Assembly: GCA_903875465.1 (NCBI GenBank) | Contig: CAIQWB010000149.1 | Span: 1 to 64,000, forward strand | Reading direction: 5' to 3' | From: an uncultured Verrucomicrobia subdivision 3 bacterium | GTDB lineage: Bacteria > Verrucomicrobiota > Verrucomicrobiia > Limisphaerales > UBA11358 | DNA length: 64,000 nt | Shown here: piece after piece, positions 1-64,000 of the stretch | Position numbering within the stretch: position 1 is the first letter of the stretch | Layout of the letters: each line of letters starts with the position of its first letter | Translations under genes and position numbers: made by a program | The notes under the pieces: model-generated | The model's database searches: none | What the model saw: only the letters and a program-made list of their open reading frames with translations | Told to the model about the DNA's origin: nothing

Positions 1-219
1 CAAATACGGGGGGTGCAAGCTCGATTGCGTGATTACCAAACGCACCGCAATGCTTTGCCTTGATTCCAAATACGGGGGGTGCAAACTGGAATTAATCACC
101 CATCGTTTGAAGCTGTTGCTTTGCCTTGATTCCAAATACGGGGGGTGCAAACTGACCACGTCGGGCGTGATGGTGATGGTGCGGCTTTGCCTTGATTCCA
201 AATACGGGGGGTGCAAACT
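1..219 (+). CRISPR. CRISPR array (truncated by left window edge), type II-C associated; predicted crRNA strand is +
   Basis: Three full 36-bp repeats GCTTTGCCTTGATTCCAAATACGGGGGGTGCAAACT at 52-87, 118-153, 184-219; partial repeat 1-21 with one substitution (GCAAGCT vs GCAAACT). Three 30-bp spacers at 22-51, 88-117, 154-183. Adjacent to cas2-cas1-cas9. Strand inferred from the tracrRNA anti-repeat. Confidence 0.97.
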
Positions 220-269
220 CGGAGGGCGTAAGCCGCTGATTTTGCGCCCTTTGTGGGCAAAAAGCAGGG

Positions 270-605
270 TCACCAGAGCTGGATTTGCTCGGGCATATCC
301 TCGGCTTCCGCCTCCGTGGCCGGGGTGCCTTGGATGACAAAGGAGCGCTCCCATTGCGCCCGCGTCACGAAAATGGCGCGGATGCTGCCCTCCGGGGCGA
401 GATGCTTTTTGAGCCGGTCAATGTGCGTTTCCTGCCGGGCAAAGGTGACACAGGCCCGGGCATAAACGCTGAATTGGATCATTTGATAGCCGTCATCCAG
501 CAAATAATTGCGGAAGTCCGTCGCCGCTTTGCGCTGCTTCTTCGTGCCCACCGGCAGATCAAATGTCACCACGAGCCAGCCCATTTTGTATTTTTCGGTG
601 TCCAT
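270..605 (-). CDS. cas2: CRISPR-associated endoribonuclease Cas2
   Basis: 111 aa; MGWLVVTFDLPVGTKKQRKAATDFRNYLLDDGYQMIQFSVYARAC typical Cas2; adjacent to cas1 and array. Confidence 0.95.
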   Translation of the reverse strand: MDTEKYKMGWLVVTFDLPVGTKKQRKAATDFRNYLLDDGYQMIQFSVYARACVTFARQETHIDRLKKHLAPEGSIRAIFVTRAQWERSFVIQGTPATEAEAEDMPEQIQLW

Positions 606-1489
606 GGTTTGTAATAGCGCGGCTGGTTTTCCACCACCGCCCGGCGAAAACCCCGTACCACGCCCTCAATCACCCCTTGAATTTCCAGCGACAAATCCAG
701 GTAATCCACATGCTCCAGCGGAAACCCGGTGACCCATTTCCGGAATTCCTTGGAAATTTCCCAGTCTTTCCGGTCCGGATGCTGCCGCACCCACTGCACC
801 ACCCGCCAGTCCACACACGGGCGGAATGGCTCCATCAAATCATAGGCCAGCGGTGTGCTGCGCTCCCGGGCCACGTGGCCAATGCCAAAGGTGGGGTCCA
901 ACCCGATGCCAAAGAGCTTTTGCAGGATGGTGGAGAGCAGCACCGCATAGCCGTAATTGAGAAAATCATTCAAACCGCCCTTGGCCCGGTCCCGGGTAAA
1001 CTCATCGTCCTTGAGGGTGCGGCTGAATATTTGCCAGAAAAGCTTGGCGCAGATCGCCTCCTTGTGCGGCTTGCGGCCCAGCGCGGTGATCCGCAATTCC
1101 GCCACCGTGCGGTCATCCGGGGCAATGTGCTCGGCCAGCGCCAGTTGGTTGGCGCATTTGGCATCAATCGTCTTTTGCCACAAGTGCGCACGGACGCGGG
1201 GCGAGATGCTCAGCATGGCCCGCGAGAGCAGGGTGTCGGTGGACCGGTTGGCCGGCAGCACCAGGCTGACCGGCTTGAAAGATTCGCAAATGATCAGCGC
1301 CACCCCATGCTTGGCCGCCTCCAAAAACAAGTTGCTATGGATGGAAGCCGAGAAACTGGTGATAATAATGGAAGCGACGTCCTCCAGCGGCAGCTTCCTT
1401 TCGCCTTCCGCCGTTTTGCAGGTCAACTGGCCGTCTTTGCAACTCAACGAGCATTGTGGCGAATCTATGCTGACGATGTGGTAGGACAT
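566..1489 (-). CDS. cas1: Type II CRISPR-associated endonuclease Cas1
   Basis: 307 aa; order cas9-cas1-cas2; Cas1-like HGVALIICE and DLMEPFRPCVDWRV motifs; overlaps cas9 3' end and cas2 5' end. Confidence 0.95.
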   Translation of the reverse strand: MSYHIVSIDSPQCSLSCKDGQLTCKTAEGERKLPLEDVASIIITSFSASIHSNLFLEAAKHGVALIICESFKPVSLVLPANRSTDTLLSRAMLSISPRVRAHLWQKTIDAKCANQLALAEHIAPDDRTVAELRITALGRKPHKEAICAKLFWQIFSRTLKDDEFTRDRAKGGLNDFLNYGYAVLLSTILQKLFGIGLDPTFGIGHVARERSTPLAYDLMEPFRPCVDWRVVQWVRQHPDRKDWEISKEFRKWVTGFPLEHVDYLDLSLEIQGVIEGVVRGFRRAVVENQPRYYKPWTPKNTKWAGSW

Positions 1490-4400
1490 GATTCATCTGT
1501 CGCGGCAATTTTCAACTTACGAGGCCGCTTTTTTGATTCGGCAATTGCAATTCCACTGGAATTTATTCCCACCAAACTGGAGCCAAGAATTTCAAGGCCA
1601 TCTTCAAGTAATTTTGCAATGGGTGCATTGCCACGGTCCAGCTTGATCCGATCAGGCAATGCTAAATCCAGTGCCAGCCCATAGGCTTCGGTGCTCTTTG
1701 TGGAAAGCACTTTCCAGATACCCGCACGCGAACCATTTGGCACCCGGACTAACTGGCCATTGCGTAATACTCGTGGTTTTTTATTTTGGTTTAACTTTTT
1801 AAGTTCCTGTAACTTCGGCCAAACCTTGTGAAATGGTATTATGGTAGGTTGCGGATCAAGTGCCACCCCAAAATTATCAGGAATTATTAGCGCACTTTTA
1901 TTTATTGAGAGCTTGCCTAATCCTCCAACCGGGTGCAGGCCTAAAACTTTCCCGGGCTTTTCCCCAGTTATTTTTACCGGCCGGGAATTATCAGCCTGGC
2001 GGATGCGTTGCCGCAATATCACTTTATCATTTTGGATCTCCACCACCCGCCAGCTATTTTGCTCCACGCGCAAGCCTTCCATTTTGGCCGGGATATGCTG
2101 GACAACCCTTTTTTCTGCCAGTCGTTGGCGGATTTGTTCTTTTAGCCGGTTGTCCAAGTCGCGCATTTCAAATCGGTTTTCCAATCCAAAACCAAAAATA
2201 CCCAAGGCCATTAATTCGCGCTTTTCGCCTTCATTCGGATTGCGCTTCACGATGAGTTCCCATGCCCGGCCGTAATTCGGTATAAAATGTGAGGCGAGTC
2301 CCAGCACGCAGGCATCCAGGGCATGGTGCAAATGAGTGATGTCCCGAATTTCGGTTTTGGTTTTAACCTCCCCCTGCTCATTAAGCACTTGCGGATTGGC
2401 CAGGCTGAGGCAGCCCAGCAATTTCCACGCTTTGCGAACCGTCCCCGTAACCGAGCCTGGTAGCGAGACGATGACTGGTTGGTTTTCGAGACCGATAAAT
2501 TCCTTACGTAAGGCCAGGGCCCCCAGTCGCACGAGTTGCGATGTGGTGGTCAAATCACGCGGCGTAAAGTCTTTCTCTTCGTAATTGGGCAACAGCAGCA
2601 AGTCTTTCCGCTTTTTTTTACGGCGCTTGTCATCATCATGCCCTTTGAAAGATTCCAAGCCTTCGACCAATTGTTTGTAGCGCGTAATGCTCAGAATTGA
2701 GAGATTGGGCAAATCAGGAACCGGCTTGCCTTGCTCGTCGCTCACAAATTGCCATGCCGTGCGCTTGCCTTTCCATTTGTTTACGGCCGAAAAAGTTATC
2801 ACCAATGAATCCAATGCATCGGATGCCCTTTCGGAACGGGGGACAATATGGTCTTTATCAACGTGCCTGGTTACCAGGTCTATGGGTTCAAATCGCTGAC
2901 TCGTATAAGGGCACATCCAGCCAAGGTCGTCCGCCACCCGCGCTTTACGAATTAATCCGGCTGAGATATGGGTTCCCTGTTGCCGAAGAACCTTCATCAA
3001 GGATTCGTCCTTTTCCAAGGCCGCCTCCACATGGTGATGGTTGGCAATGCGCAACCCCATATCTTGGGCCTTTTCCTTGGCAGTTTTTCCCGACATATCG
3101 CGCAAATCGCGATTCACCTCAATGGTGAGCCGGGCAATCCGGGATTTATCCCCGTCGGCATATTCCTTGATCATGTCGCGCAACAAACGTTCCAGAATCA
3201 ACAGGCGATGCCGCACCAAATGATTGTTGGTTTGCTGGGCAATATCTTTCTGCAACTGGGCCTGCCGCATTTGGTCGGTGATAAACAGAACGCCGCCCTC
3301 TTCCTTGGGATGCTTGCCCGCCATGACTTCTTCAAAGGCAGTTTTGAGGATGTGCCGGGCGTAGGCCGCGCGCTGGGGTAATTTACGAATAAAATACGGC
3401 TTGTTGAGTAAGTCCTCGCGGGAGCTTTGCTTGTCCTTCTTGCGTCCCTTGGTATTTACTAGGTCCAGTTGCCGCGTCACTTCGGCATCGAATGCCGTGG
3501 TCTCTGTGCCAAGCTGGCCGCGCCATTTGGCGAGGGTAATGCTCTTGCCGCGCCGCCACTGGCCCCGGGTTCGCTGCTTCACTGGTTCGGGCAGCAACGG
3601 CCAGAAGGATTTCAAATCGGCGGACATTGCCAGCTTTTGGACCGGATCAAGCAATAGTGCCTCTTGCGCATCGGGATGCAGGAGCATGGTTTCCAAATTG
3701 TCCCGAATGGCACTCGTAATCTGGCGCACTTGCTTTTTAAATTCCCCCGCTCCCATGCCGCCTTGCTGTCGCATGAGTTGGTCGAGCTGTTGCCTTTCTT
3801 GGGCGGTCAATGGGGATAAGTCCTTTTCCCCGAACCGGGCCACCCGGATGTTTGCCAGTTGCATTCCCCATCGGAAATTAAGGAATTCCGGACAATTTCG
3901 CGATGGTACTTTTTCTCCACTGATCGGGCACTTGGAAATAATGCGGTTGTCAAATCGTGGCACCAATTGGCCAAACAGCAAAGCACCTTGATAACGCCTG
4001 GGCAATTTCAAACCGGGACAAGGTATGGCCTGCCAGGCAGTGGCATCCTGATTGTCGCGCCCAATCAAGATGCGTTCCAGCAATTCATCCACCTGAGCTA
4101 GCTTGCCAAAGTGCGCGCGGAGGATACGCCGAACTTCGTTTTCCACCGCCGCCCTTGGAAATGCGGCATTTTGACCCTTGGGGCGCTTGTCGCCCGGCAG
4201 GTGGCAGGATTTCTTGCTGCCTAGCGGATCCAGCCCGGAAATGGCGCAAAAAGTTTCCGCCATCGTGGCCACGCGATACTGGTTCATCAAATTGCGGGCA
4301 TTCTCCAGCTTTTCGGTATCCTCCGCCTCGGCTTCGGCCTCCACCGCGCTCCAGCGGCGATTACCATCATAACCGCGATTATGGGCATACCAGCGCAACA

Positions 4401-4800
4401 CATCCCAGAGTTCCCGCCAGGCCAGCAACTTGCCGCCACGCAACACCCGGGCGGCCAGTAACCAGGGCCAGGCACAGCCGGGCAAATCCAGTTCTTGCTG
4501 CCTCAAGACGCCCAGATGTGCCAGCAAAGTTTTCATACGGGCGATGCGCTGCCGGGTGCTGCGAATGTGCCGCCGCTGGCGCCGGTACCCGCGCCGCGCA
4601 CTGGCCAGACAATCATCCGCCCGAAATGTCACCACCCCGCAGCCAAGGATGTTGATCGAAAGATTTCCTGAAGGGGAGGCACCCGGGATGGCCGTTTGCA
4701 AAACCGCCCACCCGATGGAACTGTGGCCGACGTCAAAGGCGAATTGCAAATCTGCGGGGGTCAGTTGTGTTTGCGTGAGAATTTTATCCTTGCCACTCAT
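1465..4800 (-). CDS. cas9: Type II-C CRISPR RNA-guided endonuclease Cas9 (1111 aa)
   Basis: RuvC-I FAFDVGHSSIGWAVL; Arg-rich bridge helix CLASARRGYRRQRRHIRSTRQRIARMK; RuvC-II ARLTIEVNRDLRD; HNH VDKDHIVPRSERASDALDSLVITFSAVNKWKGKRTAWQF; RuvC-III HHALDACVLGLASHF. No csn2 or cas4 nearby. Confidence 0.97.
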   Translation of the reverse strand: MSGKDKILTQTQLTPADLQFAFDVGHSSIGWAVLQTAIPGASPSGNLSINILGCGVVTFRADDCLASARRGYRRQRRHIRSTRQRIARMKTLLAHLGVLRQQELDLPGCAWPWLLAARVLRGGKLLAWRELWDVLRWYAHNRGYDGNRRWSAVEAEAEAEDTEKLENARNLMNQYRVATMAETFCAISGLDPLGSKKSCHLPGDKRPKGQNAAFPRAAVENEVRRILRAHFGKLAQVDELLERILIGRDNQDATAWQAIPCPGLKLPRRYQGALLFGQLVPRFDNRIISKCPISGEKVPSRNCPEFLNFRWGMQLANIRVARFGEKDLSPLTAQERQQLDQLMRQQGGMGAGEFKKQVRQITSAIRDNLETMLLHPDAQEALLLDPVQKLAMSADLKSFWPLLPEPVKQRTRGQWRRGKSITLAKWRGQLGTETTAFDAEVTRQLDLVNTKGRKKDKQSSREDLLNKPYFIRKLPQRAAYARHILKTAFEEVMAGKHPKEEGGVLFITDQMRQAQLQKDIAQQTNNHLVRHRLLILERLLRDMIKEYADGDKSRIARLTIEVNRDLRDMSGKTAKEKAQDMGLRIANHHHVEAALEKDESLMKVLRQQGTHISAGLIRKARVADDLGWMCPYTSQRFEPIDLVTRHVDKDHIVPRSERASDALDSLVITFSAVNKWKGKRTAWQFVSDEQGKPVPDLPNLSILSITRYKQLVEGLESFKGHDDDKRRKKKRKDLLLLPNYEEKDFTPRDLTTTSQLVRLGALALRKEFIGLENQPVIVSLPGSVTGTVRKAWKLLGCLSLANPQVLNEQGEVKTKTEIRDITHLHHALDACVLGLASHFIPNYGRAWELIVKRNPNEGEKRELMALGIFGFGLENRFEMRDLDNRLKEQIRQRLAEKRVVQHIPAKMEGLRVEQNSWRVVEIQNDKVILRQRIRQADNSRPVKITGEKPGKVLGLHPVGGLGKLSINKSALIIPDNFGVALDPQPTIIPFHKVWPKLQELKKLNQNKKPRVLRNGQLVRVPNGSRAGIWKVLSTKSTEAYGLALDLALPDRIKLDRGNAPIAKLLEDGLEILGSSLVGINSSGIAIAESKKRPRKLKIAATDESCPTTSSA

Positions 4801-4819
4801 AGAATTAAGATGATATGTC
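4790..4819 (+). promoter_or_regulatory. Candidate promoter for tracrRNA
   Basis: TTGCCA (4790-4795) - 18 nt - TATGTC (4814-4819), placing a TSS near 4826 just before the anti-repeat. Confidence 0.4.
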
Positions 4820-4825
4820 TCACAA

Positions 4826-4953
4826 GTCTAAATTGGAATCAAGACAAAGTTAGATAACGCAAACCGTGCCTCTGTGCGCCATGCGTACACGCCGCGTTAA
4901 AAAGCGTTTCTTAATCTCCCGGTCAGGGTCAAACCTGGCCGGGCGTTTTGTTT
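4826..4953 (+). ncRNA. Candidate tracrRNA
   Basis: Anti-repeat AATTGGAATCAAGACAAAG (about 4831-4849) matches reverse complement of the repeat (ATTTGGAATCAAGGCAAAGC) with few mismatches; followed by AACGC/GCGTT stem (4856-4860 with 4894-4898) and terminator hairpin CCCGGTCAGG-GTCAAA-CCTGGCCGGG then CGTTTTGTTT. 5' end is estimated. Confidence 0.85.
4918..4953 (+). terminator. Rho-independent terminator of tracrRNA
   Basis: 10-bp stem (one G-U wobble) 4918-4927 / 4934-4943 followed by CGTTTTGTTT. Confidence 0.85.
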
Positions 4954-5430
4954 AGTAAATGGATCCCCTCTTTGCAGACTGGCCCCTTGCCCCCGGCAGT
5001 TGGTAATGACTCGCCAATTGAAATGTGGTGCTTGGATATCCTCTCCGCTTTGACCCTTTTACTGTACCCCAGCGGTACTCCGGCAGTTATGAGAAAGGCC
5101 GGCGCAAACATTAATCAAACTGAATAGAACCAATTAACTAAATTTAAAAACTAATAATCCTAGCTAACCGGCCATGTCCCTGGGGCCACCAGTGCCATTG
5201 GGCTAAACCCCCTCATTCCGCCCCCCCATACCCCCTGGCCAGGGTTGGCAGGGTAGTATCACCCTCAATAAACGGCCTATTTAATAATCTTTAATGCTAA
5301 TTAATGATTTTGCACTTTCACCTCCTCACAATGAAAGCCATGACTTAAAACCATGCCGGTGCTGAGTCTCCCCAAGTCATGGCGGCGCCGGTTATTTGGA
5401 AGCCAGGCAGGCCGGAGTAGCCAATGGCAA

Positions 5431-5463
5431 AAGTGGCGGGTGAGGAGATCTCACCCGCCACTT
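5431..5463 (-). terminator. Rho-independent terminator downstream of GH2 gene
   Basis: Perfect 14-bp stem AAGTGGCGGGTGAG-GAGAT-CTCACCCGCCACTT; minus strand continues into TTTTGCC. Confidence 0.8.
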
Positions 5464-5497
5464 GGGGGGTCACGGCAAAACCACGGGGGCGGACGAG

Positions 5498-8416
5498 TTA
5501 GGGCACGCTGGGGCGGGCGGTGGCGGGCTGGGTGGTGATGGTGGCGGTGGCCGGGGTCAGGCCATCGACGCTGGCGGTGAGTTTGATTTCGCCGGCGGTC
5601 CGGGTGGATTGCACGATGACCTGGGCCAGCCCATTGAAGGTGCTGCGGGACCAGGCGAGTTTGACGGGCTGGCCGGTGAGTTCCAGGGTGACATTGGGGT
5701 TGAGGCCGCCGGAGCCGCCGGCGTTGGACACGCCGACGGTGATCAGGTTATCGCCCACGTGCAGGGCGGATTTGACTTCATAGGCGGGCTGCGCGGCCCA
5801 GTCCGTGGATTCACCGACCAATTGCTGGTTCACGAAGATCCAGCCGTGGTCGTCGATGCCGCCAAACACGAGTTGCAGGCTGGTGCCGGCGAGGTCGGCG
5901 GCGGTGACGGTGACGTGGGCGCGGTAGATGGCGGTCTGCCCCTCGCGCAAGACCTGGCTGCCGGTGTCGCCATCGGTCTTGGGCTTGATATGGTTCCAGG
6001 CGGAATCGTCCACGTCGTTGCCGTATTCGGGGGCAAGCTCCCCTTTTGCCGGCACGGCGGCGAGTTTCCAGCGCCAGTCGCTGACGGCGATGGTTTGGCA
6101 GGGGGTCTGGGCCACGTAGGTGTCGGGTTCGTGGCAGCTGGGATCGCCATTGCCCACGCCGAGGATGGCACCGGCGCCGGTGACCTCGAAGTGCACGGGG
6201 TTGCCCGCCGTGGGAACGACGCGGCCCTGGGCATCGGTGACGGAGACGGTGAAGACGCTGACATCCTCGCCATCGGCATTGAGCGTGGAACGGTCCGGCA
6301 CGAGTTGCACCACGGCGGGTTCGCCGGTGGTTTCCACCTTGGACTCAGTGACCACCTGGCCGTGGCGGTAGCCCCTGGCACTCAGGGTCCCGGGGGCGTA
6401 TTTGACCTGCCAGGTCAATTTGGAATTGGGTTTCAACGACTGCCGGCCCTGCGATGCGCCATTCAGGAAGAGTTCGACTTCCTCGCAATTGCTGAGGGCG
6501 TCCACCCGGACTGTCTGGCCGGTTTTGCCGGGCCAGTTCCAATGGGGCAGCAGATGGAGGACGGTATTGGTGGTCCACCAGGCTTGGTAATAATAGAAGT
6601 TGTCCTTGGGGAAGCCGCAGACATCAAGGACGCCGAAGTGGGAGTTGATGCAGGGCCAGTTATAGGGGGTGGGTTCGCCGCGATAATCGAAACCGGTCCA
6701 GACAAACCCGCCGCTCAGCCAGGGGCGGTCGGCAAAATAACTCCACCAACGCTCGGTGGTGGTGGCCCAGGAGGGGGCGTTGTCGTCGTAAGCGCTGACG
6801 TAACCGCGCTCGGGATCGTTGGCATAAATGCCGCGGGTGCAAACGGTGCTGGCCTGTTCGGTGCCGACATTGGGCTGGCCGGGATGCCCGGCATGGTAGC
6901 GGTCCATGTCGCCGCCGACGTGGTAATTCCAGCCGCGGACTTGAATGACGCCATTGACGCCGGCAAACGTGTCGCCTTCGGGGGCGGCGTAGGTCATGGG
7001 CCGGGTGGGGTCCAACTGGCGGACGAGGCGTTGCATGGTGGTGGCCACATTGGCGCCCTGCGGGGTGTCCTGCGTGTAAAACTCCTCATTGGCAATGCTC
7101 CAGATGGCCACGCTGGCATGGTTGCGGTCGCGGCGGATTTGCAATTCCCAGCGGCGGAGATTTTCGGGGTCGCTGCCGAGCAGGCGGCTCTCATCCATGA
7201 TGAGCATGCCGAGGTGGTCGCAGGCAGTGAGGAGTTCGGGGGTGGGCGGATTGTGCGAGGTGCGGATGGCATTGCACCCGAACTCTTTTAATTTGGCCAC
7301 GCGGAAATATTGGAGTGCATCCGGCAGCGCGGCCCCGACACCGGCCATGTCCTGGTGGTTGCAGGTGCCTTGCAAGACGTAATGCCGGCCATTCAGCAGA
7401 AAGCCGTTGGTGGCATCAAAGGCAAAAGTGCGGATGCCGAACTCGGTGGTCTGCCGGTCCACCACCTGGCCATCGACCGTGACGGTGGTGATGAGTTGAT
7501 AGAGTTTCGGGGATTCGGGCGACCAGAGTTCGGGGGCGGCCACGGCAAACGTGCCAGCGGCCGTGACCGGGGCCAAATTACCTTTATCCAAAGTCGAAGG
7601 CACGGGGAGGTGATTCACTCCCTGGAAAGCATTCTCCACGGCATTGGTCTCGCCCCGGGGAGAAACGAGCTGGTAGCTGACGACGGCATCGGCGGTGGTG
7701 GCGCTGGCATTGACGAGGTCGGCCGAAACATGAATGGTGGCGGGGCCGGTGGGCACATTGTCGTTGAACTGGCTGTAAGCGAACACGCCATCGGGGGCGA
7801 TGGCCACGGGCGCGGTTTTATCCAGCCACACATGGCGGTAAATGCCGGCGCCCTCGTAAAACCAGCCCTCAAATTTGCTGGCGTCCACTTTCACGCTCAC
7901 GGTGTTATGGCCGCCAAAATGGGCGATGTCGGTAATATCGGCGCGGAAGGGGTAGTAGCCGCTTTCATTGCGGGCCACGATCCAGCCATTAACCCAGACG
8001 GTGGTGTCGCGAAAGGCGCCGTCAAATTGCAGCCAGATGCGCTTGCCGGCATCCGTGGCGGGGAGATCAAAGGTGCGACGGTACCAGCCGACATTGTTTT
8101 TGGCGAAGCCGGGGCCGACGGGTTTGAAACCGTGGCTGCCGTCGGCGGAAGAATCGAAGGGCAGTTCGATGGCCCAGTCGTGGGGCAGATTGAGGCCGCG
8201 CCAGGAGGAGTCGCTGAATTTTTCGCCGGCGGGGCCGTCGCTGGAGCCGGCTTTGTCCAGATGCAGGGCATTGGGCCAGTCATCGCCGAGGTGAAATTTC
8301 CAATTGGCATCCAGCGAAAGATGCTCGCGGGGGGCGTCGGCGGAGGCGCGGGTGAGGCCGGCCAGTAAAGCGGCGAGCACGGTTAACCGGAGGGCGCAGG
8401 CACGAATCAATTTCAT
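5498..8416 (-). CDS. Glycoside hydrolase family 2 beta-galactosidase-like, secreted
   Basis: 972 aa; signal peptide; LSLDANWKFHLGDDWPNA, LNLPHDWAIELPF, VGWYRRTFDLP, AIRTSHNPPTPELLTACDHLGMLIMDE, SIANEEF typical of GH2. Confidence 0.92.
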   Translation of the reverse strand: MKLIRACALRLTVLAALLAGLTRASADAPREHLSLDANWKFHLGDDWPNALHLDKAGSSDGPAGEKFSDSSWRGLNLPHDWAIELPFDSSADGSHGFKPVGPGFAKNNVGWYRRTFDLPATDAGKRIWLQFDGAFRDTTVWVNGWIVARNESGYYPFRADITDIAHFGGHNTVSVKVDASKFEGWFYEGAGIYRHVWLDKTAPVAIAPDGVFAYSQFNDNVPTGPATIHVSADLVNASATTADAVVSYQLVSPRGETNAVENAFQGVNHLPVPSTLDKGNLAPVTAAGTFAVAAPELWSPESPKLYQLITTVTVDGQVVDRQTTEFGIRTFAFDATNGFLLNGRHYVLQGTCNHQDMAGVGAALPDALQYFRVAKLKEFGCNAIRTSHNPPTPELLTACDHLGMLIMDESRLLGSDPENLRRWELQIRRDRNHASVAIWSIANEEFYTQDTPQGANVATTMQRLVRQLDPTRPMTYAAPEGDTFAGVNGVIQVRGWNYHVGGDMDRYHAGHPGQPNVGTEQASTVCTRGIYANDPERGYVSAYDDNAPSWATTTERWWSYFADRPWLSGGFVWTGFDYRGEPTPYNWPCINSHFGVLDVCGFPKDNFYYYQAWWTTNTVLHLLPHWNWPGKTGQTVRVDALSNCEEVELFLNGASQGRQSLKPNSKLTWQVKYAPGTLSARGYRHGQVVTESKVETTGEPAVVQLVPDRSTLNADGEDVSVFTVSVTDAQGRVVPTAGNPVHFEVTGAGAILGVGNGDPSCHEPDTYVAQTPCQTIAVSDWRWKLAAVPAKGELAPEYGNDVDDSAWNHIKPKTDGDTGSQVLREGQTAIYRAHVTVTAADLAGTSLQLVFGGIDDHGWIFVNQQLVGESTDWAAQPAYEVKSALHVGDNLITVGVSNAGGSGGLNPNVTLELTGQPVKLAWSRSTFNGLAQVIVQSTRTAGEIKLTASVDGLTPATATITTQPATARPSVP

Positions 8417-8497
8417 GAGGGTAATTTGGGCATCCGGGCGGCGGGAGGCAATGCCATTTGCGGGATTAGGCGCAGAAAATTTGCGCTGGATTTAAGA

Positions 8498-8525
8498 TTG
8501 ACACCCCCCGGGGTTCGGGTAGAGT
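8498..8525 (+). promoter_or_regulatory. Candidate sigma70-type promoter of rpsT
   Basis: TTGACA (8498-8503) - 16 nt - TAGAGT (8520-8525), 25 nt upstream of rpsT ATG. Confidence 0.6.
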
Positions 8526-8550
8526 TATCACCCTTTTACTTAAATTAATT

Positions 8551-8805
8551 ATGCCGAATACGAAGTCAGCCGAACGTCGCATGCGGGGCAGTGCCCGCAA
8601 AGAGCAGCACAACCGCAGCATCAAGTCCAACTTGCGCCGCGTGGAAAAGAATTTTCGCACCCTCGTTGCCGCAGGCAAGAAGGACGAAGCCGCCAAGCTG
8701 CTGCCCAGCGTGCACTCCACCCTGGACAAGGCCGTGAAATCCGGCGTGGTCCCCCGTCCGACGGTCAATCGCAAGAAGTCCCGTCTGGCCGCTTCGTTGA
8801 ACTGA
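8551..8805 (+). CDS. rpsT: 30S ribosomal protein S20
   Basis: 84 aa MPNTKSAERRMRGSARKEQHNRSIKSNLRR...HKxxxxRKKSRLA-like S20 signature. Confidence 0.95.
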   Translation: MPNTKSAERRMRGSARKEQHNRSIKSNLRRVEKNFRTLVAAGKKDEAAKLLPSVHSTLDKAVKSGVVPRPTVNRKKSRLAASLN

Positions 8806-9541
8806 ACAGCCGCGGGCGTCCCAGACCCCATTTCGCCAGGCGAAACTGGGCCCCGACGGACAGACAGCCAAAGCCGTATTTCACGCTTCGTCTAAAGTTA
8901 ATAGACGAGGCTTCCTTGAAGTATTTGGTCGGGCAACTCACCTCGGCAATAGTGAACCCGTGCCATAAAATCTGGGCGAGCATCTGATTGTCGAAGATGA
9001 AGTCATCGGAATTGCCATTCAAATCCAGCTTTTCCAAGATTTCCCGGGAAAACGCCCGGTAACCGGTGTGGTACTCCGAGAGCTTCGCCCCGAGGAGCAG
9101 ATTTTCCGTAAAGGTCAAAAACCGGTTGGCCACGTACTTCCACGGCGGCATTCCCCCGGCCAGGGCATATCCCCCCAAAATCCGGCTGGCCAGCACGCAG
9201 GGGTGGAGGCCATTGGCAATGATGGAGGCCATGGCGGGAATGAGTTTGGGGGTGTACTGGTAATCCGGATGCACCATGATGACGATATCGGCCCCGGCGG
9301 CGAGGGCGAGCCGGTAGCACGTTTTCTGGTTCCCCCCATAACCGCGGTTTTGCTCATGGGCTTCCACGATCACCCCCGGCAGTGATTTGGCCACGGCCAC
9401 GGTTTCATCGCGACTCCGGTCATCCACCAAGATAATCTGGTCCACGATCCCTTGGGCCAGAACTTCCTCGTACGTTTTCCGGACGGTCCGGGCCGCATTG
9501 TAGGCGGGCATGACGACCACGATTTTTTTTCCGAGATACAT
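8765..9541 (-). CDS. Glycosyltransferase family 2 (dolichol-phosphate-mannose synthase-like)
   Basis: KIVVVMPAYNAARTVRKTYEEVLAQGIVDQIILVDDRSRDETVAVAK, GADIVIMVHPDYQYTPKL. Confidence 0.88.
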   Translation of the reverse strand: MYLGKKIVVVMPAYNAARTVRKTYEEVLAQGIVDQIILVDDRSRDETVAVAKSLPGVIVEAHEQNRGYGGNQKTCYRLALAAGADIVIMVHPDYQYTPKLIPAMASIIANGLHPCVLASRILGGYALAGGMPPWKYVANRFLTFTENLLLGAKLSEYHTGYRAFSREILEKLDLNGNSDDFIFDNQMLAQILWHGFTIAEVSCPTKYFKEASSINFRRSVKYGFGCLSVGAQFRLAKWGLGRPRLFSSTKRPDGTSCD

Positions 9542-9642
9542 TTGCGGGCAATTCTGCTTAAATCCGCGGCCAAGTTCAAACTGTGGTCACAAAAAAATAA
9601 TTTATACAAATTCGTGGAGCGTGGTGTCTATCTAGTGAAACC

Positions 9643-10194
9643 ATGAAACCGGCCGGTCCCAACCATTGGTGCGAGGCGATTTACGACGTGAAAGCGGCGG
9701 AATTGCTGCTCTATGGGCGGGCCCTGGGCCTGAGCCACTGCGAGGCGGAGGATGTGCTGCAGGAGATATTTTTGACCCTGATGGAGAAGCCCCTGCCCCC
9801 CGCCCGGCCGGAGCATTACTGCGTGCGAAGCTACCGGAACCAGGCGCTGAATTACCGCCGGAGCTTGTGGCGGCGGCTCACCCGGGAACTGGAAGCCATC
9901 CGGTGGTTTGAAAAATCCCCCGGCGAAAGCCCGGCGGAACTGGCAGCGATGCGCTGCCTGGCCGAACTGCCGGTGGACCAACGGGAAGTGATCGTGCTGA
10001 AATTCTGGCACCACTACACGTTTGAGGAAATTGCGGAACTTTTGGAAGCCTCGCCGAACACGGTGGCGGGGCGTTATCGTTACGGATTGCAAAAAATCAA
10101 AGCCCGTCTCGAAGGAATTAAATATGAGCAAGATGCCCCCACCCCTGACCGGATTGTCTGCCTGGAAGCCGCGCCCGCCGGCCGCGGGGCTTAA
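9643..10194 (+). CDS. ECF-type RNA polymerase sigma factor
   Basis: 183 aa; CEAEDVLQEIFLTLMEK (region 2), LPVDQREVIVLKFWHHYTFEEIAELLEASPNTVAGRYRYGLQKIK (region 4). Confidence 0.9.
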   Translation: MKPAGPNHWCEAIYDVKAAELLLYGRALGLSHCEAEDVLQEIFLTLMEKPLPPARPEHYCVRSYRNQALNYRRSLWRRLTRELEAIRWFEKSPGESPAELAAMRCLAELPVDQREVIVLKFWHHYTFEEIAELLEASPNTVAGRYRYGLQKIKARLEGIKYEQDAPTPDRIVCLEAAPAGRGA

Positions 10195-10495
10195 GCGGCG
10201 GATTTTCCGCCAGCAACCGGCCGCGCCGGAGGACCGGTCGTTTTGGAACCTGCTGGTGCCCGCGATGGCGTGCGCCATGCTGTCGCTGCTGGTCTTGAAT
10301 TCGGGCAATGCCCTCACGGCGGGCAGCTTGAAACGGCATTTGATGGGCGACCTCGTAGTGAGCAACTTAAGCTACTCGGCGTACGCCTCCGGGGGCTCCC
10401 AAACGGCCCAGAACCATTTGGATTCCCTCACTTTTGATTGGACAAACCGCAGTGTTTTGACTTCTCCTATAGGTTTTACATCGTCGACCAATTAA
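10124..10495 (+). CDS. Small single-pass membrane protein, putative sigma-factor partner
   Basis: Frame of ORF 10022..10495 with start MSKMPPPLTG at 10124; short basic cytoplasmic N-term then TM FWNLLVPAMACAMLSLLVLNS; overlaps 3' end of the sigma gene by about 70 nt. Confidence 0.6.
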   Translation: MSKMPPPLTGLSAWKPRPPAAGLKRRIFRQQPAAPEDRSFWNLLVPAMACAMLSLLVLNSGNALTAGSLKRHLMGDLVVSNLSYSAYASGGSQTAQNHLDSLTFDWTNRSVLTSPIGFTSSTN

Positions 10496-10503
10496 CTAAG
10501 CAC

Positions 10504-13500
10504 ATGGACAAATTGAAACCAACCACCGCCACCCCCACGGCGGGAACCCCGGCGACCCCGCCCGCTCCCCTCAAGGTACCACCGCTGTTCCGCCCCATCG
10601 ACTGGATGGCGCTGGTCATCACCTTCCTGGCGCTCTGGGGGATCTATATTTACTGCCTGGCGCCGGAATTGACGCTGGAAGACTCGGGCGAATTGTGCAC
10701 GGGCTCGTTTTATGCCGGCATTCCGCATCCGCCCGGCTATCCGTTTTGGGCGATTTACAGCTATCTCTGGACGCTCCTGCCGTTTGGCAACGTGGCGTGG
10801 CGGGTGGAATTGGGTGAATCCTTTGCGGCAGCCATGGGTTGCGGGTTGGTGGCCTTCATGGTGTCGCGGGGCAGCAGTCTGTTGATTGAAGGCATTGACG
10901 AGCTGAAAAGTGTGGCCAACCGCTGGGAACGGGCCATTTGCCTGATTGCCGGCGTGGTCACCGGCTTGCTGGTGGGCCTGGATGCCTACATGTGGAGCGA
11001 ATCGGTGGTCATCAACCGGATTTCGCTGTTCGGCGTGCCGTGGCTGACGGTGGTGCTGCTCTTTTTGATGCGCTGGATTTATGCGCCCCAGCAAAAGTTT
11101 TATCTCTATATGGCCATGTTTATCTATGGCTTGTGCGCCACGATTCATCAATCCTTGCTGATGAGCGCCATGGGGGTGGAAGTGGCGATTATCGCCGCCA
11201 ACGCCAAACTGGGCCGCGATCTGTTGCTGGGTAACAGCCTCATTTACCTCCTCGGTCTGGCGGCCCTGGCCTCCGGCTCGGTACCCGCGCTGACCAACAT
11301 GAGTTCCATTGAGAACATGCTGTTCCATATGGTGGGGGTTGGCTCGATTGTGGCCGGCATCTATTATTGCCTGAAAACCGAGGGGATTGGCTCGGAATGG
11401 CTGACCGTGGTGATCATGGGGGTGGTCTGGGTGCTGGGCGTCTCCTTTTATTTCTACGAACCGATTTCCGGCATGACCAATCCCCCGATGGAATGGGGTT
11501 ATCCGCGGACGGTGGAAGGCTTCTTCCATGCGCTGAGCCGCGGCCAGTACGAAAGCGTGCACGGCACGAATTTGTTCCATGATCCCATGCGCTTTGTGGG
11601 CCAGTTGGCGTACATTGTCAACGGTCTGGCGGATTCCTTTAGCTGGGTGTTTATCTTCATCGGCCTGATGCCGTTCCTGTTCCTGTTCAAAATGCACAAA
11701 CGCGAACGGGCCTGGATCGTGGGCCTGTCCTCCATCTACTTCTGTCTCGCGGTGTTGATGGTGATTCTGCTGGACGTGACCCAGGATCGTTCCGCCTCGG
11801 AATTGAACAAGGTGTTTTTCACGGCCTCGCACACGCTCTTTGCGATCATGATCGGGTACGGCCTGACGTTGCTGGCGGCTTATGTGGCGACGAATTACCA
11901 GAAATTCCGCTTCTGGGGTTTGGTGGGCGGCGGGATCGCCGTGGTGCTCGCGCTGTACTGCCTGAAGGATGCGGCGGGCAAACTGTATCATGGACTGAAT
12001 GGCAGTGTGAGCCTGGGCGAACTGCCGGGCGCGATTGCGCAGGCCTTTGCCAAAGACCAGTATGGCTCACCGATTTACGCCAATTTGATCTTGCTGGCCA
12101 TGGCGGTGGCGTTCGTGCTCTCGCTGGTGATATACCGTCAGCGCGGTCCGGTATTCATCCTGCTGGGTTTGTTTCTGGCCATGCCCCTGTATTCCGGGCT
12201 GGCGCACTGGTACAAGAGCGAACAACGCGACCATTGGTTTGGCTACTGGTTTGGCCATGACATGTTCACGCCGCCGTTTGGCATTTACCCGGAAATGACC
12301 CGCGATGCCATTTTGTTTGGCGGCACGGATCCGGGCCGGTTCTGCCCGACCTACATGATTTTCTGCGAAAGCTTTATTCCCCACAATTGCCAGCCGGTGG
12401 AGGATCAAAAATTTGACCGCCGGGATGTTTACATCATCACGCAGAACGCCCTGGCCGACGGCACCTACCTCTCCTACATCCGGGCGCAATATTTCCGCAG
12501 CGCGCAGAAGGATCCGCCGTTTTTCAGTGAGTTCCTGAAATATGTGCTGGGCATTCCGCTGGGACCGAACAGCGCCCTGGTGAGCGGGATTTCCAGTGTG
12601 GCCTACAGCGTTTTGGACAAGCCGTTTACCGCGTTCGGGGCCAGCGTGGAGAAACGCCGTCGCGCCGAGGGGGTTTATCCGCCCAAGGAAATCTACACCC
12701 CTTCCCCGGAGGATTCGCAGCAGTGCTTTGAGGATTACACCTCGGACGTGGCCCGGCGCCAGGCCGTCGGCCAGCTCAAGCCCGGCGAAGATGTGAAAGT
12801 GGAAAATGGCCGGGTGCAGGTTTCCGGCCAAGTGGCGGTCATGATGATCAACGGCCTCTTGTGCAAGGTCATTTTCGACCACAATCCCACCAATGAATTT
12901 TTCGTGGAGGAAAGCTTCCCGCTGGACTGGATGTATCCTTATGAAACGCCCTTCGGCATCATCATGAAGATCAACCGCAATCCGCTGCCGGAGCTGACCC
13001 CGGACATCTTCAAGAAAGACCATGAATTCTGGAGCAAATACTCCGACCGCCTGATCGGCAACTGGATAACGTATGACACATCCGTGCAACAGATTGCTGA
13101 TTTTGCCGAGAAGCTGTACCTGCACAACAATTACGAGGGCTTCAAGGGCGACCGCCGGTTTATCCGCGACGATGACGGTCAGAAGGCCTTTTCCAAATTG
13201 CGCAGTTCCATTGCCGGCCTCTATGCCTGGCGCTGCTTCCCCAACACCTGCCCGCCAGAATACCGCCAGAAATCGGCCGCCAGCCAGGATGCGCTGATCA
13301 AGGAAACGGACTTTGCCTTCAAGCAGTCCTTCGCCTTCTGCCCGTACAGCCCGGAAGCCGTGTACCGGTACGTGAACTTCCTCCTGCAACTCAACCGGCT
13401 GGATGACGCGCTGATTGTGGCCCAGACCTGCCTCAAACTGGATCCCTTTAATGAGCAGATTGTGGGCACGGTGGAACAATTGAGGAAATTCAAGCAGGAG

Positions 13501-13989
13501 AATGCCACGCGCAGCCAGAGCATGACTCAATTGCAGCAAATGGAGGCCATGGCCCAGACCAACCCGGCCAACCTGCCGAACTTGCTCACGCTCGCCTCGA
13601 CGTACTTCCAAATGCAAAATACCGGCCGCGCGTTTGAACTGTTCGACCAGGCGCTGGCCAATGAGAAAATCTCCTATGCCGATGTGGCCAACATCGCGCA
13701 GATTTATTCCCAGGCGGGCAATCTCGCCAAGCTGGAGGGGGCCTTGCGCAAGCTGGTGGCCATCTCCAACAACGTGCCGGAACCGCGCTTTGACCTGGCC
13801 CGGCTGGAAGCCACCATGGGCGAAACCGACCAGGCCATCAAGGACCTGCAAATCTCCCTGGATCTGAGCAAAGCCCGGCGGAAAGCCGACCCGTCCGCGC
13901 GGGATTTGCTGGCGGAAACCATAAAAGACCCCTCGCTGAATTCCCTGCGGAACAATCCGTCCTTCAAACAATTGCTGCTGACGAATTAG
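10504..13989 (+). CDS. DUF2723 (TMEM260-like) multi-pass membrane protein with C-terminal TPR region
   Basis: APELTLEDSGELCTGSFYAGIPHPPGYPFWAIYSYLWTLLPFGNVAWR typical of DUF2723; C-term helical repeats. Start ATG at 10504 chosen. Confidence 0.85.
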   Translation: MDKLKPTTATPTAGTPATPPAPLKVPPLFRPIDWMALVITFLALWGIYIYCLAPELTLEDSGELCTGSFYAGIPHPPGYPFWAIYSYLWTLLPFGNVAWRVELGESFAAAMGCGLVAFMVSRGSSLLIEGIDELKSVANRWERAICLIAGVVTGLLVGLDAYMWSESVVINRISLFGVPWLTVVLLFLMRWIYAPQQKFYLYMAMFIYGLCATIHQSLLMSAMGVEVAIIAANAKLGRDLLLGNSLIYLLGLAALASGSVPALTNMSSIENMLFHMVGVGSIVAGIYYCLKTEGIGSEWLTVVIMGVVWVLGVSFYFYEPISGMTNPPMEWGYPRTVEGFFHALSRGQYESVHGTNLFHDPMRFVGQLAYIVNGLADSFSWVFIFIGLMPFLFLFKMHKRERAWIVGLSSIYFCLAVLMVILLDVTQDRSASELNKVFFTASHTLFAIMIGYGLTLLAAYVATNYQKFRFWGLVGGGIAVVLALYCLKDAAGKLYHGLNGSVSLGELPGAIAQAFAKDQYGSPIYANLILLAMAVAFVLSLVIYRQRGPVFILLGLFLAMPLYSGLAHWYKSEQRDHWFGYWFGHDMFTPPFGIYPEMTRDAILFGGTDPGRFCPTYMIFCESFIPHNCQPVEDQKFDRRDVYIITQNALADGTYLSYIRAQYFRSAQKDPPFFSEFLKYVLGIPLGPNSALVSGISSVAYSVLDKPFTAFGASVEKRRRAEGVYPPKEIYTPSPEDSQQCFEDYTSDVARRQAVGQLKPGEDVKVENGRVQVSGQVAVMMINGLLCKVIFDHNPTNEFFVEESFPLDWMYPYETPFGIIMKINRNPLPELTPDIFKKDHEFWSKYSDRLIGNWITYDTSVQQIADFAEKLYLHNNYEGFKGDRRFIRDDDGQKAFSKLRSSIAGLYAWRCFPNTCPPEYRQKSAASQDALIKETDFAFKQSFAFCPYSPEAVYRYVNFLLQLNRLDDALIVAQTCLKLDPFNEQIVGTVEQLRKFKQENATRSQSMTQLQQMEAMAQTNPANLPNLLTLASTYFQMQNTGRAFELFDQALANEKISYADVANIAQIYSQAGNLAKLEGALRKLVAISNNVPEPRFDLARLEATMGETDQAIKDLQISLDLSKARRKADPSARDLLAETIKDPSLNSLRNNPSFKQLLLTN

Positions 13990-14019
13990 GGAGCATTGAA
14001 GTTTTGTTTTAACCATCTG

Positions 14020-14060
14020 AAGCCTGGCCGCGTTGGACGTGGCCAGGCTTTCGGTTTTTT
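14020..14060 (+). terminator. Rho-independent terminator after DUF2723 gene
   Basis: AAGCCTGGCC (14020-14029) / GGCCAGGCTT (14041-14050), then TCGGTTTTTT. Confidence 0.9.
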
Positions 14061-14490
14061 AACGGGAGCAGCGGGGGCCCGGGGCGGGGGGGAAGGTTTC
14101 CGCACTCCCTATTTTGTGCAGACCGCCCCCCCAGCCCCGTGCCCCGTGCTTCGCGCCTTTCAAACCATATCGCACTAAATCAAACCATAGAAATTGTGAA
14201 GGTAGCTCCCAAAGGCAAGATCGGCCGATTGCCCAAAGTCGCCCAGGAAAGGGGCAACCGCAGGCTGGAGCGCGCCGTTCACGGCGCCTCAACGTAGCCA
14301 GGCAATTTGATTCTGATAAACCGGCGACGTTCCGCGAATCCACGGTGAGGCGGGCTGAAGCCCGCGCTCCGGCGGCAGTGTCAAGCAGCGCCCGGTCACC
14401 TGCATCCTGCCGCAATGCACATCCGGGTTGCTGCGGTGCCCCCAATGCGCTAGGATAGGGTTCTTGAATTTTTTTGCGCCTAAAAAACGT

Positions 14491-15045
14491 ATGAAGCCAA
14501 CTGAAGAAAACGTCGAAGCGCCCGTTGGGGCGAACGCCCCGGCCTATACGCCGGAGCAAATTGAGGAACTCAAAACCAGCGCCGCCAAGGCGCAGGAAAA
14601 CTGGGAGCGTTTGTTGCGCACCACCGCGGATTTTGAAAACTTCAAAAAACGCGCGGCGCGGGAACGGACGGAGGCCGCCCAAAATGCGACCCTGAATCTG
14701 ATTCACAAATTGCTGCCCATTCTGGATGGGTTCGACATGGCCCAGGCCGCCGCCCAAACCGCCCAGGGCGACAAGCTGGCCTCGCTCCAAACCGGGGTGG
14801 CCATGCTGCAAGCGCAATTCAAAAACTTTATTAATGAGGCCGGCGTGGAAGAAGTGGATGCCCTGGGCAAGCCCTTTGATCCGGCCCTGCATGAGGCCGT
14901 TTCGCAACAGGAATCGGCGGACGTGCCCGAAGGCCAGGTGCTCCAGCAGCTCCGCAAGGGCTACAAGGTGCGCGAACGCCTGCTGCGCCCGGCCACGGTG
15001 ATTGTGGCCCGCCCACCCGAAACCAAAGCCGAAACCCCGGCTTAA
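14491..15045 (+). CDS. grpE: Nucleotide exchange factor GrpE
   Basis: [24 protein letters not shown]... [12 protein letters not shown]...[24 protein letters not shown]; followed by dnaJ. Confidence 0.95.
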
Positions 15046-15083
15046 ACCAAGCCCGACAAGCCCCCCAGCACCGGACACCAGCC

Positions 15084-16241
15084 ATGGCCAAGCGCGATTA
15101 TTACGAAGTTCTCGGAGTCAAACGGGAAGCGGACCAGGACGAAATCAAAAAAGCCTACCGCAAACTGGCGATCAAGTATCATCCGGACAAAAATCCCGGG
15201 GACAAGGCCGCGGAGGAAAGCTTCAAGGAACTCGGCGAGGCTTATGAAGCGCTGAGCGATCCGCAAAAACGCGCGGCTTACGACCAATTTGGGCATGCGG
15301 CCTTTGATCCCCGGCAACGGGCGAATCGCGGGGGCGGCGGCGGGGGTGGCGGGGCGGGCTTTCACGATCCCTTTGATATTTTCCGGGAGGTCTTCGGTGG
15401 CGGGGGCGGCGGCGGGGGCGGCATTTTTGAAAGTTTCTTTGGCGGCGGCGGCGACCCCTCGGGGGCCCAGCGCGGCGAGGATTTGCGGTTCGACCTGGAA
15501 ATCACCCTGGAGGAAGCCGCCCATGGTTGTGACAAGGAAATTTCGGTCACCAAACAGGACGCCTGTGAAGTTTGCGGCGGCGGGGGGATGGAACGCGGCT
15601 CGAAGATCCAAACCTGCGCCACCTGCGGCGGGCGCGGCCAGGTCTTGATGGCCCGGGGCATTTTCAGCATCGCGCAAACCTGTCCCCACTGCAAAGGCGG
15701 CGGCAAAATTCTCGAAAAGCCCTGCAAAACCTGCGGCGGCGAGGGCAAGCGCAACCGGAGTTCCAAAATCAAGCTGCGCATTCCGGCTGGGGTGGACACC
15801 GGATCGCGGCTGCGTTCCTCGGGCAACGGGGAGGCGGGTTTCCGCGGCGGCCCCGCCGGCGACTTGTACGTGATGTTGCACGTCAAGGAGCATGAGATTT
15901 TTCAGCGCGATGGCGATGACCTGATTTGCGAAGTGCCGGTGAGCTTCGTGCAGGCCGCGCTCGGCGCGGAAATCGAAGTGCCCACCCTGGAAAGCAAAGC
16001 CACCATCAAGATTCCCGCCGGCACGCAACCCGCCACGGTCTTCCGGGTGAAAGGCAAGGGCATGAAAAACCTGCAAGGTTACGGCCACGGCGATTTGCTG
16101 GTGCGGATCCTGGTGGAAGTGCCCACCCGCTTGAATAGCGAGCAAAAGGAAAAATTGCAGGAGTTTGCCCTGCTGTGCGATGGCAAGGAAGCCCCGCTCA
16201 TCCAGGGCTTTTTCGAGAAGGCAAAAAAGTTTTTTAATTGA
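15084..16241 (+). CDS. dnaJ: Molecular chaperone DnaJ
   Basis: J domain [40 protein letters not shown]; Gly-rich region; four CxxCxGxG zinc motifs. Confidence 0.98.
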
Positions 16242-16411
16242 GGCGGCCGGGCGGCGGGCGGGGAGGGGCACGCAGCGCAGCCCAAGCCGAGCCCGGCGCA
16301 GGCCCAGCTTGCGGGAGTATCGCCGACCCAGTAGATTGCCCACATGCCTGACGTGCTCGCGCGGTTGCCCGTTTTAAAACCGGGCCAAGCGCTCACGTCG
16401 GCCGCCTGAGT

Positions 16412-17164
16412 ATGCACCGCTTTTATTTACCCCCCGCCCAATGCACGGGCGACCAGTTGCGGCTCACCGACCGCGAGGCGCATCACGCCTTGCATGTGCT
16501 GCGGTTGCGCGCGGGCGAGTCGATCACCGTGCTGGATGGAGTTGGTCACGCCCTGGAGTGCGAGGTAACCGGCTTGACGCGCGCCGAGGTGTCGCTCCGG
16601 GTTCGTCACCGTCATTTCATACCCCCCCTGCCCGGCCAGATTACCTTGCTCCAGGCTCTGCCGAAGGGAAAAATCATGGAGAGCCTGATCCAAAAAGCGG
16701 TGGAACTGGGCGTTCACAAAGTAGTTCCCATCCTCTCGGAACGTGTCCTCAGTCAGCTGGACGAGGAGGGCGCGGAGGGCAAACGGGAAAAATGGCAGCA
16801 GGTGGCCGTGGAAGCCATCAAACAAAGCGGGGCGGCGTGGCTGCCCACCATCGCCGCGCCGGTTCCGCTGGCCCAATACCTTGCGCGGCCCGCAGCGTTT
16901 GAGCTGGCATTCATTGGCTCCCTGCTCACGGAGCGCCGCCATCCGCGGGCCTGGCTGGCCGAAGCCCAGGCACAACTCGGCCGGTTGCCGGGCAGCCTCG
17001 GCGTATGGATCGGGCCGGAGGGGGATTTCACCCCGGCGGAGGTGGCGGCCATTCAGGCCACCGGGGCGAAACCCATCACCCTGGGGCGGCTGGTTTTGCG
17101 GGTGGAAACCGCGGCGATTTATTGCCTTGCGTTTTTGAACTACGAACTGAACACCACCCCATGA
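16412..17164 (+). CDS. rsmE: 16S rRNA (uracil1498-N3)-methyltransferase RsmE
   Basis: MHRFYLPP..., KGKIMESLIQKAVELGVHKVVPILSERV, GVWIGPEGDFTPAEV, LGRLVLRVETA. Confidence 0.95.
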   Translation: MHRFYLPPAQCTGDQLRLTDREAHHALHVLRLRAGESITVLDGVGHALECEVTGLTRAEVSLRVRHRHFIPPLPGQITLLQALPKGKIMESLIQKAVELGVHKVVPILSERVLSQLDEEGAEGKREKWQQVAVEAIKQSGAAWLPTIAAPVPLAQYLARPAAFELAFIGSLLTERRHPRAWLAEAQAQLGRLPGSLGVWIGPEGDFTPAEVAAIQATGAKPITLGRLVLRVETAAIYCLAFLNYELNTTP

Positions 17165-17499
17165 AAATGGCGGCGAAGTTCGCGGTGGTGCTGGTCACCG
17201 CGCCAGATTTAAAGACCGCCCGGACGCTCGCCCGGAAGGCGTTGACGGCCCGCCTGGTGGCCTGCGCCAATCTGGTTCCCAAAATCGAATCCCATTACTG
17301 GTGGCAGGGGAAAATGGAGCAGGGCCGGGAAGTGTTGCTGGTCCTGAAAACTCAAAAATCCAAACTGGCCGCCTTGGAAAAGCTCATTCTGGCCGAGCAC
17401 CCCTACGACACCCCCGAATTTTTGGTGCTCGCTCCGACCCACGGCAGCCAGGCGTATTTGCAATGGCTGGCGGACCCAATGGGGAGCGGTGACCGTTAA
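17161..17499 (+). CDS. cutA: Divalent-cation tolerance protein CutA
   Basis: ATG at 17161 overlapping rsmE stop; VVLVTAPDLKTARTLARKALTARLVACANLVPKIESHYWWQGKMEQGREVLLVLKT. Confidence 0.93.
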   Translation: MKMAAKFAVVLVTAPDLKTARTLARKALTARLVACANLVPKIESHYWWQGKMEQGREVLLVLKTQKSKLAALEKLILAEHPYDTPEFLVLAPTHGSQAYLQWLADPMGSGDR

Positions 17500-17513
17500 C
17501 CAGGAACGGGCGC

Positions 17514-17777
17514 ATGACTCCGGAAATTTGTCCCCACTGCGGCACGGAAATCCCCCGGCGGGCGCGGGCCTGCCCGGAATGCGGTGCAGATGAGGCCACC
17601 GGCTGGTTGGAGACGGCGGGCACGGAGCATCTGAATTTGCCGGAGGAATCATTTGATTATGCAGCGTTCACCCGCCGCGAATTCGGCAACCCATCCTCCA
17701 AACCACCCGGGATTGCCTGGTATTGGTGGCTTACCGCCGTGATCGTGCTGGCCGGAATGATCGTCTGGCTGCTGTGA
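17514..17777 (+). CDS. Zinc-ribbon domain membrane protein
   Basis: 87 aa; CPHCGTEIPRRARACPECGAD and C-terminal TM. Confidence 0.75.
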   Translation: MTPEICPHCGTEIPRRARACPECGADEATGWLETAGTEHLNLPEESFDYAAFTRREFGNPSSKPPGIAWYWWLTAVIVLAGMIVWLL

Positions 17778-17914
17778 CCGGTCCGCTTAAGAACCTCCCC
17801 TACCGCCCCAAAGGGCAGCTAGGCCCGCCTGGCAAACCCGGTTAGTTCTTAAGGACATGGATAACCGGCTCACGGTCGTGTGGCGGCGAGCGATTACCCA
17901 TTCATCCGATTGTC

Positions 17915-18991
17915 ATGCGGGAAGATCGAAATCATGGACCCGAACGGGCGCGCACCGGGTGCGGGCAGCGGGGATGGCATGCACCCCAGCGCGCCCAAGT
18001 GATCCCGGTGTCGGTCATCCCGCCACCCTCTGCCCCCATACGCCCGGCGATCACCGTGTGCGTTTGCCTGCAACCGGAGGCGGAGCCACTGCGCGGCTGG
18101 CTGTCCGCCTTGCGCCAGCAAACCCTGGCTGATTCGCAATGGGAGTTGCTGATCATGGACGTGGGCAGCGACAAGGAAACCCGCGCATGGGCGGTCCAGC
18201 TCCTCGCCGAGGAATTGCCAGATCGGGGCCGGCTGGTGACCATCAGACTGCCCGGCCAGGCTTGGGTGCGCTCCCGGGCCGCCTGGGAAGCCCGAGGTGA
18301 AATCCTTTGCTTTCTGGAGGCCAACCTGCGCCCGGCGCCGGATTTTCTGGCCGAAGTGCTGAAAGCCTTCAAGACCCACGCCGCCGCAGGAATTCTGGGC
18401 GGAACCATTTTACCTTCGTGGGAACAGCCGCCCACGCCGCTGGCTGAGGTGGTGGCGCCAGTGGCTTTGGGCATTCATGATTGGGGGAAAGCGAGCCGGT
18501 GTCTGGACCTGGCCGCAGGTGGCCTGCCGCCGGGCGGGCTTTGTATGCGGCGGCAGGTGTTACTAAACGCCCTGGCGGCAGCCCCCCCGCCAGCTCCGGC
18601 CGGACAAAGGGTTCATAGCTTGGGCAATCGCGTGGACCTGGCCATTGGGGCGGCGGCCCAAAAAATGGGCTGGGAATGCTGGTATGTGCCCACGCTCCAG
18701 CTTCACCGAGTGGTGAAGCGTGAGCATATGGACAAGGCCGGCTTGCTCCGGCGCTTTGAGCAAATTGGGCGTAATCAAGGCATTCGTCAGTCCGCCGGGC
18801 TGGGAAAACTGCCCGCACCGGCAGCCTGGCTCAACGGTTTAAAAGAGTTCTGCTGCTGGCAATTTCGGCAATGGCGCGGCCCTTCCCCCGAACTGCGAGG
18901 CCAGCATCCGACCCTGGCGGCCGACCTGCATGAATTAGAGCAGGAATTACTGCGCGCCCGGGCCGGCCAAGCCCTGACCGGCGAGCCCTGA
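17915..18991 (+). CDS. Glycosyltransferase family 2-like protein (start uncertain)
   Basis: ITVCVCLQPEAEPLRGWLSALRQQTLADSQWELLIMDVGSDKETRAWA; WEARGEILCFLEANLRPAPDFL. Confidence 0.75.
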   Translation: MREDRNHGPERARTGCGQRGWHAPQRAQVIPVSVIPPPSAPIRPAITVCVCLQPEAEPLRGWLSALRQQTLADSQWELLIMDVGSDKETRAWAVQLLAEELPDRGRLVTIRLPGQAWVRSRAAWEARGEILCFLEANLRPAPDFLAEVLKAFKTHAAAGILGGTILPSWEQPPTPLAEVVAPVALGIHDWGKASRCLDLAAGGLPPGGLCMRRQVLLNALAAAPPPAPAGQRVHSLGNRVDLAIGAAAQKMGWECWYVPTLQLHRVVKREHMDKAGLLRRFEQIGRNQGIRQSAGLGKLPAPAAWLNGLKEFCCWQFRQWRGPSPELRGQHPTLAADLHELEQELLRARAGQALTGEP

Positions 18992-19055
18992 CCAATCCGA
19001 ATTTGGCCAGCCGCAAACGTGGGTTGCGAAAATGCGCCGGCGGGAATACCGTGAA

Positions 19056-19084
19056 TTGACCCCGCCCTGAATTTTCCGCATTAT
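19056..19084 (+). promoter_or_regulatory. Candidate promoter of aroC (leaderless architecture)
   Basis: TTGACC - 17 nt - CATTAT, 6 nt before ATG at 19091. Confidence 0.5.
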
Positions 19085-19090
19085 CGGCTC

Positions 19091-20170
19091 ATGGCAAACA
19101 CTTTCGGACACCTTTTCCGCATCACCACCTGGGGCGAATCCCACGGCGGCGGTGTGGGGGTGATTGTGGATGGCTGTCCGCCCCGGCTCAAGCTCAGCGA
19201 AGCTGACATCCAGCCTGATCTGGACCGGCGCCGGCCCGGCCAGTCCAAAATCGTCACCCCGCGCAAGGAATCGGACGCGGTGCAAATTCTCTCCGGCATC
19301 TCCGACGGCCAAACCCTCGGCACCCCCATTTGCTTATGGGTGAAAAACGAGGATGCCCGGTCGGAAGCCTACAACGAGATGAAGGACAAGTTCCGGCCCT
19401 CGCATGCGGATTACACCTATTTTGCGAAATACGGGATTCGCGCCTGGCAGGGCGGTGGCCGGTCCAGCGCCCGGGAGACCATTGGCCGGGTGGCGGCCGG
19501 GGCGATCGCCAAAAAGATTTTGCACGAACAGTTCGGGGTGGAAGTGCTGTCGTATGTCAAACAAGTCCAGCGCGTGGTTGGCACGGTGGATCCCGAGTCG
19601 GTAAAACTCGCGGAAGTGGAGGCCAACATCGTGCGCTGCCCGGACACGACGGCGGCGGGGAAAATGATCCGGTTGATTGAGAAAATCCGGCGCGCGGGCA
19701 ATACGGTGGGCGGGATTGTGGAAGGCGTGGCGCGCGGGGTGCCGGCCGGCTGGGGCGAACCGGTGTTTGACAAACTGGAGGCGGATTTGGCCAAGGCCAT
19801 GCTGAGCCTCCCGGCGTGCAAGGCCTTTGAAGTGGGCTCGGGCTTTGGCGGCATTCTCCTGACGGGGCGGGAGCACAACGATTTGATCCGCGCCCGGGCC
19901 GGCAAGATATTCACCACCACCAACCGTTCGGGCGGCATTCAGGGGGGCATTTCCAACGGGGAAACCATCTTCTTCCGCCTGGCCTTCAAGCCGGTGGCCA
20001 CGGTCATGCACGAACAGGACACGGTGGATGTCAACCTGCAGAATACGACGCTCAAGGGCCGCGGCCGGCATGACCCCTGTGTGCTGCCCCGCGCAGTGCC
20101 CATGGTGGAGGCCATGACCGCCCTGGTCCTGGTGGATCATGCGCTGCGGCACCGTGCGCAATGCGGTTGA
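19091..20170 (+). CDS. aroC: Chorismate synthase
   Basis: [31 protein letters not shown]..., [40 protein letters not shown]. Confidence 0.97.
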
Positions 20171-20210
20171 CATTTGGGGCAGCAGGGCGAATTTTAAACG
20201 AACAACAATT

Positions 20211-21608
20211 ATGTCCGAAAAAACAGTTAATGAGGTTTCCCGGGATTCCCGGATGCTCTTCCAGCGTGCGAGCGAGGCGGCCCAACGGGAAAATTTGGAT
20301 TACGCCATCACCCTGTTTTGCCAGTTGCTGGAAAAAGAGCCCGAGTTTTTTGATTGCCGCAAAGCCCTGCGCCAGGCGCAGTTGAAAAAAGCCGGGGCGG
20401 GCGGCACGGGCTTTTTCAAAAAAATGCTCAGCGGGGCGGGGTCCTCACCCCTGGTGGCCAAGGCTCAAATGGCCCTGCGCAGCCACCCGGCCAGTGCCAT
20501 GGCCACGGCCGAGCAAATTCTGAATGGCGATCCCAACAGTGGGCCCGCTCACCGGATCATCGTGGAGGGCGCGCTGGCCCTGGAACTGCCGCGCACGGCC
20601 GTATTGTCTTATGAAGTCCTGGCGAAAAACGCGCCCAAGGACAAAAAATTGATCATCGAATACGCCCAGGCGGTGTCAGCGATTGGCGAGGGAACCCGCG
20701 CGGAAAACCTGCTGCTGACATTGCTGCGGGAATATCCGGGCGACAATGATTTGAACCAGGCCCTCAAAAATCTGTCCGCCCGCAAGACCCTCGATGAAGG
20801 CGGTTACGGCGCCCTGGAAAGCGGCGAGGGTTCTTACCGCGATATTCTCAAAGACAAGGCCGAGGCCGTGGCCCTGGAACAAGAAAACCGGGTGCAAAAG
20901 ACGGAGGACGTGGCGGCCAACCTGATTGCGGAATACGAAAGCCGCCTGCCCCGGGAACCGGCGAACATGAAGCTGGTGCGCTCCCTGGCGGAATTGCACA
21001 CCCAAAAAGGCCAGTTTGACCAGGCCCTGGCATATTACGACCAGATCAAGCGCTCGGAAATGGGCAACGATGCCTCATTGGACGAGGCCATCACCAAAAC
21101 CAAGCTGCGGCAGTTTGATCATCGTATCCTCGAGGTGAATCCTTTTGCCGCCGATCATGCGGAACAAGTTGCGGCCTTGAAGGAGGCGAAGGCCAATTTT
21201 CAAATCACCGAGTGCCAGAAGCGGGTGGACCGTTTCCCCACCGACATGGGCATCCGTTTTGACATGGGGGTGCTGTATTTTCAAGCGGGCAAAATCAATG
21301 AAGCGGCGGCGGAATTCCAAAAAGCGCAGAACAACCCGCATAAACGGCTGCCGGCGATGAATTACCTCGGCCAATGCCTGGCCAAAAAGCGGATGTTCGA
21401 CATGGCCGCCCGCACCTTCCAACGGGCCATTGAAGAAAAGCAGGTGTTTGATGACGAGAAGAAGGACCTCGTTTACAACCTGGGGGCGGTGCTGGAAAGC
21501 ATGGGGAAAAAAACCGAGGCCATCGACCAGTACAAGATTCTCTATGAGCTGGACATGGGTTATCGGGATGTGGGTGCCAAAGTCGATGCGTTTTACGCGG
21601 GGCAATGA
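20211..21608 (+). CDS. Tetratricopeptide-repeat protein
   Basis: Start MSEKTVNEVSRDSRMLFQRASEAAQRENLDYAITLFCQLLEKEPEF at 20211; repeated TPR-like helices. Confidence 0.8.
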   Translation: MSEKTVNEVSRDSRMLFQRASEAAQRENLDYAITLFCQLLEKEPEFFDCRKALRQAQLKKAGAGGTGFFKKMLSGAGSSPLVAKAQMALRSHPASAMATAEQILNGDPNSGPAHRIIVEGALALELPRTAVLSYEVLAKNAPKDKKLIIEYAQAVSAIGEGTRAENLLLTLLREYPGDNDLNQALKNLSARKTLDEGGYGALESGEGSYRDILKDKAEAVALEQENRVQKTEDVAANLIAEYESRLPREPANMKLVRSLAELHTQKGQFDQALAYYDQIKRSEMGNDASLDEAITKTKLRQFDHRILEVNPFAADHAEQVAALKEAKANFQITECQKRVDRFPTDMGIRFDMGVLYFQAGKINEAAAEFQKAQNNPHKRLPAMNYLGQCLAKKRMFDMAARTFQRAIEEKQVFDDEKKDLVYNLGAVLESMGKKTEAIDQYKILYELDMGYRDVGAKVDAFYAGQ

Positions 21609-21747
21609 TCCAGCCGCGTGGCCAGTTTAAGTTGCCACCGGGTTAAATCGGGGGCGGTCCACCAACCCACCCGGCGGCGGGAAAAGCGCCTGGCCCGGGT
21701 AGCGAATTGGGCTTTCAGCGGCGGGCTGAACCGGGCAAACTGCGCTG

Positions 21748-22791
21748 GTGTCACATTCAAACTCAAAAATTCGGGTCGCGGTGCTGGGCGTTGGCTCCCT
21801 GGGCAAGGTGCACGCGCGAGTTTATGCGGAACTCGCGGCCACCGGCCTCGTGGAATTCGTGGGACTCTATGACGCGAACGCGAAAACCGCCCAGGAAATC
21901 GGAGCCAAACACAACGCCCGGGTCTTCCAATCCGTCGCCGAAGCCGCCGCGCACGCGGACGCGCTGAACATCGTCACGCCCACCACCTCGCATTTTGACC
22001 TCGCCAAACAATTGCTGGCAGAGGGCAAGCATGTGCTGGTGGAAAAGCCCATGACGGAAACCACGGGGCAAGCGGCCGAATTGGTCCAACTGGCGCAAGA
22101 GAAGCATTGTGTGCTCCAAGTGGGCCATGTGGAACGCTTTAATCCGGTGTTTAAATATTTGGAAACGGTGGCCACGGAACCACGCTTCATCGAGACCCAC
22201 CGGCTCTCGCCTTTTCCCGCCCGTTCCACGGATATTGGGGTGGTGCTGGATTTAATGATTCATGACCTGGACGTGGTGCTGGCCTTTGTGAAATCGCCCG
22301 TCATTTCGGTCGATGCCGTGGGCATCCCGGTGCTGAGCAAGTCGGAGGACATCGCGAATGTGCGGTTGCGCTTCGCCAACGGCTGCGTGGCCAACCTTAC
22401 GGCCAGCCGGGTAAGTCCCGAGCGCATGCGCAAGATTCGGGTGTTTAGCGGCGGGGCCATGCCCAGTTACATCTCTTTGGATTACCGCGTGCAAGAGGGT
22501 TTTATTTACCGCATTGCCCGGGATGGCGAGGAGGAAAGTTCCCTCCTCAAGAAACTCCTGGCCGCCAAACTGGGCATGGGCAAGGACTCGGCCATCGTCA
22601 GTGAATTTGCCGGCAAACGCATCGTGCGCGAACCCGTGCCCATTGAAAAGGACGAGCCGCTGAAACTGGAGTTGCAACATTTTGTCAATTGCGTGCGCGA
22701 GCAACTGACCCCGCTAGTCAGCGGAGAGTCGGCCAAGCGCGCGCTGGACCTGGCGTTTGAAATCACCCGCCAGGTGCAGGCGAGCAAATGA
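21748..22791 (+). CDS. Gfo/Idh/MocA family oxidoreductase
   Basis: GTG start; IRVAVLGVGSLGKVHARVYAEL Rossmann motif; KHVLVEKPMTET. Confidence 0.92.
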   Translation: MSHSNSKIRVAVLGVGSLGKVHARVYAELAATGLVEFVGLYDANAKTAQEIGAKHNARVFQSVAEAAAHADALNIVTPTTSHFDLAKQLLAEGKHVLVEKPMTETTGQAAELVQLAQEKHCVLQVGHVERFNPVFKYLETVATEPRFIETHRLSPFPARSTDIGVVLDLMIHDLDVVLAFVKSPVISVDAVGIPVLSKSEDIANVRLRFANGCVANLTASRVSPERMRKIRVFSGGAMPSYISLDYRVQEGFIYRIARDGEEESSLLKKLLAAKLGMGKDSAIVSEFAGKRIVREPVPIEKDEPLKLELQHFVNCVREQLTPLVSGESAKRALDLAFEITRQVQASK

Positions 22792-23939
22792 GCCCCCACT
22801 CTTTTATGCTGATTGCCGGGGAGGCCAGTGGTGATTTGCTGGCCGGCGAACTGGTGACGGCGTTGAAGCAAACTTCCAGCTCTGCGCGCGGCGCGGAATT
22901 TTTTGGCGCGGGCGGCCCGCGCATGGCGGCGGCAGGGGTGGATTTGGCCTTTGACCTCACCAGGCACGCGGTGATCGGCATCACGGATGTGCTGAAGAAT
23001 TACTTCAAATTCAAGCGGTTGTTTGACCAATTGCTGGCCAAGGCCATTGAGCGCCGGCCGGACGTCGTGATTGGCGTGGATTTTGGCGGATTTAATCTGC
23101 GCTTTGGCCAGGCCGTGAAAGCCTGGGTACGCCAGCATCCGGAAGCGGGGTGGAACCCCAAAATTGTCCAGTATGTCTCCCCGCAAGTCTGGGCCTCACG
23201 GCCGGGCCGGGCAAAAAAACTGGAGGCGGATTACGACCTGCTGCTGAGCATTTTCCCCTTTGAAAAGGTGTGGTACTCCCAGCGAGCGCCCACATTACGC
23301 GTGGCTTTTGTGGGGCATCCCATGCTCGATCGCGTCCCGCAACCACCCCGCGGGCCCCGGCCGGCGGGTGGCCCGCTGGTGGTTTTATTGCCCGGCAGCC
23401 GGCGCAGCGAACTGCAACGCCATCTGCCGGTGATGCTGGCCGCCTGGACACGGATTCAGGCCGCCGTGCCGGATTGCCGCGCCACCATGGTCCTGCCCAA
23501 CGAGCCGCTGGTGGTGCTGGCCCGGGCCCTGGGATCCCCGGCCAGTGTCACTATTCAATTGGGCGACCTGCCCGCCACCCTCGCCCAGGCGGAGGTCGCC
23601 ATTGCCTCCACCGGCACGGTGACGATGGAATGCGCGTTTTACGGTGTGCCCACTGTGACGCTGTATAAAACCTCCTGGCTCACCTATGAAATTGGCCGCC
23701 GCATTGTCACCGTAAAATCGCTGACGATGCCCAATCTGCTGGCGGGCGAGGAAGTCATGCCGGAATTCATCCAACACCACGCCATTGGTTACAATATCGC
23801 GGAGGCCACGGTGAAGCTGTTGCGCAGTGAACCGCGCCGGGAAAAAGTCAAAAAGCGCCTGGTGCAGATTATTTCCACCCTGGGCAAACCGGGAGCCAGC
23901 CAGCGGGCGGCGGAGGCCGTGCTTAAACTCTTCGCATGA
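22788..23939 (+). CDS. lpxB: Lipid-A-disaccharide synthase
   Basis: LIAGEASGDLLAGELVTAL, GAGGPRMAAAGVDL, YVSPQVWASRPGRAKKL, LLPGSRRSELQRHLP. Confidence 0.96.
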   Translation: MSPHSFMLIAGEASGDLLAGELVTALKQTSSSARGAEFFGAGGPRMAAAGVDLAFDLTRHAVIGITDVLKNYFKFKRLFDQLLAKAIERRPDVVIGVDFGGFNLRFGQAVKAWVRQHPEAGWNPKIVQYVSPQVWASRPGRAKKLEADYDLLLSIFPFEKVWYSQRAPTLRVAFVGHPMLDRVPQPPRGPRPAGGPLVVLLPGSRRSELQRHLPVMLAAWTRIQAAVPDCRATMVLPNEPLVVLARALGSPASVTIQLGDLPATLAQAEVAIASTGTVTMECAFYGVPTVTLYKTSWLTYEIGRRIVTVKSLTMPNLLAGEEVMPEFIQHHAIGYNIAEATVKLLRSEPRREKVKKRLVQIISTLGKPGASQRAAEAVLKLFA

Positions 23940-24190
23940 AAGACCTAACCAATCCCTTTTGGATCAAGTTCAAGGGCGCGCTATTCCTCTTTCTGGGATT
24001 GTTTGCCGCAATCATGCTGTGGCTGGACGCGCCCACCTGGAAGGATGCGGGCCTGCTCGTGCTAATCATTTGGTGTTTTTGCCGGGCGTACTATTTTGCC
24101 TTTTACGTGATCGAACATTACGTGGACCCGGGTTTTAAGTTTTCCGGGCTGTTTTCATTTCTCCAATATCTTTGGACAAAAAAGCGGTGA
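23936..24190 (+). CDS. Small two-TM hypothetical membrane protein
   Basis: 84 aa; overlaps lpxB stop by 4 nt (ATGA). Confidence 0.75.
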   Translation: MKDLTNPFWIKFKGALFLFLGLFAAIMLWLDAPTWKDAGLLVLIIWCFCRAYYFAFYVIEHYVDPGFKFSGLFSFLQYLWTKKR

Positions 24191-24192
24191 TT

Positions 24193-24221
24193 TTGACTTT
24201 CACCCGGTTCCCCGCTACGCT
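24193..24221 (+). promoter_or_regulatory. Candidate promoter of HIT gene (leaderless architecture)
   Basis: TTGACT - 17 nt - TACGCT, 6 nt before ATG at 24228. Confidence 0.5.
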
Positions 24222-24227
24222 TCGGTC

Positions 24228-24713
24228 ATGGAATCATTGCACGCGCCCTGGCGCATTGAATACATCCTTTCGCCCAAACCCAAATTGGAGGAAAGCATCT
24301 TCACACTTATTGGCCAGTCCTTGGATGACGAGGGCAATTATGTGATCGCCCGGGATCGTAGTTGCTTTGCGGTGCTGAATCGTTACCCGTACAATGGTGG
24401 CCACCTGATGGCGGTGCCTTATAAACAGGTGTCCGACCTCAACGGCCTGACGGAAGAAGAACTGGCGGATTTGTGGAAGCTGACCCACCGTTGCATCAAT
24501 GCCCTTACTGCGGTTATGAAACCGGACGGTTTCAATGTGGGCATCAATCTGGGCAAAGTCGCGGGCGCGGGCATTGTGGAGCATTTGCATGTCCACGTGG
24601 TGCCGCGCTGGGGGGGCGATACGAACTTCATGCCCGTCCTGGCCAACACCGGGGTGGTGCCAGAGGCGCTGAAGGATGTGGCGGCCAAGTTGCGGGTGGA
24701 ACTGGCTAAATAA
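24228..24713 (+). CDS. HIT-domain nucleotide hydrolase/transferase
   Basis: Histidine triad HLHVHVVPRW; NRYPYNGGHLMAVP. Confidence 0.93.
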   Translation: MESLHAPWRIEYILSPKPKLEESIFTLIGQSLDDEGNYVIARDRSCFAVLNRYPYNGGHLMAVPYKQVSDLNGLTEEELADLWKLTHRCINALTAVMKPDGFNVGINLGKVAGAGIVEHLHVHVVPRWGGDTNFMPVLANTGVVPEALKDVAAKLRVELAK

Positions 24714-24719
24714 ATCATC

Positions 24720-25682
24720 ATGCCCACCCTCACCCTCCATTACGAAAATGCGCGCTTTGCGCAGCAATTGTTCAATCACGAACCGCGCAACCTCCAGTCG
24801 TTGGAAGCGGAACTGGGCGTGAAGGCAACCGCGCGCGAAGGCTGGATCAAACTGGACGGTCCGGCCGACAAGGTGGAACGCGCCAAGCAACTGTTCACCT
24901 CACTGGAAAGCTTGCTCAAGGCGGGCTCACCGGTGAAAAATCGCGAGTTCAACCATGCCTTGAATGTGGTGAAACACGAGGGCGGCGAAACTTTGAAAAG
25001 CCTGGTCAACGACCGGGTGCAAACCCATGACCGCAAATCCGGGGTGGTGGCCAAAACGGTCGGCCAAAAGAAATATATCGAGGCGATTCGCAAGCACGAC
25101 ATCACGTTCGGCATTGGCCCGGCGGGCACCGGCAAAACCTACCTGGCCGTGGCGCTCGCGCTGTCCGCGATGCGCGAGGGTTCGGTTTCGCGGATCATTC
25201 TCACCCGACCGGCGGTGGAGGCGGGCGAGGCGCTGGGCTTTTTACCGGGGGACCTGTACGAAAAAATCACCCCCTACCTGCGACCGCTCCATGACGCATT
25301 GCATGACATGCTGCCGGTCGAGGAATTGCAAAAGCACACCGAGCGGGGCTCCATTGAAATCGCGCCGCTGGCCTATATGCGCGGCCGCACACTGAACGGG
25401 GCTTTCATCATTCTCGACGAGGCGCAAAATTCCACCACCGAGCAGATGTTGATGTTTCTCACGCGCCTCGGGCATGGCTCCAAAGCGGTGATCACGGGCG
25501 ACGAAACGCAGGTGGATTTGCCCACGCATAAAAATTCCGGACTGGTGGAGGCGCACCGGGCGTTACGCAACACCGAGGGGATTGCCATCGTGGAATTTTC
25601 CAAACGCGACGTGGTGCGGCATCCCCTCGTGCAACGCATCATCCAGGCTTACGAAGATCATCGGGGCTTGCACAAGGCCTGA
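24720..25682 (+). CDS. phoH: PhoH family ATPase
   Basis: GIGPAGTGKTYLAVALALSAM Walker A; RPAVEAGEALGFLPGDLYEKITPYLRPLHDAL; FIILDEAQNST. Confidence 0.96.
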   Translation: MPTLTLHYENARFAQQLFNHEPRNLQSLEAELGVKATAREGWIKLDGPADKVERAKQLFTSLESLLKAGSPVKNREFNHALNVVKHEGGETLKSLVNDRVQTHDRKSGVVAKTVGQKKYIEAIRKHDITFGIGPAGTGKTYLAVALALSAMREGSVSRIILTRPAVEAGEALGFLPGDLYEKITPYLRPLHDALHDMLPVEELQKHTERGSIEIAPLAYMRGRTLNGAFIILDEAQNSTTEQMLMFLTRLGHGSKAVITGDETQVDLPTHKNSGLVEAHRALRNTEGIAIVEFSKRDVVRHPLVQRIIQAYEDHRGLHKA

Positions 25683-25686
25683 GCGC

Positions 25687-26133
25687 ATGCCCCTCACCCT
25701 CGCCAACCGCCAGCGCACCCACAAAATCAAGGTGGGCGTTTTGCGGGAAATCGCCACCGCCCTCCTGACCGAATTAGCCGGCCCGGAGGCCAGCCTGGAA
25801 ATCAACCTGGTCAGTGCCACCCAAATGGCCAAAGTAAACCAAGCCTTCCTCCAGCACGAGGGGCCGACCGATGTCATCACTTTTGACTATCGCGAAGCGG
25901 ATCCCGGCGCGCCCTTCCAAGGTGAATTGTTCATTTGCCCGGCGGTGGCCGTGACCCAGGCCCGCGAATTTGGCACGGAGTGGCGCTCCGAACTGGTGCG
26001 CTATGTCATCCATGGCATTCTCCACTTGCTTGGCCATGACGACCTGGAGCCCGCGGCCCGGCGCAAGATGAAGGCGGTTGAGGGCCGCTGGCTGCGCACG
26101 ATTAGCCGCCGCTTTGCCTTGAGCAAACTGTGA
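25687..26133 (+). CDS. ybeY: Endoribonuclease/rRNA maturation factor YbeY
   Basis: GPTDVITFDY, YVIHGILHLLGHDD zinc-binding motif; ATG at 25687. Confidence 0.95.
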   Translation: MPLTLANRQRTHKIKVGVLREIATALLTELAGPEASLEINLVSATQMAKVNQAFLQHEGPTDVITFDYREADPGAPFQGELFICPAVAVTQAREFGTEWRSELVRYVIHGILHLLGHDDLEPAARRKMKAVEGRWLRTISRRFALSKL

Positions 26134-26147
26134 GCCGGTTCTAGACT
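26119..26147 (+). promoter_or_regulatory. Candidate promoter of DUF502 gene (leaderless architecture)
   Basis: TTGAGC - 17 nt - TAGACT, 5 nt before ATG at 26153. Confidence 0.5.
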
Positions 26148-26152
26148 GGCTT

Positions 26153-26818
26153 ATGGTAAAAAGAAGCCTCCCCGCCCGGTGGCGGGCCAATTTTTTAACG
26201 GGATTTTTCATTGTCCTGCCGGCGGTCATTTCTTTTGCCGTAATCAAGTGGGTGTTTGGCACGGTCTCCAGCGTGACCGACCTGCTGCTCTTTTTCCTGC
26301 CGAAGGATATCACGCATTTGGAAGGCGGCCGGGGCGGGGTCGTCTGGTATTGGAGTGCGGTTGCCCTGGTGCTGGCGGTGTTGTTAATCAGCCTGCTGGG
26401 CCGGCTGGCCCGGAATTACTTCGGGCGCAAACTCATTGAATGGTCCGATGCCCTGATGATGGGGATACCGCTGTTCAACAAAGTGTACGCGGCCATCAAG
26501 CAGGTGAACGAGGCCTTTTCCTCGGGCAGTAAAAACTCCTTCAAGACCGTGGTGATGGTGGAGTTTCCGCGGGCGGGCATGTATTCAGTGGGCTTCCTCA
26601 CCAGTGAACAACAGCACAGCGCCGCCTTTAAAACCGAGGAGAAACTTGTGTGCGTCTTTATCCCCACCACCCCGAATCCCACCTCTGGCTTCATGGTCCT
26701 GGTTCCCGCCGAGCAGGTCACCCGGCTGGACATGTCGGTGGCCGATGGGGTGAAATACATCGTCAGCTTGGGCTCGATTTCACCGGAGCCTTATCCGGGC
26801 GCCAAACCCCATGACTGA
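26153..26818 (+). CDS. DUF502 family membrane protein
   Basis: FLTGFFIVLPAVISFAVIKWVF, GIPLFNKVYAAIKQVNEAF, VFIPTTPNPTSGFMVLVPAEQV. Confidence 0.9.
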   Translation: MVKRSLPARWRANFLTGFFIVLPAVISFAVIKWVFGTVSSVTDLLLFFLPKDITHLEGGRGGVVWYWSAVALVLAVLLISLLGRLARNYFGRKLIEWSDALMMGIPLFNKVYAAIKQVNEAFSSGSKNSFKTVVMVEFPRAGMYSVGFLTSEQQHSAAFKTEEKLVCVFIPTTPNPTSGFMVLVPAEQVTRLDMSVADGVKYIVSLGSISPEPYPGAKPHD

Positions 26819-27449
26819 GTCCGCCACCGGCATGATTCTGCGCACCCGGCTGCTCACTGAGACGAGCCTGATCGTGCATTGGCTGACGCCGGGGCTGGGC
26901 CGGCTGGCCACCGTCGCCAAGGGGGCGCGGCGGCACAAATCGCCATTCCAAGGGAAGCTGGACCTGTTTTACCAGGCGGATTTTGCCTTCGCCCGCAGCC
27001 GGCGTTCGGAGTTGCATACGTTGCGGGAGGTCAATCTTAAGGAAACCCGCGCGGCCATCCGCCAGGATATCCGCCGGCTGCAACAAGCCGCTTATGCCAC
27101 GGCACTCGTGGAAGAGGCCACGGAAACCGAAACCCCCCTCCCGGAAATTTTCGAATTATTGCGTGGCTTTCTGGATTTTCTTTGTCAATCAGAGCCGGCG
27201 GCCCAATGGATTCTGGCGTTCGAATTAAAAATCCTGGCCGAGACGGGACTGCAACCGGACTGGTCCGAAACCCGGCTGCTGCCGGGCACCATCAAAACTG
27301 CGGCCGCCCTCGCCGGGAGTGATTGGGCGGCGGGCCAACGGTTCAAATTAACGGCGGCCCAAACCGGCGAGTTGGGGCAGTTCTTGCAAGGTTTTCTGAT
27401 TTTTCATCTGGGCCGTTTGCCGCGCGGCCGGGCGGCCGCCTTATGCTGA
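26811..27449 (+). CDS. recO: DNA repair protein RecO
   Basis: ILRTRLLTETSLIVHWLTPGLGRLATVAKGARRHKSPFQGKLDLF. Confidence 0.88.
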   Translation: MTESATGMILRTRLLTETSLIVHWLTPGLGRLATVAKGARRHKSPFQGKLDLFYQADFAFARSRRSELHTLREVNLKETRAAIRQDIRRLQQAAYATALVEEATETETPLPEIFELLRGFLDFLCQSEPAAQWILAFELKILAETGLQPDWSETRLLPGTIKTAAALAGSDWAAGQRFKLTAAQTGELGQFLQGFLIFHLGRLPRGRAAALC

Positions 27450-27456
27450 ATGACGC

Positions 27457-28440
27457 ATGAAATCACCTGAACCCATTCGACTGATCATCCTGAGCGATAT
27501 TCATTATGCCGGGGCGGCGGAGCGCGCGCGGGGCAATGATTACGAACTCAAAGCCATCGCGAGCCCCGGGATGCGCTGGATCGCCCGCCTGTATCGGCAT
27601 TACATCTGGATGCGGCACCCGCTGGACCGGGGCCGGCAACTGGACCGGTTTCTGGCGGAAGCGGGAGTGGCGGATTATGTGGTGGTGGCCGGCGATCATT
27701 CGGCCAATTCCGGTTTTGTGGGCCTCAGCGACCCGGCCGCACTGGCAAGCGCCCGGGAATGCCTCACGCGCATCACGGAACGCTATGGTGACCGCGCGCA
27801 TTTTATTTTTGGCGATCATGAACTGGGCAAAGTAACCATGTTCAGCGGCAAGGGCGGCATGCCGCTGGCGAGCTGGCGGGCCGCCACGGAACAGCTTGGC
27901 TTGAAGCGCTTCTGGCAGTTTACCGCTGGCAACTATGTGCTGATGGGGGTGGCCTCCCCCCTGCTCGCCCTGCCCGCGAACGAATCCGACACGTTGCCGG
28001 AAGAACGCTCGGAATGGCAGCGCCTGCGCATGGAGCACCTGGCCGAAATCCGCGCCGCCTTTGAGGCCCTGCAACCGCAGCAACGTGTGCTGTTATTCTG
28101 CCACGACCCCACCGCCCTGCCCTTTCTGGCCCAGGAGGACGCGGTCCGCCGCCGGCTGTCGCAAATTGAATATACGATCATCGGACATCTGCATTCCAAT
28201 TTGATCATTTGGAAAAGCCGGTTGCTCTCGTGGGTGCCACCGATTGGGTTTCTGGGGCACACCGTAAAAAAAATGTCCGCGGCCTTGAGCAAATCCCGGG
28301 CCTGGCGGCCATTCAAGATCAAGCTCTGCCCGGCGCTGGCGGGCATCGAACTGCTCAATGATGGCGGATATTTTACGGTGACCCTCGACCCGGCCGCGAA
28401 GCAGCCGGCGGCGTTTGTGTTTCACCCGCTACGGCGCTAA
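27457..28440 (+). CDS. Metallophosphoesterase
   Basis: LIILSDIHYAG, VAGDHSAN, FGDHEL, FCHDPTALPF, IGHLHSN. Confidence 0.85.
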   Translation: MKSPEPIRLIILSDIHYAGAAERARGNDYELKAIASPGMRWIARLYRHYIWMRHPLDRGRQLDRFLAEAGVADYVVVAGDHSANSGFVGLSDPAALASARECLTRITERYGDRAHFIFGDHELGKVTMFSGKGGMPLASWRAATEQLGLKRFWQFTAGNYVLMGVASPLLALPANESDTLPEERSEWQRLRMEHLAEIRAAFEALQPQQRVLLFCHDPTALPFLAQEDAVRRRLSQIEYTIIGHLHSNLIIWKSRLLSWVPPIGFLGHTVKKMSAALSKSRAWRPFKIKLCPALAGIELLNDGGYFTVTLDPAAKQPAAFVFHPLRR

Positions 28441-28446
28441 AAATTT

Positions 28447-28474
28447 GGCGGGCAGTGAAACCTCACCGCCCGCC
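28447..28474 (-). terminator. Terminator between convergent metallophosphoesterase and proS
   Basis: GGCGGGC-A-GTGA-AACC-TCAC-C-GCCCGCC hairpin; minus strand continues AAATTTTTAG. Confidence 0.65.
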
Positions 28475-28532
28475 ATGATAAATACTTGCCGCGAATGGCT
28501 TGGTCAGCGGAACTACCGTGCTGACTTAACCC

Positions 28533-30257
28533 TCAAACCGCAGGGTTTTCGGAGATCAATTTACGAACCAGGGCCACCGCTTCCTCAATTTTGACAAATT
28601 GCACAGGACCGTTGCGCGGTTTGATTTCCACTTCACCCTTGGCCAGCGATTTTTCGCCCAGCCCGACGCGCAGCGGGAAACCCACCAGATCGGCATCTTT
28701 GAACTTCACGCCCGGACGATCATCCCGATCATCCAGAATCACGTCCACCCCTTGGGCGGTGAGTTCGGCGTAGATTTTCTCGGCGAGTTGCATGGCCTGG
28801 CTTTCCGGAGCGACGCTCAAGGGCGTGATGCACACTTGATAGGGCGCCACATTCAAAGGCCAGACAATGCCGTCCTTGTCGTTACCCTGTTCAATAACGG
28901 CCTGCAAGGTGCGGGTCACGCCAATGCCGTAGCAGCCCATGACCGCTGGCTTGCGCACCCCGGTTTCATCCAGGAAGTTCGCCCCGAGCTTCTCGCTGTA
29001 TTTGGTGCCGAGTTTGAAGACGTGGCCGACTTCGATGGCCCGGCGGATTTTCAGGGACTTGCCGCATTTCACACACGGTTCGCCGGCGCTCACCGTGCGC
29101 AGGTCGTACCATTCGGTCACCTTGATGTCGCGTTCGAGCGAGACATTCCGATAATGGAAGCCATCCTCGTTCGCACCGGTGGTCATGTCATTGGCCCCGC
29201 GCAGGCGTTCATCGGCATAGACTTTGACGTCCGCCGGCACCTTCGCCACCGCGCCCAGGGAGCCGGGCTTGGCGCCCAGCGTGGCCAGGCATTCCTCGGG
29301 CGTGGCCGGACGCACGGCCACCGCGCCGGTGCGGGCACTGAATTTGGTTTCGTTTAACTGATCGTCGCCGCGAATGGCAATGAGCACAACCTTGCTGTCG
29401 GCGACATAAACGAGGGTTTTAATCTGCCGGTTGGCCGGCACGCTGTAGGGGGCTTTGGCGAGGGCCTCGATGGTGACCACGCCCGGGGTGGCAAATTGCT
29501 CGATGGCGGGTCCAAGATCGCGGGCGGCGGTTTTCGGGATGCCGCTGGTGGCCTTTTCGATATTGGCCGCATACCCGCAGGCTTCACAGAAGGCCACTTC
29601 GTTTTCGCCGGTTTCGGCCGGCACCATGAATTCGTGGGAGTGGTTGCCACCGATCACGCCCGTGTCGGCTTCGACGGGGAACGCCTGGAGTCCGCAGCGG
29701 GCAAAGATGCGGGAGTAAGCGTCGTACATTTTCTTATAACTCACCATGGCCAGGTCGTCGGTGGTGTCGAAGGAATAGGCATCCTTCATGATGAATTCCT
29801 TGGCGCGCATCAGGCCGAAGCGCGGGCGGATTTCATCGCGGAATTTCAGGCTGACCTGGTAGAAATTCTTGGGCAACTGGCGGTAGGAATTAATTTCGTT
29901 CGCCGCCAGCGTGGTGATGACTTCCTCGGCAGTGGGGCTCAGAAACCACTGGCGGCCCGAGCTGTCCTTGACCTTGAAGAGCACGTTGCTGGCGGTTTCG
30001 GCGCGGCCGCTCTGTTCCCAGATTTCCGGGGGCTGCAGGGCGGGCATGAGGACTTCAATGGCGCCGGCGCGGTTCATTTCCTCGCGGATGATGCCTTCGA
30101 TCTTGCGCAGGGCGCGGAGGCCCAGGGGCAGAAAGGTGTAAACGCCACCGGCGAGCTTGCGGATGAGGCCGGCCCGGAGCAGCAGCTTATGGGAAACGAT
30201 TTCCGCATCCGCCGGAGCGTCGCGAAGCGTCGGAATCAAAGTTTGTGTCCACTTCAT
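28533..30257 (-). CDS. proS: Prolyl-tRNA synthetase
   Basis: MKWTQTLIPTLRDAPADAEIVSHKLLLRAGLIRKLAGGVYTFLPLGLRALRKIEGIIREEMNRAGAIEVLMPALQP; C-terminal anticodon domain. Confidence 0.97.
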   Translation of the reverse strand: MKWTQTLIPTLRDAPADAEIVSHKLLLRAGLIRKLAGGVYTFLPLGLRALRKIEGIIREEMNRAGAIEVLMPALQPPEIWEQSGRAETASNVLFKVKDSSGRQWFLSPTAEEVITTLAANEINSYRQLPKNFYQVSLKFRDEIRPRFGLMRAKEFIMKDAYSFDTTDDLAMVSYKKMYDAYSRIFARCGLQAFPVEADTGVIGGNHSHEFMVPAETGENEVAFCEACGYAANIEKATSGIPKTAARDLGPAIEQFATPGVVTIEALAKAPYSVPANRQIKTLVYVADSKVVLIAIRGDDQLNETKFSARTGAVAVRPATPEECLATLGAKPGSLGAVAKVPADVKVYADERLRGANDMTTGANEDGFHYRNVSLERDIKVTEWYDLRTVSAGEPCVKCGKSLKIRRAIEVGHVFKLGTKYSEKLGANFLDETGVRKPAVMGCYGIGVTRTLQAVIEQGNDKDGIVWPLNVAPYQVCITPLSVAPESQAMQLAEKIYAELTAQGVDVILDDRDDRPGVKFKDADLVGFPLRVGLGEKSLAKGEVEIKPRNGPVQFVKIEEAVALVRKLISENPAV

Positions 30258-30614
30258 GGTTGAGAGAGGGTACGGGAAATCCGGGGACAAAATGAAGCTT
30301 TTTCGGTTTGGGGATCAGGGGTCCATGAGTTGATTGGCCAGTTGTTTTAATCACTGGTTTTCGGTGGCTGGCACCTTGCCGAAGGCGTCAGACCGGCCGG
30401 GCCGGCGCCACGTGGCAACGGGCGGGCTGCCGCTCCGGTGGGGGCGCGGCCGGTCGTTTAACTGGGTCTGCCAGGCCAGCGTCAGGCGGGAGTTTGGCGG
30501 GGGCAGCGGAACAGCTGGGCGCCAAATTTAAAATTTTATGGGCGGAGGGAGGAATTACGGCCGGTGATATATTTTAACATTTTCCGGCGGGCCATTTCCT
30601 TTTAAGCTTACGGC

Positions 30615-31691
30615 GTGCATCGTGAATCTCTTAAATCCGCCGGGCGCGTCGTCGTAAAATTGGGCACGGGCGTGCTGACGGACAGTCAAAAGCAGCCGGA
30701 CCCGGCGCAACTTGCGCAGTTGGTCGCGCAAATCGCGGCCCTGCGCCAGTCGGGCCATCAGGTGGTGGTGGTGACCAGTGGTGCCGTGGGCGCGGGCATG
30801 GGGGCGCTCGGCTATAAAAGCCGGCCGAATCACCTGGCTGAAAAGCAGGCGTGCGCGGCCGTGGGGCAATCCCGATTGATGGCGGTTTATGACCAGTTGT
30901 TTGCGAAGCACGGGCTGGTGGTGGCCCAGGTGCTGCTCACCCATGACGACCTGGAGCACCATGAGCGCCATTTGAACGCGCGCAACACCCTGGTGACGCT
31001 GCTGGAACTCGGGGTGGTGCCGATCATTAATGAGAACGACGCCGTGTCGTTCACCGAAATCAAATTTGGCGACAACGACAAGCTCTCGGCCCTGGTGGCG
31101 GCACTGTTGCCGGCGGATTTGCTGGTGATTTTAACGACGGTGGACGGCGTGATCGAGGGTTTTGGCGGGGCGAATCCGCGCACGATTCCGGTGATTGAAC
31201 AGATTGACGCCACGATTGAAGCCCTGGCGGGCGGCACCACGAGCGAGACAGCGGTGGGCGGGATGAAGTCGAAGGTGGACGCGGCCCGGATCGCGGTGCG
31301 CTCGGGCATTCCGCTGGTGATCGCCTCGGGGCGCAAAGTGGATGTGCTGGCGCAAATCACCAGTGGCGTGGAAGCGGGTACGCTGTTCGTGGCCACGCCC
31401 ACCAAGCTGGCGGGGCGCAAACGCTGGATTGCTTTTTTTCATCATCCCAAAGGCACCTTGCAAGTGGATGACGGGGCCAAAGAAGCCCTGCGCAATGGGG
31501 GCAAGAGCCTGCTGCCACCGGGCGTGAAATATTGCGACGGCGAGTTTGCTGCCGGTGAAGTGGTGCGCCTGTGTGATGCGGATGGGATGGAATTTGCCCG
31601 CGGGATTGCGCGCTACAGCGCGACCGAAATCCGGGCCCAAACCCTGAGCCGGGTGGAATTGGTGCACCGGGATGACCTGGTGATTTTGTAA
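30615..31691 (+). CDS. proB: Glutamate 5-kinase with PUA domain
   Basis: GTG start; RVVVKLGTGVLTD, VVVVTSGAVGAGMGALGY, PIINENDAVSF; PUA C-term. Confidence 0.95.
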   Translation: MHRESLKSAGRVVVKLGTGVLTDSQKQPDPAQLAQLVAQIAALRQSGHQVVVVTSGAVGAGMGALGYKSRPNHLAEKQACAAVGQSRLMAVYDQLFAKHGLVVAQVLLTHDDLEHHERHLNARNTLVTLLELGVVPIINENDAVSFTEIKFGDNDKLSALVAALLPADLLVILTTVDGVIEGFGGANPRTIPVIEQIDATIEALAGGTTSETAVGGMKSKVDAARIAVRSGIPLVIASGRKVDVLAQITSGVEAGTLFVATPTKLAGRKRWIAFFHHPKGTLQVDDGAKEALRNGGKSLLPPGVKYCDGEFAAGEVVRLCDADGMEFARGIARYSATEIRAQTLSRVELVHRDDLVIL

Positions 31692-31785
31692 GCGCAGCCC
31701 GCGAGCCAGGCGCATGGCGGAGCCGGTGAATGTGCTGGACAGGGTTTGGCGGGTTCGCGAATGATAAAGGCAGGATGAATGTTCC

Positions 31786-33150
31786 ATGGCGGATTTAAAA
31801 GACCAGCCGGCCGCGGCCACCGGCCCCTATCCGCCGGGGCTATATGATGCGTGGCGGTTTGCCGCGTTCAACGGGTTGTCGTTCCAAATTGTGATCGGCA
31901 GTCCGATGATCCTCTATGCCAAGACGCTGCACGCCAGCGCGACGGTGATTGGCATCATCGTGGGCATGCTGCCGTTGCTGGTGATTTTCCAGATTCCCGC
32001 CGCGCATTACATCGAGCGGGTGGGGTACAAGCGTTTTGTGCTGGGGGGCTGGGGCACGCGCACCTTGTTCACCTTTGCGATGGCCATCGTGCCCCTCACC
32101 TCGGGGTTTCTGGACCAAAGCACGCGGCTGGTCCTGATTCTCACCGGGCTGTTTGGCTTCAACCTGGTGCGTGGCATTGCCAGTTGCGCGTGGCTGCCCT
32201 GGATCGCCAGCCTGGTGCCGGAACATTTTCGCGGGCGTTATGTCTCGCGGGACGCGGCGATGGCGAACCTGGGGAGCTTTCTGACGGTCATCGTTTCGGC
32301 GCTGTGCCTGGGGGAAACCCCGCAGCCCTGGCAATATACGGTCATTTTTACATTTAGCGCCGCCATGGGGCTGGTGAGCCTGGTATTTCTCCGCCGGGTG
32401 CCGGATGTGGCCATCACGGAAAAGGAACGCCACTCCAACCTGCCGGTGCCGTGGCTGGCCATGTTGCGACATCCGCCGTTCCAAAAGCTCTTGCATCTGG
32501 TCATCGTTTGGGCAATTGCCTACGGGGGCTTGACGGCCTTCACAGTGGCATTTTTGAAAAGCGAAACCGCCCTGCCGGCGGGACGGATCCTATTTGTCAC
32601 CTCGGTGGCCTTTCTGGGCGGGTTGAGCAGCTTGTGGTTGCTGGGGCACCGGCAGGATCACCTGGGCAGTAAGCCGGTGCTGATTTTCGCACTTGGGGGC
32701 TGGCTGGTGATCATCCTGGCCTGGATCGCGATGGCGGGGGGAGTGCTGGCTCCGCGCCTGCCCACCATTCTATTACTCCAGTTCCTCATGGGCCTGTTCA
32801 ACGCCTTGGTGGCCATCGCCTTCAACCGCCTGGCCATGACGGTGATCCCGCCGATGGGCCGCAACCATTTCTTCGCATTGTATTCGGTGGCGTCCAACGT
32901 CACGCTGGGCCTGGCCCCGGTGGCGTGGGGGTTGTTGATTGATTATGTGGGCGGCTGGCGCGGTCAGGGGCTGGGTTTGAACTGGAATCAATACACCATT
33001 TTCTACGCCCTGGCGCTGGCGGTGTTTGGCCTGGGCCTGGTGCTGGCGGGGAAATTGCACGAGCCCAAGGCCGGCAGCCTGGAGGCGCTGCTGACGGAGT
33101 TTCTGGTGGCCACGCCCCAACGTTTGTGGTCCCGGCTGTGGGCGGATTGA
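31786..33150 (+). CDS. MFS transporter
   Basis: 454 aa, about 12 TM segments. Confidence 0.85.
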   Translation: MADLKDQPAAATGPYPPGLYDAWRFAAFNGLSFQIVIGSPMILYAKTLHASATVIGIIVGMLPLLVIFQIPAAHYIERVGYKRFVLGGWGTRTLFTFAMAIVPLTSGFLDQSTRLVLILTGLFGFNLVRGIASCAWLPWIASLVPEHFRGRYVSRDAAMANLGSFLTVIVSALCLGETPQPWQYTVIFTFSAAMGLVSLVFLRRVPDVAITEKERHSNLPVPWLAMLRHPPFQKLLHLVIVWAIAYGGLTAFTVAFLKSETALPAGRILFVTSVAFLGGLSSLWLLGHRQDHLGSKPVLIFALGGWLVIILAWIAMAGGVLAPRLPTILLLQFLMGLFNALVAIAFNRLAMTVIPPMGRNHFFALYSVASNVTLGLAPVAWGLLIDYVGGWRGQGLGLNWNQYTIFYALALAVFGLGLVLAGKLHEPKAGSLEALLTEFLVATPQRLWSRLWAD

Positions 33151-33277
33151 CGGCGAAAAATTCACCGTTCAAAATCCTAATTGCAGCGAAAACTGACCTT
33201 TCCGGAAAATTTTGCGTGACGGTGGAAAGCGCTTGCAGGCATGCTTTCCGCCATGCCGCGCCCCATCCATTAATGCC

Positions 33278-34546
33278 ATGATTTCCTCCCGCTGGCTGCG
33301 CATCATTCCCGTGGCGCTGGTCATGTACACCATTTCGTACGTGGACCGGACCAACATCTCGCTGGCGTTGGATCCCAAAATCTCCTCCATGCTGCACGAC
33401 TTGCAGATGGACGACCGCATGAAGGGCCAGGCGGCGGGCATTTTCTTTCTCGGGTACGTGCTCTTGCAAATGGCGGGGGGCTGGCTCGCCAGCAGTTGGA
33501 GCGCCAAAAAACTGGTGGCCATGTGCCTGATTTTCTGGGGCGGCTGCGCGGTGGCCGGCGGACTGGCGCGGACCTTTCATGAATTTGAAACCGCCCGGTT
33601 CCTCCTGGGCATGGCGGAAAGCAGTGTGTACCCCGCCACGGTCGTCCTGCTGGCGCATTGGTTTCCGAGCGCGGAGCGGGCGCGGGCCAATGCCTGCTGG
33701 AATCTCTGCCAACCCCTGGCCGTGGCCGCCTCCGCGCCCTTCACCGGCTGGTTGCTGGGGGCCTATGGCTGGCAAACCATGCTTATTCTCGAAGGCGCCC
33801 TGCCCTTTGTATGGCTGCCGATTTGGTGGCTTTTTATCAGCGACCATCCGCGCGACGCCCACTGGATTTCCCCGGCGGAACGCGCGTTTCTGGAGCAAAC
33901 CCTGGAGCACGAGGCCACGCAACTGGAGCCGGCAGAGCCCGTCCCGTTCTGGCAACGCCTGGCGCGCTGGGAAATCGGGGTGATGGTAGTGATGAATTTT
34001 CTCCACAACTCGGCCGCGTATGGTTGCATGACATTTTTTACGGAAGGCTTGCAGGCCCGGCATTTCAGCGCCGTTCAATATGGCTTTTTATTCGCGGCAC
34101 CGTATGCGCTCACCGCCGTGATCATGGTGGTCAACTCCTGGCATTCCGACCGCACCGGGGAGCGGCGCGGGCATGTGGCGGCGGTTTACATTTTGAGCGG
34201 GGTGAGCCTGATTTTGAGTGTCCTCCTGCGGGAGCATTTTTGGCTGTCCTACGCCCTGCTCTGCCTGGCCATTCCCGGACCGTTCGCCGCCCTGGCGCCG
34301 TTCTGGGCGATTCCCACGGAAACGCTGCCACGCAAGGTGTTCGGACCGGTGATCGGACTGGTGAACGCGCTGGGCAACACCGGCGGTTTTTTTGGACCCT
34401 ATATTGTCGGGTGGTTGAAAGCGGAATATCACAGCGTGGCCGTGCCGTTCACGGCGCTGGGCCTGGGGCTGCTGCTGGCGGCTGGACTGGCATTTCTGCT
34501 GCCGAAACGCGTCCTGCCCCAGCCTCAGGCCCCGGCCCGCCGGTAA
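33278..34546 (+). CDS. MFS transporter, anion:cation symporter (ACS)-like
   Basis: [25 protein letters not shown] signature; start ATG at 33278. Confidence 0.87.
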
Positions 34547-34607
34547 AATTCTACGGAAAGGTGTTACCTCGGCGGTGGTTGGAAACGTCTATGGAGGGGT
34601 GCAGAAC

Positions 34608-35300
34608 ATGAGGACCAAAAACCCGTCGGCGCGGACCAGGACCACGGGGTTCACCCTGATTGAATTATTAGTGGTCATTGCGATTATTGCGATTCTGGCC
34701 GCCATGCTGCTCCCTGCCCTGGCCCGGGCAAAGGAGCGCGCCTACACCATCCAGTGCAATAACAACCTGCGCCAGATCAGCCTGGGGATGTTCCTGTTTG
34801 CGGATGATAACAACAGCTTTTTCCCCGAGTCCGGCGGCACGATCCGTTGGGACGCGGCGAATCCCAATGCCAGTACCAATGGCTGGTCGCAACAAATCAT
34901 CAGCTTTGTGCAAACCACCAATGTGTTTCATTGCCCGGCGAATTTTGTGCAACCGCCCGCCTTGCAATCGCCCTTTAATTATTTCAACGGCGTGCGGGCG
35001 GCGTATGAGGCTGCCGGCGAGAAGGAGGCGGCGGTGAACACCAAAAAAATCATGTTCCCCTCGGCCCAGGTGTTGTCTGGCGACACCATTGGCACGGAAT
35101 TTGTGCCCACGGATTGCGACAAGGACGATTACTCCCAAAACTGCGTGGGGGGTGCCGTCAATGGCCTGCCCTGGGAGGAATGGCAGGTGCACAGCCGCGG
35201 CCAGAACGTGCTCTTCACCGATGGCCACGCCAAATGGTACAAGGGTTACGACACGAATGAGATGACCTTCCGGTACGCATCCATGTCCGGCTGGCAGTAG
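34608..35300 (+). CDS. Type II secretion/prepilin-like protein with N-terminal methylation motif
   Basis: [35 protein letters not shown]-terminal [10 protein letters not shown]. Confidence 0.93.
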
Positions 35301-35336
35301 GCCGTAGACCCCGACCGCGCCCAGTGGTACGGTTAT

Positions 35337-35606
35337 TCAGACCCCGGACTGCGGAAACTTCTCCCGAATGCGTCGGCGCAGATGCTCCTCGTCGGAGGGC
35401 TGGTAACGCCGGCGGGTGATCAGGCGCTGGACGGCATCCAGCAATTCCATCCAGTCTTCCAGCGGCGGTTCAGGCACGGGCTGCCAGGAGTCGAAGCGCT
35501 TGGCCCGGTGGTAAAACCGCCACTCGCGGCTCACGTGCTGGACGTAAACCTGCAGTTTCTCACCGTCTTCGGTCACCCGCTTCCAACTAATTTCTGCTTT
35601 GGCCAT
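35337..35606 (-). CDS. Conserved-looking hypothetical protein
   Basis: 89 aa, compact ORF directly downstream of ispF on same strand. Confidence 0.6.
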   Translation of the reverse strand: MAKAEISWKRVTEDGEKLQVYVQHVSREWRFYHRAKRFDSWQPVPEPPLEDWMELLDAVQRLITRRRYQPSDEEHLRRRIREKFPQSGV

Positions 35607-35615
35607 GGGCTTAGC

Positions 35616-36095
35616 TTACTCCGGCAAGTCGACGCTGGCAACCGCCATGGCGGCAATGCCTTCCTCCCGCCCGATGAACCCCATCAGCTCGTTGGTGGTC
35701 GCCTTGATGCCGATTTGCTTTTCGCTCACCCCCAGGGCCGCCGCCACGCGCTGTTTCATCAGGGCAATATGCGGGTAAATCTTGGGGGCTTGGGCAATGA
35801 CCGTGGCATCCACATTCACAATGCGGCCCGAGCGCGCGGCGATCTGCCGGGCGGCCTCCTCCAGGAAAATCTTGCTGGGCACCCCGCGCCACCGCGGATC
35901 GGTGTTGGGAAAAAAATGCCCGATATCCTCCTCGCCAATCGCGCCGAGCAGGGCGTCGCAGATGGCATGCATGAGGGCATCCGCATCGGAATGCCCGTCC
36001 AGCCCCTTCGTGTGCGGAATTTCCACGCCTCCCAGAAAGAGCGCGCGCCCGGCAACCAATTGATGTACGTCGTAACCAATGCCTACATGAACCAT
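35616..36095 (-). CDS. ispF: 2-C-methyl-D-erythritol 2,4-cyclodiphosphate synthase
   Basis: GIGYDVHQLVAGRALFLGGVEIPHTKGLDGHSDADALMHAICDALLGAIGEEDIGHFFP. Confidence 0.97.
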   Translation of the reverse strand: MVHVGIGYDVHQLVAGRALFLGGVEIPHTKGLDGHSDADALMHAICDALLGAIGEEDIGHFFPNTDPRWRGVPSKIFLEEAARQIAARSGRIVNVDATVIAQAPKIYPHIALMKQRVAAALGVSEKQIGIKATTNELMGFIGREEGIAAMAVASVDLPE

Positions 36096-36100
36096 GCCCC

Positions 36101-36129
36101 AGTGTAAAATGTCCCGGGACGTTTACCAA
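36101..36129 (-). promoter_or_regulatory. Candidate promoter of ispF (leaderless architecture)
   Basis: Minus strand TTGGTA - 17 nt - TACACT, 5 nt before ATG at 36095. Confidence 0.45.
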
Positions 36130-36478
36130 GCGGTTTTAACCGGCGCGGACGCGATGACTCATATTACATGTTACTGGAGCGGGGCGGTGGTCGAGTGGTT
36201 TATTGCCACTTAAACCGAACTGACCTCCGTCTCATGAGGCGCTTGACGCAACCACCTTCACATCGGACAATCGATAGCATGTGGATGGCGAAAGGTGCAG
36301 CCCAGAGAAGCGCCAAAAGAACCTCACGGGCTTGCCGGAAAGTGCCTCAATGATTTCATATTTGCAGGTATTGCAGCCAAATTGGTGGCCCGAGAAGTCC
36401 GGCGTGCCAGTCTCCGGTGGCTTACCCACCCGCATACGTTTTCATTCACCGGTATGAGCAAATTCGGCCAGACTTTGT

Positions 36479-36648
36479 TAAACCCGAACTCCGAAATTAA
36501 AATGGCTGGGATGTGTCAAGATGTTGGAGCCGAAACACTTTGGAAAAATCGCCGGCATACCCGCAGTGGTCTGGTGAGATTTTTCCAAAGCGTTTATGCC
36601 AAAGAGATTGATGCAGACCGGCCGTTTTAATTTCGGAGTTCGGGTTTA
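36479..36648. repeat. About 170-bp nested imperfect palindrome (MITE-like or structured RNA element)
   Basis: Perfect 24-bp terminal inverted repeats TAAACCCGAACTCCGAAATTAAAA (36479-36502) / TTTTAATTTCGGAGTTCGGGTTTA (36625-36648); internal perfect 13-bp IR CTTTGGAAAAATC (36538-36550) / GATTTTTCCAAAG (36578-36590); 35- and 34-nt partly complementary arms between. Confidence 0.85.
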
Positions 36649-36764
36649 TATGATCCGCCTGGCAAATTGTTCGCTATTGGCTGGCACAGCAACGGAAACG
36701 GCTGAAACAAAGTTTCTCAAAGCCGGTGGTCAGGGTGAGCGTATGCGCCGAGGCCCTCCAATCG

Positions 36765-39725
36765 CTACCTGGCCGCTGGCTCGCCGCCACTTCCCGCCGT
36801 CACACTCACACTGTCAAACAACGTCGAATTCACCACCGCATTATTGTGTGAAGCCAGTGCCAGCCCGGCATTGATGCTTTTTTTCATGGGAATCGTGACC
36901 GAGCCCACCGCTTGCCAGGTCTTCCCATCGGTGGAAACAAAACCGGCAAACACATCCCCGGTGCGCACCAACTTCAGCCAGTGCGGCATTTTGGCCGCCG
37001 GACCATCGGCGCTCATCGTGGGATTATCCGCCAGGGACCGCGATTGCAGCACGGATCCCCCCTGCCCCGTGAAGCCGACAAACGCATACTTCGCCCCGGC
37101 GGTGCCATTTTCCCGCAGCATGATGCCGGCCTTGGCCCAAGGGTCGGTATATTGCATGGACACCATCCGCGCCACGATCTGGCCGTCACCGGCCAGCGGC
37201 CGGCTGGTGTAATGGAAGGAATCCGCGCTCTCCCAAATATCGCTGCCGGTGGCAATCAAATTGTACTGCCCCCGCAGGTAGCTGGCCTCGCCGGGAATGC
37301 CCACATCCCCAATATCCGCGTCCGACCACGTTTTGGGCAGCGCCGCCGTGATCGCATGCATGGAGTTGATCCATTTGCCAATCACCGCCACGGCCTGGTC
37401 ATCCACCACATTTTTGCCAATCGGCGGCATCTGGTTAATGCCGACGATGCTCACGCGGTGGAACAGTACGGATTTATTGGTGTCGCCGGGCATCACCACC
37501 TTCGCCCCGGCAATGCCCAGCGGATTTTGCACCGGCCCGTTGATCAAATTTTGCTTCGCCAGCGGCGTGTCAAACCGGGCGTCGAAAAACGCCCCGGCCC
37601 CGCCGGGTTGATGGCAGTGCGAGCAGTTGGAGTCCAGATACGAGCGTACCCGCGTGTTCAAGTTGGCCAGGGTGTTGGTCACATTGACCAGCTTGGGCAG
37701 GAGCGGAATGGCCTTGTCATCCAGCGGCTGGCTGAACAAGCCCAGGTGGTTCCAGGCGCGAATCTGGTTATCGCGAATGCCCGTGGCTGGATACGTAAAA
37801 TCACCGTTGAGCTGCCGCGTGTTCACCCCCAGCACGCCACCGGAGATGGTGGTATGACAGGTCAGGCAGTCCTGGCGTCCGGGATAAAACCACTTCTGCA
37901 CCCGGCTGCCCGTGGCCGTTTTAATGGTCACCTCCTCGGTAAAACCGGCGTTGACCAGCTCAGCGTCGCGGTTGTCCGAGCGCCATTGATAACTCGCACC
38001 GTAGACGGCCCCGCTGGTGTCCCGAACCATGAGGCGGGTCTCCAGCCGGCGCACCACCTTGGAATCGGTGTCATCCACCGGCAGGTCGAAATGTTTCACA
38101 AAGACGGTGCCCGCCGGAAACGACCACGCGCCCTTCGGCGCAAAGCCCACCACCGCATTGGTGGCCAGCGCCACCCAGCGCGATTTCACCGCGCCATCCG
38201 ACCACAACGGCGAATTGACACGATACGGCAGCAGGCCGGCGGCCGGCGTCATTGCCGCCATGTCCGCAAACACGCCCGTTTGCGAAAGCAGTTTGGGCAG
38301 CGCCTGCCGCGGCGGCGGCGGCCCCCCGCGCGCCAGCCGGTAAATGCGCCCGCCAATGCTGCTCATCTGGCAGAAATACAGTTCGCCCGCGGCATCGGTG
38401 CCGAAGGAGGAAAGTCCGGTGTAATCCGTGCCCGCATTCGGGCCATCCCCCTTGGGCATCACACACAGCACGATTTTCGTTTTGGGCGTCGTGGTTTCAT
38501 CCAGCGCCCAGACGATGCGCATGACATTGTCGCCAAAGATGTATTTACCACCGAGGTCGCTGGCGAATTCCTTGCCCCGGTACACATAGCCGCCAATGAC
38601 CGCCCGGCCATCGCTGTGCGGATAATCCAGTAACGGCCCCCGGCTCACCCCCAGGCACGGCGCCTCTAATTTGCCCAGCGTGCCCTCGCACCGGTTCCAT
38701 TGAAAATTCAGCGCCGATTCCCCGGGCTCGATCACGTCAATTTCCTCCCGCGAACTCTCCCCGACATCCCCGATAAAGATCCGGCCGCTGCCCGGGTCGT
38801 AGGTCATCCGGTGGGGACTGCGCAGGCCCAGGCAGAAAAATTCTTCCAGCACGTTGGTTTGCCCCACAAACGGATTGTCGTTGGGCACAAAATAATGCGC
38901 GGTGACCCCATTGAGCGGCTGGCGCGGGGGCGCATGGCTCACACCGCCACCGAGGCAGTCCACATCAATACGGAACACGCCGGAATACAAGCTCTTGTTG
39001 ATGAACTGGTCATTATCACCCACCGAATTATCGCCATCGGTCCAGTAGAGAAAGCCGTTCACGGGATGAAAAAACATCCCCCCACCGTGGTGCCAGACGG
39101 TCTGGTCGGTGAGATCCACAAACACTGTTTCCGAGCCGGGAATGGCCACGCCCTGGTCATCCAATGTGAAGCGCGAGAGCCGGTCATGATATGTGTCCGG
39201 CAGCACGGGGTTGGGACGCGTGGTCGGGCTGCCCACCACCGTGCCTGGCCGCACCCAGGTGTACCAGACAAAAACAAAATGATTGGTCGCGAAGCCCGGA
39301 TGAAATGCCACGCCGAGCAGGCCGGAGTCATCCCAGCCCTGGCATTGGTTGCTAATATCGATGACCAACTGCTTGTCGGCCGTGTCACGCTGGTTGGGGA
39401 AGGTCCATACGCGCCCCTCCCGCTCCCAGACACACAAACGATCCGTCCCGGGCACGGCGGTGAGCCCCACCGAATTGGTAAACCTGAGATGAGGAAATGC
39501 CAGCATGGCCGACCAGTTGCCCGAAATGGCCGGGGCAACCTCCGGCAGGGTGCCATTGAGGAAGGGTCCGGTGCCGGGACGAACGGTGAGCCCGTGCGGA
39601 CGGCTATCCACCGTGGGTTTTGCCAGCAGACTCGAAGCCAACAGCCCTGGTAATAATACCAGGCCGACCAGCCAAAACCGGGCGGCCAGCGCCCGCAACC
39701 TTATGGTAACGTTCAAAACGACCAT
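36765..39725 (-). CDS. Secreted PQQ-dependent sugar dehydrogenase-like (GSDH) / cytochrome c / C-terminal lectin-like (DUF1349-type) fusion
   Basis: 986 aa; GWDDSGLLGVAFHPGFATNHFVFVWYT, GLRSPHRMTYDPGSGRIFIGDVGESSREEIDVI; CLTCH and CSHCH heme sites; C-term DIWESADSFHYTSRPLAGDGQIVARM...WAKAGIMLREN. Confidence 0.85.
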   Translation of the reverse strand: MVVLNVTIRLRALAARFWLVGLVLLPGLLASSLLAKPTVDSRPHGLTVRPGTGPFLNGTLPEVAPAISGNWSAMLAFPHLRFTNSVGLTAVPGTDRLCVWEREGRVWTFPNQRDTADKQLVIDISNQCQGWDDSGLLGVAFHPGFATNHFVFVWYTWVRPGTVVGSPTTRPNPVLPDTYHDRLSRFTLDDQGVAIPGSETVFVDLTDQTVWHHGGGMFFHPVNGFLYWTDGDNSVGDNDQFINKSLYSGVFRIDVDCLGGGVSHAPPRQPLNGVTAHYFVPNDNPFVGQTNVLEEFFCLGLRSPHRMTYDPGSGRIFIGDVGESSREEIDVIEPGESALNFQWNRCEGTLGKLEAPCLGVSRGPLLDYPHSDGRAVIGGYVYRGKEFASDLGGKYIFGDNVMRIVWALDETTTPKTKIVLCVMPKGDGPNAGTDYTGLSSFGTDAAGELYFCQMSSIGGRIYRLARGGPPPPRQALPKLLSQTGVFADMAAMTPAAGLLPYRVNSPLWSDGAVKSRWVALATNAVVGFAPKGAWSFPAGTVFVKHFDLPVDDTDSKVVRRLETRLMVRDTSGAVYGASYQWRSDNRDAELVNAGFTEEVTIKTATGSRVQKWFYPGRQDCLTCHTTISGGVLGVNTRQLNGDFTYPATGIRDNQIRAWNHLGLFSQPLDDKAIPLLPKLVNVTNTLANLNTRVRSYLDSNCSHCHQPGGAGAFFDARFDTPLAKQNLINGPVQNPLGIAGAKVVMPGDTNKSVLFHRVSIVGINQMPPIGKNVVDDQAVAVIGKWINSMHAITAALPKTWSDADIGDVGIPGEASYLRGQYNLIATGSDIWESADSFHYTSRPLAGDGQIVARMVSMQYTDPWAKAGIMLRENGTAGAKYAFVGFTGQGGSVLQSRSLADNPTMSADGPAAKMPHWLKLVRTGDVFAGFVSTDGKTWQAVGSVTIPMKKSINAGLALASHNNAVVNSTLFDSVSVTAGSGGEPAAR

Positions 39726-39806
39726 AAGCTTCCCTGTCTTCCCGGGCAGGTCAAATGTTTAAATGTCATTCTCACTACATTTATGGGCGCTTGCGATAAA
39801 AATTTG

Positions 39807-39847
39807 GACGGGCGGGACACCCCCTGTCCGGTGTCTCCGCCCGTCCG
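39807..39847 (-). terminator. Strong hairpin with minus-strand U-run upstream of GSDH gene (terminator/attenuator candidate)
   Basis: GGACGGGCGGGACACC (39807-39822) / GGTGTCTCCGCCCGTCC (39831-39847); minus strand continues AAATTTTTATC. Confidence 0.55.
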
Positions 39848-40116
39848 CCCTGAACCATCAGTCCTCCCCCCAACTCCGGCGCGCCAGTCCCATACCGTTC
39901 CTCGGGAACCGTGTCCGCTGCCGGCCCTCCCAAGAACCATACGGAGACCGGGGACAAATCTTGCAAAACATTTAAAAGCAAATCCCCAATGACACTGTTA
40001 ACCCCCCGAGGGCCTGCCAGAGGGAGGATATTCCCAGACTGATTGCCGGCGCGGACTCCCGCCCTCGGCAGCGACAGGCCATCACAACCCAACCACATCA
40101 GACCCGGTGCGCGGGA

Positions 40117-40145
40117 TTGCCAAGGGCCGGTTTGTGCCGCACAAT
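40117..40145 (+). promoter_or_regulatory. Candidate promoter of metG
   Basis: TTGCCA - 17 nt - CACAAT, 9 nt before ATG at 40155. Confidence 0.45.
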
Positions 40146-40154
40146 GGGCCTTGG

Positions 40155-41720
40155 ATGAGCAAACGTTTTTACATCACCACCGCGATTGATTATGTCAACG
40201 GCCAGGCCCATATCGGCCATGCTTATGAAAAAATCATCACGGACGTCATTGCCCGCTCCCGGCGCAGCCTGGGTCAGGAAGTGTTCTTTTTGACCGGATT
40301 GGATGAGCATGGCCAGAAAGTCCAGCAAGCCGCCCTCGCCGAAAAGCGCAACCCGCAGGAATATTGCGACGCCCTCGCAGCCGACTGGCAGGCCCTCGCC
40401 CGCACGCTGGACCTGACCAACGACGATTTCATCCGCACGACCGATCCGCGCCACAAGGAATTTGTGCAGGCGGTGCTGGCCAAACTGCACGCCAACGGGG
40501 ATTTTTACAAGGCGGGCTACACGGGTTTTTATTCGGCCAAGGAAGAGACTTTCCTCACGGAAAAAGACCGGCGTCCCGATGGCACGTTTGACCCGAGTTA
40601 TGGCGAGGTGGTGGAATTGCAGGAGGAGAATTATTACTTCAAACTCCAGGCCCACCAACAATGGCTGATTGATTATATTGAGACCAACCCGTCCTTCATC
40701 GCGCCGGACTATCGCCGCAATGAGGTGCTGGGCTTTCTCAACAGCCAAAAACTGGAAGATCTCTGCATCTCGCGCCCCATCGGCCGGCTGAACTGGGGCA
40801 TTCCCCTGCCCTTTGACCCCAATTTCGTCACCTATGTGTGGTTTGATGCGCTGGTGAATTACATCAGCGCCGCCTATGCGCACGGCGATCCCACGGTCTG
40901 CGCAGCCATCGGGAAAGCCCCGGTCGTGGTCCCGGCCCCGCTCGAACTCTGGCCAGCGGACATCCATGTCATCGGCAAGGACATTCTGAAATTCCACGCG
41001 GTTTACTGGCCCATCATGCTCAAAGTCATGGATCTGCCGCTGCCCAAGCAAATCCTCGCCCACGGCTGGTGGCAGAAGGACGGGGCCAAAATCAGCAAAA
41101 CCACGGGCAACACCATCGACCCGGTGGCCGTGATCAAGGACTGGGGATTGGACGCGTTTCGCTTCTATGTGCTGCGCGAGCTCGACATTGGACCGGACGG
41201 CAACTGGACAGAAGCCGGTTTCCAGTCCCGTTACTCGGCCGAGCTGGCCAATGGCTTGGGGAATTTGGTGAACCGTTCGCTCTCGATGCTCAAGCGTTAT
41301 CGTCAGGGCATTGTGCCGGCGCGTCACGATGAACTGGCGGCCGATGCGGCGAAAGCAACGGACGAGACCAAAGCCTTGCTGAAACAAAATCAATTGCAAG
41401 CCGCCTTGCAAAGCATCTGGAGCCTGGTCAACCGGGCGAACCAATATGTGGACCAGACGGCCCCGTTCAAACTCGCCAAGGACCCGGCCCAGGCCCAGCG
41501 CCTGGATGAAGTGCTCTACAACCTGGCGGAAGCCTGCCGGATTCTGGCCGTGCTGCTGTGCCCCTTTCTCCCCGGGACCGCCCAAAAAATCTATGCCCAG
41601 TTGGGCTTAAGCGGGTCACCCGACCAACTGGCCCTGGCCAAATGGGGCGGGCTGTCGTCTGGCCAGGCCATCGGCGAGCCGGCCCCGCTCTTTCCGCGCC
41701 GGGATGTGGAAACCCGGTGA
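40155..41720 (+). CDS. metG: Methionyl-tRNA synthetase
   Basis: FYITTAIDYVNGQAHIGHAYEKIITDVIAR, FLTGLDEHGQKVQ, HGWWQKDGAKISKTTGN. Confidence 0.97.
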   Translation: MSKRFYITTAIDYVNGQAHIGHAYEKIITDVIARSRRSLGQEVFFLTGLDEHGQKVQQAALAEKRNPQEYCDALAADWQALARTLDLTNDDFIRTTDPRHKEFVQAVLAKLHANGDFYKAGYTGFYSAKEETFLTEKDRRPDGTFDPSYGEVVELQEENYYFKLQAHQQWLIDYIETNPSFIAPDYRRNEVLGFLNSQKLEDLCISRPIGRLNWGIPLPFDPNFVTYVWFDALVNYISAAYAHGDPTVCAAIGKAPVVVPAPLELWPADIHVIGKDILKFHAVYWPIMLKVMDLPLPKQILAHGWWQKDGAKISKTTGNTIDPVAVIKDWGLDAFRFYVLRELDIGPDGNWTEAGFQSRYSAELANGLGNLVNRSLSMLKRYRQGIVPARHDELAADAAKATDETKALLKQNQLQAALQSIWSLVNRANQYVDQTAPFKLAKDPAQAQRLDEVLYNLAEACRILAVLLCPFLPGTAQKIYAQLGLSGSPDQLALAKWGGLSSGQAIGEPAPLFPRRDVETR

Positions 41721-43498
41721 GGACCTGGCTGCAAATCCTGTTGATTTGCCTGGCGACCCCGGCGTTTGCCCAAACCCTTAATCTGCCGCCCCGAGCTCCC
41801 GAAGCGCCGGGCGGCAGTGTCATTTCCACGCAGATTGCCCCCCTGGCCCGTCCGGAACGCGATCCCTTGATCCTCCGCGAAATTCTCCGCGGCAACGTGC
41901 CGGAGTTTTATCGCCATTTTTGCCCGGTCAGCGTGACCAATGTTTTCCAAGGCCAGACCAACATCGCGACCTTTTACGCCGCACCGGATTACCTGGCCGT
42001 GGGCTCCACCGGGGATTATTTGCTCACGCCCGTTTCCCCGGCCACGGCGCAATTCATCGCCGACCAGCTGGATTGCGTGCTCCCCACGCCACCAATGGTG
42101 GATGCCATTTACGCAGCGGCTCAGGTAAAGCTGGCACCCTCGCCGATTCCGCCCACGCCGGCGATGGTTACCTCCGAGGTGTTCACCCGGCACAATGAAC
42201 TGGTGCATCAGCAACGCCTCGTCCGCCTGGCCGATGGGCCATGGGGTGCCCTGGTGGCGGGCGATAAAAAAGACGTAGTCATCAGCGCCCGGCTCGCGGC
42301 ATTGCCCCATAAGGTGGCCATCTACGGCTGGCACCAGACCAATGGCGTGCCCATTCAACCGCTTTATACCGGGCACACGGCCGCCTGGGTGGATTACAGC
42401 CATGGGATTCGCCTCATCTCGCGCCACCTCACCGTGAATGGCCAGCCAGGCACCGTATCCGATGTCCTGGCGGATCCGCAACTCTGCGGGCTACTCTCCC
42501 GTGAAGGGGTGCTGACCAACGTGGCCTATCCCACCAATCCGATTCCAGCCATCGCCACGGCAAACCACCGCGTGCCCTGGCTCTCCGGATTTTCCCCCAG
42601 CCCCTATTTTGGCGAGCAAATCCACCTGCTGGATCTGGGCACCAATGGCCGCGCGCTGATCAATGCGCCGGCCCCCGCCTCCATCGTTCCCGCGAATCCG
42701 GTGCGGTTGATTTTCTACGCCTTGCCCAACGGGAACACCATCGAACAAACCATCGGCCGGAAAACGCTGCCCACCGACGACTGGCATTTTGACATCCAGC
42801 ACATCGGGGCGCAAACCCGCTGGCTGCGGACGGTCCTGACCAACCGCACGGTGGTGATCGCCTACCTGGAGGCCCCCGGCCGGGCCTGGCCCGCCTGGCG
42901 GCGCTCGCCGGGCCATGACGACGCAGCCGCCGTTCAGCTGGTACAGGCGCTCAGCCAGCCATTTCCCGCAGACCAGCTGGAAATAGTGTTGGCCAGCCAC
43001 AGCGGGGGTGATGGTTTTATCTTCGCCTGGCTCAAGGCCGTGCCGGAGATCCCCCCCAACGTGGTCCGGATCGCACTGCTGGACAGCGATTATGCGTATA
43101 TCCGGGATGAGCATGCGGCCAAGCTCGCGCACTGGCTGGCGGCGGGGGCGGATCATTATCTCAGCGTGCTGGCGTACCACGACGCAATTGCGCTGCTGAA
43201 TGGAAAGTCATTCGTCAGCGAGGCCGGCGGCACGTGGGGCCGCAGCCATGCACTGTTGACGGATCTGGGCACCGTTTTCCCCTTCACCAGCCAGACCAAC
43301 GGCAGCCTCGAAACCCACACGGCCCGCCAGGGGCAGGTGGAATTCCTGCTCCATGAGAATCCCGGGCGCAAAATCCTTCATACCGTGCAGGTGGAACTCA
43401 ATGGCTTTATTCAAGCCATGCTCTCCGGCACGGCCCTGGCGGGCCAGGGCTACACCTATTTTGGCAGTCGCGCTTATACGAATTGGATTCAGCCCTGA
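41717..43498 (+). CDS. Secreted hypothetical protein, possible two-domain hydrolase
   Basis: GTG start overlapping metG stop; signal peptide VRTWLQILLICLATPAFAQ; KVAIYGWHQTNGVPIQPLY; ASHSGGDGFIFAWL nucleophile-like motif. Confidence 0.7.
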   Translation: MRTWLQILLICLATPAFAQTLNLPPRAPEAPGGSVISTQIAPLARPERDPLILREILRGNVPEFYRHFCPVSVTNVFQGQTNIATFYAAPDYLAVGSTGDYLLTPVSPATAQFIADQLDCVLPTPPMVDAIYAAAQVKLAPSPIPPTPAMVTSEVFTRHNELVHQQRLVRLADGPWGALVAGDKKDVVISARLAALPHKVAIYGWHQTNGVPIQPLYTGHTAAWVDYSHGIRLISRHLTVNGQPGTVSDVLADPQLCGLLSREGVLTNVAYPTNPIPAIATANHRVPWLSGFSPSPYFGEQIHLLDLGTNGRALINAPAPASIVPANPVRLIFYALPNGNTIEQTIGRKTLPTDDWHFDIQHIGAQTRWLRTVLTNRTVVIAYLEAPGRAWPAWRRSPGHDDAAAVQLVQALSQPFPADQLEIVLASHSGGDGFIFAWLKAVPEIPPNVVRIALLDSDYAYIRDEHAAKLAHWLAAGADHYLSVLAYHDAIALLNGKSFVSEAGGTWGRSHALLTDLGTVFPFTSQTNGSLETHTARQGQVEFLLHENPGRKILHTVQVELNGFIQAMLSGTALAGQGYTYFGSRAYTNWIQP

Positions 43499-43545
43499 AT
43501 CAGCGGCGCCTGTTTCCCCGCTGACTCGGCAACCGCGTGCCAATT

Positions 43546-44550
43546 TCAGAGTGGCTGCAAACCCGGGGGCGGCGTGGGCACCGGCGGGGCGGCCGGCGGA
43601 AAGACATCGTAGTCCGGTCCAAACTGCGCCAGAAAATATACAGCATAGGCCTGCTTGAACACGAGGATCGGCAGGAGCAGGACCGTCCCCAGGAAAGGGA
43701 TGGCCAGCAGGCAACCCAGGGTGCAACAGGTCATGAGCACCAGCCAAAACAGGATTATTCCCAGCACCACGGCGAGGAGGATTTGCACTAAAATATAGAG
43801 CACAAAGGAACCGGGATGGGCCCGCAATAATTGCAGGAACTCCCCCCAAGCCGCCCGGCAGCCACCGCCACGCAGGTACAGGATGGGCACCACAAAATCA
43901 TTCGTCATTTTGGTAACCAAACCGAGCACCACGCCCAGCAGTGCCACCACCAATCCAAGCCCGACCGCACCAATAACCAGCGGGAGGCTGGCATCGCCGG
44001 CCTGGAACATGCGCACAATGAGGATGATAATCAGGGCCACCGGCGGCAGGATCAAGACCAGGCCGGCCACCGTTAGCATCAGGCGGAATAAAAACAGCCG
44101 TATCGCCACGCCACCATATTTATTCCAAGGAATTTCGATTTGCGCCCGGTTTTCCGCCACACAGTGCAGAAACATGAATTTGCCACAACTGCTCAGCCAG
44201 ATCATTAAAACCCCCAGCCCCAAAATCAGCAGAACCGCCAGGGAGGCCACCGGAACGAGCCAGGCCAGGTTCGCCAGCACATATTCATGAGCCATCGCCA
44301 GACCATGATGAACCTGCTCCCACGGGTGCGCGTCGTGATTGCCAAAAGTGCGGTTGCCAAAATTATAACCGCCGCCGCCCCCCCCGCCACCCTGCCCCAA
44401 CTGGGCCAGCCAGGCGCAAAAGCCAATGACCAGCCATTTCCCAGCGTCGAACGGCTGGAACAGCACCAGTTTGACCCGGCCATAGGCCAGGCTGAGCGGC
44501 TCAGTGACACTGATTTCCCGGGACCGGCTGGTAACAGGTGCAATGTTCAT
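43546..44550 (-). CDS. Multi-pass membrane protein (hypothetical)
   Basis: Start MNIAPVTSRSREISVTEPLSLAYGRVKLVLFQPFDAGKW at 44550; five or more TM segments. Confidence 0.75.
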   Translation of the reverse strand: MNIAPVTSRSREISVTEPLSLAYGRVKLVLFQPFDAGKWLVIGFCAWLAQLGQGGGGGGGGYNFGNRTFGNHDAHPWEQVHHGLAMAHEYVLANLAWLVPVASLAVLLILGLGVLMIWLSSCGKFMFLHCVAENRAQIEIPWNKYGGVAIRLFLFRLMLTVAGLVLILPPVALIIILIVRMFQAGDASLPLVIGAVGLGLVVALLGVVLGLVTKMTNDFVVPILYLRGGGCRAAWGEFLQLLRAHPGSFVLYILVQILLAVVLGIILFWLVLMTCCTLGCLLAIPFLGTVLLLPILVFKQAYAVYFLAQFGPDYDVFPPAAPPVPTPPPGLQPL

Positions 44551-44763
44551 AGCATGTGGCGGTGGGATGTTTTGCCATCGACACCGCAGATAAGCGTTAC
44601 TCTCCTCCTCTTGCCCCGCGTTGGCAAGCTTAACCGGTCGGGTAAACCGACATAATTCCACGTAAAGTTGCCGGAAATCCATCAAATACCACTCCAGCGA
44701 ACGTTCGCCGGCATGTCAACCTCAGGCGGCCACTCATTACCCAGCCTCCCAGCCAATCCAACC

Positions 44764-44791
44764 TTGCCAGCGGCCAAATTGGCCGTAAATT
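44764..44791 (+). promoter_or_regulatory. Candidate promoter of CPXCG gene (leaderless architecture)
   Basis: TTGCCA - 16 nt - TAAATT, 6 nt before GTG at 44798. Confidence 0.45.
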
Positions 44792-44797
44792 AACCAC

Positions 44798-44977
44798 GTG
44801 GAAGAATTTACCACTCTGCAATGCCCGTTCTGCGGGCAGTCATTTGAAACCATGGTGGACACCACCGTGGCCAGCCAGCGTTTTACCACGGATTGCGAAG
44901 TGTGCTGCCGGCCCTTTGAGGTGATTGCGGAATGTGAGGACGGCGAAATTCTGAGCTTGGACGTGGTGGGAAATTAG
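44798..44977 (+). CDS. CPXCG motif-containing cysteine-rich protein (59 aa, not in ORF track)
   Basis: Manual translation from GTG: MEEFTTLQCPFCGQSFETMVDTTVASQRFTTDCEVCCRPFEVIAECEDGEILSLDVVGN, stop TAG 44975-44977. Confidence 0.88.
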   Translation: MEEFTTLQCPFCGQSFETMVDTTVASQRFTTDCEVCCRPFEVIAECEDGEILSLDVVGN

Positions 44978-44992
44978 GGCAGCCTGACGCCG

Positions 44993-45301
44993 ATGAATCA
45001 TTTCGCCAACACCGTTCTCTGGATTTATATCGTACTGCTGCTGGCCGGTGGTTTAATTGGCTTTCTCAAGGCCAAAAGCCAGGCTTCCCTAATTGCTTCC
45101 TCCATCTTCGCCGCCTTGCTGGTGCTCACGGCGGTGCCCGGCTTGTTTCAGCCGCGGGCGGCCTTGGGACTTTCGAATATTGTCATGGCCGTCGTTTTGG
45201 TCGTGTTCGCCATCCGTCTCGCCAAAACCAAAAAATTCATGCCCTCTGGGATGCTGCTCGTCATGACAGTGATTGCCCTTGCCTGCCGAAATCTGTCCTG
45301 A
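44993..45301 (+). CDS. TMEM14-family small membrane protein
   Basis: 102 aa, GGLIGFLKAKSQASLIAS...; four hydrophobic segments. Confidence 0.8.
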   Translation: MNHFANTVLWIYIVLLLAGGLIGFLKAKSQASLIASSIFAALLVLTAVPGLFQPRAALGLSNIVMAVVLVVFAIRLAKTKKFMPSGMLLVMTVIALACRNLS

Positions 45302-45538
45302 TTCATCGACCATTTTCTGTAAACCGACAGTGCATTGCCCGGGAGACGCCCAAAACTGATTCCATAAGTTTTGTGCTTCTAAGCAATGTTTAAATAGGGA
45401 GGGGGGCCTCCCGGCCCCCCGATGTCTCGTAAGATTACCTCATCCCGCAGGATTCGGCTTGAGACAGCCGTATAATGCCACACGTGAGACCATTGTCAAA
45501 ACTTCCCGACCAACATTTTGCTGACCGAGGAAATAAAA

Positions 45539-45562
45539 AAGCCCGTTCTTGCGAACGGGCTT
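45539..45562 (-). terminator. Terminator of ribosomal protein/rpoA operon (after rplQ)
   Basis: AAGCCCGTTC-TTGC-GAACGGGCTT; minus strand continues TTTTATTTCC. Confidence 0.95.
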
Positions 45563-45581
45563 CGATTGTTTAAAAGCTTGA

Positions 45582-46052
45582 TTAGGCTTTGGTTTCACCA
45601 GCCGGAGCGACTGCCGGAGTGGCGTCCGCTTCCTTGGTTACCGTGGCCGCAACGTCCGTAACGCCAGCCGGGGTAGTGGTTTCCGGAGCTTCCACCGCAA
45701 TGTCCACCCATTCAAGAATCGCGCGCTGGGCGGCATCGCCGTTGCGCTGATTCAAATGGAGGATGCGCGTATAACCGCCATTGCGCGTTTTAAACGCGGG
45801 GGCGATCTCCGTGAAGAGGACCTTCGCGGCGTCTTCCTGGTGCAGACGGGCCACCGCGAGGCGGCGGTCATGCACGGTGCCACTCTTGCCGAGGGTCACC
45901 AGTTTTTCGGCCACCGAGCGAGCCGCTTTGGCCTTGGCCAGAGTGGTGGTCACCCGACGGTGAATGATCAGGCTGCAAACCAAGTTGGCCAGCATCGCAT
46001 TGCGATGTTCCGATGTGCGGCCCAGTTTGGCCGTTCGCTTCAAATGACGCAT
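45582..46052 (-). CDS. rplQ: 50S ribosomal protein L17 with C-terminal extension
   Basis: MRHLKRTAKLGRTSEHRNAMLANLVCSLI. Confidence 0.97.
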   Translation of the reverse strand: MRHLKRTAKLGRTSEHRNAMLANLVCSLIIHRRVTTTLAKAKAARSVAEKLVTLGKSGTVHDRRLAVARLHQEDAAKVLFTEIAPAFKTRNGGYTRILHLNQRNGDAAQRAILEWVDIAVEAPETTTPAGVTDVAATVTKEADATPAVAPAGETKA

Positions 46053-46058
46053 AACAAA

Positions 46059-47072
46059 TTACTCCGCTTTGGGTTCTTCTTTCGGCGCCTCGAGGAGGCC
46101 CGGTTCAAAATTCATGCCGAGCGCCAGTCCCAGGGCCGTCAGCTTGTCTTTAATTTCATTGAGCGATTTCTTGCCGAAGTTACGATACTTCAGCATTTCC
46201 TGCTCACTTTTCATGGCCAGCTGGCCCACGGTGGTGATGTTGGCGTTGTTCAGGCAGTTGGCCGCCCGAACACTGAGTTCGATCTCATTCACGCTCATGT
46301 TCAGCAGCTTCTTCATCTTGGACTTTTCTTCGTCCTGCTTGTCCGCTGCTTCTTCAAATTCAATGGCGTTCTTGTCGTAACCGACAAATACGTCCAGGTG
46401 ATGGGACAGGATGGCGGAGGATTGCGTAAGCGCATCATCGGGAGAAATCCGGCCGTCGGTCCAGATTTCTAAAATCAAGCGGTCGTAATCCGTACGGTTA
46501 CCCACGCGGGCGGCTTCCACGGCATAACGAACCCGGGTGACCGGGGAAAACAGCGAGTCAATTGCCACGACGCCAATCGCCTGACCAGCCTTCTTGTTCT
46601 CGTCGTTCTGGCAGTAGCCACGGCCGACACGAACAGTCAGTTCCATCTCAAATTTCTTTTTCTTGTCAATCGTGCAAATATGCTGCTCCGGATTGACAAG
46701 CTCAACATTCTGGTTGGTCTGAATGTCGCCAGCGGTGACCGCACCTTCTTTGTTGACGGAAAGCAACAGCGTTTGTTCTTCGCGATTGTGAGCTTTGAAC
46801 TTAACTTTCTTAAGGTTCAAAACAATGTCCGTCATGTCTTCAACCACGCCTTCGATGGTGGCAAATTCGTGCATCGCACCGTCCACCTTCAAGGAGGTGA
46901 TGGCGGCACCTTCGAGCGAGGAAAGCAGCACGCGGCGGAGGGAATTGCCAACCGTATGGCCATAACCCGTTTCAAACGGATCGGCAATAAATTTGGCATA
47001 AGTGGCCGTCGCTGTTGCTTCTTCCTTCTGCAACCGCTTCGGCATTTCAAAACGTCCGAGTTTAACTGACAT
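46059..47072 (-). CDS. rpoA: DNA-directed RNA polymerase subunit alpha
   Basis: [27 protein letters not shown]-like NTD; [49 protein letters not shown]. Confidence 0.98.
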   Translation of the reverse strand: [337 protein letters not shown]

Positions 47073-47175
47073 GGTATCCTTTCAACAATTGTTAACTGGC
47101 GTCCACCGGCCTATTCCCCGGACGGACGGACACCCATATAATTGTTTGTTTCGCCAAAGCGAAACGGGTTATGGT

Positions 47176-47784
47176 TTAACGGGAATAAAATTCGACGACC
47201 GCCTGCTCATTGGCAATGGGCTGGATCTCATCACGCGTCGGAACGCGCATTACGGTGCCCTTGAAGTCTTCTTTGCTGAGCGACAACCAATCCGGCACGG
47301 CGCGACTGGTGGAGATTTCCAGATTCTTAGTGGCGAGCTGGCGTGAAACATTATTGTTTTTCACGTGGATCACGTCATTCACCTTCAAGGCAAAAGACGG
47401 AATGCCAACCTTGCGACCATTGACAGTCACGTGGCCGTGGCACACCAGCTGGCGGGCAGCGGCGCGGGTGGTGCCGAAACCAAGGTGGAAAACCACATTG
47501 TCCAGGCGCGTCTCAAGAATTTGCAGCATTTGTTCGCCCGTGACACCACGACGGCGGAGCGCCTTTTCGTAGACACCGCGGAACTGCTTTTCCATGAGGC
47601 CGTAGTAGTAACGCAGCTTTTGCTTCTCGATCAGGCCGAGGCCGTAATCGGTGTGCTTGCGGCGGGACTTGGGGCCATGCACGCCGGGACCGTAGTTGCG
47701 GCGTTCCAAATATTTGGAAGGACCGAAAATGGGGAGCCCAAAACGGCGGCTGATACGAACACGAGGACCTGTATAACGAGCCAT
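47176..47784 (-). CDS. rpsD: 30S ribosomal protein S4
   Basis: MARYTGPRVRISRRFG..., LRYYYGLMEKQFR, RLDNVVFHLGFGTTRAAARQLVCHGHVTVNG. Confidence 0.98.
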   Translation of the reverse strand: MARYTGPRVRISRRFGLPIFGPSKYLERRNYGPGVHGPKSRRKHTDYGLGLIEKQKLRYYYGLMEKQFRGVYEKALRRRGVTGEQMLQILETRLDNVVFHLGFGTTRAAARQLVCHGHVTVNGRKVGIPSFALKVNDVIHVKNNNVSRQLATKNLEISTSRAVPDWLSLSKEDFKGTVMRVPTRDEIQPIANEQAVVEFYSR

Positions 47785-47817
47785 AAATTAAATATGCAAA
47801 GTCAAACTTGAAATTGA

Positions 47818-48384
47818 TTAGACGCGGCGTTTCTTGCGCGGGCGGCAGCCATTATGCGGAACCGGGGTCACATCCTTGATGGCGCTGATTTCCAAACCGA
47901 TTGCCTGGAGGGCGCGGATCGCCGACTCACGGCCTGAACCAGGACCCTTGACCCGGATTTCCACTTCCTTCATCCCGTGGGCCATGGCCTGACGGGCGGC
48001 ATCTTGGGCCACTTGTTGCGCGGCGTAAGCCGTGCTCTTGCGGGATCCCTTGAATCCCACCCGGCCGGCGCTGGACCAGCCAATCAGATTGCCCTGCGCG
48101 TCCGTGATGGTCACCTGGGTATTATTGAAAGTAGCGAGAATATTAGCCACGCCAGAAACCACGTTCTTGGCATGCTTGGCCTTGATAATCTTCTTGGCAT
48201 TGGGATCTTCACCCAACAACTCGGCCGCCGTAGGCGCGGCAACCACCGGTACTTCCACGGGCTTGGTCGGATCAATGACTGCAGCGGCGGCGCCGGGAGC
48301 AGCCGGAGTGCCTTTGGCGGCAGCATCAGCCGCCGGTTTGGCTTCCTTCTTGGGAGCCGCTTTTTTCTTAATTTCTTCAGACAT
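47818..48384 (-). CDS. rpsK: 30S ribosomal protein S11 with about 65-aa Ala/Pro/Lys-rich N-terminal extension
   Basis: [44 protein letters not shown]...[13 protein letters not shown]. Confidence 0.97.
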
Positions 48385-48411
48385 AATACAAATTCAAAAT
48401 GATAAAACGCA

Positions 48412-48792
48412 TTATTTGGCAGCCGCGCGCTGCACCCCGACCGTGCGGCGGGGACCTTTGCGAGTGCGGGCGTTGGTCTGCGTGCGCTGACCACGAACCG
48501 GCAGACCGCGCATGTGGCGGATGCCGCGATAGCATTTGATACCTTGCAAACGCTTGAGATTCATGCCGATTTCGCGGCGCAGATCCCCTTCGATCACATA
48601 CTTGCCTTCCTGAATCGCATGCACGATCTGGGAGAGCTGCTGCTCGGTCAAATCCTTGGCGCGAACCGTGCGGTCGATATTGGCGCGCTCGAGAATCTCA
48701 ATCGCGTTGCTCGGACCGATGCCGTAAATGTAGCGGAGCGCGATATCGATGCGCTTGTTGGAAGGAACTTCCACACCTATGATGCGTGCCAT
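48412..48792 (-). CDS. rpsM: 30S ribosomal protein S13
   Basis: [26 protein letters not shown]...[24 protein letters not shown]. Confidence 0.98.
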
Positions 48793-48795
48793 ATA

Positions 48796-48909
48796 TTAGC
48801 CTTGCCGTTGTTTGTGACGTTTGTTGGTGCAAATCACGCGAATGACGCCACGACGGCGTACCACTTTGCAGTGCTCACACATTTTTTTAACTGACGCGCG
48901 AACTTTCAT
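48796..48909 (-). CDS. rpmJ: 50S ribosomal protein L36 (37 aa, not in ORF track)
   Basis: Manual minus-strand translation [37 protein letters not shown]. Confidence 0.96.
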
Positions 48910-49004
48910 TTTCTAAAATATTGTAAATTGCTCTAAATTTTCACCGAACCACTACCTGCTACCGTCCCACACCCTGCCCAGCTAAACCGGCGGTCCAGGA
49001 CGTG

Positions 49005-49220
49005 CTAAATCTGTGGCAAAATCCGCCCCACCGATAAATCATAAGGCGTCAATTGCAACTGTACCGTGTCCCCGGCCTTATAAGCTGGGGCGTCTCGGCG
49101 AGCCCGCCCGGTAACGAACGCCGTCAACCGGTGTCCATTCTTTAACTCGGCGTGCCAGGTGCCGTTCGGCAGCACTGCCACCACCACCGCCGCTACGCGA
49201 AAGACCGATTCTCCGGCCAT
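49005..49220 (-). CDS. infA: Translation initiation factor IF-1 (divergent)
   Basis: VAVLPNGTWHAELKNGHRLTAFVTGRAR...GDTVQLQLTPYDLSVGRI. Confidence 0.88.
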   Translation of the reverse strand: MAGESVFRVAAVVVAVLPNGTWHAELKNGHRLTAFVTGRARRDAPAYKAGDTVQLQLTPYDLSVGRILPQI

Positions 49221-49963
49221 GTTAAAATCTCCGGCCCTTTGTCGGTAATTAATACCGTATGTTCAAAATGGGCAGATAGTGAACCATCTTGTGTCACCAC
49301 TGTCCAGCCGTCTTTCAATATTTTTACGTTGGCTGAACCCGCGTTAACCATCGGTTCGATCGCCAAGGTCATCCCCGACCGCAACTTCTGGTTGCTATTT
49401 CGGTCGACGAAATTAGGGATTTGAGGTTCTTCATGCATCGTTCGACCGACGCCATGGCCCACAAATTCCCGTACTACACTAAAATTGTTGCTCTCAACGT
49501 ACTGCTGCACAGCGCGCGATATATCGGAAACCCGATTGCCCGGCAAGGCGGCAGCAATTCCCTCATACAGGGCTTTTTCCGTTACATCCATCAACCGCTG
49601 GGCGGCCACGCTGCATCCGCCAACGGCCACCGTTTTGGCTGTGTCACCAATAAAACCACGATAAGACACGCCTACGTCCAAACTCACAATATCACCAAAT
49701 GTTACCTGGCGTTCGCTACCCATGCCGTGAACAACTTCGTCATTGACCGAAATGCACGTATGGCATGGAAACTTGCGATAACCTAAAAAGGCGCTCTTCG
49801 CCCCGTGGGCGCGGATTACTTCCGCTGCCAGATTATCAATTTGCCGGGTGGTTACGCCTGGCTTGATAAAGGCTGCCACCTCATTCAACACTTTGGCAGC
49901 TAATGCGCACGCCGGGCGCATTGATTCCAAATCTAACTCCGTTTTGAGGACAATCTTGCCCAC
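49193..49963 (-). CDS. map: Methionine aminopeptidase type I
   Basis: FPCHTCISVNDEVVHGMGS, GDIVSLDVGVSYRGFIGDTAKT, GHGVGRTMHEEPQIPNF. Confidence 0.97.
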   Translation of the reverse strand: MGKIVLKTELDLESMRPACALAAKVLNEVAAFIKPGVTTRQIDNLAAEVIRAHGAKSAFLGYRKFPCHTCISVNDEVVHGMGSERQVTFGDIVSLDVGVSYRGFIGDTAKTVAVGGCSVAAQRLMDVTEKALYEGIAAALPGNRVSDISRAVQQYVESNNFSVVREFVGHGVGRTMHEEPQIPNFVDRNSNQKLRSGMTLAIEPMVNAGSANVKILKDGWTVVTQDGSLSAHFEHTVLITDKGPEILTWPENRSFA

Positions 49964-49972
49964 AGTCCAGAG

Positions 49973-51358
49973 TTAGAAGCGTCCCCGGACGCGGCCTTTC
50001 TTGAGAAACCCATCATAATGACGCATCATTAAGTGAGATTCCATCTGCCGCATCGTGTCCAAGAGCACACCCACCGCGATCAAAATACTCGTACCGCCGA
50101 AGAAGGTGGCTACGTCATAAGGAATCCCGAGTTCCTTAAATAGAATAATCGGAATCGTGGCGATTACCGTCAGGAACAAAGCACCGGCAAACGTGATGCG
50201 GGTCATCGCCTTGTGTAGGTAATCACTCGTCCCCTGGCCGGGACGAACCCCCGGGATATAACCGCCATTCTTCTTCAAATCATCAGCAATCTGCAATTCA
50301 TTGAACTGCGTGGCCACCCAGAAGTACGAGAAGAACAGGATCATCAAGGCGTACAAGGACAAGTAAAGGAACGCACCTTCATTAAGTGACCGGGCAATAT
50401 CCCCGAAGAACGCGATGTTAAAGCGCTGATCGAGAATCAAGAAAATCTTCTGCGGGAACATCAAAATCGACTGGGCAAAAATGATCGGCATCACCCCGGC
50501 ATAATTAACCTTGAGCGGCATGAACGAAGTCCCACCGGCATACATCTTCCGACCAACCGCCCGCTGGGCGTACTGTACCGGAATCTTACGTTGGGCCTGG
50601 GTGATCGCGATGACACCGGCAATCACAACCGCTAATAAAATCACAAGCAACAAACCCGTTCCCGCCAAATGATAGTTCGCTTCAATGCCGCCGGCTGGGA
50701 AAAACATATCGTGTAAACCGGTAAACATTTTCGGCAAACGAGCCACAATGCCCACCGTAATGATCAGGGATACACCATTCCCAATGCCACGTTCAGTGAT
50801 TTGTTCACCCAACCACATTAACAACATGGAACCCGTCGTCATCAACAAGACGGTTTGAATCCGGAACCACCAGATGTGGTCATCGCTAAACAACACCAAA
50901 CGGCCAATACCCTGGCCGAAAATCTTGTCCGGACTTTCAAAACCAATGGCAAATACAAAACCCTGAATCAAACAGAGCAGCACCGTCAAATAGCGGCTGT
51001 ATTGAATGATCTTGGTACGGCCGCCCTCTTCCCGAGCCAGCTTGCTCAATTTTGGCCACACCGCCGTCAATAATTGAATAATGATTGTGGCACTGATATA
51101 GGGCATGATGCCCAGCGTACCAATCGCACCATGCTCCAAGGCACCGCCCGCAAACAAATTGTACATGCCCAACAAACCGCCGCCCGCATGGGACTGGCTG
51201 TTGTAATAGGCCGACAGTGTGTTACCAGACAGCCCGGGAATTCGAATGAACGAAATCAACCGGCAGACGAACAAGACGCCAAAAGTGAACAGAATCCGGG
51301 ATTTAAGCTCCGGAATTTTGAAGCAATTGACGAAAGTATTGGCAATGGAGCGAAACAT
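49973..51358 (-). CDS. secY: Preprotein translocase subunit SecY
   Basis: LMWLGEQITERGIGNGVSLII, RKIPVQYAQRAVG; about 10 TM. Confidence 0.98.
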   Translation of the reverse strand: MFRSIANTFVNCFKIPELKSRILFTFGVLFVCRLISFIRIPGLSGNTLSAYYNSQSHAGGGLLGMYNLFAGGALEHGAIGTLGIMPYISATIIIQLLTAVWPKLSKLAREEGGRTKIIQYSRYLTVLLCLIQGFVFAIGFESPDKIFGQGIGRLVLFSDDHIWWFRIQTVLLMTTGSMLLMWLGEQITERGIGNGVSLIITVGIVARLPKMFTGLHDMFFPAGGIEANYHLAGTGLLLVILLAVVIAGVIAITQAQRKIPVQYAQRAVGRKMYAGGTSFMPLKVNYAGVMPIIFAQSILMFPQKIFLILDQRFNIAFFGDIARSLNEGAFLYLSLYALMILFFSYFWVATQFNELQIADDLKKNGGYIPGVRPGQGTSDYLHKAMTRITFAGALFLTVIATIPIILFKELGIPYDVATFFGGTSILIAVGVLLDTMRQMESHLMMRHYDGFLKKGRVRGRF

Positions 51359-51370
51359 GAATCAATCCAC

Positions 51371-51844
51371 TTAGGGCTTGGCTGCGACTGCAGGCTTGGC
51401 AACCACCACTTCGCAGGTGCCGCCCAAAGCTTCGATTTTGGTTTTGGCGGATGCGCTAAAGGAATTCGCCACCACGGTCAGCTTTTTGGTCAGCGTGCCC
51501 GTGCCCAGAATCTTAAGACCGGCCGATTTGCCATTGGCCAGGCCAATCGCACGGCAGGCGGCCTCATCCACGCGAGCGCCATTGTCGAAAACTTCCAAAC
51601 CGCCGACATTCACGGGGCTGTAACGCACGGTGAACCGGGCATTATTAAAACCGCGCTTCGGGATGCGGCGAATGAGCGGCATCTGACCGCCTTCGAAACC
51701 GATACGAATCGAGCTGCCGGAGCGGGCGGTTTGGCCTTTGCCACCGCGACCAGAAGTCTTACCGTGACCACTGGATTCGCCCTGGCCGAGGCGTTTGGTG
51801 CGATGCTTGGCACCCGGACGAGGTTGTAAATTGTGCAGACGCAT
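51371..51844 (-). CDS. rplO: 50S ribosomal protein L15
   Basis: MRLHNLQPRPGAKHRTKRLGQGESSGHGKTSGRGGKGQTARSG. Confidence 0.97.
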   Translation of the reverse strand: MRLHNLQPRPGAKHRTKRLGQGESSGHGKTSGRGGKGQTARSGSSIRIGFEGGQMPLIRRIPKRGFNNARFTVRYSPVNVGGLEVFDNGARVDEAACRAIGLANGKSAGLKILGTGTLTKKLTVVANSFSASAKTKIEALGGTCEVVVAKPAVAAKP

Positions 51845-51849
51845 AAAAA

Positions 51850-52491
51850 TCAGGCCGTAGCGGGTGCGGCAACCGCCGACCCAGGAACCACGGGAACTTC
51901 AGTGGGTTTAACTTTGTGAATGGTCATGCCACGGCCCTTGTAAATTTCTTCACGGAGGCGGAGGCTCAAAAGGGCGTTCAATGTGGCTTTCACAACGTTG
52001 GCCGCATTGCTGGAACCAAGGGACTTGGTCAGAATATCTTTGACCCCGGCGGATTCCAATACGGCACGCACGGTTTTTCCAGCGATCAAGCCGGTACCGG
52101 GCGAGGCCGGACGGAGCAAAATCTTGGCCCCACCATAAGTGGAATACACTTCATGGGGAATGGTGGCATCTTTCAAGGACACCGGGACCATCTGGTTGCG
52201 GGCAAGTTCGCCACCACGGCGAATGGCATCCGCTACTTCGCTGGCTTTGCCCAAGGCATAACCCACGCGGCCGCGCTTGTCGCCAATGACCACCAAGGCG
52301 CTGAAATTAAACCGGCGGCCACCTTTGACCACCTTGGAGGAGCGGTTGATGAAAACCACTTTCTCCATCAATTCTTCGCCGCCACCGCCGCCGAAACCAC
52401 CATCGGAATCGCCGGGTTTGCCACGACGGCCACCGCGTCCGCGAGGACCGCGCTGGTCATCGCCACCAGGTTTTTTTACAATATCAGCCAC
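51850..52491 (-). CDS. rpsE: 30S ribosomal protein S5 with Gly-rich N-terminal extension
   Basis: EKVVFINRSSKVVKGGRRFNFSALVVIGDKRGRVGYALGKA. Confidence 0.98.
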   Translation of the reverse strand: MADIVKKPGGDDQRGPRGRGGRRGKPGDSDGGFGGGGGEELMEKVVFINRSSKVVKGGRRFNFSALVVIGDKRGRVGYALGKASEVADAIRRGGELARNQMVPVSLKDATIPHEVYSTYGGAKILLRPASPGTGLIAGKTVRAVLESAGVKDILTKSLGSSNAANVVKATLNALLSLRLREEIYKGRGMTIHKVKPTEVPVVPGSAVAAPATA

Positions 52492-52511
52492 AGTATTCTT
52501 CTTGGTTCAGG

Positions 52512-52877
52512 TTAAAATTGCAGGCCAGCTTCCCGGGCCGCTTCGGCCAGAGCTTTGATTTTGCCATGATAGCGGGTGCCACCGCGGTCGAACACGACCT
52601 GCTTGATACCCTTTTCAATGGCAGTTTTGGCAGCGAGCGCGCCGATCACTTTCGCACTGGCCACATTGGCAGCCAGGGTGTCACGATCAGGAGTGCTCTT
52701 GGCCAGGGTCGAAGCCGAGGCCAGCGTCTTGCCGGCATCGTCATCGATAAACTGGACGTGAATATTTTTGTTGGCAAAGCACACGGCCATGCGGGGGCGC
52801 ACGATCGAACCGCGGACTTTTTTACGGATGCGCCAGCGGCGCAACTGCGCCAAACGTTCTTTTTTATCAGTTCTCAT
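52512..52877 (-). CDS. rplR: 50S ribosomal protein L18
   Basis: RMAVCFANKNIHVQFIDDDAGKTLASAST; VVFDRGGTRYHGKIKALAEAAREAGL. Confidence 0.97.
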   Translation of the reverse strand: MRTDKKERLAQLRRWRIRKKVRGSIVRPRMAVCFANKNIHVQFIDDDAGKTLASASTLAKSTPDRDTLAANVASAKVIGALAAKTAIEKGIKQVVFDRGGTRYHGKIKALAEAAREAGLQF

Positions 52878-52915
52878 TGGTTTTGGCCACGGATTTTGCC
52901 GGGGCTTAAAATTTA

Positions 52916-53452
52916 TTATTGGACCGTCTTGCCTTCCTTGCGCACCACGTGCTCACCGGCATAGCGAACACCCTTGCCCTTGTAGGGTTCCGGGGGATAA
53001 TAACCACGGATTTCGGAAGCCACCTGGCCAACCACCCGTTTGTCCGGGCCTTCAATGGTAAGCTTGGTATTTTCTTCGACCGTTACCTTGATCTGATCCG
53101 GAATGGCATAATTCAGCGGATGTGAATAGCCTAGGGAAAGATTGACAACTTTGCCCACCACGGCGGCTTTGAAACCGACACCCTGAATTTCCAGTTTTTT
53201 GACAAAACCATCGGTCACACCTTTGACCATGTTGTTGACCAAGGCGCGGCTGAGTCCGTGCAGAGCTTTTGCTTGCGCGTCTTCACCATCGCGAGTCACC
53301 AAAATCTTGCCGTCCTCGACCTTGAGGCTCGTGCGTTTCGGCAGTTCCCAGTCGAGTTTGCCTTTCGGGCCTTCGACAAGAACTTTCTGCCCCTTCACCT
53401 CGATCTTAACCTTCGGGGGAATGGCAATCGGTTGTTTTCCAATACGCGACAT
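52916..53452 (-). CDS. rplF: 50S ribosomal protein L6
   Basis: MSRIGKQPIAIPPKVKIEVKGQKVLVEGPKGKL; PEPYKGKGVRYAGE. Confidence 0.98.
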   Translation of the reverse strand: MSRIGKQPIAIPPKVKIEVKGQKVLVEGPKGKLDWELPKRTSLKVEDGKILVTRDGEDAQAKALHGLSRALVNNMVKGVTDGFVKKLEIQGVGFKAAVVGKVVNLSLGYSHPLNYAIPDQIKVTVEENTKLTIEGPDKRVVGQVASEIRGYYPPEPYKGKGVRYAGEHVVRKEGKTVQ

Positions 53453-53459
53453 AAAATTA

Positions 53460-53846
53460 TTACCAAATATAGCAGAGCAGTTCTCCGCCCAGGTTTTTCT
53501 TCTTGGCTTGCGTCCCGGTCATGATGCCTTCCGAGGTTGAGAGAATGGAGACACCCATTCCGCCCAGCACCCGGGGAATTTCCGTGGAACCCACGTATTT
53601 ACGCAAACCGGGCTTGCTAATCCGCTTCAAGCCTTCAATCACAGCCTTTTTGTCCTGATACTTGAGCTGAATTTTCAGCTTCTTGATCGCTTTGCCTTCG
53701 ACGGACACTTCGGAGACATAACCTTCGCTCTTCAAGATCTGGGCCACGCCCTCTTTGATGCGCGAGTGCGGCAGCTCCACCGCTGGCAGCAATGCACGGC
53801 TGGCATTGCGAATGCGGGTCAATAAATCGGAAATCGGATCGCTCAT
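53460..53846 (-). CDS. rpsH: 30S ribosomal protein S8
   Basis: MSDPISDLLTRIRNASRA; STSEGIMTGTQAKKKNLGGELLCYIW. Confidence 0.98.
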   Translation of the reverse strand: MSDPISDLLTRIRNASRALLPAVELPHSRIKEGVAQILKSEGYVSEVSVEGKAIKKLKIQLKYQDKKAVIEGLKRISKPGLRKYVGSTEIPRVLGGMGVSILSTSEGIMTGTQAKKKNLGGELLCYIW

Positions 53847-53851
53847 AAAAA

Positions 53852-54121
53852 TTACCAGCTGGCTTTGGTTACTCCGGGAATCAAACCATTCAGGGCGCCT
53901 TCACGGAATGTCATCCGCGAGCAGCCAAATTTGCGCAGATAACCACGACGGCGGCCACTGAACGAGCAGCGATTCACCACCCGGGTGGGGCTGGCGTTCC
54001 GCGGCAGTTTGGCAAGGCCGGCGTAATCGCGTTTCGCCTTCAATTCAGCGCGGATGGCGGCGTACTTTTTTACCGTCTCCGACTTGCGCTTGTTGCGCTC
54101 CAACCATGATTTCTTGGCCAT
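53852..54121 (-). CDS. rpsN: 30S ribosomal protein S14 (zinc-independent type)
   Basis: [28 protein letters not shown]...[40 protein letters not shown]. Confidence 0.97.
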
Positions 54122-54127
54122 AAAAAT

Positions 54128-54670
54128 TTATTTTTCCGCAAACGGAAAGCCCATCAATTTCAACAAATCCAACGCCAGGGCATCTTTGCCCGCGGTGGTT
54201 ACCACAGTGATATCCATCCCCTGCTGGCGCTTGATCTTTTCAAGCTCGATTTCGGGGAAAATCGTTTGATCTGACACACCGAAGGTGTAATTGCCACGAC
54301 CGTCAAATTTCCGGGGCGAAAGCCCGCGAAAATCGCGAATCCGGGGCAGGGCCGCGGCGACCAGACGATCAAAAAATTCGTACATTTCCTCGCGGCGCAA
54401 GGTGACGCGGCAACCAATCACCTGGCCTTCGCGCAATTTGAAGTTGGCGATGCTATGACGGGACTTGCTGGTGGCCGGCTTGCGGCCGGTAATCAAGGTC
54501 AAATCTTTGGCGGCGTCTTCAATGGCACCCTTTTCGAGGGAAGCACTGACACCCATGTTCACCACGATCTTAACAAACTTCGGGATCTGGTGGACATTTT
54601 GAAAGTTGTGCTTGGCCTGGAGGGCGGGCACCACTTCATTTACGTATTTTTCGTACAGTCGGGCTTTCAT
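54128..54670 (-). CDS. rplE: 50S ribosomal protein L5
   Basis: PKFVKIVVNMGVSASLEKG; IRDFRGLSPRKFDGRGNYTFGVSDQTIFPEI. Confidence 0.98.
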   Translation of the reverse strand: MKARLYEKYVNEVVPALQAKHNFQNVHQIPKFVKIVVNMGVSASLEKGAIEDAAKDLTLITGRKPATSKSRHSIANFKLREGQVIGCRVTLRREEMYEFFDRLVAAALPRIRDFRGLSPRKFDGRGNYTFGVSDQTIFPEIELEKIKRQQGMDITVVTTAGKDALALDLLKLMGFPFAEK

Positions 54671-54711
54671 TTTTTGGCATCACGGATTTGGCCGTGACAG
54701 GTCTTTAAATA

Positions 54712-54987
54712 TTAGGTTGTGGCCGGGGCCGTGGCGTGTTTGGCAGCGCGCGCGTCGAAATTCGTCGCGGCCATCACATTGGATATGTGAATGGAACCCT
54801 CACGCTCCACAATGGCTCCCTGCGGATGCTGCTGGCTCTTGCGCGTATGGCGCTTGATCATTTGCACGCCCTCAACGAGCACGCGTTCTTTGCCTGCGAG
54901 AATGGTGATGATCTTGCCGCGCTTGCCTTTTTCTTTGCCCGCGAGGACGACCACTTCGTCACCTTTTTTTACATGAAACTTTGACAT
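54712..54987 (-). CDS. rplX: 50S ribosomal protein L24
   Basis: FHVKKGDEVVVLAGKEKGKRGKIITIL. Confidence 0.96.
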   Translation of the reverse strand: MSKFHVKKGDEVVVLAGKEKGKRGKIITILAGKERVLVEGVQMIKRHTRKSQQHPQGAIVEREGSIHISNVMAATNFDARAAKHATAPATT

Positions 54988-54991
54988 AACT

Positions 54992-55357
54992 TCAAATCAC
55001 TTCCGGAGCCAGCGAGATAATCTTCATGAACTTCTTTTCACGCAATTCGCGCGCCACGGGGCCAAAAATACGGGTGCCCTTGGGGTTCAATTCCTTATCG
55101 ATGATGACACAGGCATTGCGGTCAAACCGCAAATAGGAGCCATCATTACGGGGAATAATCTGGCGGGTGCGCACCACCACGGCGTCATGCACCTCACCTT
55201 TTTTCACGGAACCGTCCGGCGCGGCATCTTTGATATGAACTTTGATCACATCACCGATCCCGGCATAACGTTGGTTGCGACCCAGCACGCCAATCGCCCA
55301 GGCGATTTTGGCACCCGTGTTGTCGGCAACATCCAGACTGGAACGAATTTGCAACAT
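54992..55357 (-). CDS. rplN: 50S ribosomal protein L14
   Basis: [20 protein letters not shown]...[27 protein letters not shown]. Confidence 0.98.
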
Positions 55358-55366
55358 AAGAAAAAA

Positions 55367-55687
55367 TTAGGCGGCGGCTGAGGTTTCCTGCACGGCGCGC
55401 TCCACCACTTCCACCAGGCGCCAGCATTTCAATTTCGACAGCGGCCGGGTTTCCTCGATCCGCACCGTGTCGCCAACTTTGGCTTCGTTCTTCTCGTCGT
55501 GGGCGTAGAATTTCTTGTACGCGGTGACGATCTTTTTAAATTGGGGATGCGGAAAACGCCGCTCCACCCGCACCACGATGGTTTTGGCCATCTTGTTGCT
55601 AACGACTTCGCCCACGCGTTCCTTGCGGTTGCCGCGGGCGGCTGCCGCCGTCGCGACGGCTACCGGTTGTGTGACAGTTTCAGACAT
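55367..55687 (-). CDS. rpsQ: 30S ribosomal protein S17 with N-terminal extension
   Basis: [57 protein letters not shown]. Confidence 0.97.
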
Positions 55688-55695
55688 ACAAAAAA

Positions 55696-55899
55696 TTAGG
55701 CGGCTTTGACTTGGTTGCGCACTTGGGAAATGCGGGTCTCGAGACGCGCAATATCTTTGCGCAGGGTCCGCAAACGGGCGGGCTTTTCCAGTTGTGCACT
55801 GGCCTGTTGCAAACGCAGGTTGAACATTTCGTGGCGCAGGTCACGGCTTTTGGCCGCGAGTTCGACCAGCGTCAAATCTTTGGATTCAGCAAATTTCAT
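55696..55899 (-). CDS. rpmC: 50S ribosomal protein L29
   Basis: [48 protein letters not shown]. Confidence 0.95.
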
Positions 55900-55910
55900 A
55901 AACGATCGGT

Positions 55911-56333
55911 TTAGCTGATGTGTTGGTGCCGCGCGATGAATTTCGTCTTAATCGGCAGCTTGGTCGCGGCCAGCCGCATGGATTCCCGGGCAACCGCCTC
56001 GGTCACACCATCCACTTCAAACAGGACATTCGCCGGGCGAATCACGGCCACCCAGGATTCGAGGGGTCCCTTGCCCTTGCCCATTCGCGTTTCCAACGGC
56101 TTCTTCGTGAAGGACTTCTGGGGGAAGATCCGGATCCACATCTTACCGTGGCGCTTCATGTTACGGGCAATCGCCACACGGGCGGCCTCAATTTGCTTGG
56201 TGTCCAGCCAGCAACGCTCCAAGGACATCAAACCATACTCCCCGAACGCCACCGTCTGGCCGCGATACGCGAGCCCGGTACGGCTGCCCCGGTGCATTTT
56301 CCGAAACTTTACTCTGGCTGGTTGCATTGACAT
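55911..56333 (-). CDS. rplP: 50S ribosomal protein L16
   Basis: MSMQPARVKFRKMHRGSRTGLAYRGQTVAFGEYGLMSLE. Confidence 0.98.
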   Translation of the reverse strand: MSMQPARVKFRKMHRGSRTGLAYRGQTVAFGEYGLMSLERCWLDTKQIEAARVAIARNMKRHGKMWIRIFPQKSFTKKPLETRMGKGKGPLESWVAVIRPANVLFEVDGVTEAVARESMRLAATKLPIKTKFIARHQHIS

Positions 56334-56357
56334 AACAAAAATCTCTGCTCTGCTAAA

Positions 56358-57032
56358 TTATCCAATGGTCACTTCGGCGGCCGGCGCGGGGGTGGCCGCT
56401 TTTTGCGGCTTGTTGTCACCCTTGCAAATCCAGACCTTGATCCCGAGCTTGCCGTAAACGGTCAAAGCCTCGGCAAATCCATAATCAATGTTCGCCCGGA
56501 GCGTGTGCAACGGCACCCGGCCCCAGTGATACATTTCCACCCGGGCCAGTTCAGCCCCGCCCAAACGACCAGCACAGCGAATCTTGATGCCTTCGGCGCC
56601 AAAATCCTTGGCCGTTTGCAGCGACTTTTTCATCGCGCGGCGGAACGAAACCCGGCGTTCCAATTGCAAAGCGATATTCTCAGCGACGAGCTGGGCGTCC
56701 AGCTCGGGCGTCTTGATTTCGACGATGTCGACATAGACTTCCTTGCCGGTCATCTTGCTGATTTCCTCCTTCAGCTTGTCGATCTCGGAGCCTTTGCGGC
56801 CAATGACCACACCCGGACGGGCCGTCAAAATCGTCACGCGGCAACGGCTCGCGGCGCGCTCGATCAAAATGCGCGGCACGGAGGCAGATTCCAGCTTCTT
56901 CTTCAGCAATTCACGAATCTTGCGGTCCTCGGTGAGGAGGGAGCCGAATTCTTTTTTGCCGGCGTACCATTTGGAGCGCCAGTCTTTGTTGACGGCTACC
57001 CGCAATCCGATTGGATTAGATTTTTGTCCCAT
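56358..57032 (-). CDS. rpsC: 30S ribosomal protein S3
   Basis: [44 protein letters not shown]. Confidence 0.98.
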
Positions 57033-57037
57033 ACCAA

Positions 57038-57370
57038 TTATTCGTCCGACAAAGTGATTTTAATGTGACAGCGGCGTTTGAGGATCGGGCCGGCCGAGCC
57101 GCGCGCCTTCGGGGTGAAACGCTTGATGGTGGTGGCCGTGCCGGCAACCGCCTCTTTCACCCGCAGCGATTCCGCTTTGAGTTTGTTGTTGTTTTCCGCG
57201 TTGGCAATGGCGGAGTCCAGGGTCTTGGCGACCAGGCGCGCACCTTTGCGCGGCACAAACTTCAGCACGGCCTGCGCTTCGAGCGCGGGCAAACCCTGGA
57301 TCTGACGGACGACTTCCCGCATCTTCTGCGCGGACATCGGCACGTTTTTCAAAATGGCAAATACTTGCAT
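57038..57370 (-). CDS. rplV: 50S ribosomal protein L22
   Basis: [72 protein letters not shown]. Confidence 0.97.
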
Positions 57371-57374
57371 AAGA

Positions 57375-57656
57375 CTATTTCGCTTCCGCCTTCGCCGTGT
57401 GGGCGCCGTGTTTCTTAAAGGTACGCGTCGGCGAGAATTCGCCCAAGCGGTGACCCACCATGTTTTCGGTGACGAACACCGGGTTGAAAACCTTGCCGTT
57501 ATGCACTGTGAAGGTCAGCCCCACAAAGTCAGGCGTGATCATGGACCGGCGGGACCAGGTCTTGATTGGCGTCTTCTGCTTGGTGTCCTTCGCCTTCTGG
57601 ATCTTTTCCAGCAGGTGGCCCTCAACAAACGGTCCTTTTTTTATCGAACGTCCCAT
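57375..57656 (-). CDS. rpsS: 30S ribosomal protein S19
   Basis: [20 protein letters not shown]...[48 protein letters not shown]. Confidence 0.98.
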
Positions 57657-57662
57657 AATAGA

Positions 57663-58517
57663 TTACTTGTTTTTCATCGGCAAGCCGTTGCGCTTGACGA
57701 CAATAAAGCGGTTAGAATATTTGTACTTGGCGCGGGTCTTGCCACCCTTGGCCACGCGGCCCCAAGGCGACATCAACTGCTGCCAGCCACCGCCAGATTT
57801 GGATTTGCCCTGACCGCCACCGTTTGGATGGTCCACCGGGTTCTTGGCCACACCACGCGTAATCCCGCGATGACCACGGTGACGCGTACGACCCGCCTTG
57901 CCCAGGATCACATTTTCGTGCTCCGTGTTGCCCACCTGGCCAATCGTCGCATAGCATTCTTCGTTGATCTTCCGGATTTCGCCAGAAGGCAGGCGGATTT
58001 GGGCATAGCCCTCATCGCGCGACATCAAAGTCGCCGCCCCGCCGGCCGAACGAACGATCTGACCACCACGCCCGGGCGTCAATTCCAAATTGTGAATGTG
58101 AATGCCGACCGGGATCGACTTCAAAGGCAGCGCGTTGCCAACTTCGGGCGGCGCCGTCGGACCACTGGAGAGCTTCAAGCCCACCACCACACCCACCGGG
58201 GCGATGATATAAGCTTTCTCCCCGTCCTTGTATTCCAGGAGCGCGAGGCGGGCCGAACGCATGGGATCATATTCAATCGCAATCACCGTGGCTTCGACGC
58301 CATGCTTGCTGCGCTTGAAATCAACGATCCGGATCTTCTGCTTGTGACCACCACCGATACCCCGGGCAGTGACGCGGCCATAAGCATTGCGGCCACCCGA
58401 TTTTTTACGCGTATATACCAGCGCCTTTTCAGGCTTGGTCTTCGTAATATCGCTGAAATCAGCGATAGTAATATAGCGCGTAGACGGCGTTAGCGGTCTA
58501 AAAGATTTAACTGGCAT
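57663..58517 (-). CDS. rplB: 50S ribosomal protein L2
   Basis: SGGRNAYGRVTARGIGGGHKQKIRIVDFKR; NPVDHPNGGGQGKSKSGG. Confidence 0.98.
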   Translation of the reverse strand: MPVKSFRPLTPSTRYITIADFSDITKTKPEKALVYTRKKSGGRNAYGRVTARGIGGGHKQKIRIVDFKRSKHGVEATVIAIEYDPMRSARLALLEYKDGEKAYIIAPVGVVVGLKLSSGPTAPPEVGNALPLKSIPVGIHIHNLELTPGRGGQIVRSAGGAATLMSRDEGYAQIRLPSGEIRKINEECYATIGQVGNTEHENVILGKAGRTRHRGHRGITRGVAKNPVDHPNGGGQGKSKSGGGWQQLMSPWGRVAKGGKTRAKYKYSNRFIVVKRNGLPMKNK

Positions 58518-58848
58518 AAAATCAAATAATCCAAGTCAGCAACTCTTGGTAGTTGTCCGAGCCATCATTCCTGTCTCGGTGATGAGAACAGTTATCGGCT
58601 CGCAATCAAGCTGTCCTGTTGGCTTTATGGGCTCAACGGGACGACGAATCTATCAAATATGGGAAACATTGCAATAGTTTTTTTATCTTTTTTTGGTTGG
58701 GGCGGGGAATATTCCAAACGCGAAGTGGTTTAGCCACCGAGGGAACACGGATTTTCCGACTAATGCGTAGCAATCAACCGCGCTTTTGAGGTGTAATATC
58801 GGAATTTTGAAATTCCCCGGTTTTAAGTTCGGAAGCCAAGTTTCCACC

Positions 58849-59700
58849 TTAAACCAACCGGCAGGCCATGCTCCTTTGCAAGACCCCACCACCGGCAGCA
58901 ATGCCCCCGGGGCCGGATTTGTTTGCGTATATTAAAGAGTTCTGTATAGCAATCTGTATTACTCTTTGAAAAACACGCCGCCCCCCGGCTGGCGCGGCAA
59001 ACCGAAAATCAGCCACTTCGGAAACCGGTGTTTTCTCCGGGTTGATTTCGACCACGGGTGTGCCCCGCCGGGCAGCGGCGAGAACCGGCTGGATCACGTC
59101 CAGAAACAAACTGGTTCCCACCGAGAACACCAGATCAAATCCCCTATCCTGCTCGTCATTAAACGCCGCCAAGACAGTTTCAGACAGGGGCTCGCCATCG
59201 AGCACGACGTCGGGGTGCAGAATGTCCTGACATTGGGGACAGTGAGGCCGTTTTGGCAACGACTCGAAGGTCTCCAGATGCACGCGGTAATCGCATTGGG
59301 TGCAGATGATGCGCCGCAAATTGCCATGGAGTTCAAAGACATTGCGGGAACCGGCGGGCTGGTGCAACTCATCGATATTTTCCGTGGCCACAAAGACGCT
59401 GCGGCCGGGCGTTTGCAGGGCCGCCATGGCCTGATGGGCGGCATTGGGCAGCTTGCCCCGGATGCTCTGCTCCAATTTAAACAGGTGCTTCCATGACAAC
59501 CGGGGATTCGCCTGCAAGGTATCGCTGGACAGAACTTCTTCAAATGGAAGGCCATCTTCCGTGAGCCCATCCGCAAAGGCCGTGGCGGCGCCGCGAAAGG
59601 TCGGGATCTGGGATTCGGCCGAGACTCCAGTTCCGGTGAGGAAGAGAACGCGTTTGGCCCGCTGCAACAATCCCCTGACCCGGTCAAAATCGCAATTCAT
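58849..59700 (-). CDS. Sir2-family (sirtuin) NAD-dependent deacylase-like protein with divergent motifs
   Basis: VLFLTGTGVSAESQIPTFRG, VATENIDELHQPAGSRNVFELHGN, CTQCDYR...CPQCQDILHPDVVLDGEPL, VFSVGTSLFLDVI. Confidence 0.9.
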   Translation of the reverse strand: MNCDFDRVRGLLQRAKRVLFLTGTGVSAESQIPTFRGAATAFADGLTEDGLPFEEVLSSDTLQANPRLSWKHLFKLEQSIRGKLPNAAHQAMAALQTPGRSVFVATENIDELHQPAGSRNVFELHGNLRRIICTQCDYRVHLETFESLPKRPHCPQCQDILHPDVVLDGEPLSETVLAAFNDEQDRGFDLVFSVGTSLFLDVIQPVLAAARRGTPVVEINPEKTPVSEVADFRFAAPAGGRRVFQRVIQIAIQNSLIYANKSGPGGIAAGGGVLQRSMACRLV

Positions 59701-59863
59701 ACGATTAGCTATTACCGCTTAACCCGAATGATTTCAACTGGTAATGAAGCCCCGCCGGTTCCTCGCTAGGGACACGTAACCTGCGCACGATCAGGTTGCG
59801 CACGGAAGCATAAGAACTTGCGAATTGAGCAGCCGCCGTTCTATTTGCCGCCAGAAACTTTTC

Positions 59864-60427
59864 ATGAACCCCACCTTTCCCGGCGAATTGCGCTCTGCCC
59901 GGCTGAGCTTGCGGCGGTTGCAACCTGACGACGGCCCCGCACTGTGCGCTTATCGCTCCCTGCCCGGCGTGGCGCGCTATCAATATTGGGATGCCTTTGC
60001 AGCGGCTGATGCGGCGCGCCTGATCGCGGACCAGGCCACCGCCGAACCAAATATTCCGGGAACCTGGTTTCAACTGGCGATTACCCAGACGGCCTCAGGC
60101 AGCTTGATTGGTGATTGTGGTCTGCACTGCCGCGCTGAGGAACCTCGCCAAATGGAATTCGGAATTACCCTGGCACCCCGCCACCAGGGTTTTCATTACG
60201 CCGACGAGGCGATCCACTGCCTCCTCGCTTATGTTTTCGACAGCCTGGGCACGCATCGGGTTACCGCCACGGTGGATGCGCTCAATCGGCCGGCAATCGC
60301 GCTTTGCCGCCGGCTGGGATTCCGCCAGGAGGCTCATCTGGTCGAGAACGTCTGGTTTAAAGGTGCTTGGGGCAGTGAATATATTTTTGCGATGCTAAAG
60401 CGGGAGTGGGAAATACGCCAACGGTAG
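59864..60427 (+). CDS. GNAT N-acetyltransferase, RimJ/RimL-like
   Basis: Frame of ORF 59825..60427, start MNPTFPGELRSARLSLRRLQPDDGPAL; EFGITLAPRHQGFHYADEAIHCLLAYVFDSLGTHRVTATVDALNRPAIALCRRLGFRQEAHLVENVWFKGAWGSEYIFAML. Confidence 0.88.
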   Translation: MNPTFPGELRSARLSLRRLQPDDGPALCAYRSLPGVARYQYWDAFAAADAARLIADQATAEPNIPGTWFQLAITQTASGSLIGDCGLHCRAEEPRQMEFGITLAPRHQGFHYADEAIHCLLAYVFDSLGTHRVTATVDALNRPAIALCRRLGFRQEAHLVENVWFKGAWGSEYIFAMLKREWEIRQR

Positions 60428-60614
60428 CAGCCCATTCCCGGGCGGCACCAAAACACGCTGCGGCACGGGCTTCCGTGCCGATCGAATGGCTGGATGCGAG
60501 AGGGCTTCCAGCGACATCGGGGGGAAGGCGTGCTCCCCAACAGCGTTCAGGCTTCTCGTCCATCCCAAAAAATAATGCGGCGCTCTGCCGAGGCGCCGCT
60601 ACGACAATAAAAAA

Positions 60615-60643
60615 AGGCGCGGGGTGGAATTCACCTCGCGCCT
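60615..60643 (-). terminator. Rho-independent terminator after rplW, within the S10 gene cluster
   Basis: AGGCGCGGGGTG-GAATT-CACCTCGCGCCT (one wobble); minus strand continues TTTTTTTATTG. Confidence 0.9.
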
Positions 60644-60660
60644 CGTGGATAGCGTGTCGA

Positions 60661-60942
60661 CTAGGTCAAAACAATCTTGTCGCCGTCTTTCAACGTGACA
60701 ATCGCCTTCTTCCAGCCGGGCGTCGTGCCGGCCTGCGCGGTGCGCTTGCGGCGCGCCTTGCCCCGGACATTCAGCGTGTTCACGCCGGTGACCTTGACCT
60801 TGAAGAGTTCCTGCACGGCCTGGCGGATTTGCGTCTTGTTGGCGCGGGGATCCGCCACCACCGTGTACTGGTTGTACTTCTCGGACTGGCGCGTGCCTTT
60901 TTCCGTCAAGCGGACGGTCTTGATGATTTCAAAAGCGTTCAT
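60661..60942 (-). CDS. rplW: 50S ribosomal protein L23
   Basis: VRLTEKGTRQSEKYNQYTVVADPRANKTQIRQAVQELFKVKVTGVNTLNVRGKARRK. Confidence 0.95.
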   Translation of the reverse strand: MNAFEIIKTVRLTEKGTRQSEKYNQYTVVADPRANKTQIRQAVQELFKVKVTGVNTLNVRGKARRKRTAQAGTTPGWKKAIVTLKDGDKIVLT

Positions 60943-60943
60943 G

Positions 60944-61570
60944 TTATTCCTGAATCAAACGGGCTTCGATTTTTTCAAACGCGCTCTTGGTGAAGACGAG
61001 TTTGTCCGGCCGCAACACATCGTACGTGTTCAGCGAATCGCTGGTGGTTAAGGCCACATTGACCACATTGCGCGTGGCCAGCGTGAGGTTTTTGTCCAGG
61101 CCATTGGAAACGATGAGCGTGGAGCCCAGGCAATCCAGTGCGAGAATGATGTTGTTGATTTCCCGGGTCTTGGGCGAGCTCAACTTGAGATCATCCACCA
61201 CCACCACGTCACCGGCCTTGAGGCGTTCGCTCAGCGCTTTGCGCAGGGCGAGGGAACGGGTCTTCTTGGAAATCTTCTTGGCGAAATCGCGGGGCTTCGG
61301 TCCGAAGACCACGCCGCCGCCCGCCCACAAGGGGGAGCGGAAGGAGCCGGCGCGGGCGCGACCCGTGCCTTTTTGCTTCCACGGTTTCTTGTTCGTGCCG
61401 GCGACTTCGCCGACCGTTTTGGTGCAGGCCGTGCCACTCCGCTGCGCGGCTTGATAAGCCACCACTGCGTCGTGTACTGCCTGGGTTCCCCGGCCATTTT
61501 CCACCAGCTCGAACTTCACTTCCAGTTCGCCCTGGTCTTTGCCGGTAATGTCTTTAATGGAAATTTTCAT
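60944..61570 (-). CDS. rplD: 50S ribosomal protein L4
   Basis: GTACTKTVGEVAGTNKKPWKQKGTGRARAGSFRSPLWAGGGVVFGPKPRDF. Confidence 0.97.
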   Translation of the reverse strand: MKISIKDITGKDQGELEVKFELVENGRGTQAVHDAVVAYQAAQRSGTACTKTVGEVAGTNKKPWKQKGTGRARAGSFRSPLWAGGGVVFGPKPRDFAKKISKKTRSLALRKALSERLKAGDVVVVDDLKLSSPKTREINNIILALDCLGSTLIVSNGLDKNLTLATRNVVNVALTTSDSLNTYDVLRPDKLVFTKSAFEKIEARLIQE

Positions 61571-61579
61571 GGCCGTTCT

Positions 61580-62314
61580 TTACTTTTTGGCTGCATTGGC
61601 GGCTTCGGCCTTCTTGGCGTCAGCGGCACTCTTCTTGGCGTCTTTCTTGCTGATGGCCGCAACCGGCGGTTTCCAGCCCTGCGGACGCTTCTTCGCTTCG
61701 CGAATCACAACGTAATCCCCCTCGGCTCCCGGGATGGAACCTTTGATGAGCAACACGTTGTCCGTGTCACGCACCTGGATGATTTGCAAATTTTGGGTCG
61801 TGCGGGTCACCTGGCCCATGTGCCCGGGCATCTTCATGCCGCGCATGACGGTACCGGGGAACAAGCGCTGACCAATGGCGCCGCTGCGGCGATGCCAGCC
61901 CTTGGCACCGTGCGTGGAATCACCACCGGCAAACTTGTGGCGCTTCACCACGCCTTCAAAGCCCTGGCCCTTCGTGGTGCCAATCGCGTCAATGTAGTCA
62001 CCCACGGCGAACAAGTTCGCGCCGATGACGTCACCCGGCTTCACGTCCTTGGTGAAGTCACGAAATTCCCGGATGCGCTTTACCGCGACACCCTTTTGTT
62101 TCTTGATATGGCCGAGGAGCGCCTTCGTCAGGCGTTGTTCCTTCTGGTCATCAAACCCCAGCTGCACGGCGTTATAACCATCCTTGCCGGCCTGCGTTTT
62201 CACTTGCAGCACGCGGTTGGGACCGGCCAGAACGACGGTGACAGGGGTAACTTTGCCAGCGGCGTCATAGACGCGCGTATGGCCCAGTTTCTTGGCGAGT
62301 AATCCGATAGGCAT
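61580..62314 (-). CDS. rplC: 50S ribosomal protein L3 with Lys/Ala-rich C-terminal extension
   Basis: MPIGLLAKKLGHTRVYDAAGKVTPVTVVLAGPNRVLQVKT; GFEGVVKRHKFAGGDSTHGAKGWHRRSGAIGQ. Confidence 0.97.
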   Translation of the reverse strand: MPIGLLAKKLGHTRVYDAAGKVTPVTVVLAGPNRVLQVKTQAGKDGYNAVQLGFDDQKEQRLTKALLGHIKKQKGVAVKRIREFRDFTKDVKPGDVIGANLFAVGDYIDAIGTTKGQGFEGVVKRHKFAGGDSTHGAKGWHRRSGAIGQRLFPGTVMRGMKMPGHMGQVTRTTQNLQIIQVRDTDNVLLIKGSIPGAEGDYVVIREAKKRPQGWKPPVAAISKKDAKKSAADAKKAEAANAAKK

Positions 62315-62338
62315 AATATGATGTGGTTAAGGCTCGCT

Positions 62339-62647
62339 TCAGATTTTGATGGTGATGTCCACACCGGCCGGCAAATTGAGCTTCTTCAATTCGTCAACCG
62401 TTTTGGCCGTCGGATCCAGAATGTCAATCAGCCGCTTGTGCGTGCGCTGCTCGAACGTTTCCTGGGATTTTTTATCCGAGTGGGGTGAGCGTTGAACCGT
62501 AAAGCGTTCCACCCGTGTGGGGAGGGGAATGGGGCCGGCCACCCGGGCGCCCGTGCGTTTAACGGTGTCCGCGATTTCTCGCGCGGATTGGTCAATGACC
62601 CGGTGGTCAAAGGCCTTGAGACGAATACGAATGCGTTGTCCAGCCAT
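62339..62647 (-). CDS. rpsJ: 30S ribosomal protein S10
   Basis: [73 protein letters not shown]. Confidence 0.98.
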
Positions 62648-62852
62648 ACAAAGAGCGATTGTCTGTTAATGGTTCTCTAAATTTTACCCCGCTCGCGAAA
62701 ACGAAAGCGGACGTGGATACTAACATACCGGTGGAACTGTGCAATATATTTTTAAAATATTTTTGGGACCCTGCGGCCACGGCACCGGCAAATGCTTGAA
62801 GGACCACCAAAAAGATTGCCAATCCCTACCCTCTGCCCTTAATAATTCCCCC

Positions 62853-64000
62853 ATGCCTTCTGTGCTTCACCAGTCCCCTGCCCTGCCCTTGCCCGTGGCC
62901 CGCCTGCTGCTCGCGGCCAGCCTGATGTTCGGCCCGCTCACCGGCCCGGCCCGCCTCGCTGCCGGCACCCCGGATTACCCCGTGCAACCCGTCGCCTTCA
63001 CCGCCGTGCATTTGACCGATGAGTTTTGGGCGCCCCGCATCGCGACCAATCGCGCCGTCACCATCCCGTATGCCTTTCAAAAGTGCGAGGAAACCGGTCG
63101 CATGAACAATTTCGCCCGGGCCGCCCACGTCCTCCACGGGGAAACTGAAACCAATCTGACCGCCCCCGGCTATCCCTTTGACGACACCGATCCCTACAAA
63201 GTCCTTGAAGGCGCCTCCTACGCCCTCGCCGCCCAACCGGATGGCCAAACCGCCCAGTATCTCGATCACCTCATCGCCCTCATCGCCTCCGCCCAGGAAC
63301 CGGATGGCTACCTCTACACCACCCGCAGCCTCAATCCCCAGCACCCGCATCGCTGGTCGGGCCCCACCCGCTGGGTAAAAGAACAGGACCTCAGTCACGA
63401 ACTCTACAACGCCGGCCATTTGTTCGAGGCCGCCGCCGCCCATTACCAGGCCACCGGCCAGACCAACCTCCTCAATGTCGCCCGGCGCGAGGCCGACCTC
63501 CTGGTCGCCACCTTCGGCCCCGGCACCAACCAGCTCCATTACTGGCCCGGCCATGAAATCGTCGAAATGGGCCTCGTGAAACTCTACCGCGCCACCGGCA
63601 ACACCAACTACCTCAACCTCGCCAAATATTATATCGATGACCGCGGCAGCCGCCCCGGTGGCGATGATTACCACCAATCCCGCATCCGCCCCGTCGACCA
63701 GACCGAGGCCATCGGCCACGCCGTGCGCGCCGGCTACCTCTACAGCGGCATGGCCGACGTGGCCGCCCTCACCGGCGACCAGCAATACGTGCACGCCATT
63801 GATACGATCTGGCAAAACTGCGTCGGCACCAAACTGTATCTCACCGGAGGTATCGGCTCCCGCTCCTCCGGCGAGGCCTTTGGCGTCAATTATGAACTCC
63901 CCAACCGCACTGCCTACTGCGAAACCTGCGCCGCCGTCGGCAACGATTACTGGAACCAACGGCTGTTCCTGCTCCACGGCGACGCCCGGTATGTCGATGT
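62853..64000 (+). CDS. GH127 (DUF1680)-like beta-L-arabinofuranosidase family protein, partial (runs off right edge)
   Basis: Manual translation from ATG 62853: signal peptide, then VQPVAFTAVHLTDEFWAPRIATNRAVTIPYAFQKCEETGRMNNFARAA...LYLTGGIGSRSSGEAFGVNYELPNRTAYCETCAAVGNDYWNQRLF; open to the end of the window. Confidence 0.92.
   Translation, partial: MPSVLHQSPALPLPVARLLLAASLMFGPLTGPARLAAGTPDYPVQPVAFTAVHLTDEFWAPRIATNRAVTIPYAFQKCEETGRMNNFARAAHVLHGETETNLTAPGYPFDDTDPYKVLEGASYALAAQPDGQTAQYLDHLIALIASAQEPDGYLYTTRSLNPQHPHRWSGPTRWVKEQDLSHELYNAGHLFEAAAAHYQATGQTNLLNVARREADLLVATFGPGTNQLHYWPGHEIVEMGLVKLYRATGNTNYLNLAKYYIDDRGSRPGGDDYHQSRIRPVDQTEAIGHAVRAGYLYSGMADVAALTGDQQYVHAIDTIWQNCVGTKLYLTGGIGSRSSGEAFGVNYELPNRTAYCETCAAVGNDYWNQRLFLLHGDARYVD

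Follow-up and report, generated by a model that had tools for sequence, protein, structure and literature searches.

A structured RNA leader upstream of rplB accompanies the recurrent separation of rplW and rplB in the Limisphaerales

The window analysed here—a 64,000-nucleotide stretch from an uncultured bacterium of the order Limisphaerales (Verrucomicrobia subdivision 3)—lies well within the 67,148-bp contig 149 of a genome that is 96% complete (G000). In this window, the S10 ribosomal protein cluster is divided between rplW and rplB, and its genes are arranged as follows.

62339..62647, minus strand: rpsJ (S10; Pfam PF00338), which heads the upstream unit rpsJ-rplC-rplD-rplW
61580-62314, minus strand: rplC (Pfam PF00297)
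60944-61570, minus strand: rplD (Pfam PF00573)
60661..60942, minus strand: rplW (L23; Pfam PF00276), the last gene of the upstream unit
60609..60642, minus strand: intrinsic terminator of rplW, GGCGCGaGGTGaattcCACCcCGCGCC followed by TTTTTTT, with one mismatch in the stem and seven U residues
59825..60427, plus strand: GNAT acetyltransferase gene (Pfam PF13302), with the ATG at 59864 as a possible start
58849..59700, minus strand: Sir2-family (sirtuin) gene (Pfam PF02146)
57663..58517, minus strand: rplB (L2; Pfam PF03947 and PF00181), which opens the downstream unit
45582..57656, minus strand: rpsS-rplV-rpsC-rplP-rpmC-rpsQ-rplN-rplX-rplE-rpsN-rpsH-rplF-rplR-rpsE-rplO-secY-map-infA-rpmJ-rpsM-rpsK-rpsD-rpoA-rplQ, ordered by eye from the translations of the open reading frames

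The original prediction described a split of about 2.1 kb, a terminator behind rplW, and two genes in the interval (GNAT on the plus strand, sirtuin on the minus strand), and all of these stand. The rplW stop and the rplB start are 2,143 nt apart, both gene calls hold by open reading frames and Pfam, and the sirtuin–rplB gap measures the predicted 331 nt. The terminator is real: the 65-nt region folds with −26.9 kcal/mol (z = −4.3), and none of 200 shuffled sequences matches this stability; a generic terminator scan of the window did not pick it up. The unit from rplB to rplQ comprises 25 genes over about 13 kb (45582-58517; gene names assigned by eye). Inside the 331-nt gap, at 58518-58674, we found a promoter and a structured leader that the prediction did not contain.

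58647..58674, minus strand: predicted rplB promoter, TTGCAA-N16-TAGATT with an extended −10 TG
58518..58643, minus strand: rplB leader RNA, the whole modelled element (model R1, 91.5 bits)
58613..58641, minus strand: P1 hairpin, in which six of ten pairs are double-changed
58558..58603, minus strand: P2 core hairpin, GCGAGCCGAUAACUG...CAGGAAUGAUGGCUCG, defined by covariation (model R2), the universal part of the family
58531..58549, minus strand: P3 hairpin, CCAAG-AGUUGCUGA-CUUGG, defined by alignment; it adjoins the start codon and is not present in every family

Is the split peculiar to this genome? The prediction had called for a comparison of gene order in relatives, and we examined 146 Limisphaerales genomes, in which rplW (PF00276) was located in 135 and rplB (PF03947) in 134. 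The rplB regions were taken from 132 of them, and two (L240 and L245) were left out because rplB is cut at the contig end, leaving 130 assessable genomes. The two genes are adjacent in 77 of these, with a spacer of 6-67 nt, and lie apart in the other 53, at distances ranging from 0.2 kb to unlinked. Separation is therefore a recurrent trait of the Limisphaerales, and an explanation confined to a 2.1-kb insertion in this genome falls short: the split genomes have many different intervening or upstream genes. In the outgroup orders, rplW and rplB are adjacent in 12 of 13 loci, and rplW was not found in the thirteenth. The named relatives of the window are metagenome-assembled genomes of the Limisphaerales or Verrucomicrobia subdivision 3.

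These comparisons bear on two simpler accounts of the locus. According to the first, two genes entered an ordinary S10 operon locally, without regulatory consequence. No relative of the sirtuin or the GNAT gene was found in the named loci around rplB, and both are thus recent arrivals here; they are the lineage-specific filler of this interval, and other genes occupy it elsewhere. However, the insert is flanked by a terminator and a promoter, separation and leader recur together in 53 genomes, and rplB of the closest named relative, whose L2 is 94% identical, lies elsewhere behind the same leader, so we regard a mere insertion as quite unlikely. Even less probable is the second account, an assembly or binning artefact at 58.5-60.7 kb. 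The window does come from a multi-contig genome, but the 67-kb contig is continuous, independent assemblies carry rplW and rplB on one contig at distances of 0.2-25 kb and 131 kb, and at least 9.9 kb of sequence 5′ of rplB is free of rplW in more than 20 named loci. A join error, which the prediction had named as a possible refutation, is thus very unlikely given the relatives.

Some of the sampled loci show further peculiarities. In the separated genome L190 (G331:C176, about 3856-4000), rplW is directly followed by an apparent rpsP (S16), and the upstream half has thus acquired a new partner. L23, about 95 residues long in the window, lies within open frames of about 300-340 residues in six genomes of other orders (G059, G135, G147, G176, G185, and G206), where it is possibly extended or fused. 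The L2 domain at G305:C125:2623-3006 lies within a 569-residue open frame, which could be a fusion or an upstream open stretch. Five Limisphaerales-like rplB regions (L114, L098, L127, L131, and L087) stand under the titles Klebsiella pneumoniae, Proteobacteria, Akkermansia muciniphila, or Methylacidimicrobium; these public records are probably mislabelled or mixed bins.

Next, we consider how the two halves may be transcribed. Most separated genomes have a terminator-like hairpin and a U-run after rplW. The 200 nt 5′ of rplB are strikingly similar among the separated named loci, with a promoter-like TTGCA...TTTGnTA followed by the leader. The pattern TTGC[AG]...TGnTA, ending 117-137 nt before the rplB start, occurs in 41 of the 53 leader genomes, in none of the 77 adjacent genomes, and in none of ten shuffles. 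Moreover, the genes 5′ of the leader differ in nearly every lineage and are often divergent, which indicates that the unit begins with the leader at its 5′ end. The proposal of two transcription units is well supported at the sequence level by the rplW terminator, the conserved rplB promoter and leader, and the recurring separation.

The distribution of the leader follows the separation exactly. With the 330 nt before rplB searched for the core pattern, the leader was found directly upstream of this gene in all 53 assessable separated genomes (50 by the pattern and three by eye), and the core was found in none of the 77 adjacent genomes. In L197, L200, and L210, the core carries one variant base. 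The covariance model R1, built from a set of 48 leaders, matches 43 of the 146 genomes once each, and the matches end within about 10 nt of the rplB start in 42 cases and about 66 nt from it in one. Of the 11 separated genomes missed by R1, one is a contig-edge case, and the others, from families f2 and f7, carry a leader that has diverged. R2, the model of the P2 core, finds exactly the same 53 genomes at E < 1e-7 among the 146, and nothing else below 0.01. A search with R2 of 195 sampled genomes from other Verrucomicrobiota orders yielded no credible copy; we take the weak matches outside the order to be chance ones, the best of which (G162) falls inside a coding gene. The absence from adjacent genomes is partly trivial, because a spacer of 6-67 nt has no room for an element of about 125 nt. 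The informative half of the association, which is not trivial, is the presence of one and the same leader in all separated genomes.

The leader, about 125 nt long, is built around the core hairpin CCGANAAC...GGANUNAUGG, which a re-paired outer stem closes. In the named loci, the core reads CCGATAACTG-hairpin-CAGGA[AT]TGATGG. Covariation was assessed on alignments made from sequence only. For the P1 and P2 structure of 48 leaders, 94 cells are double-changed, as compared to 44.6 ± 7.1 after shuffling, and the covariation score is 0.276, as compared to at most 0.117 when the structure is slid along the alignment. The 53 aligned cores contain 116 double changes (44.8 ± 7.8 in shuffles), and the P2 score is 0.554 (0.206 shuffled and at most 0.185 slid); one P2 pair occurs as CG, GC, UG, UA, and GU. 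In families f2 and f7 the leader is diverged, with an outer stem re-paired, for example, as GCAUCCC/GGGAUGC, and P3 is not kept. The unpaired core CCGANAAC / GGANUNAUGG is almost invariant, as expected for a protein-binding site, for which it is a candidate. The internal loop of the core (58558-58603 and the cores of the other genomes) has the form UAA / GAN, which we take to resemble the UAA/GAN RNA motif; in the strand that contains N, only this base varies freely. The rplB leader thus combines two features expected of r-protein leaders—a conserved, covariation-backed secondary structure and a consistent position directly upstream of r-protein genes, with all 53 strong matches at rplB—and resembles in its behaviour those surveyed by Eckert and Weinberg (PMC7247131). 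The element, its structure, its position, the promoter-like sequence, and the perfect link to the separation can all be read from the genomes themselves.

Does the leader belong to a described family? An Rfam 15 search with relaxed thresholds gave no match to it, and no Rfam r-protein leader was detected up to E = 10 at 58480-62900, including the region upstream of rpsJ. The r-leaders of the Eckert and Weinberg study entered Rfam with releases 14.1 and 14.3 (PMC7779021), and by that measure the family is new. That survey of new r-leaders does not mention the Verrucomicrobiota (PMC7247131), and in a search of open-access papers neither a split S10 cluster nor such a leader turned up for this phylum. 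A new r-protein leader family is the best reading of the element, as far as its sequence can tell. The closest described counterpart is the L2 r-leader candidate of the Alphaproteobacteria, a structured RNA before rplB-rpsS-rplV-rpsC that was assigned to L2 by position only and whose covariation was rated borderline (Eckert and Weinberg 2020, PMC7247131). Both RNAs lie directly upstream of rplB, and in both the ligand is guessed from position; the present one belongs to another bacterial class, shows strong covariation, and matches no Rfam 15 model.

The L4/S10 leader of the Gammaproteobacteria is located in front of rpsJ, with L4 as its reader. It resembles the present element as a leader RNA at the S10 cluster with an encoded r-protein as its (in our case putative) reader, whereas the present leader precedes rplB and heads a unit that does not encode L4, the L4 gene being part of the upstream unit. 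The original prediction held that the split would alter L4-type control of the downstream genes. This is only partly supported: no known r-protein leader was recognised upstream of rpsJ, and in place of shared control the downstream genes have a different, conserved leader to themselves. In the window (62648-62720, minus strand) and in L173-L190, rpsJ has an apparent promoter of its own (TTGCAC...) and a short conserved 5′ UTR, in which a hairpin opening CGTCCGCTTT is followed by AACAGACAATTGTTCTTTGTATGG. A similar stretch at the start codon is retained in L171 and L172, where rpsJ still follows fusA.

Which protein might read the rplB leader? L2, whose gene lies nearest, is our default guess. 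It is not compelling, because the rplB-rplQ unit also encodes S8 and S4, which are leader ligands elsewhere. The known autogenous sites for S8 (spc) and for S4 (alpha) are internal to the cluster, close to rplE or rpsM; since both proteins are encoded behind the present leader, either could be its ligand. The S8 site, compared with the leader core by eye and hand, shows no clear likeness to it. A two-arm search for rRNA mimicry against the order's own 16S and 23S regions, a crude sequence test, performed no better than shuffles.

The failure of the mimicry search also fits a different view of the leader, namely that it is real but acts as a constitutive 5′-UTR element: an mRNA stabiliser, a ribosome standby site, or a processive antitermination signal for the 13-kb unit. 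The leader does head 25 genes, and the variability of P3 and the start-codon region leaves no obvious regulatory platform. However, families with the intact, longer cluster lack the leader, and an internal loop that hardly varies, set in a stem that re-pairs freely and placed at the start of an r-protein operon, agrees well with a protein-binding site. We consider a constitutive role unlikely, although less so than the insertion and artefact accounts, and an autogenous r-protein leader, as judged from these features, the most likely identity of the element.

The history of the leader is patchy. In a tree of L2, S19, L22, and S3, leader-bearing genomes are interspersed with adjacent ones (12 changes); the starred branches force at least five changes, and both states are present within families f87 and f99. 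A single clade of leader genomes was rejected (AU p = 5e-55), and hence a simple one-gain synapomorphy fails: either one gain was followed by many losses, or transfer occurred. On the uncollapsed tree, as upper figures, one gain would entail up to 22 losses, and up to 13 gains would be needed without reversal. Leader and separation change together in all five well-supported independent pairs (p = 0.06, the limit for five pairs). In G307, G351, and G279, the promoter and leader lie inside a still-linked spacer of 184, 199, and 374 nt, respectively, and likewise in L102 (about 410 nt). The presence of the leader inside spacers of 184-374 nt suggests that it preceded the split.

Taken together, we propose that rplB-rplQ is an independent unit under an autogenous r-protein leader, and that the leader came first and fission followed; from the sequence evidence, we put the probability of this whole explanation at about three in four. 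That the leader regulates, what binds it, how it acts, and in which order the events took place are our inferences.

Transcription: The upstream genes would end at the rplW terminator, and rplB would be transcribed from its own promoter. The rplB transcript would start with the structured leader, consisting of P1, the universal P2 core, and the variable P3.

Autogenous control: A protein encoded in the unit—L2 by default—may bind the P2 core once it outruns the rRNA. The bound protein would then lower the translation or the stability of the mRNA.

Fission: The leader probably arose first within the rplW-rplB spacer. With promoter and control in place for the downstream genes, the way would be free for insertions and rearrangements to separate them from the upstream half, as with the sirtuin and GNAT genes in the window.

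A bolder extension, which we offer only tentatively and hold to be doubtful as a whole, is that this r-protein leader family, not described before and perhaps the first with good support for L2 as its reader, is a portable regulatory module. It would have been gained, or have spread between lineages, repeatedly at the rplW-rplB junction and, because it gave the downstream genes control of their own, have permitted a highly conserved gene order to break up again and again. Among the published insertions of a few genes into the conserved cluster, those considered here separate S10 from str, separate str from rpoBC, or interrupt rpoBC; the present break falls within S10 itself and goes together with a new leader.

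Leaders in front of rplB are a rare class, to which the Limisphaerales add a candidate backed by covariation. The break-up of operons is mostly explained in hindsight. In this order, lineages that share one break point and one leader exist beside others with intermediate spacers and beside sister families in which the cluster is intact, and the idea that autonomous control precedes fission therefore becomes testable on real lineages.
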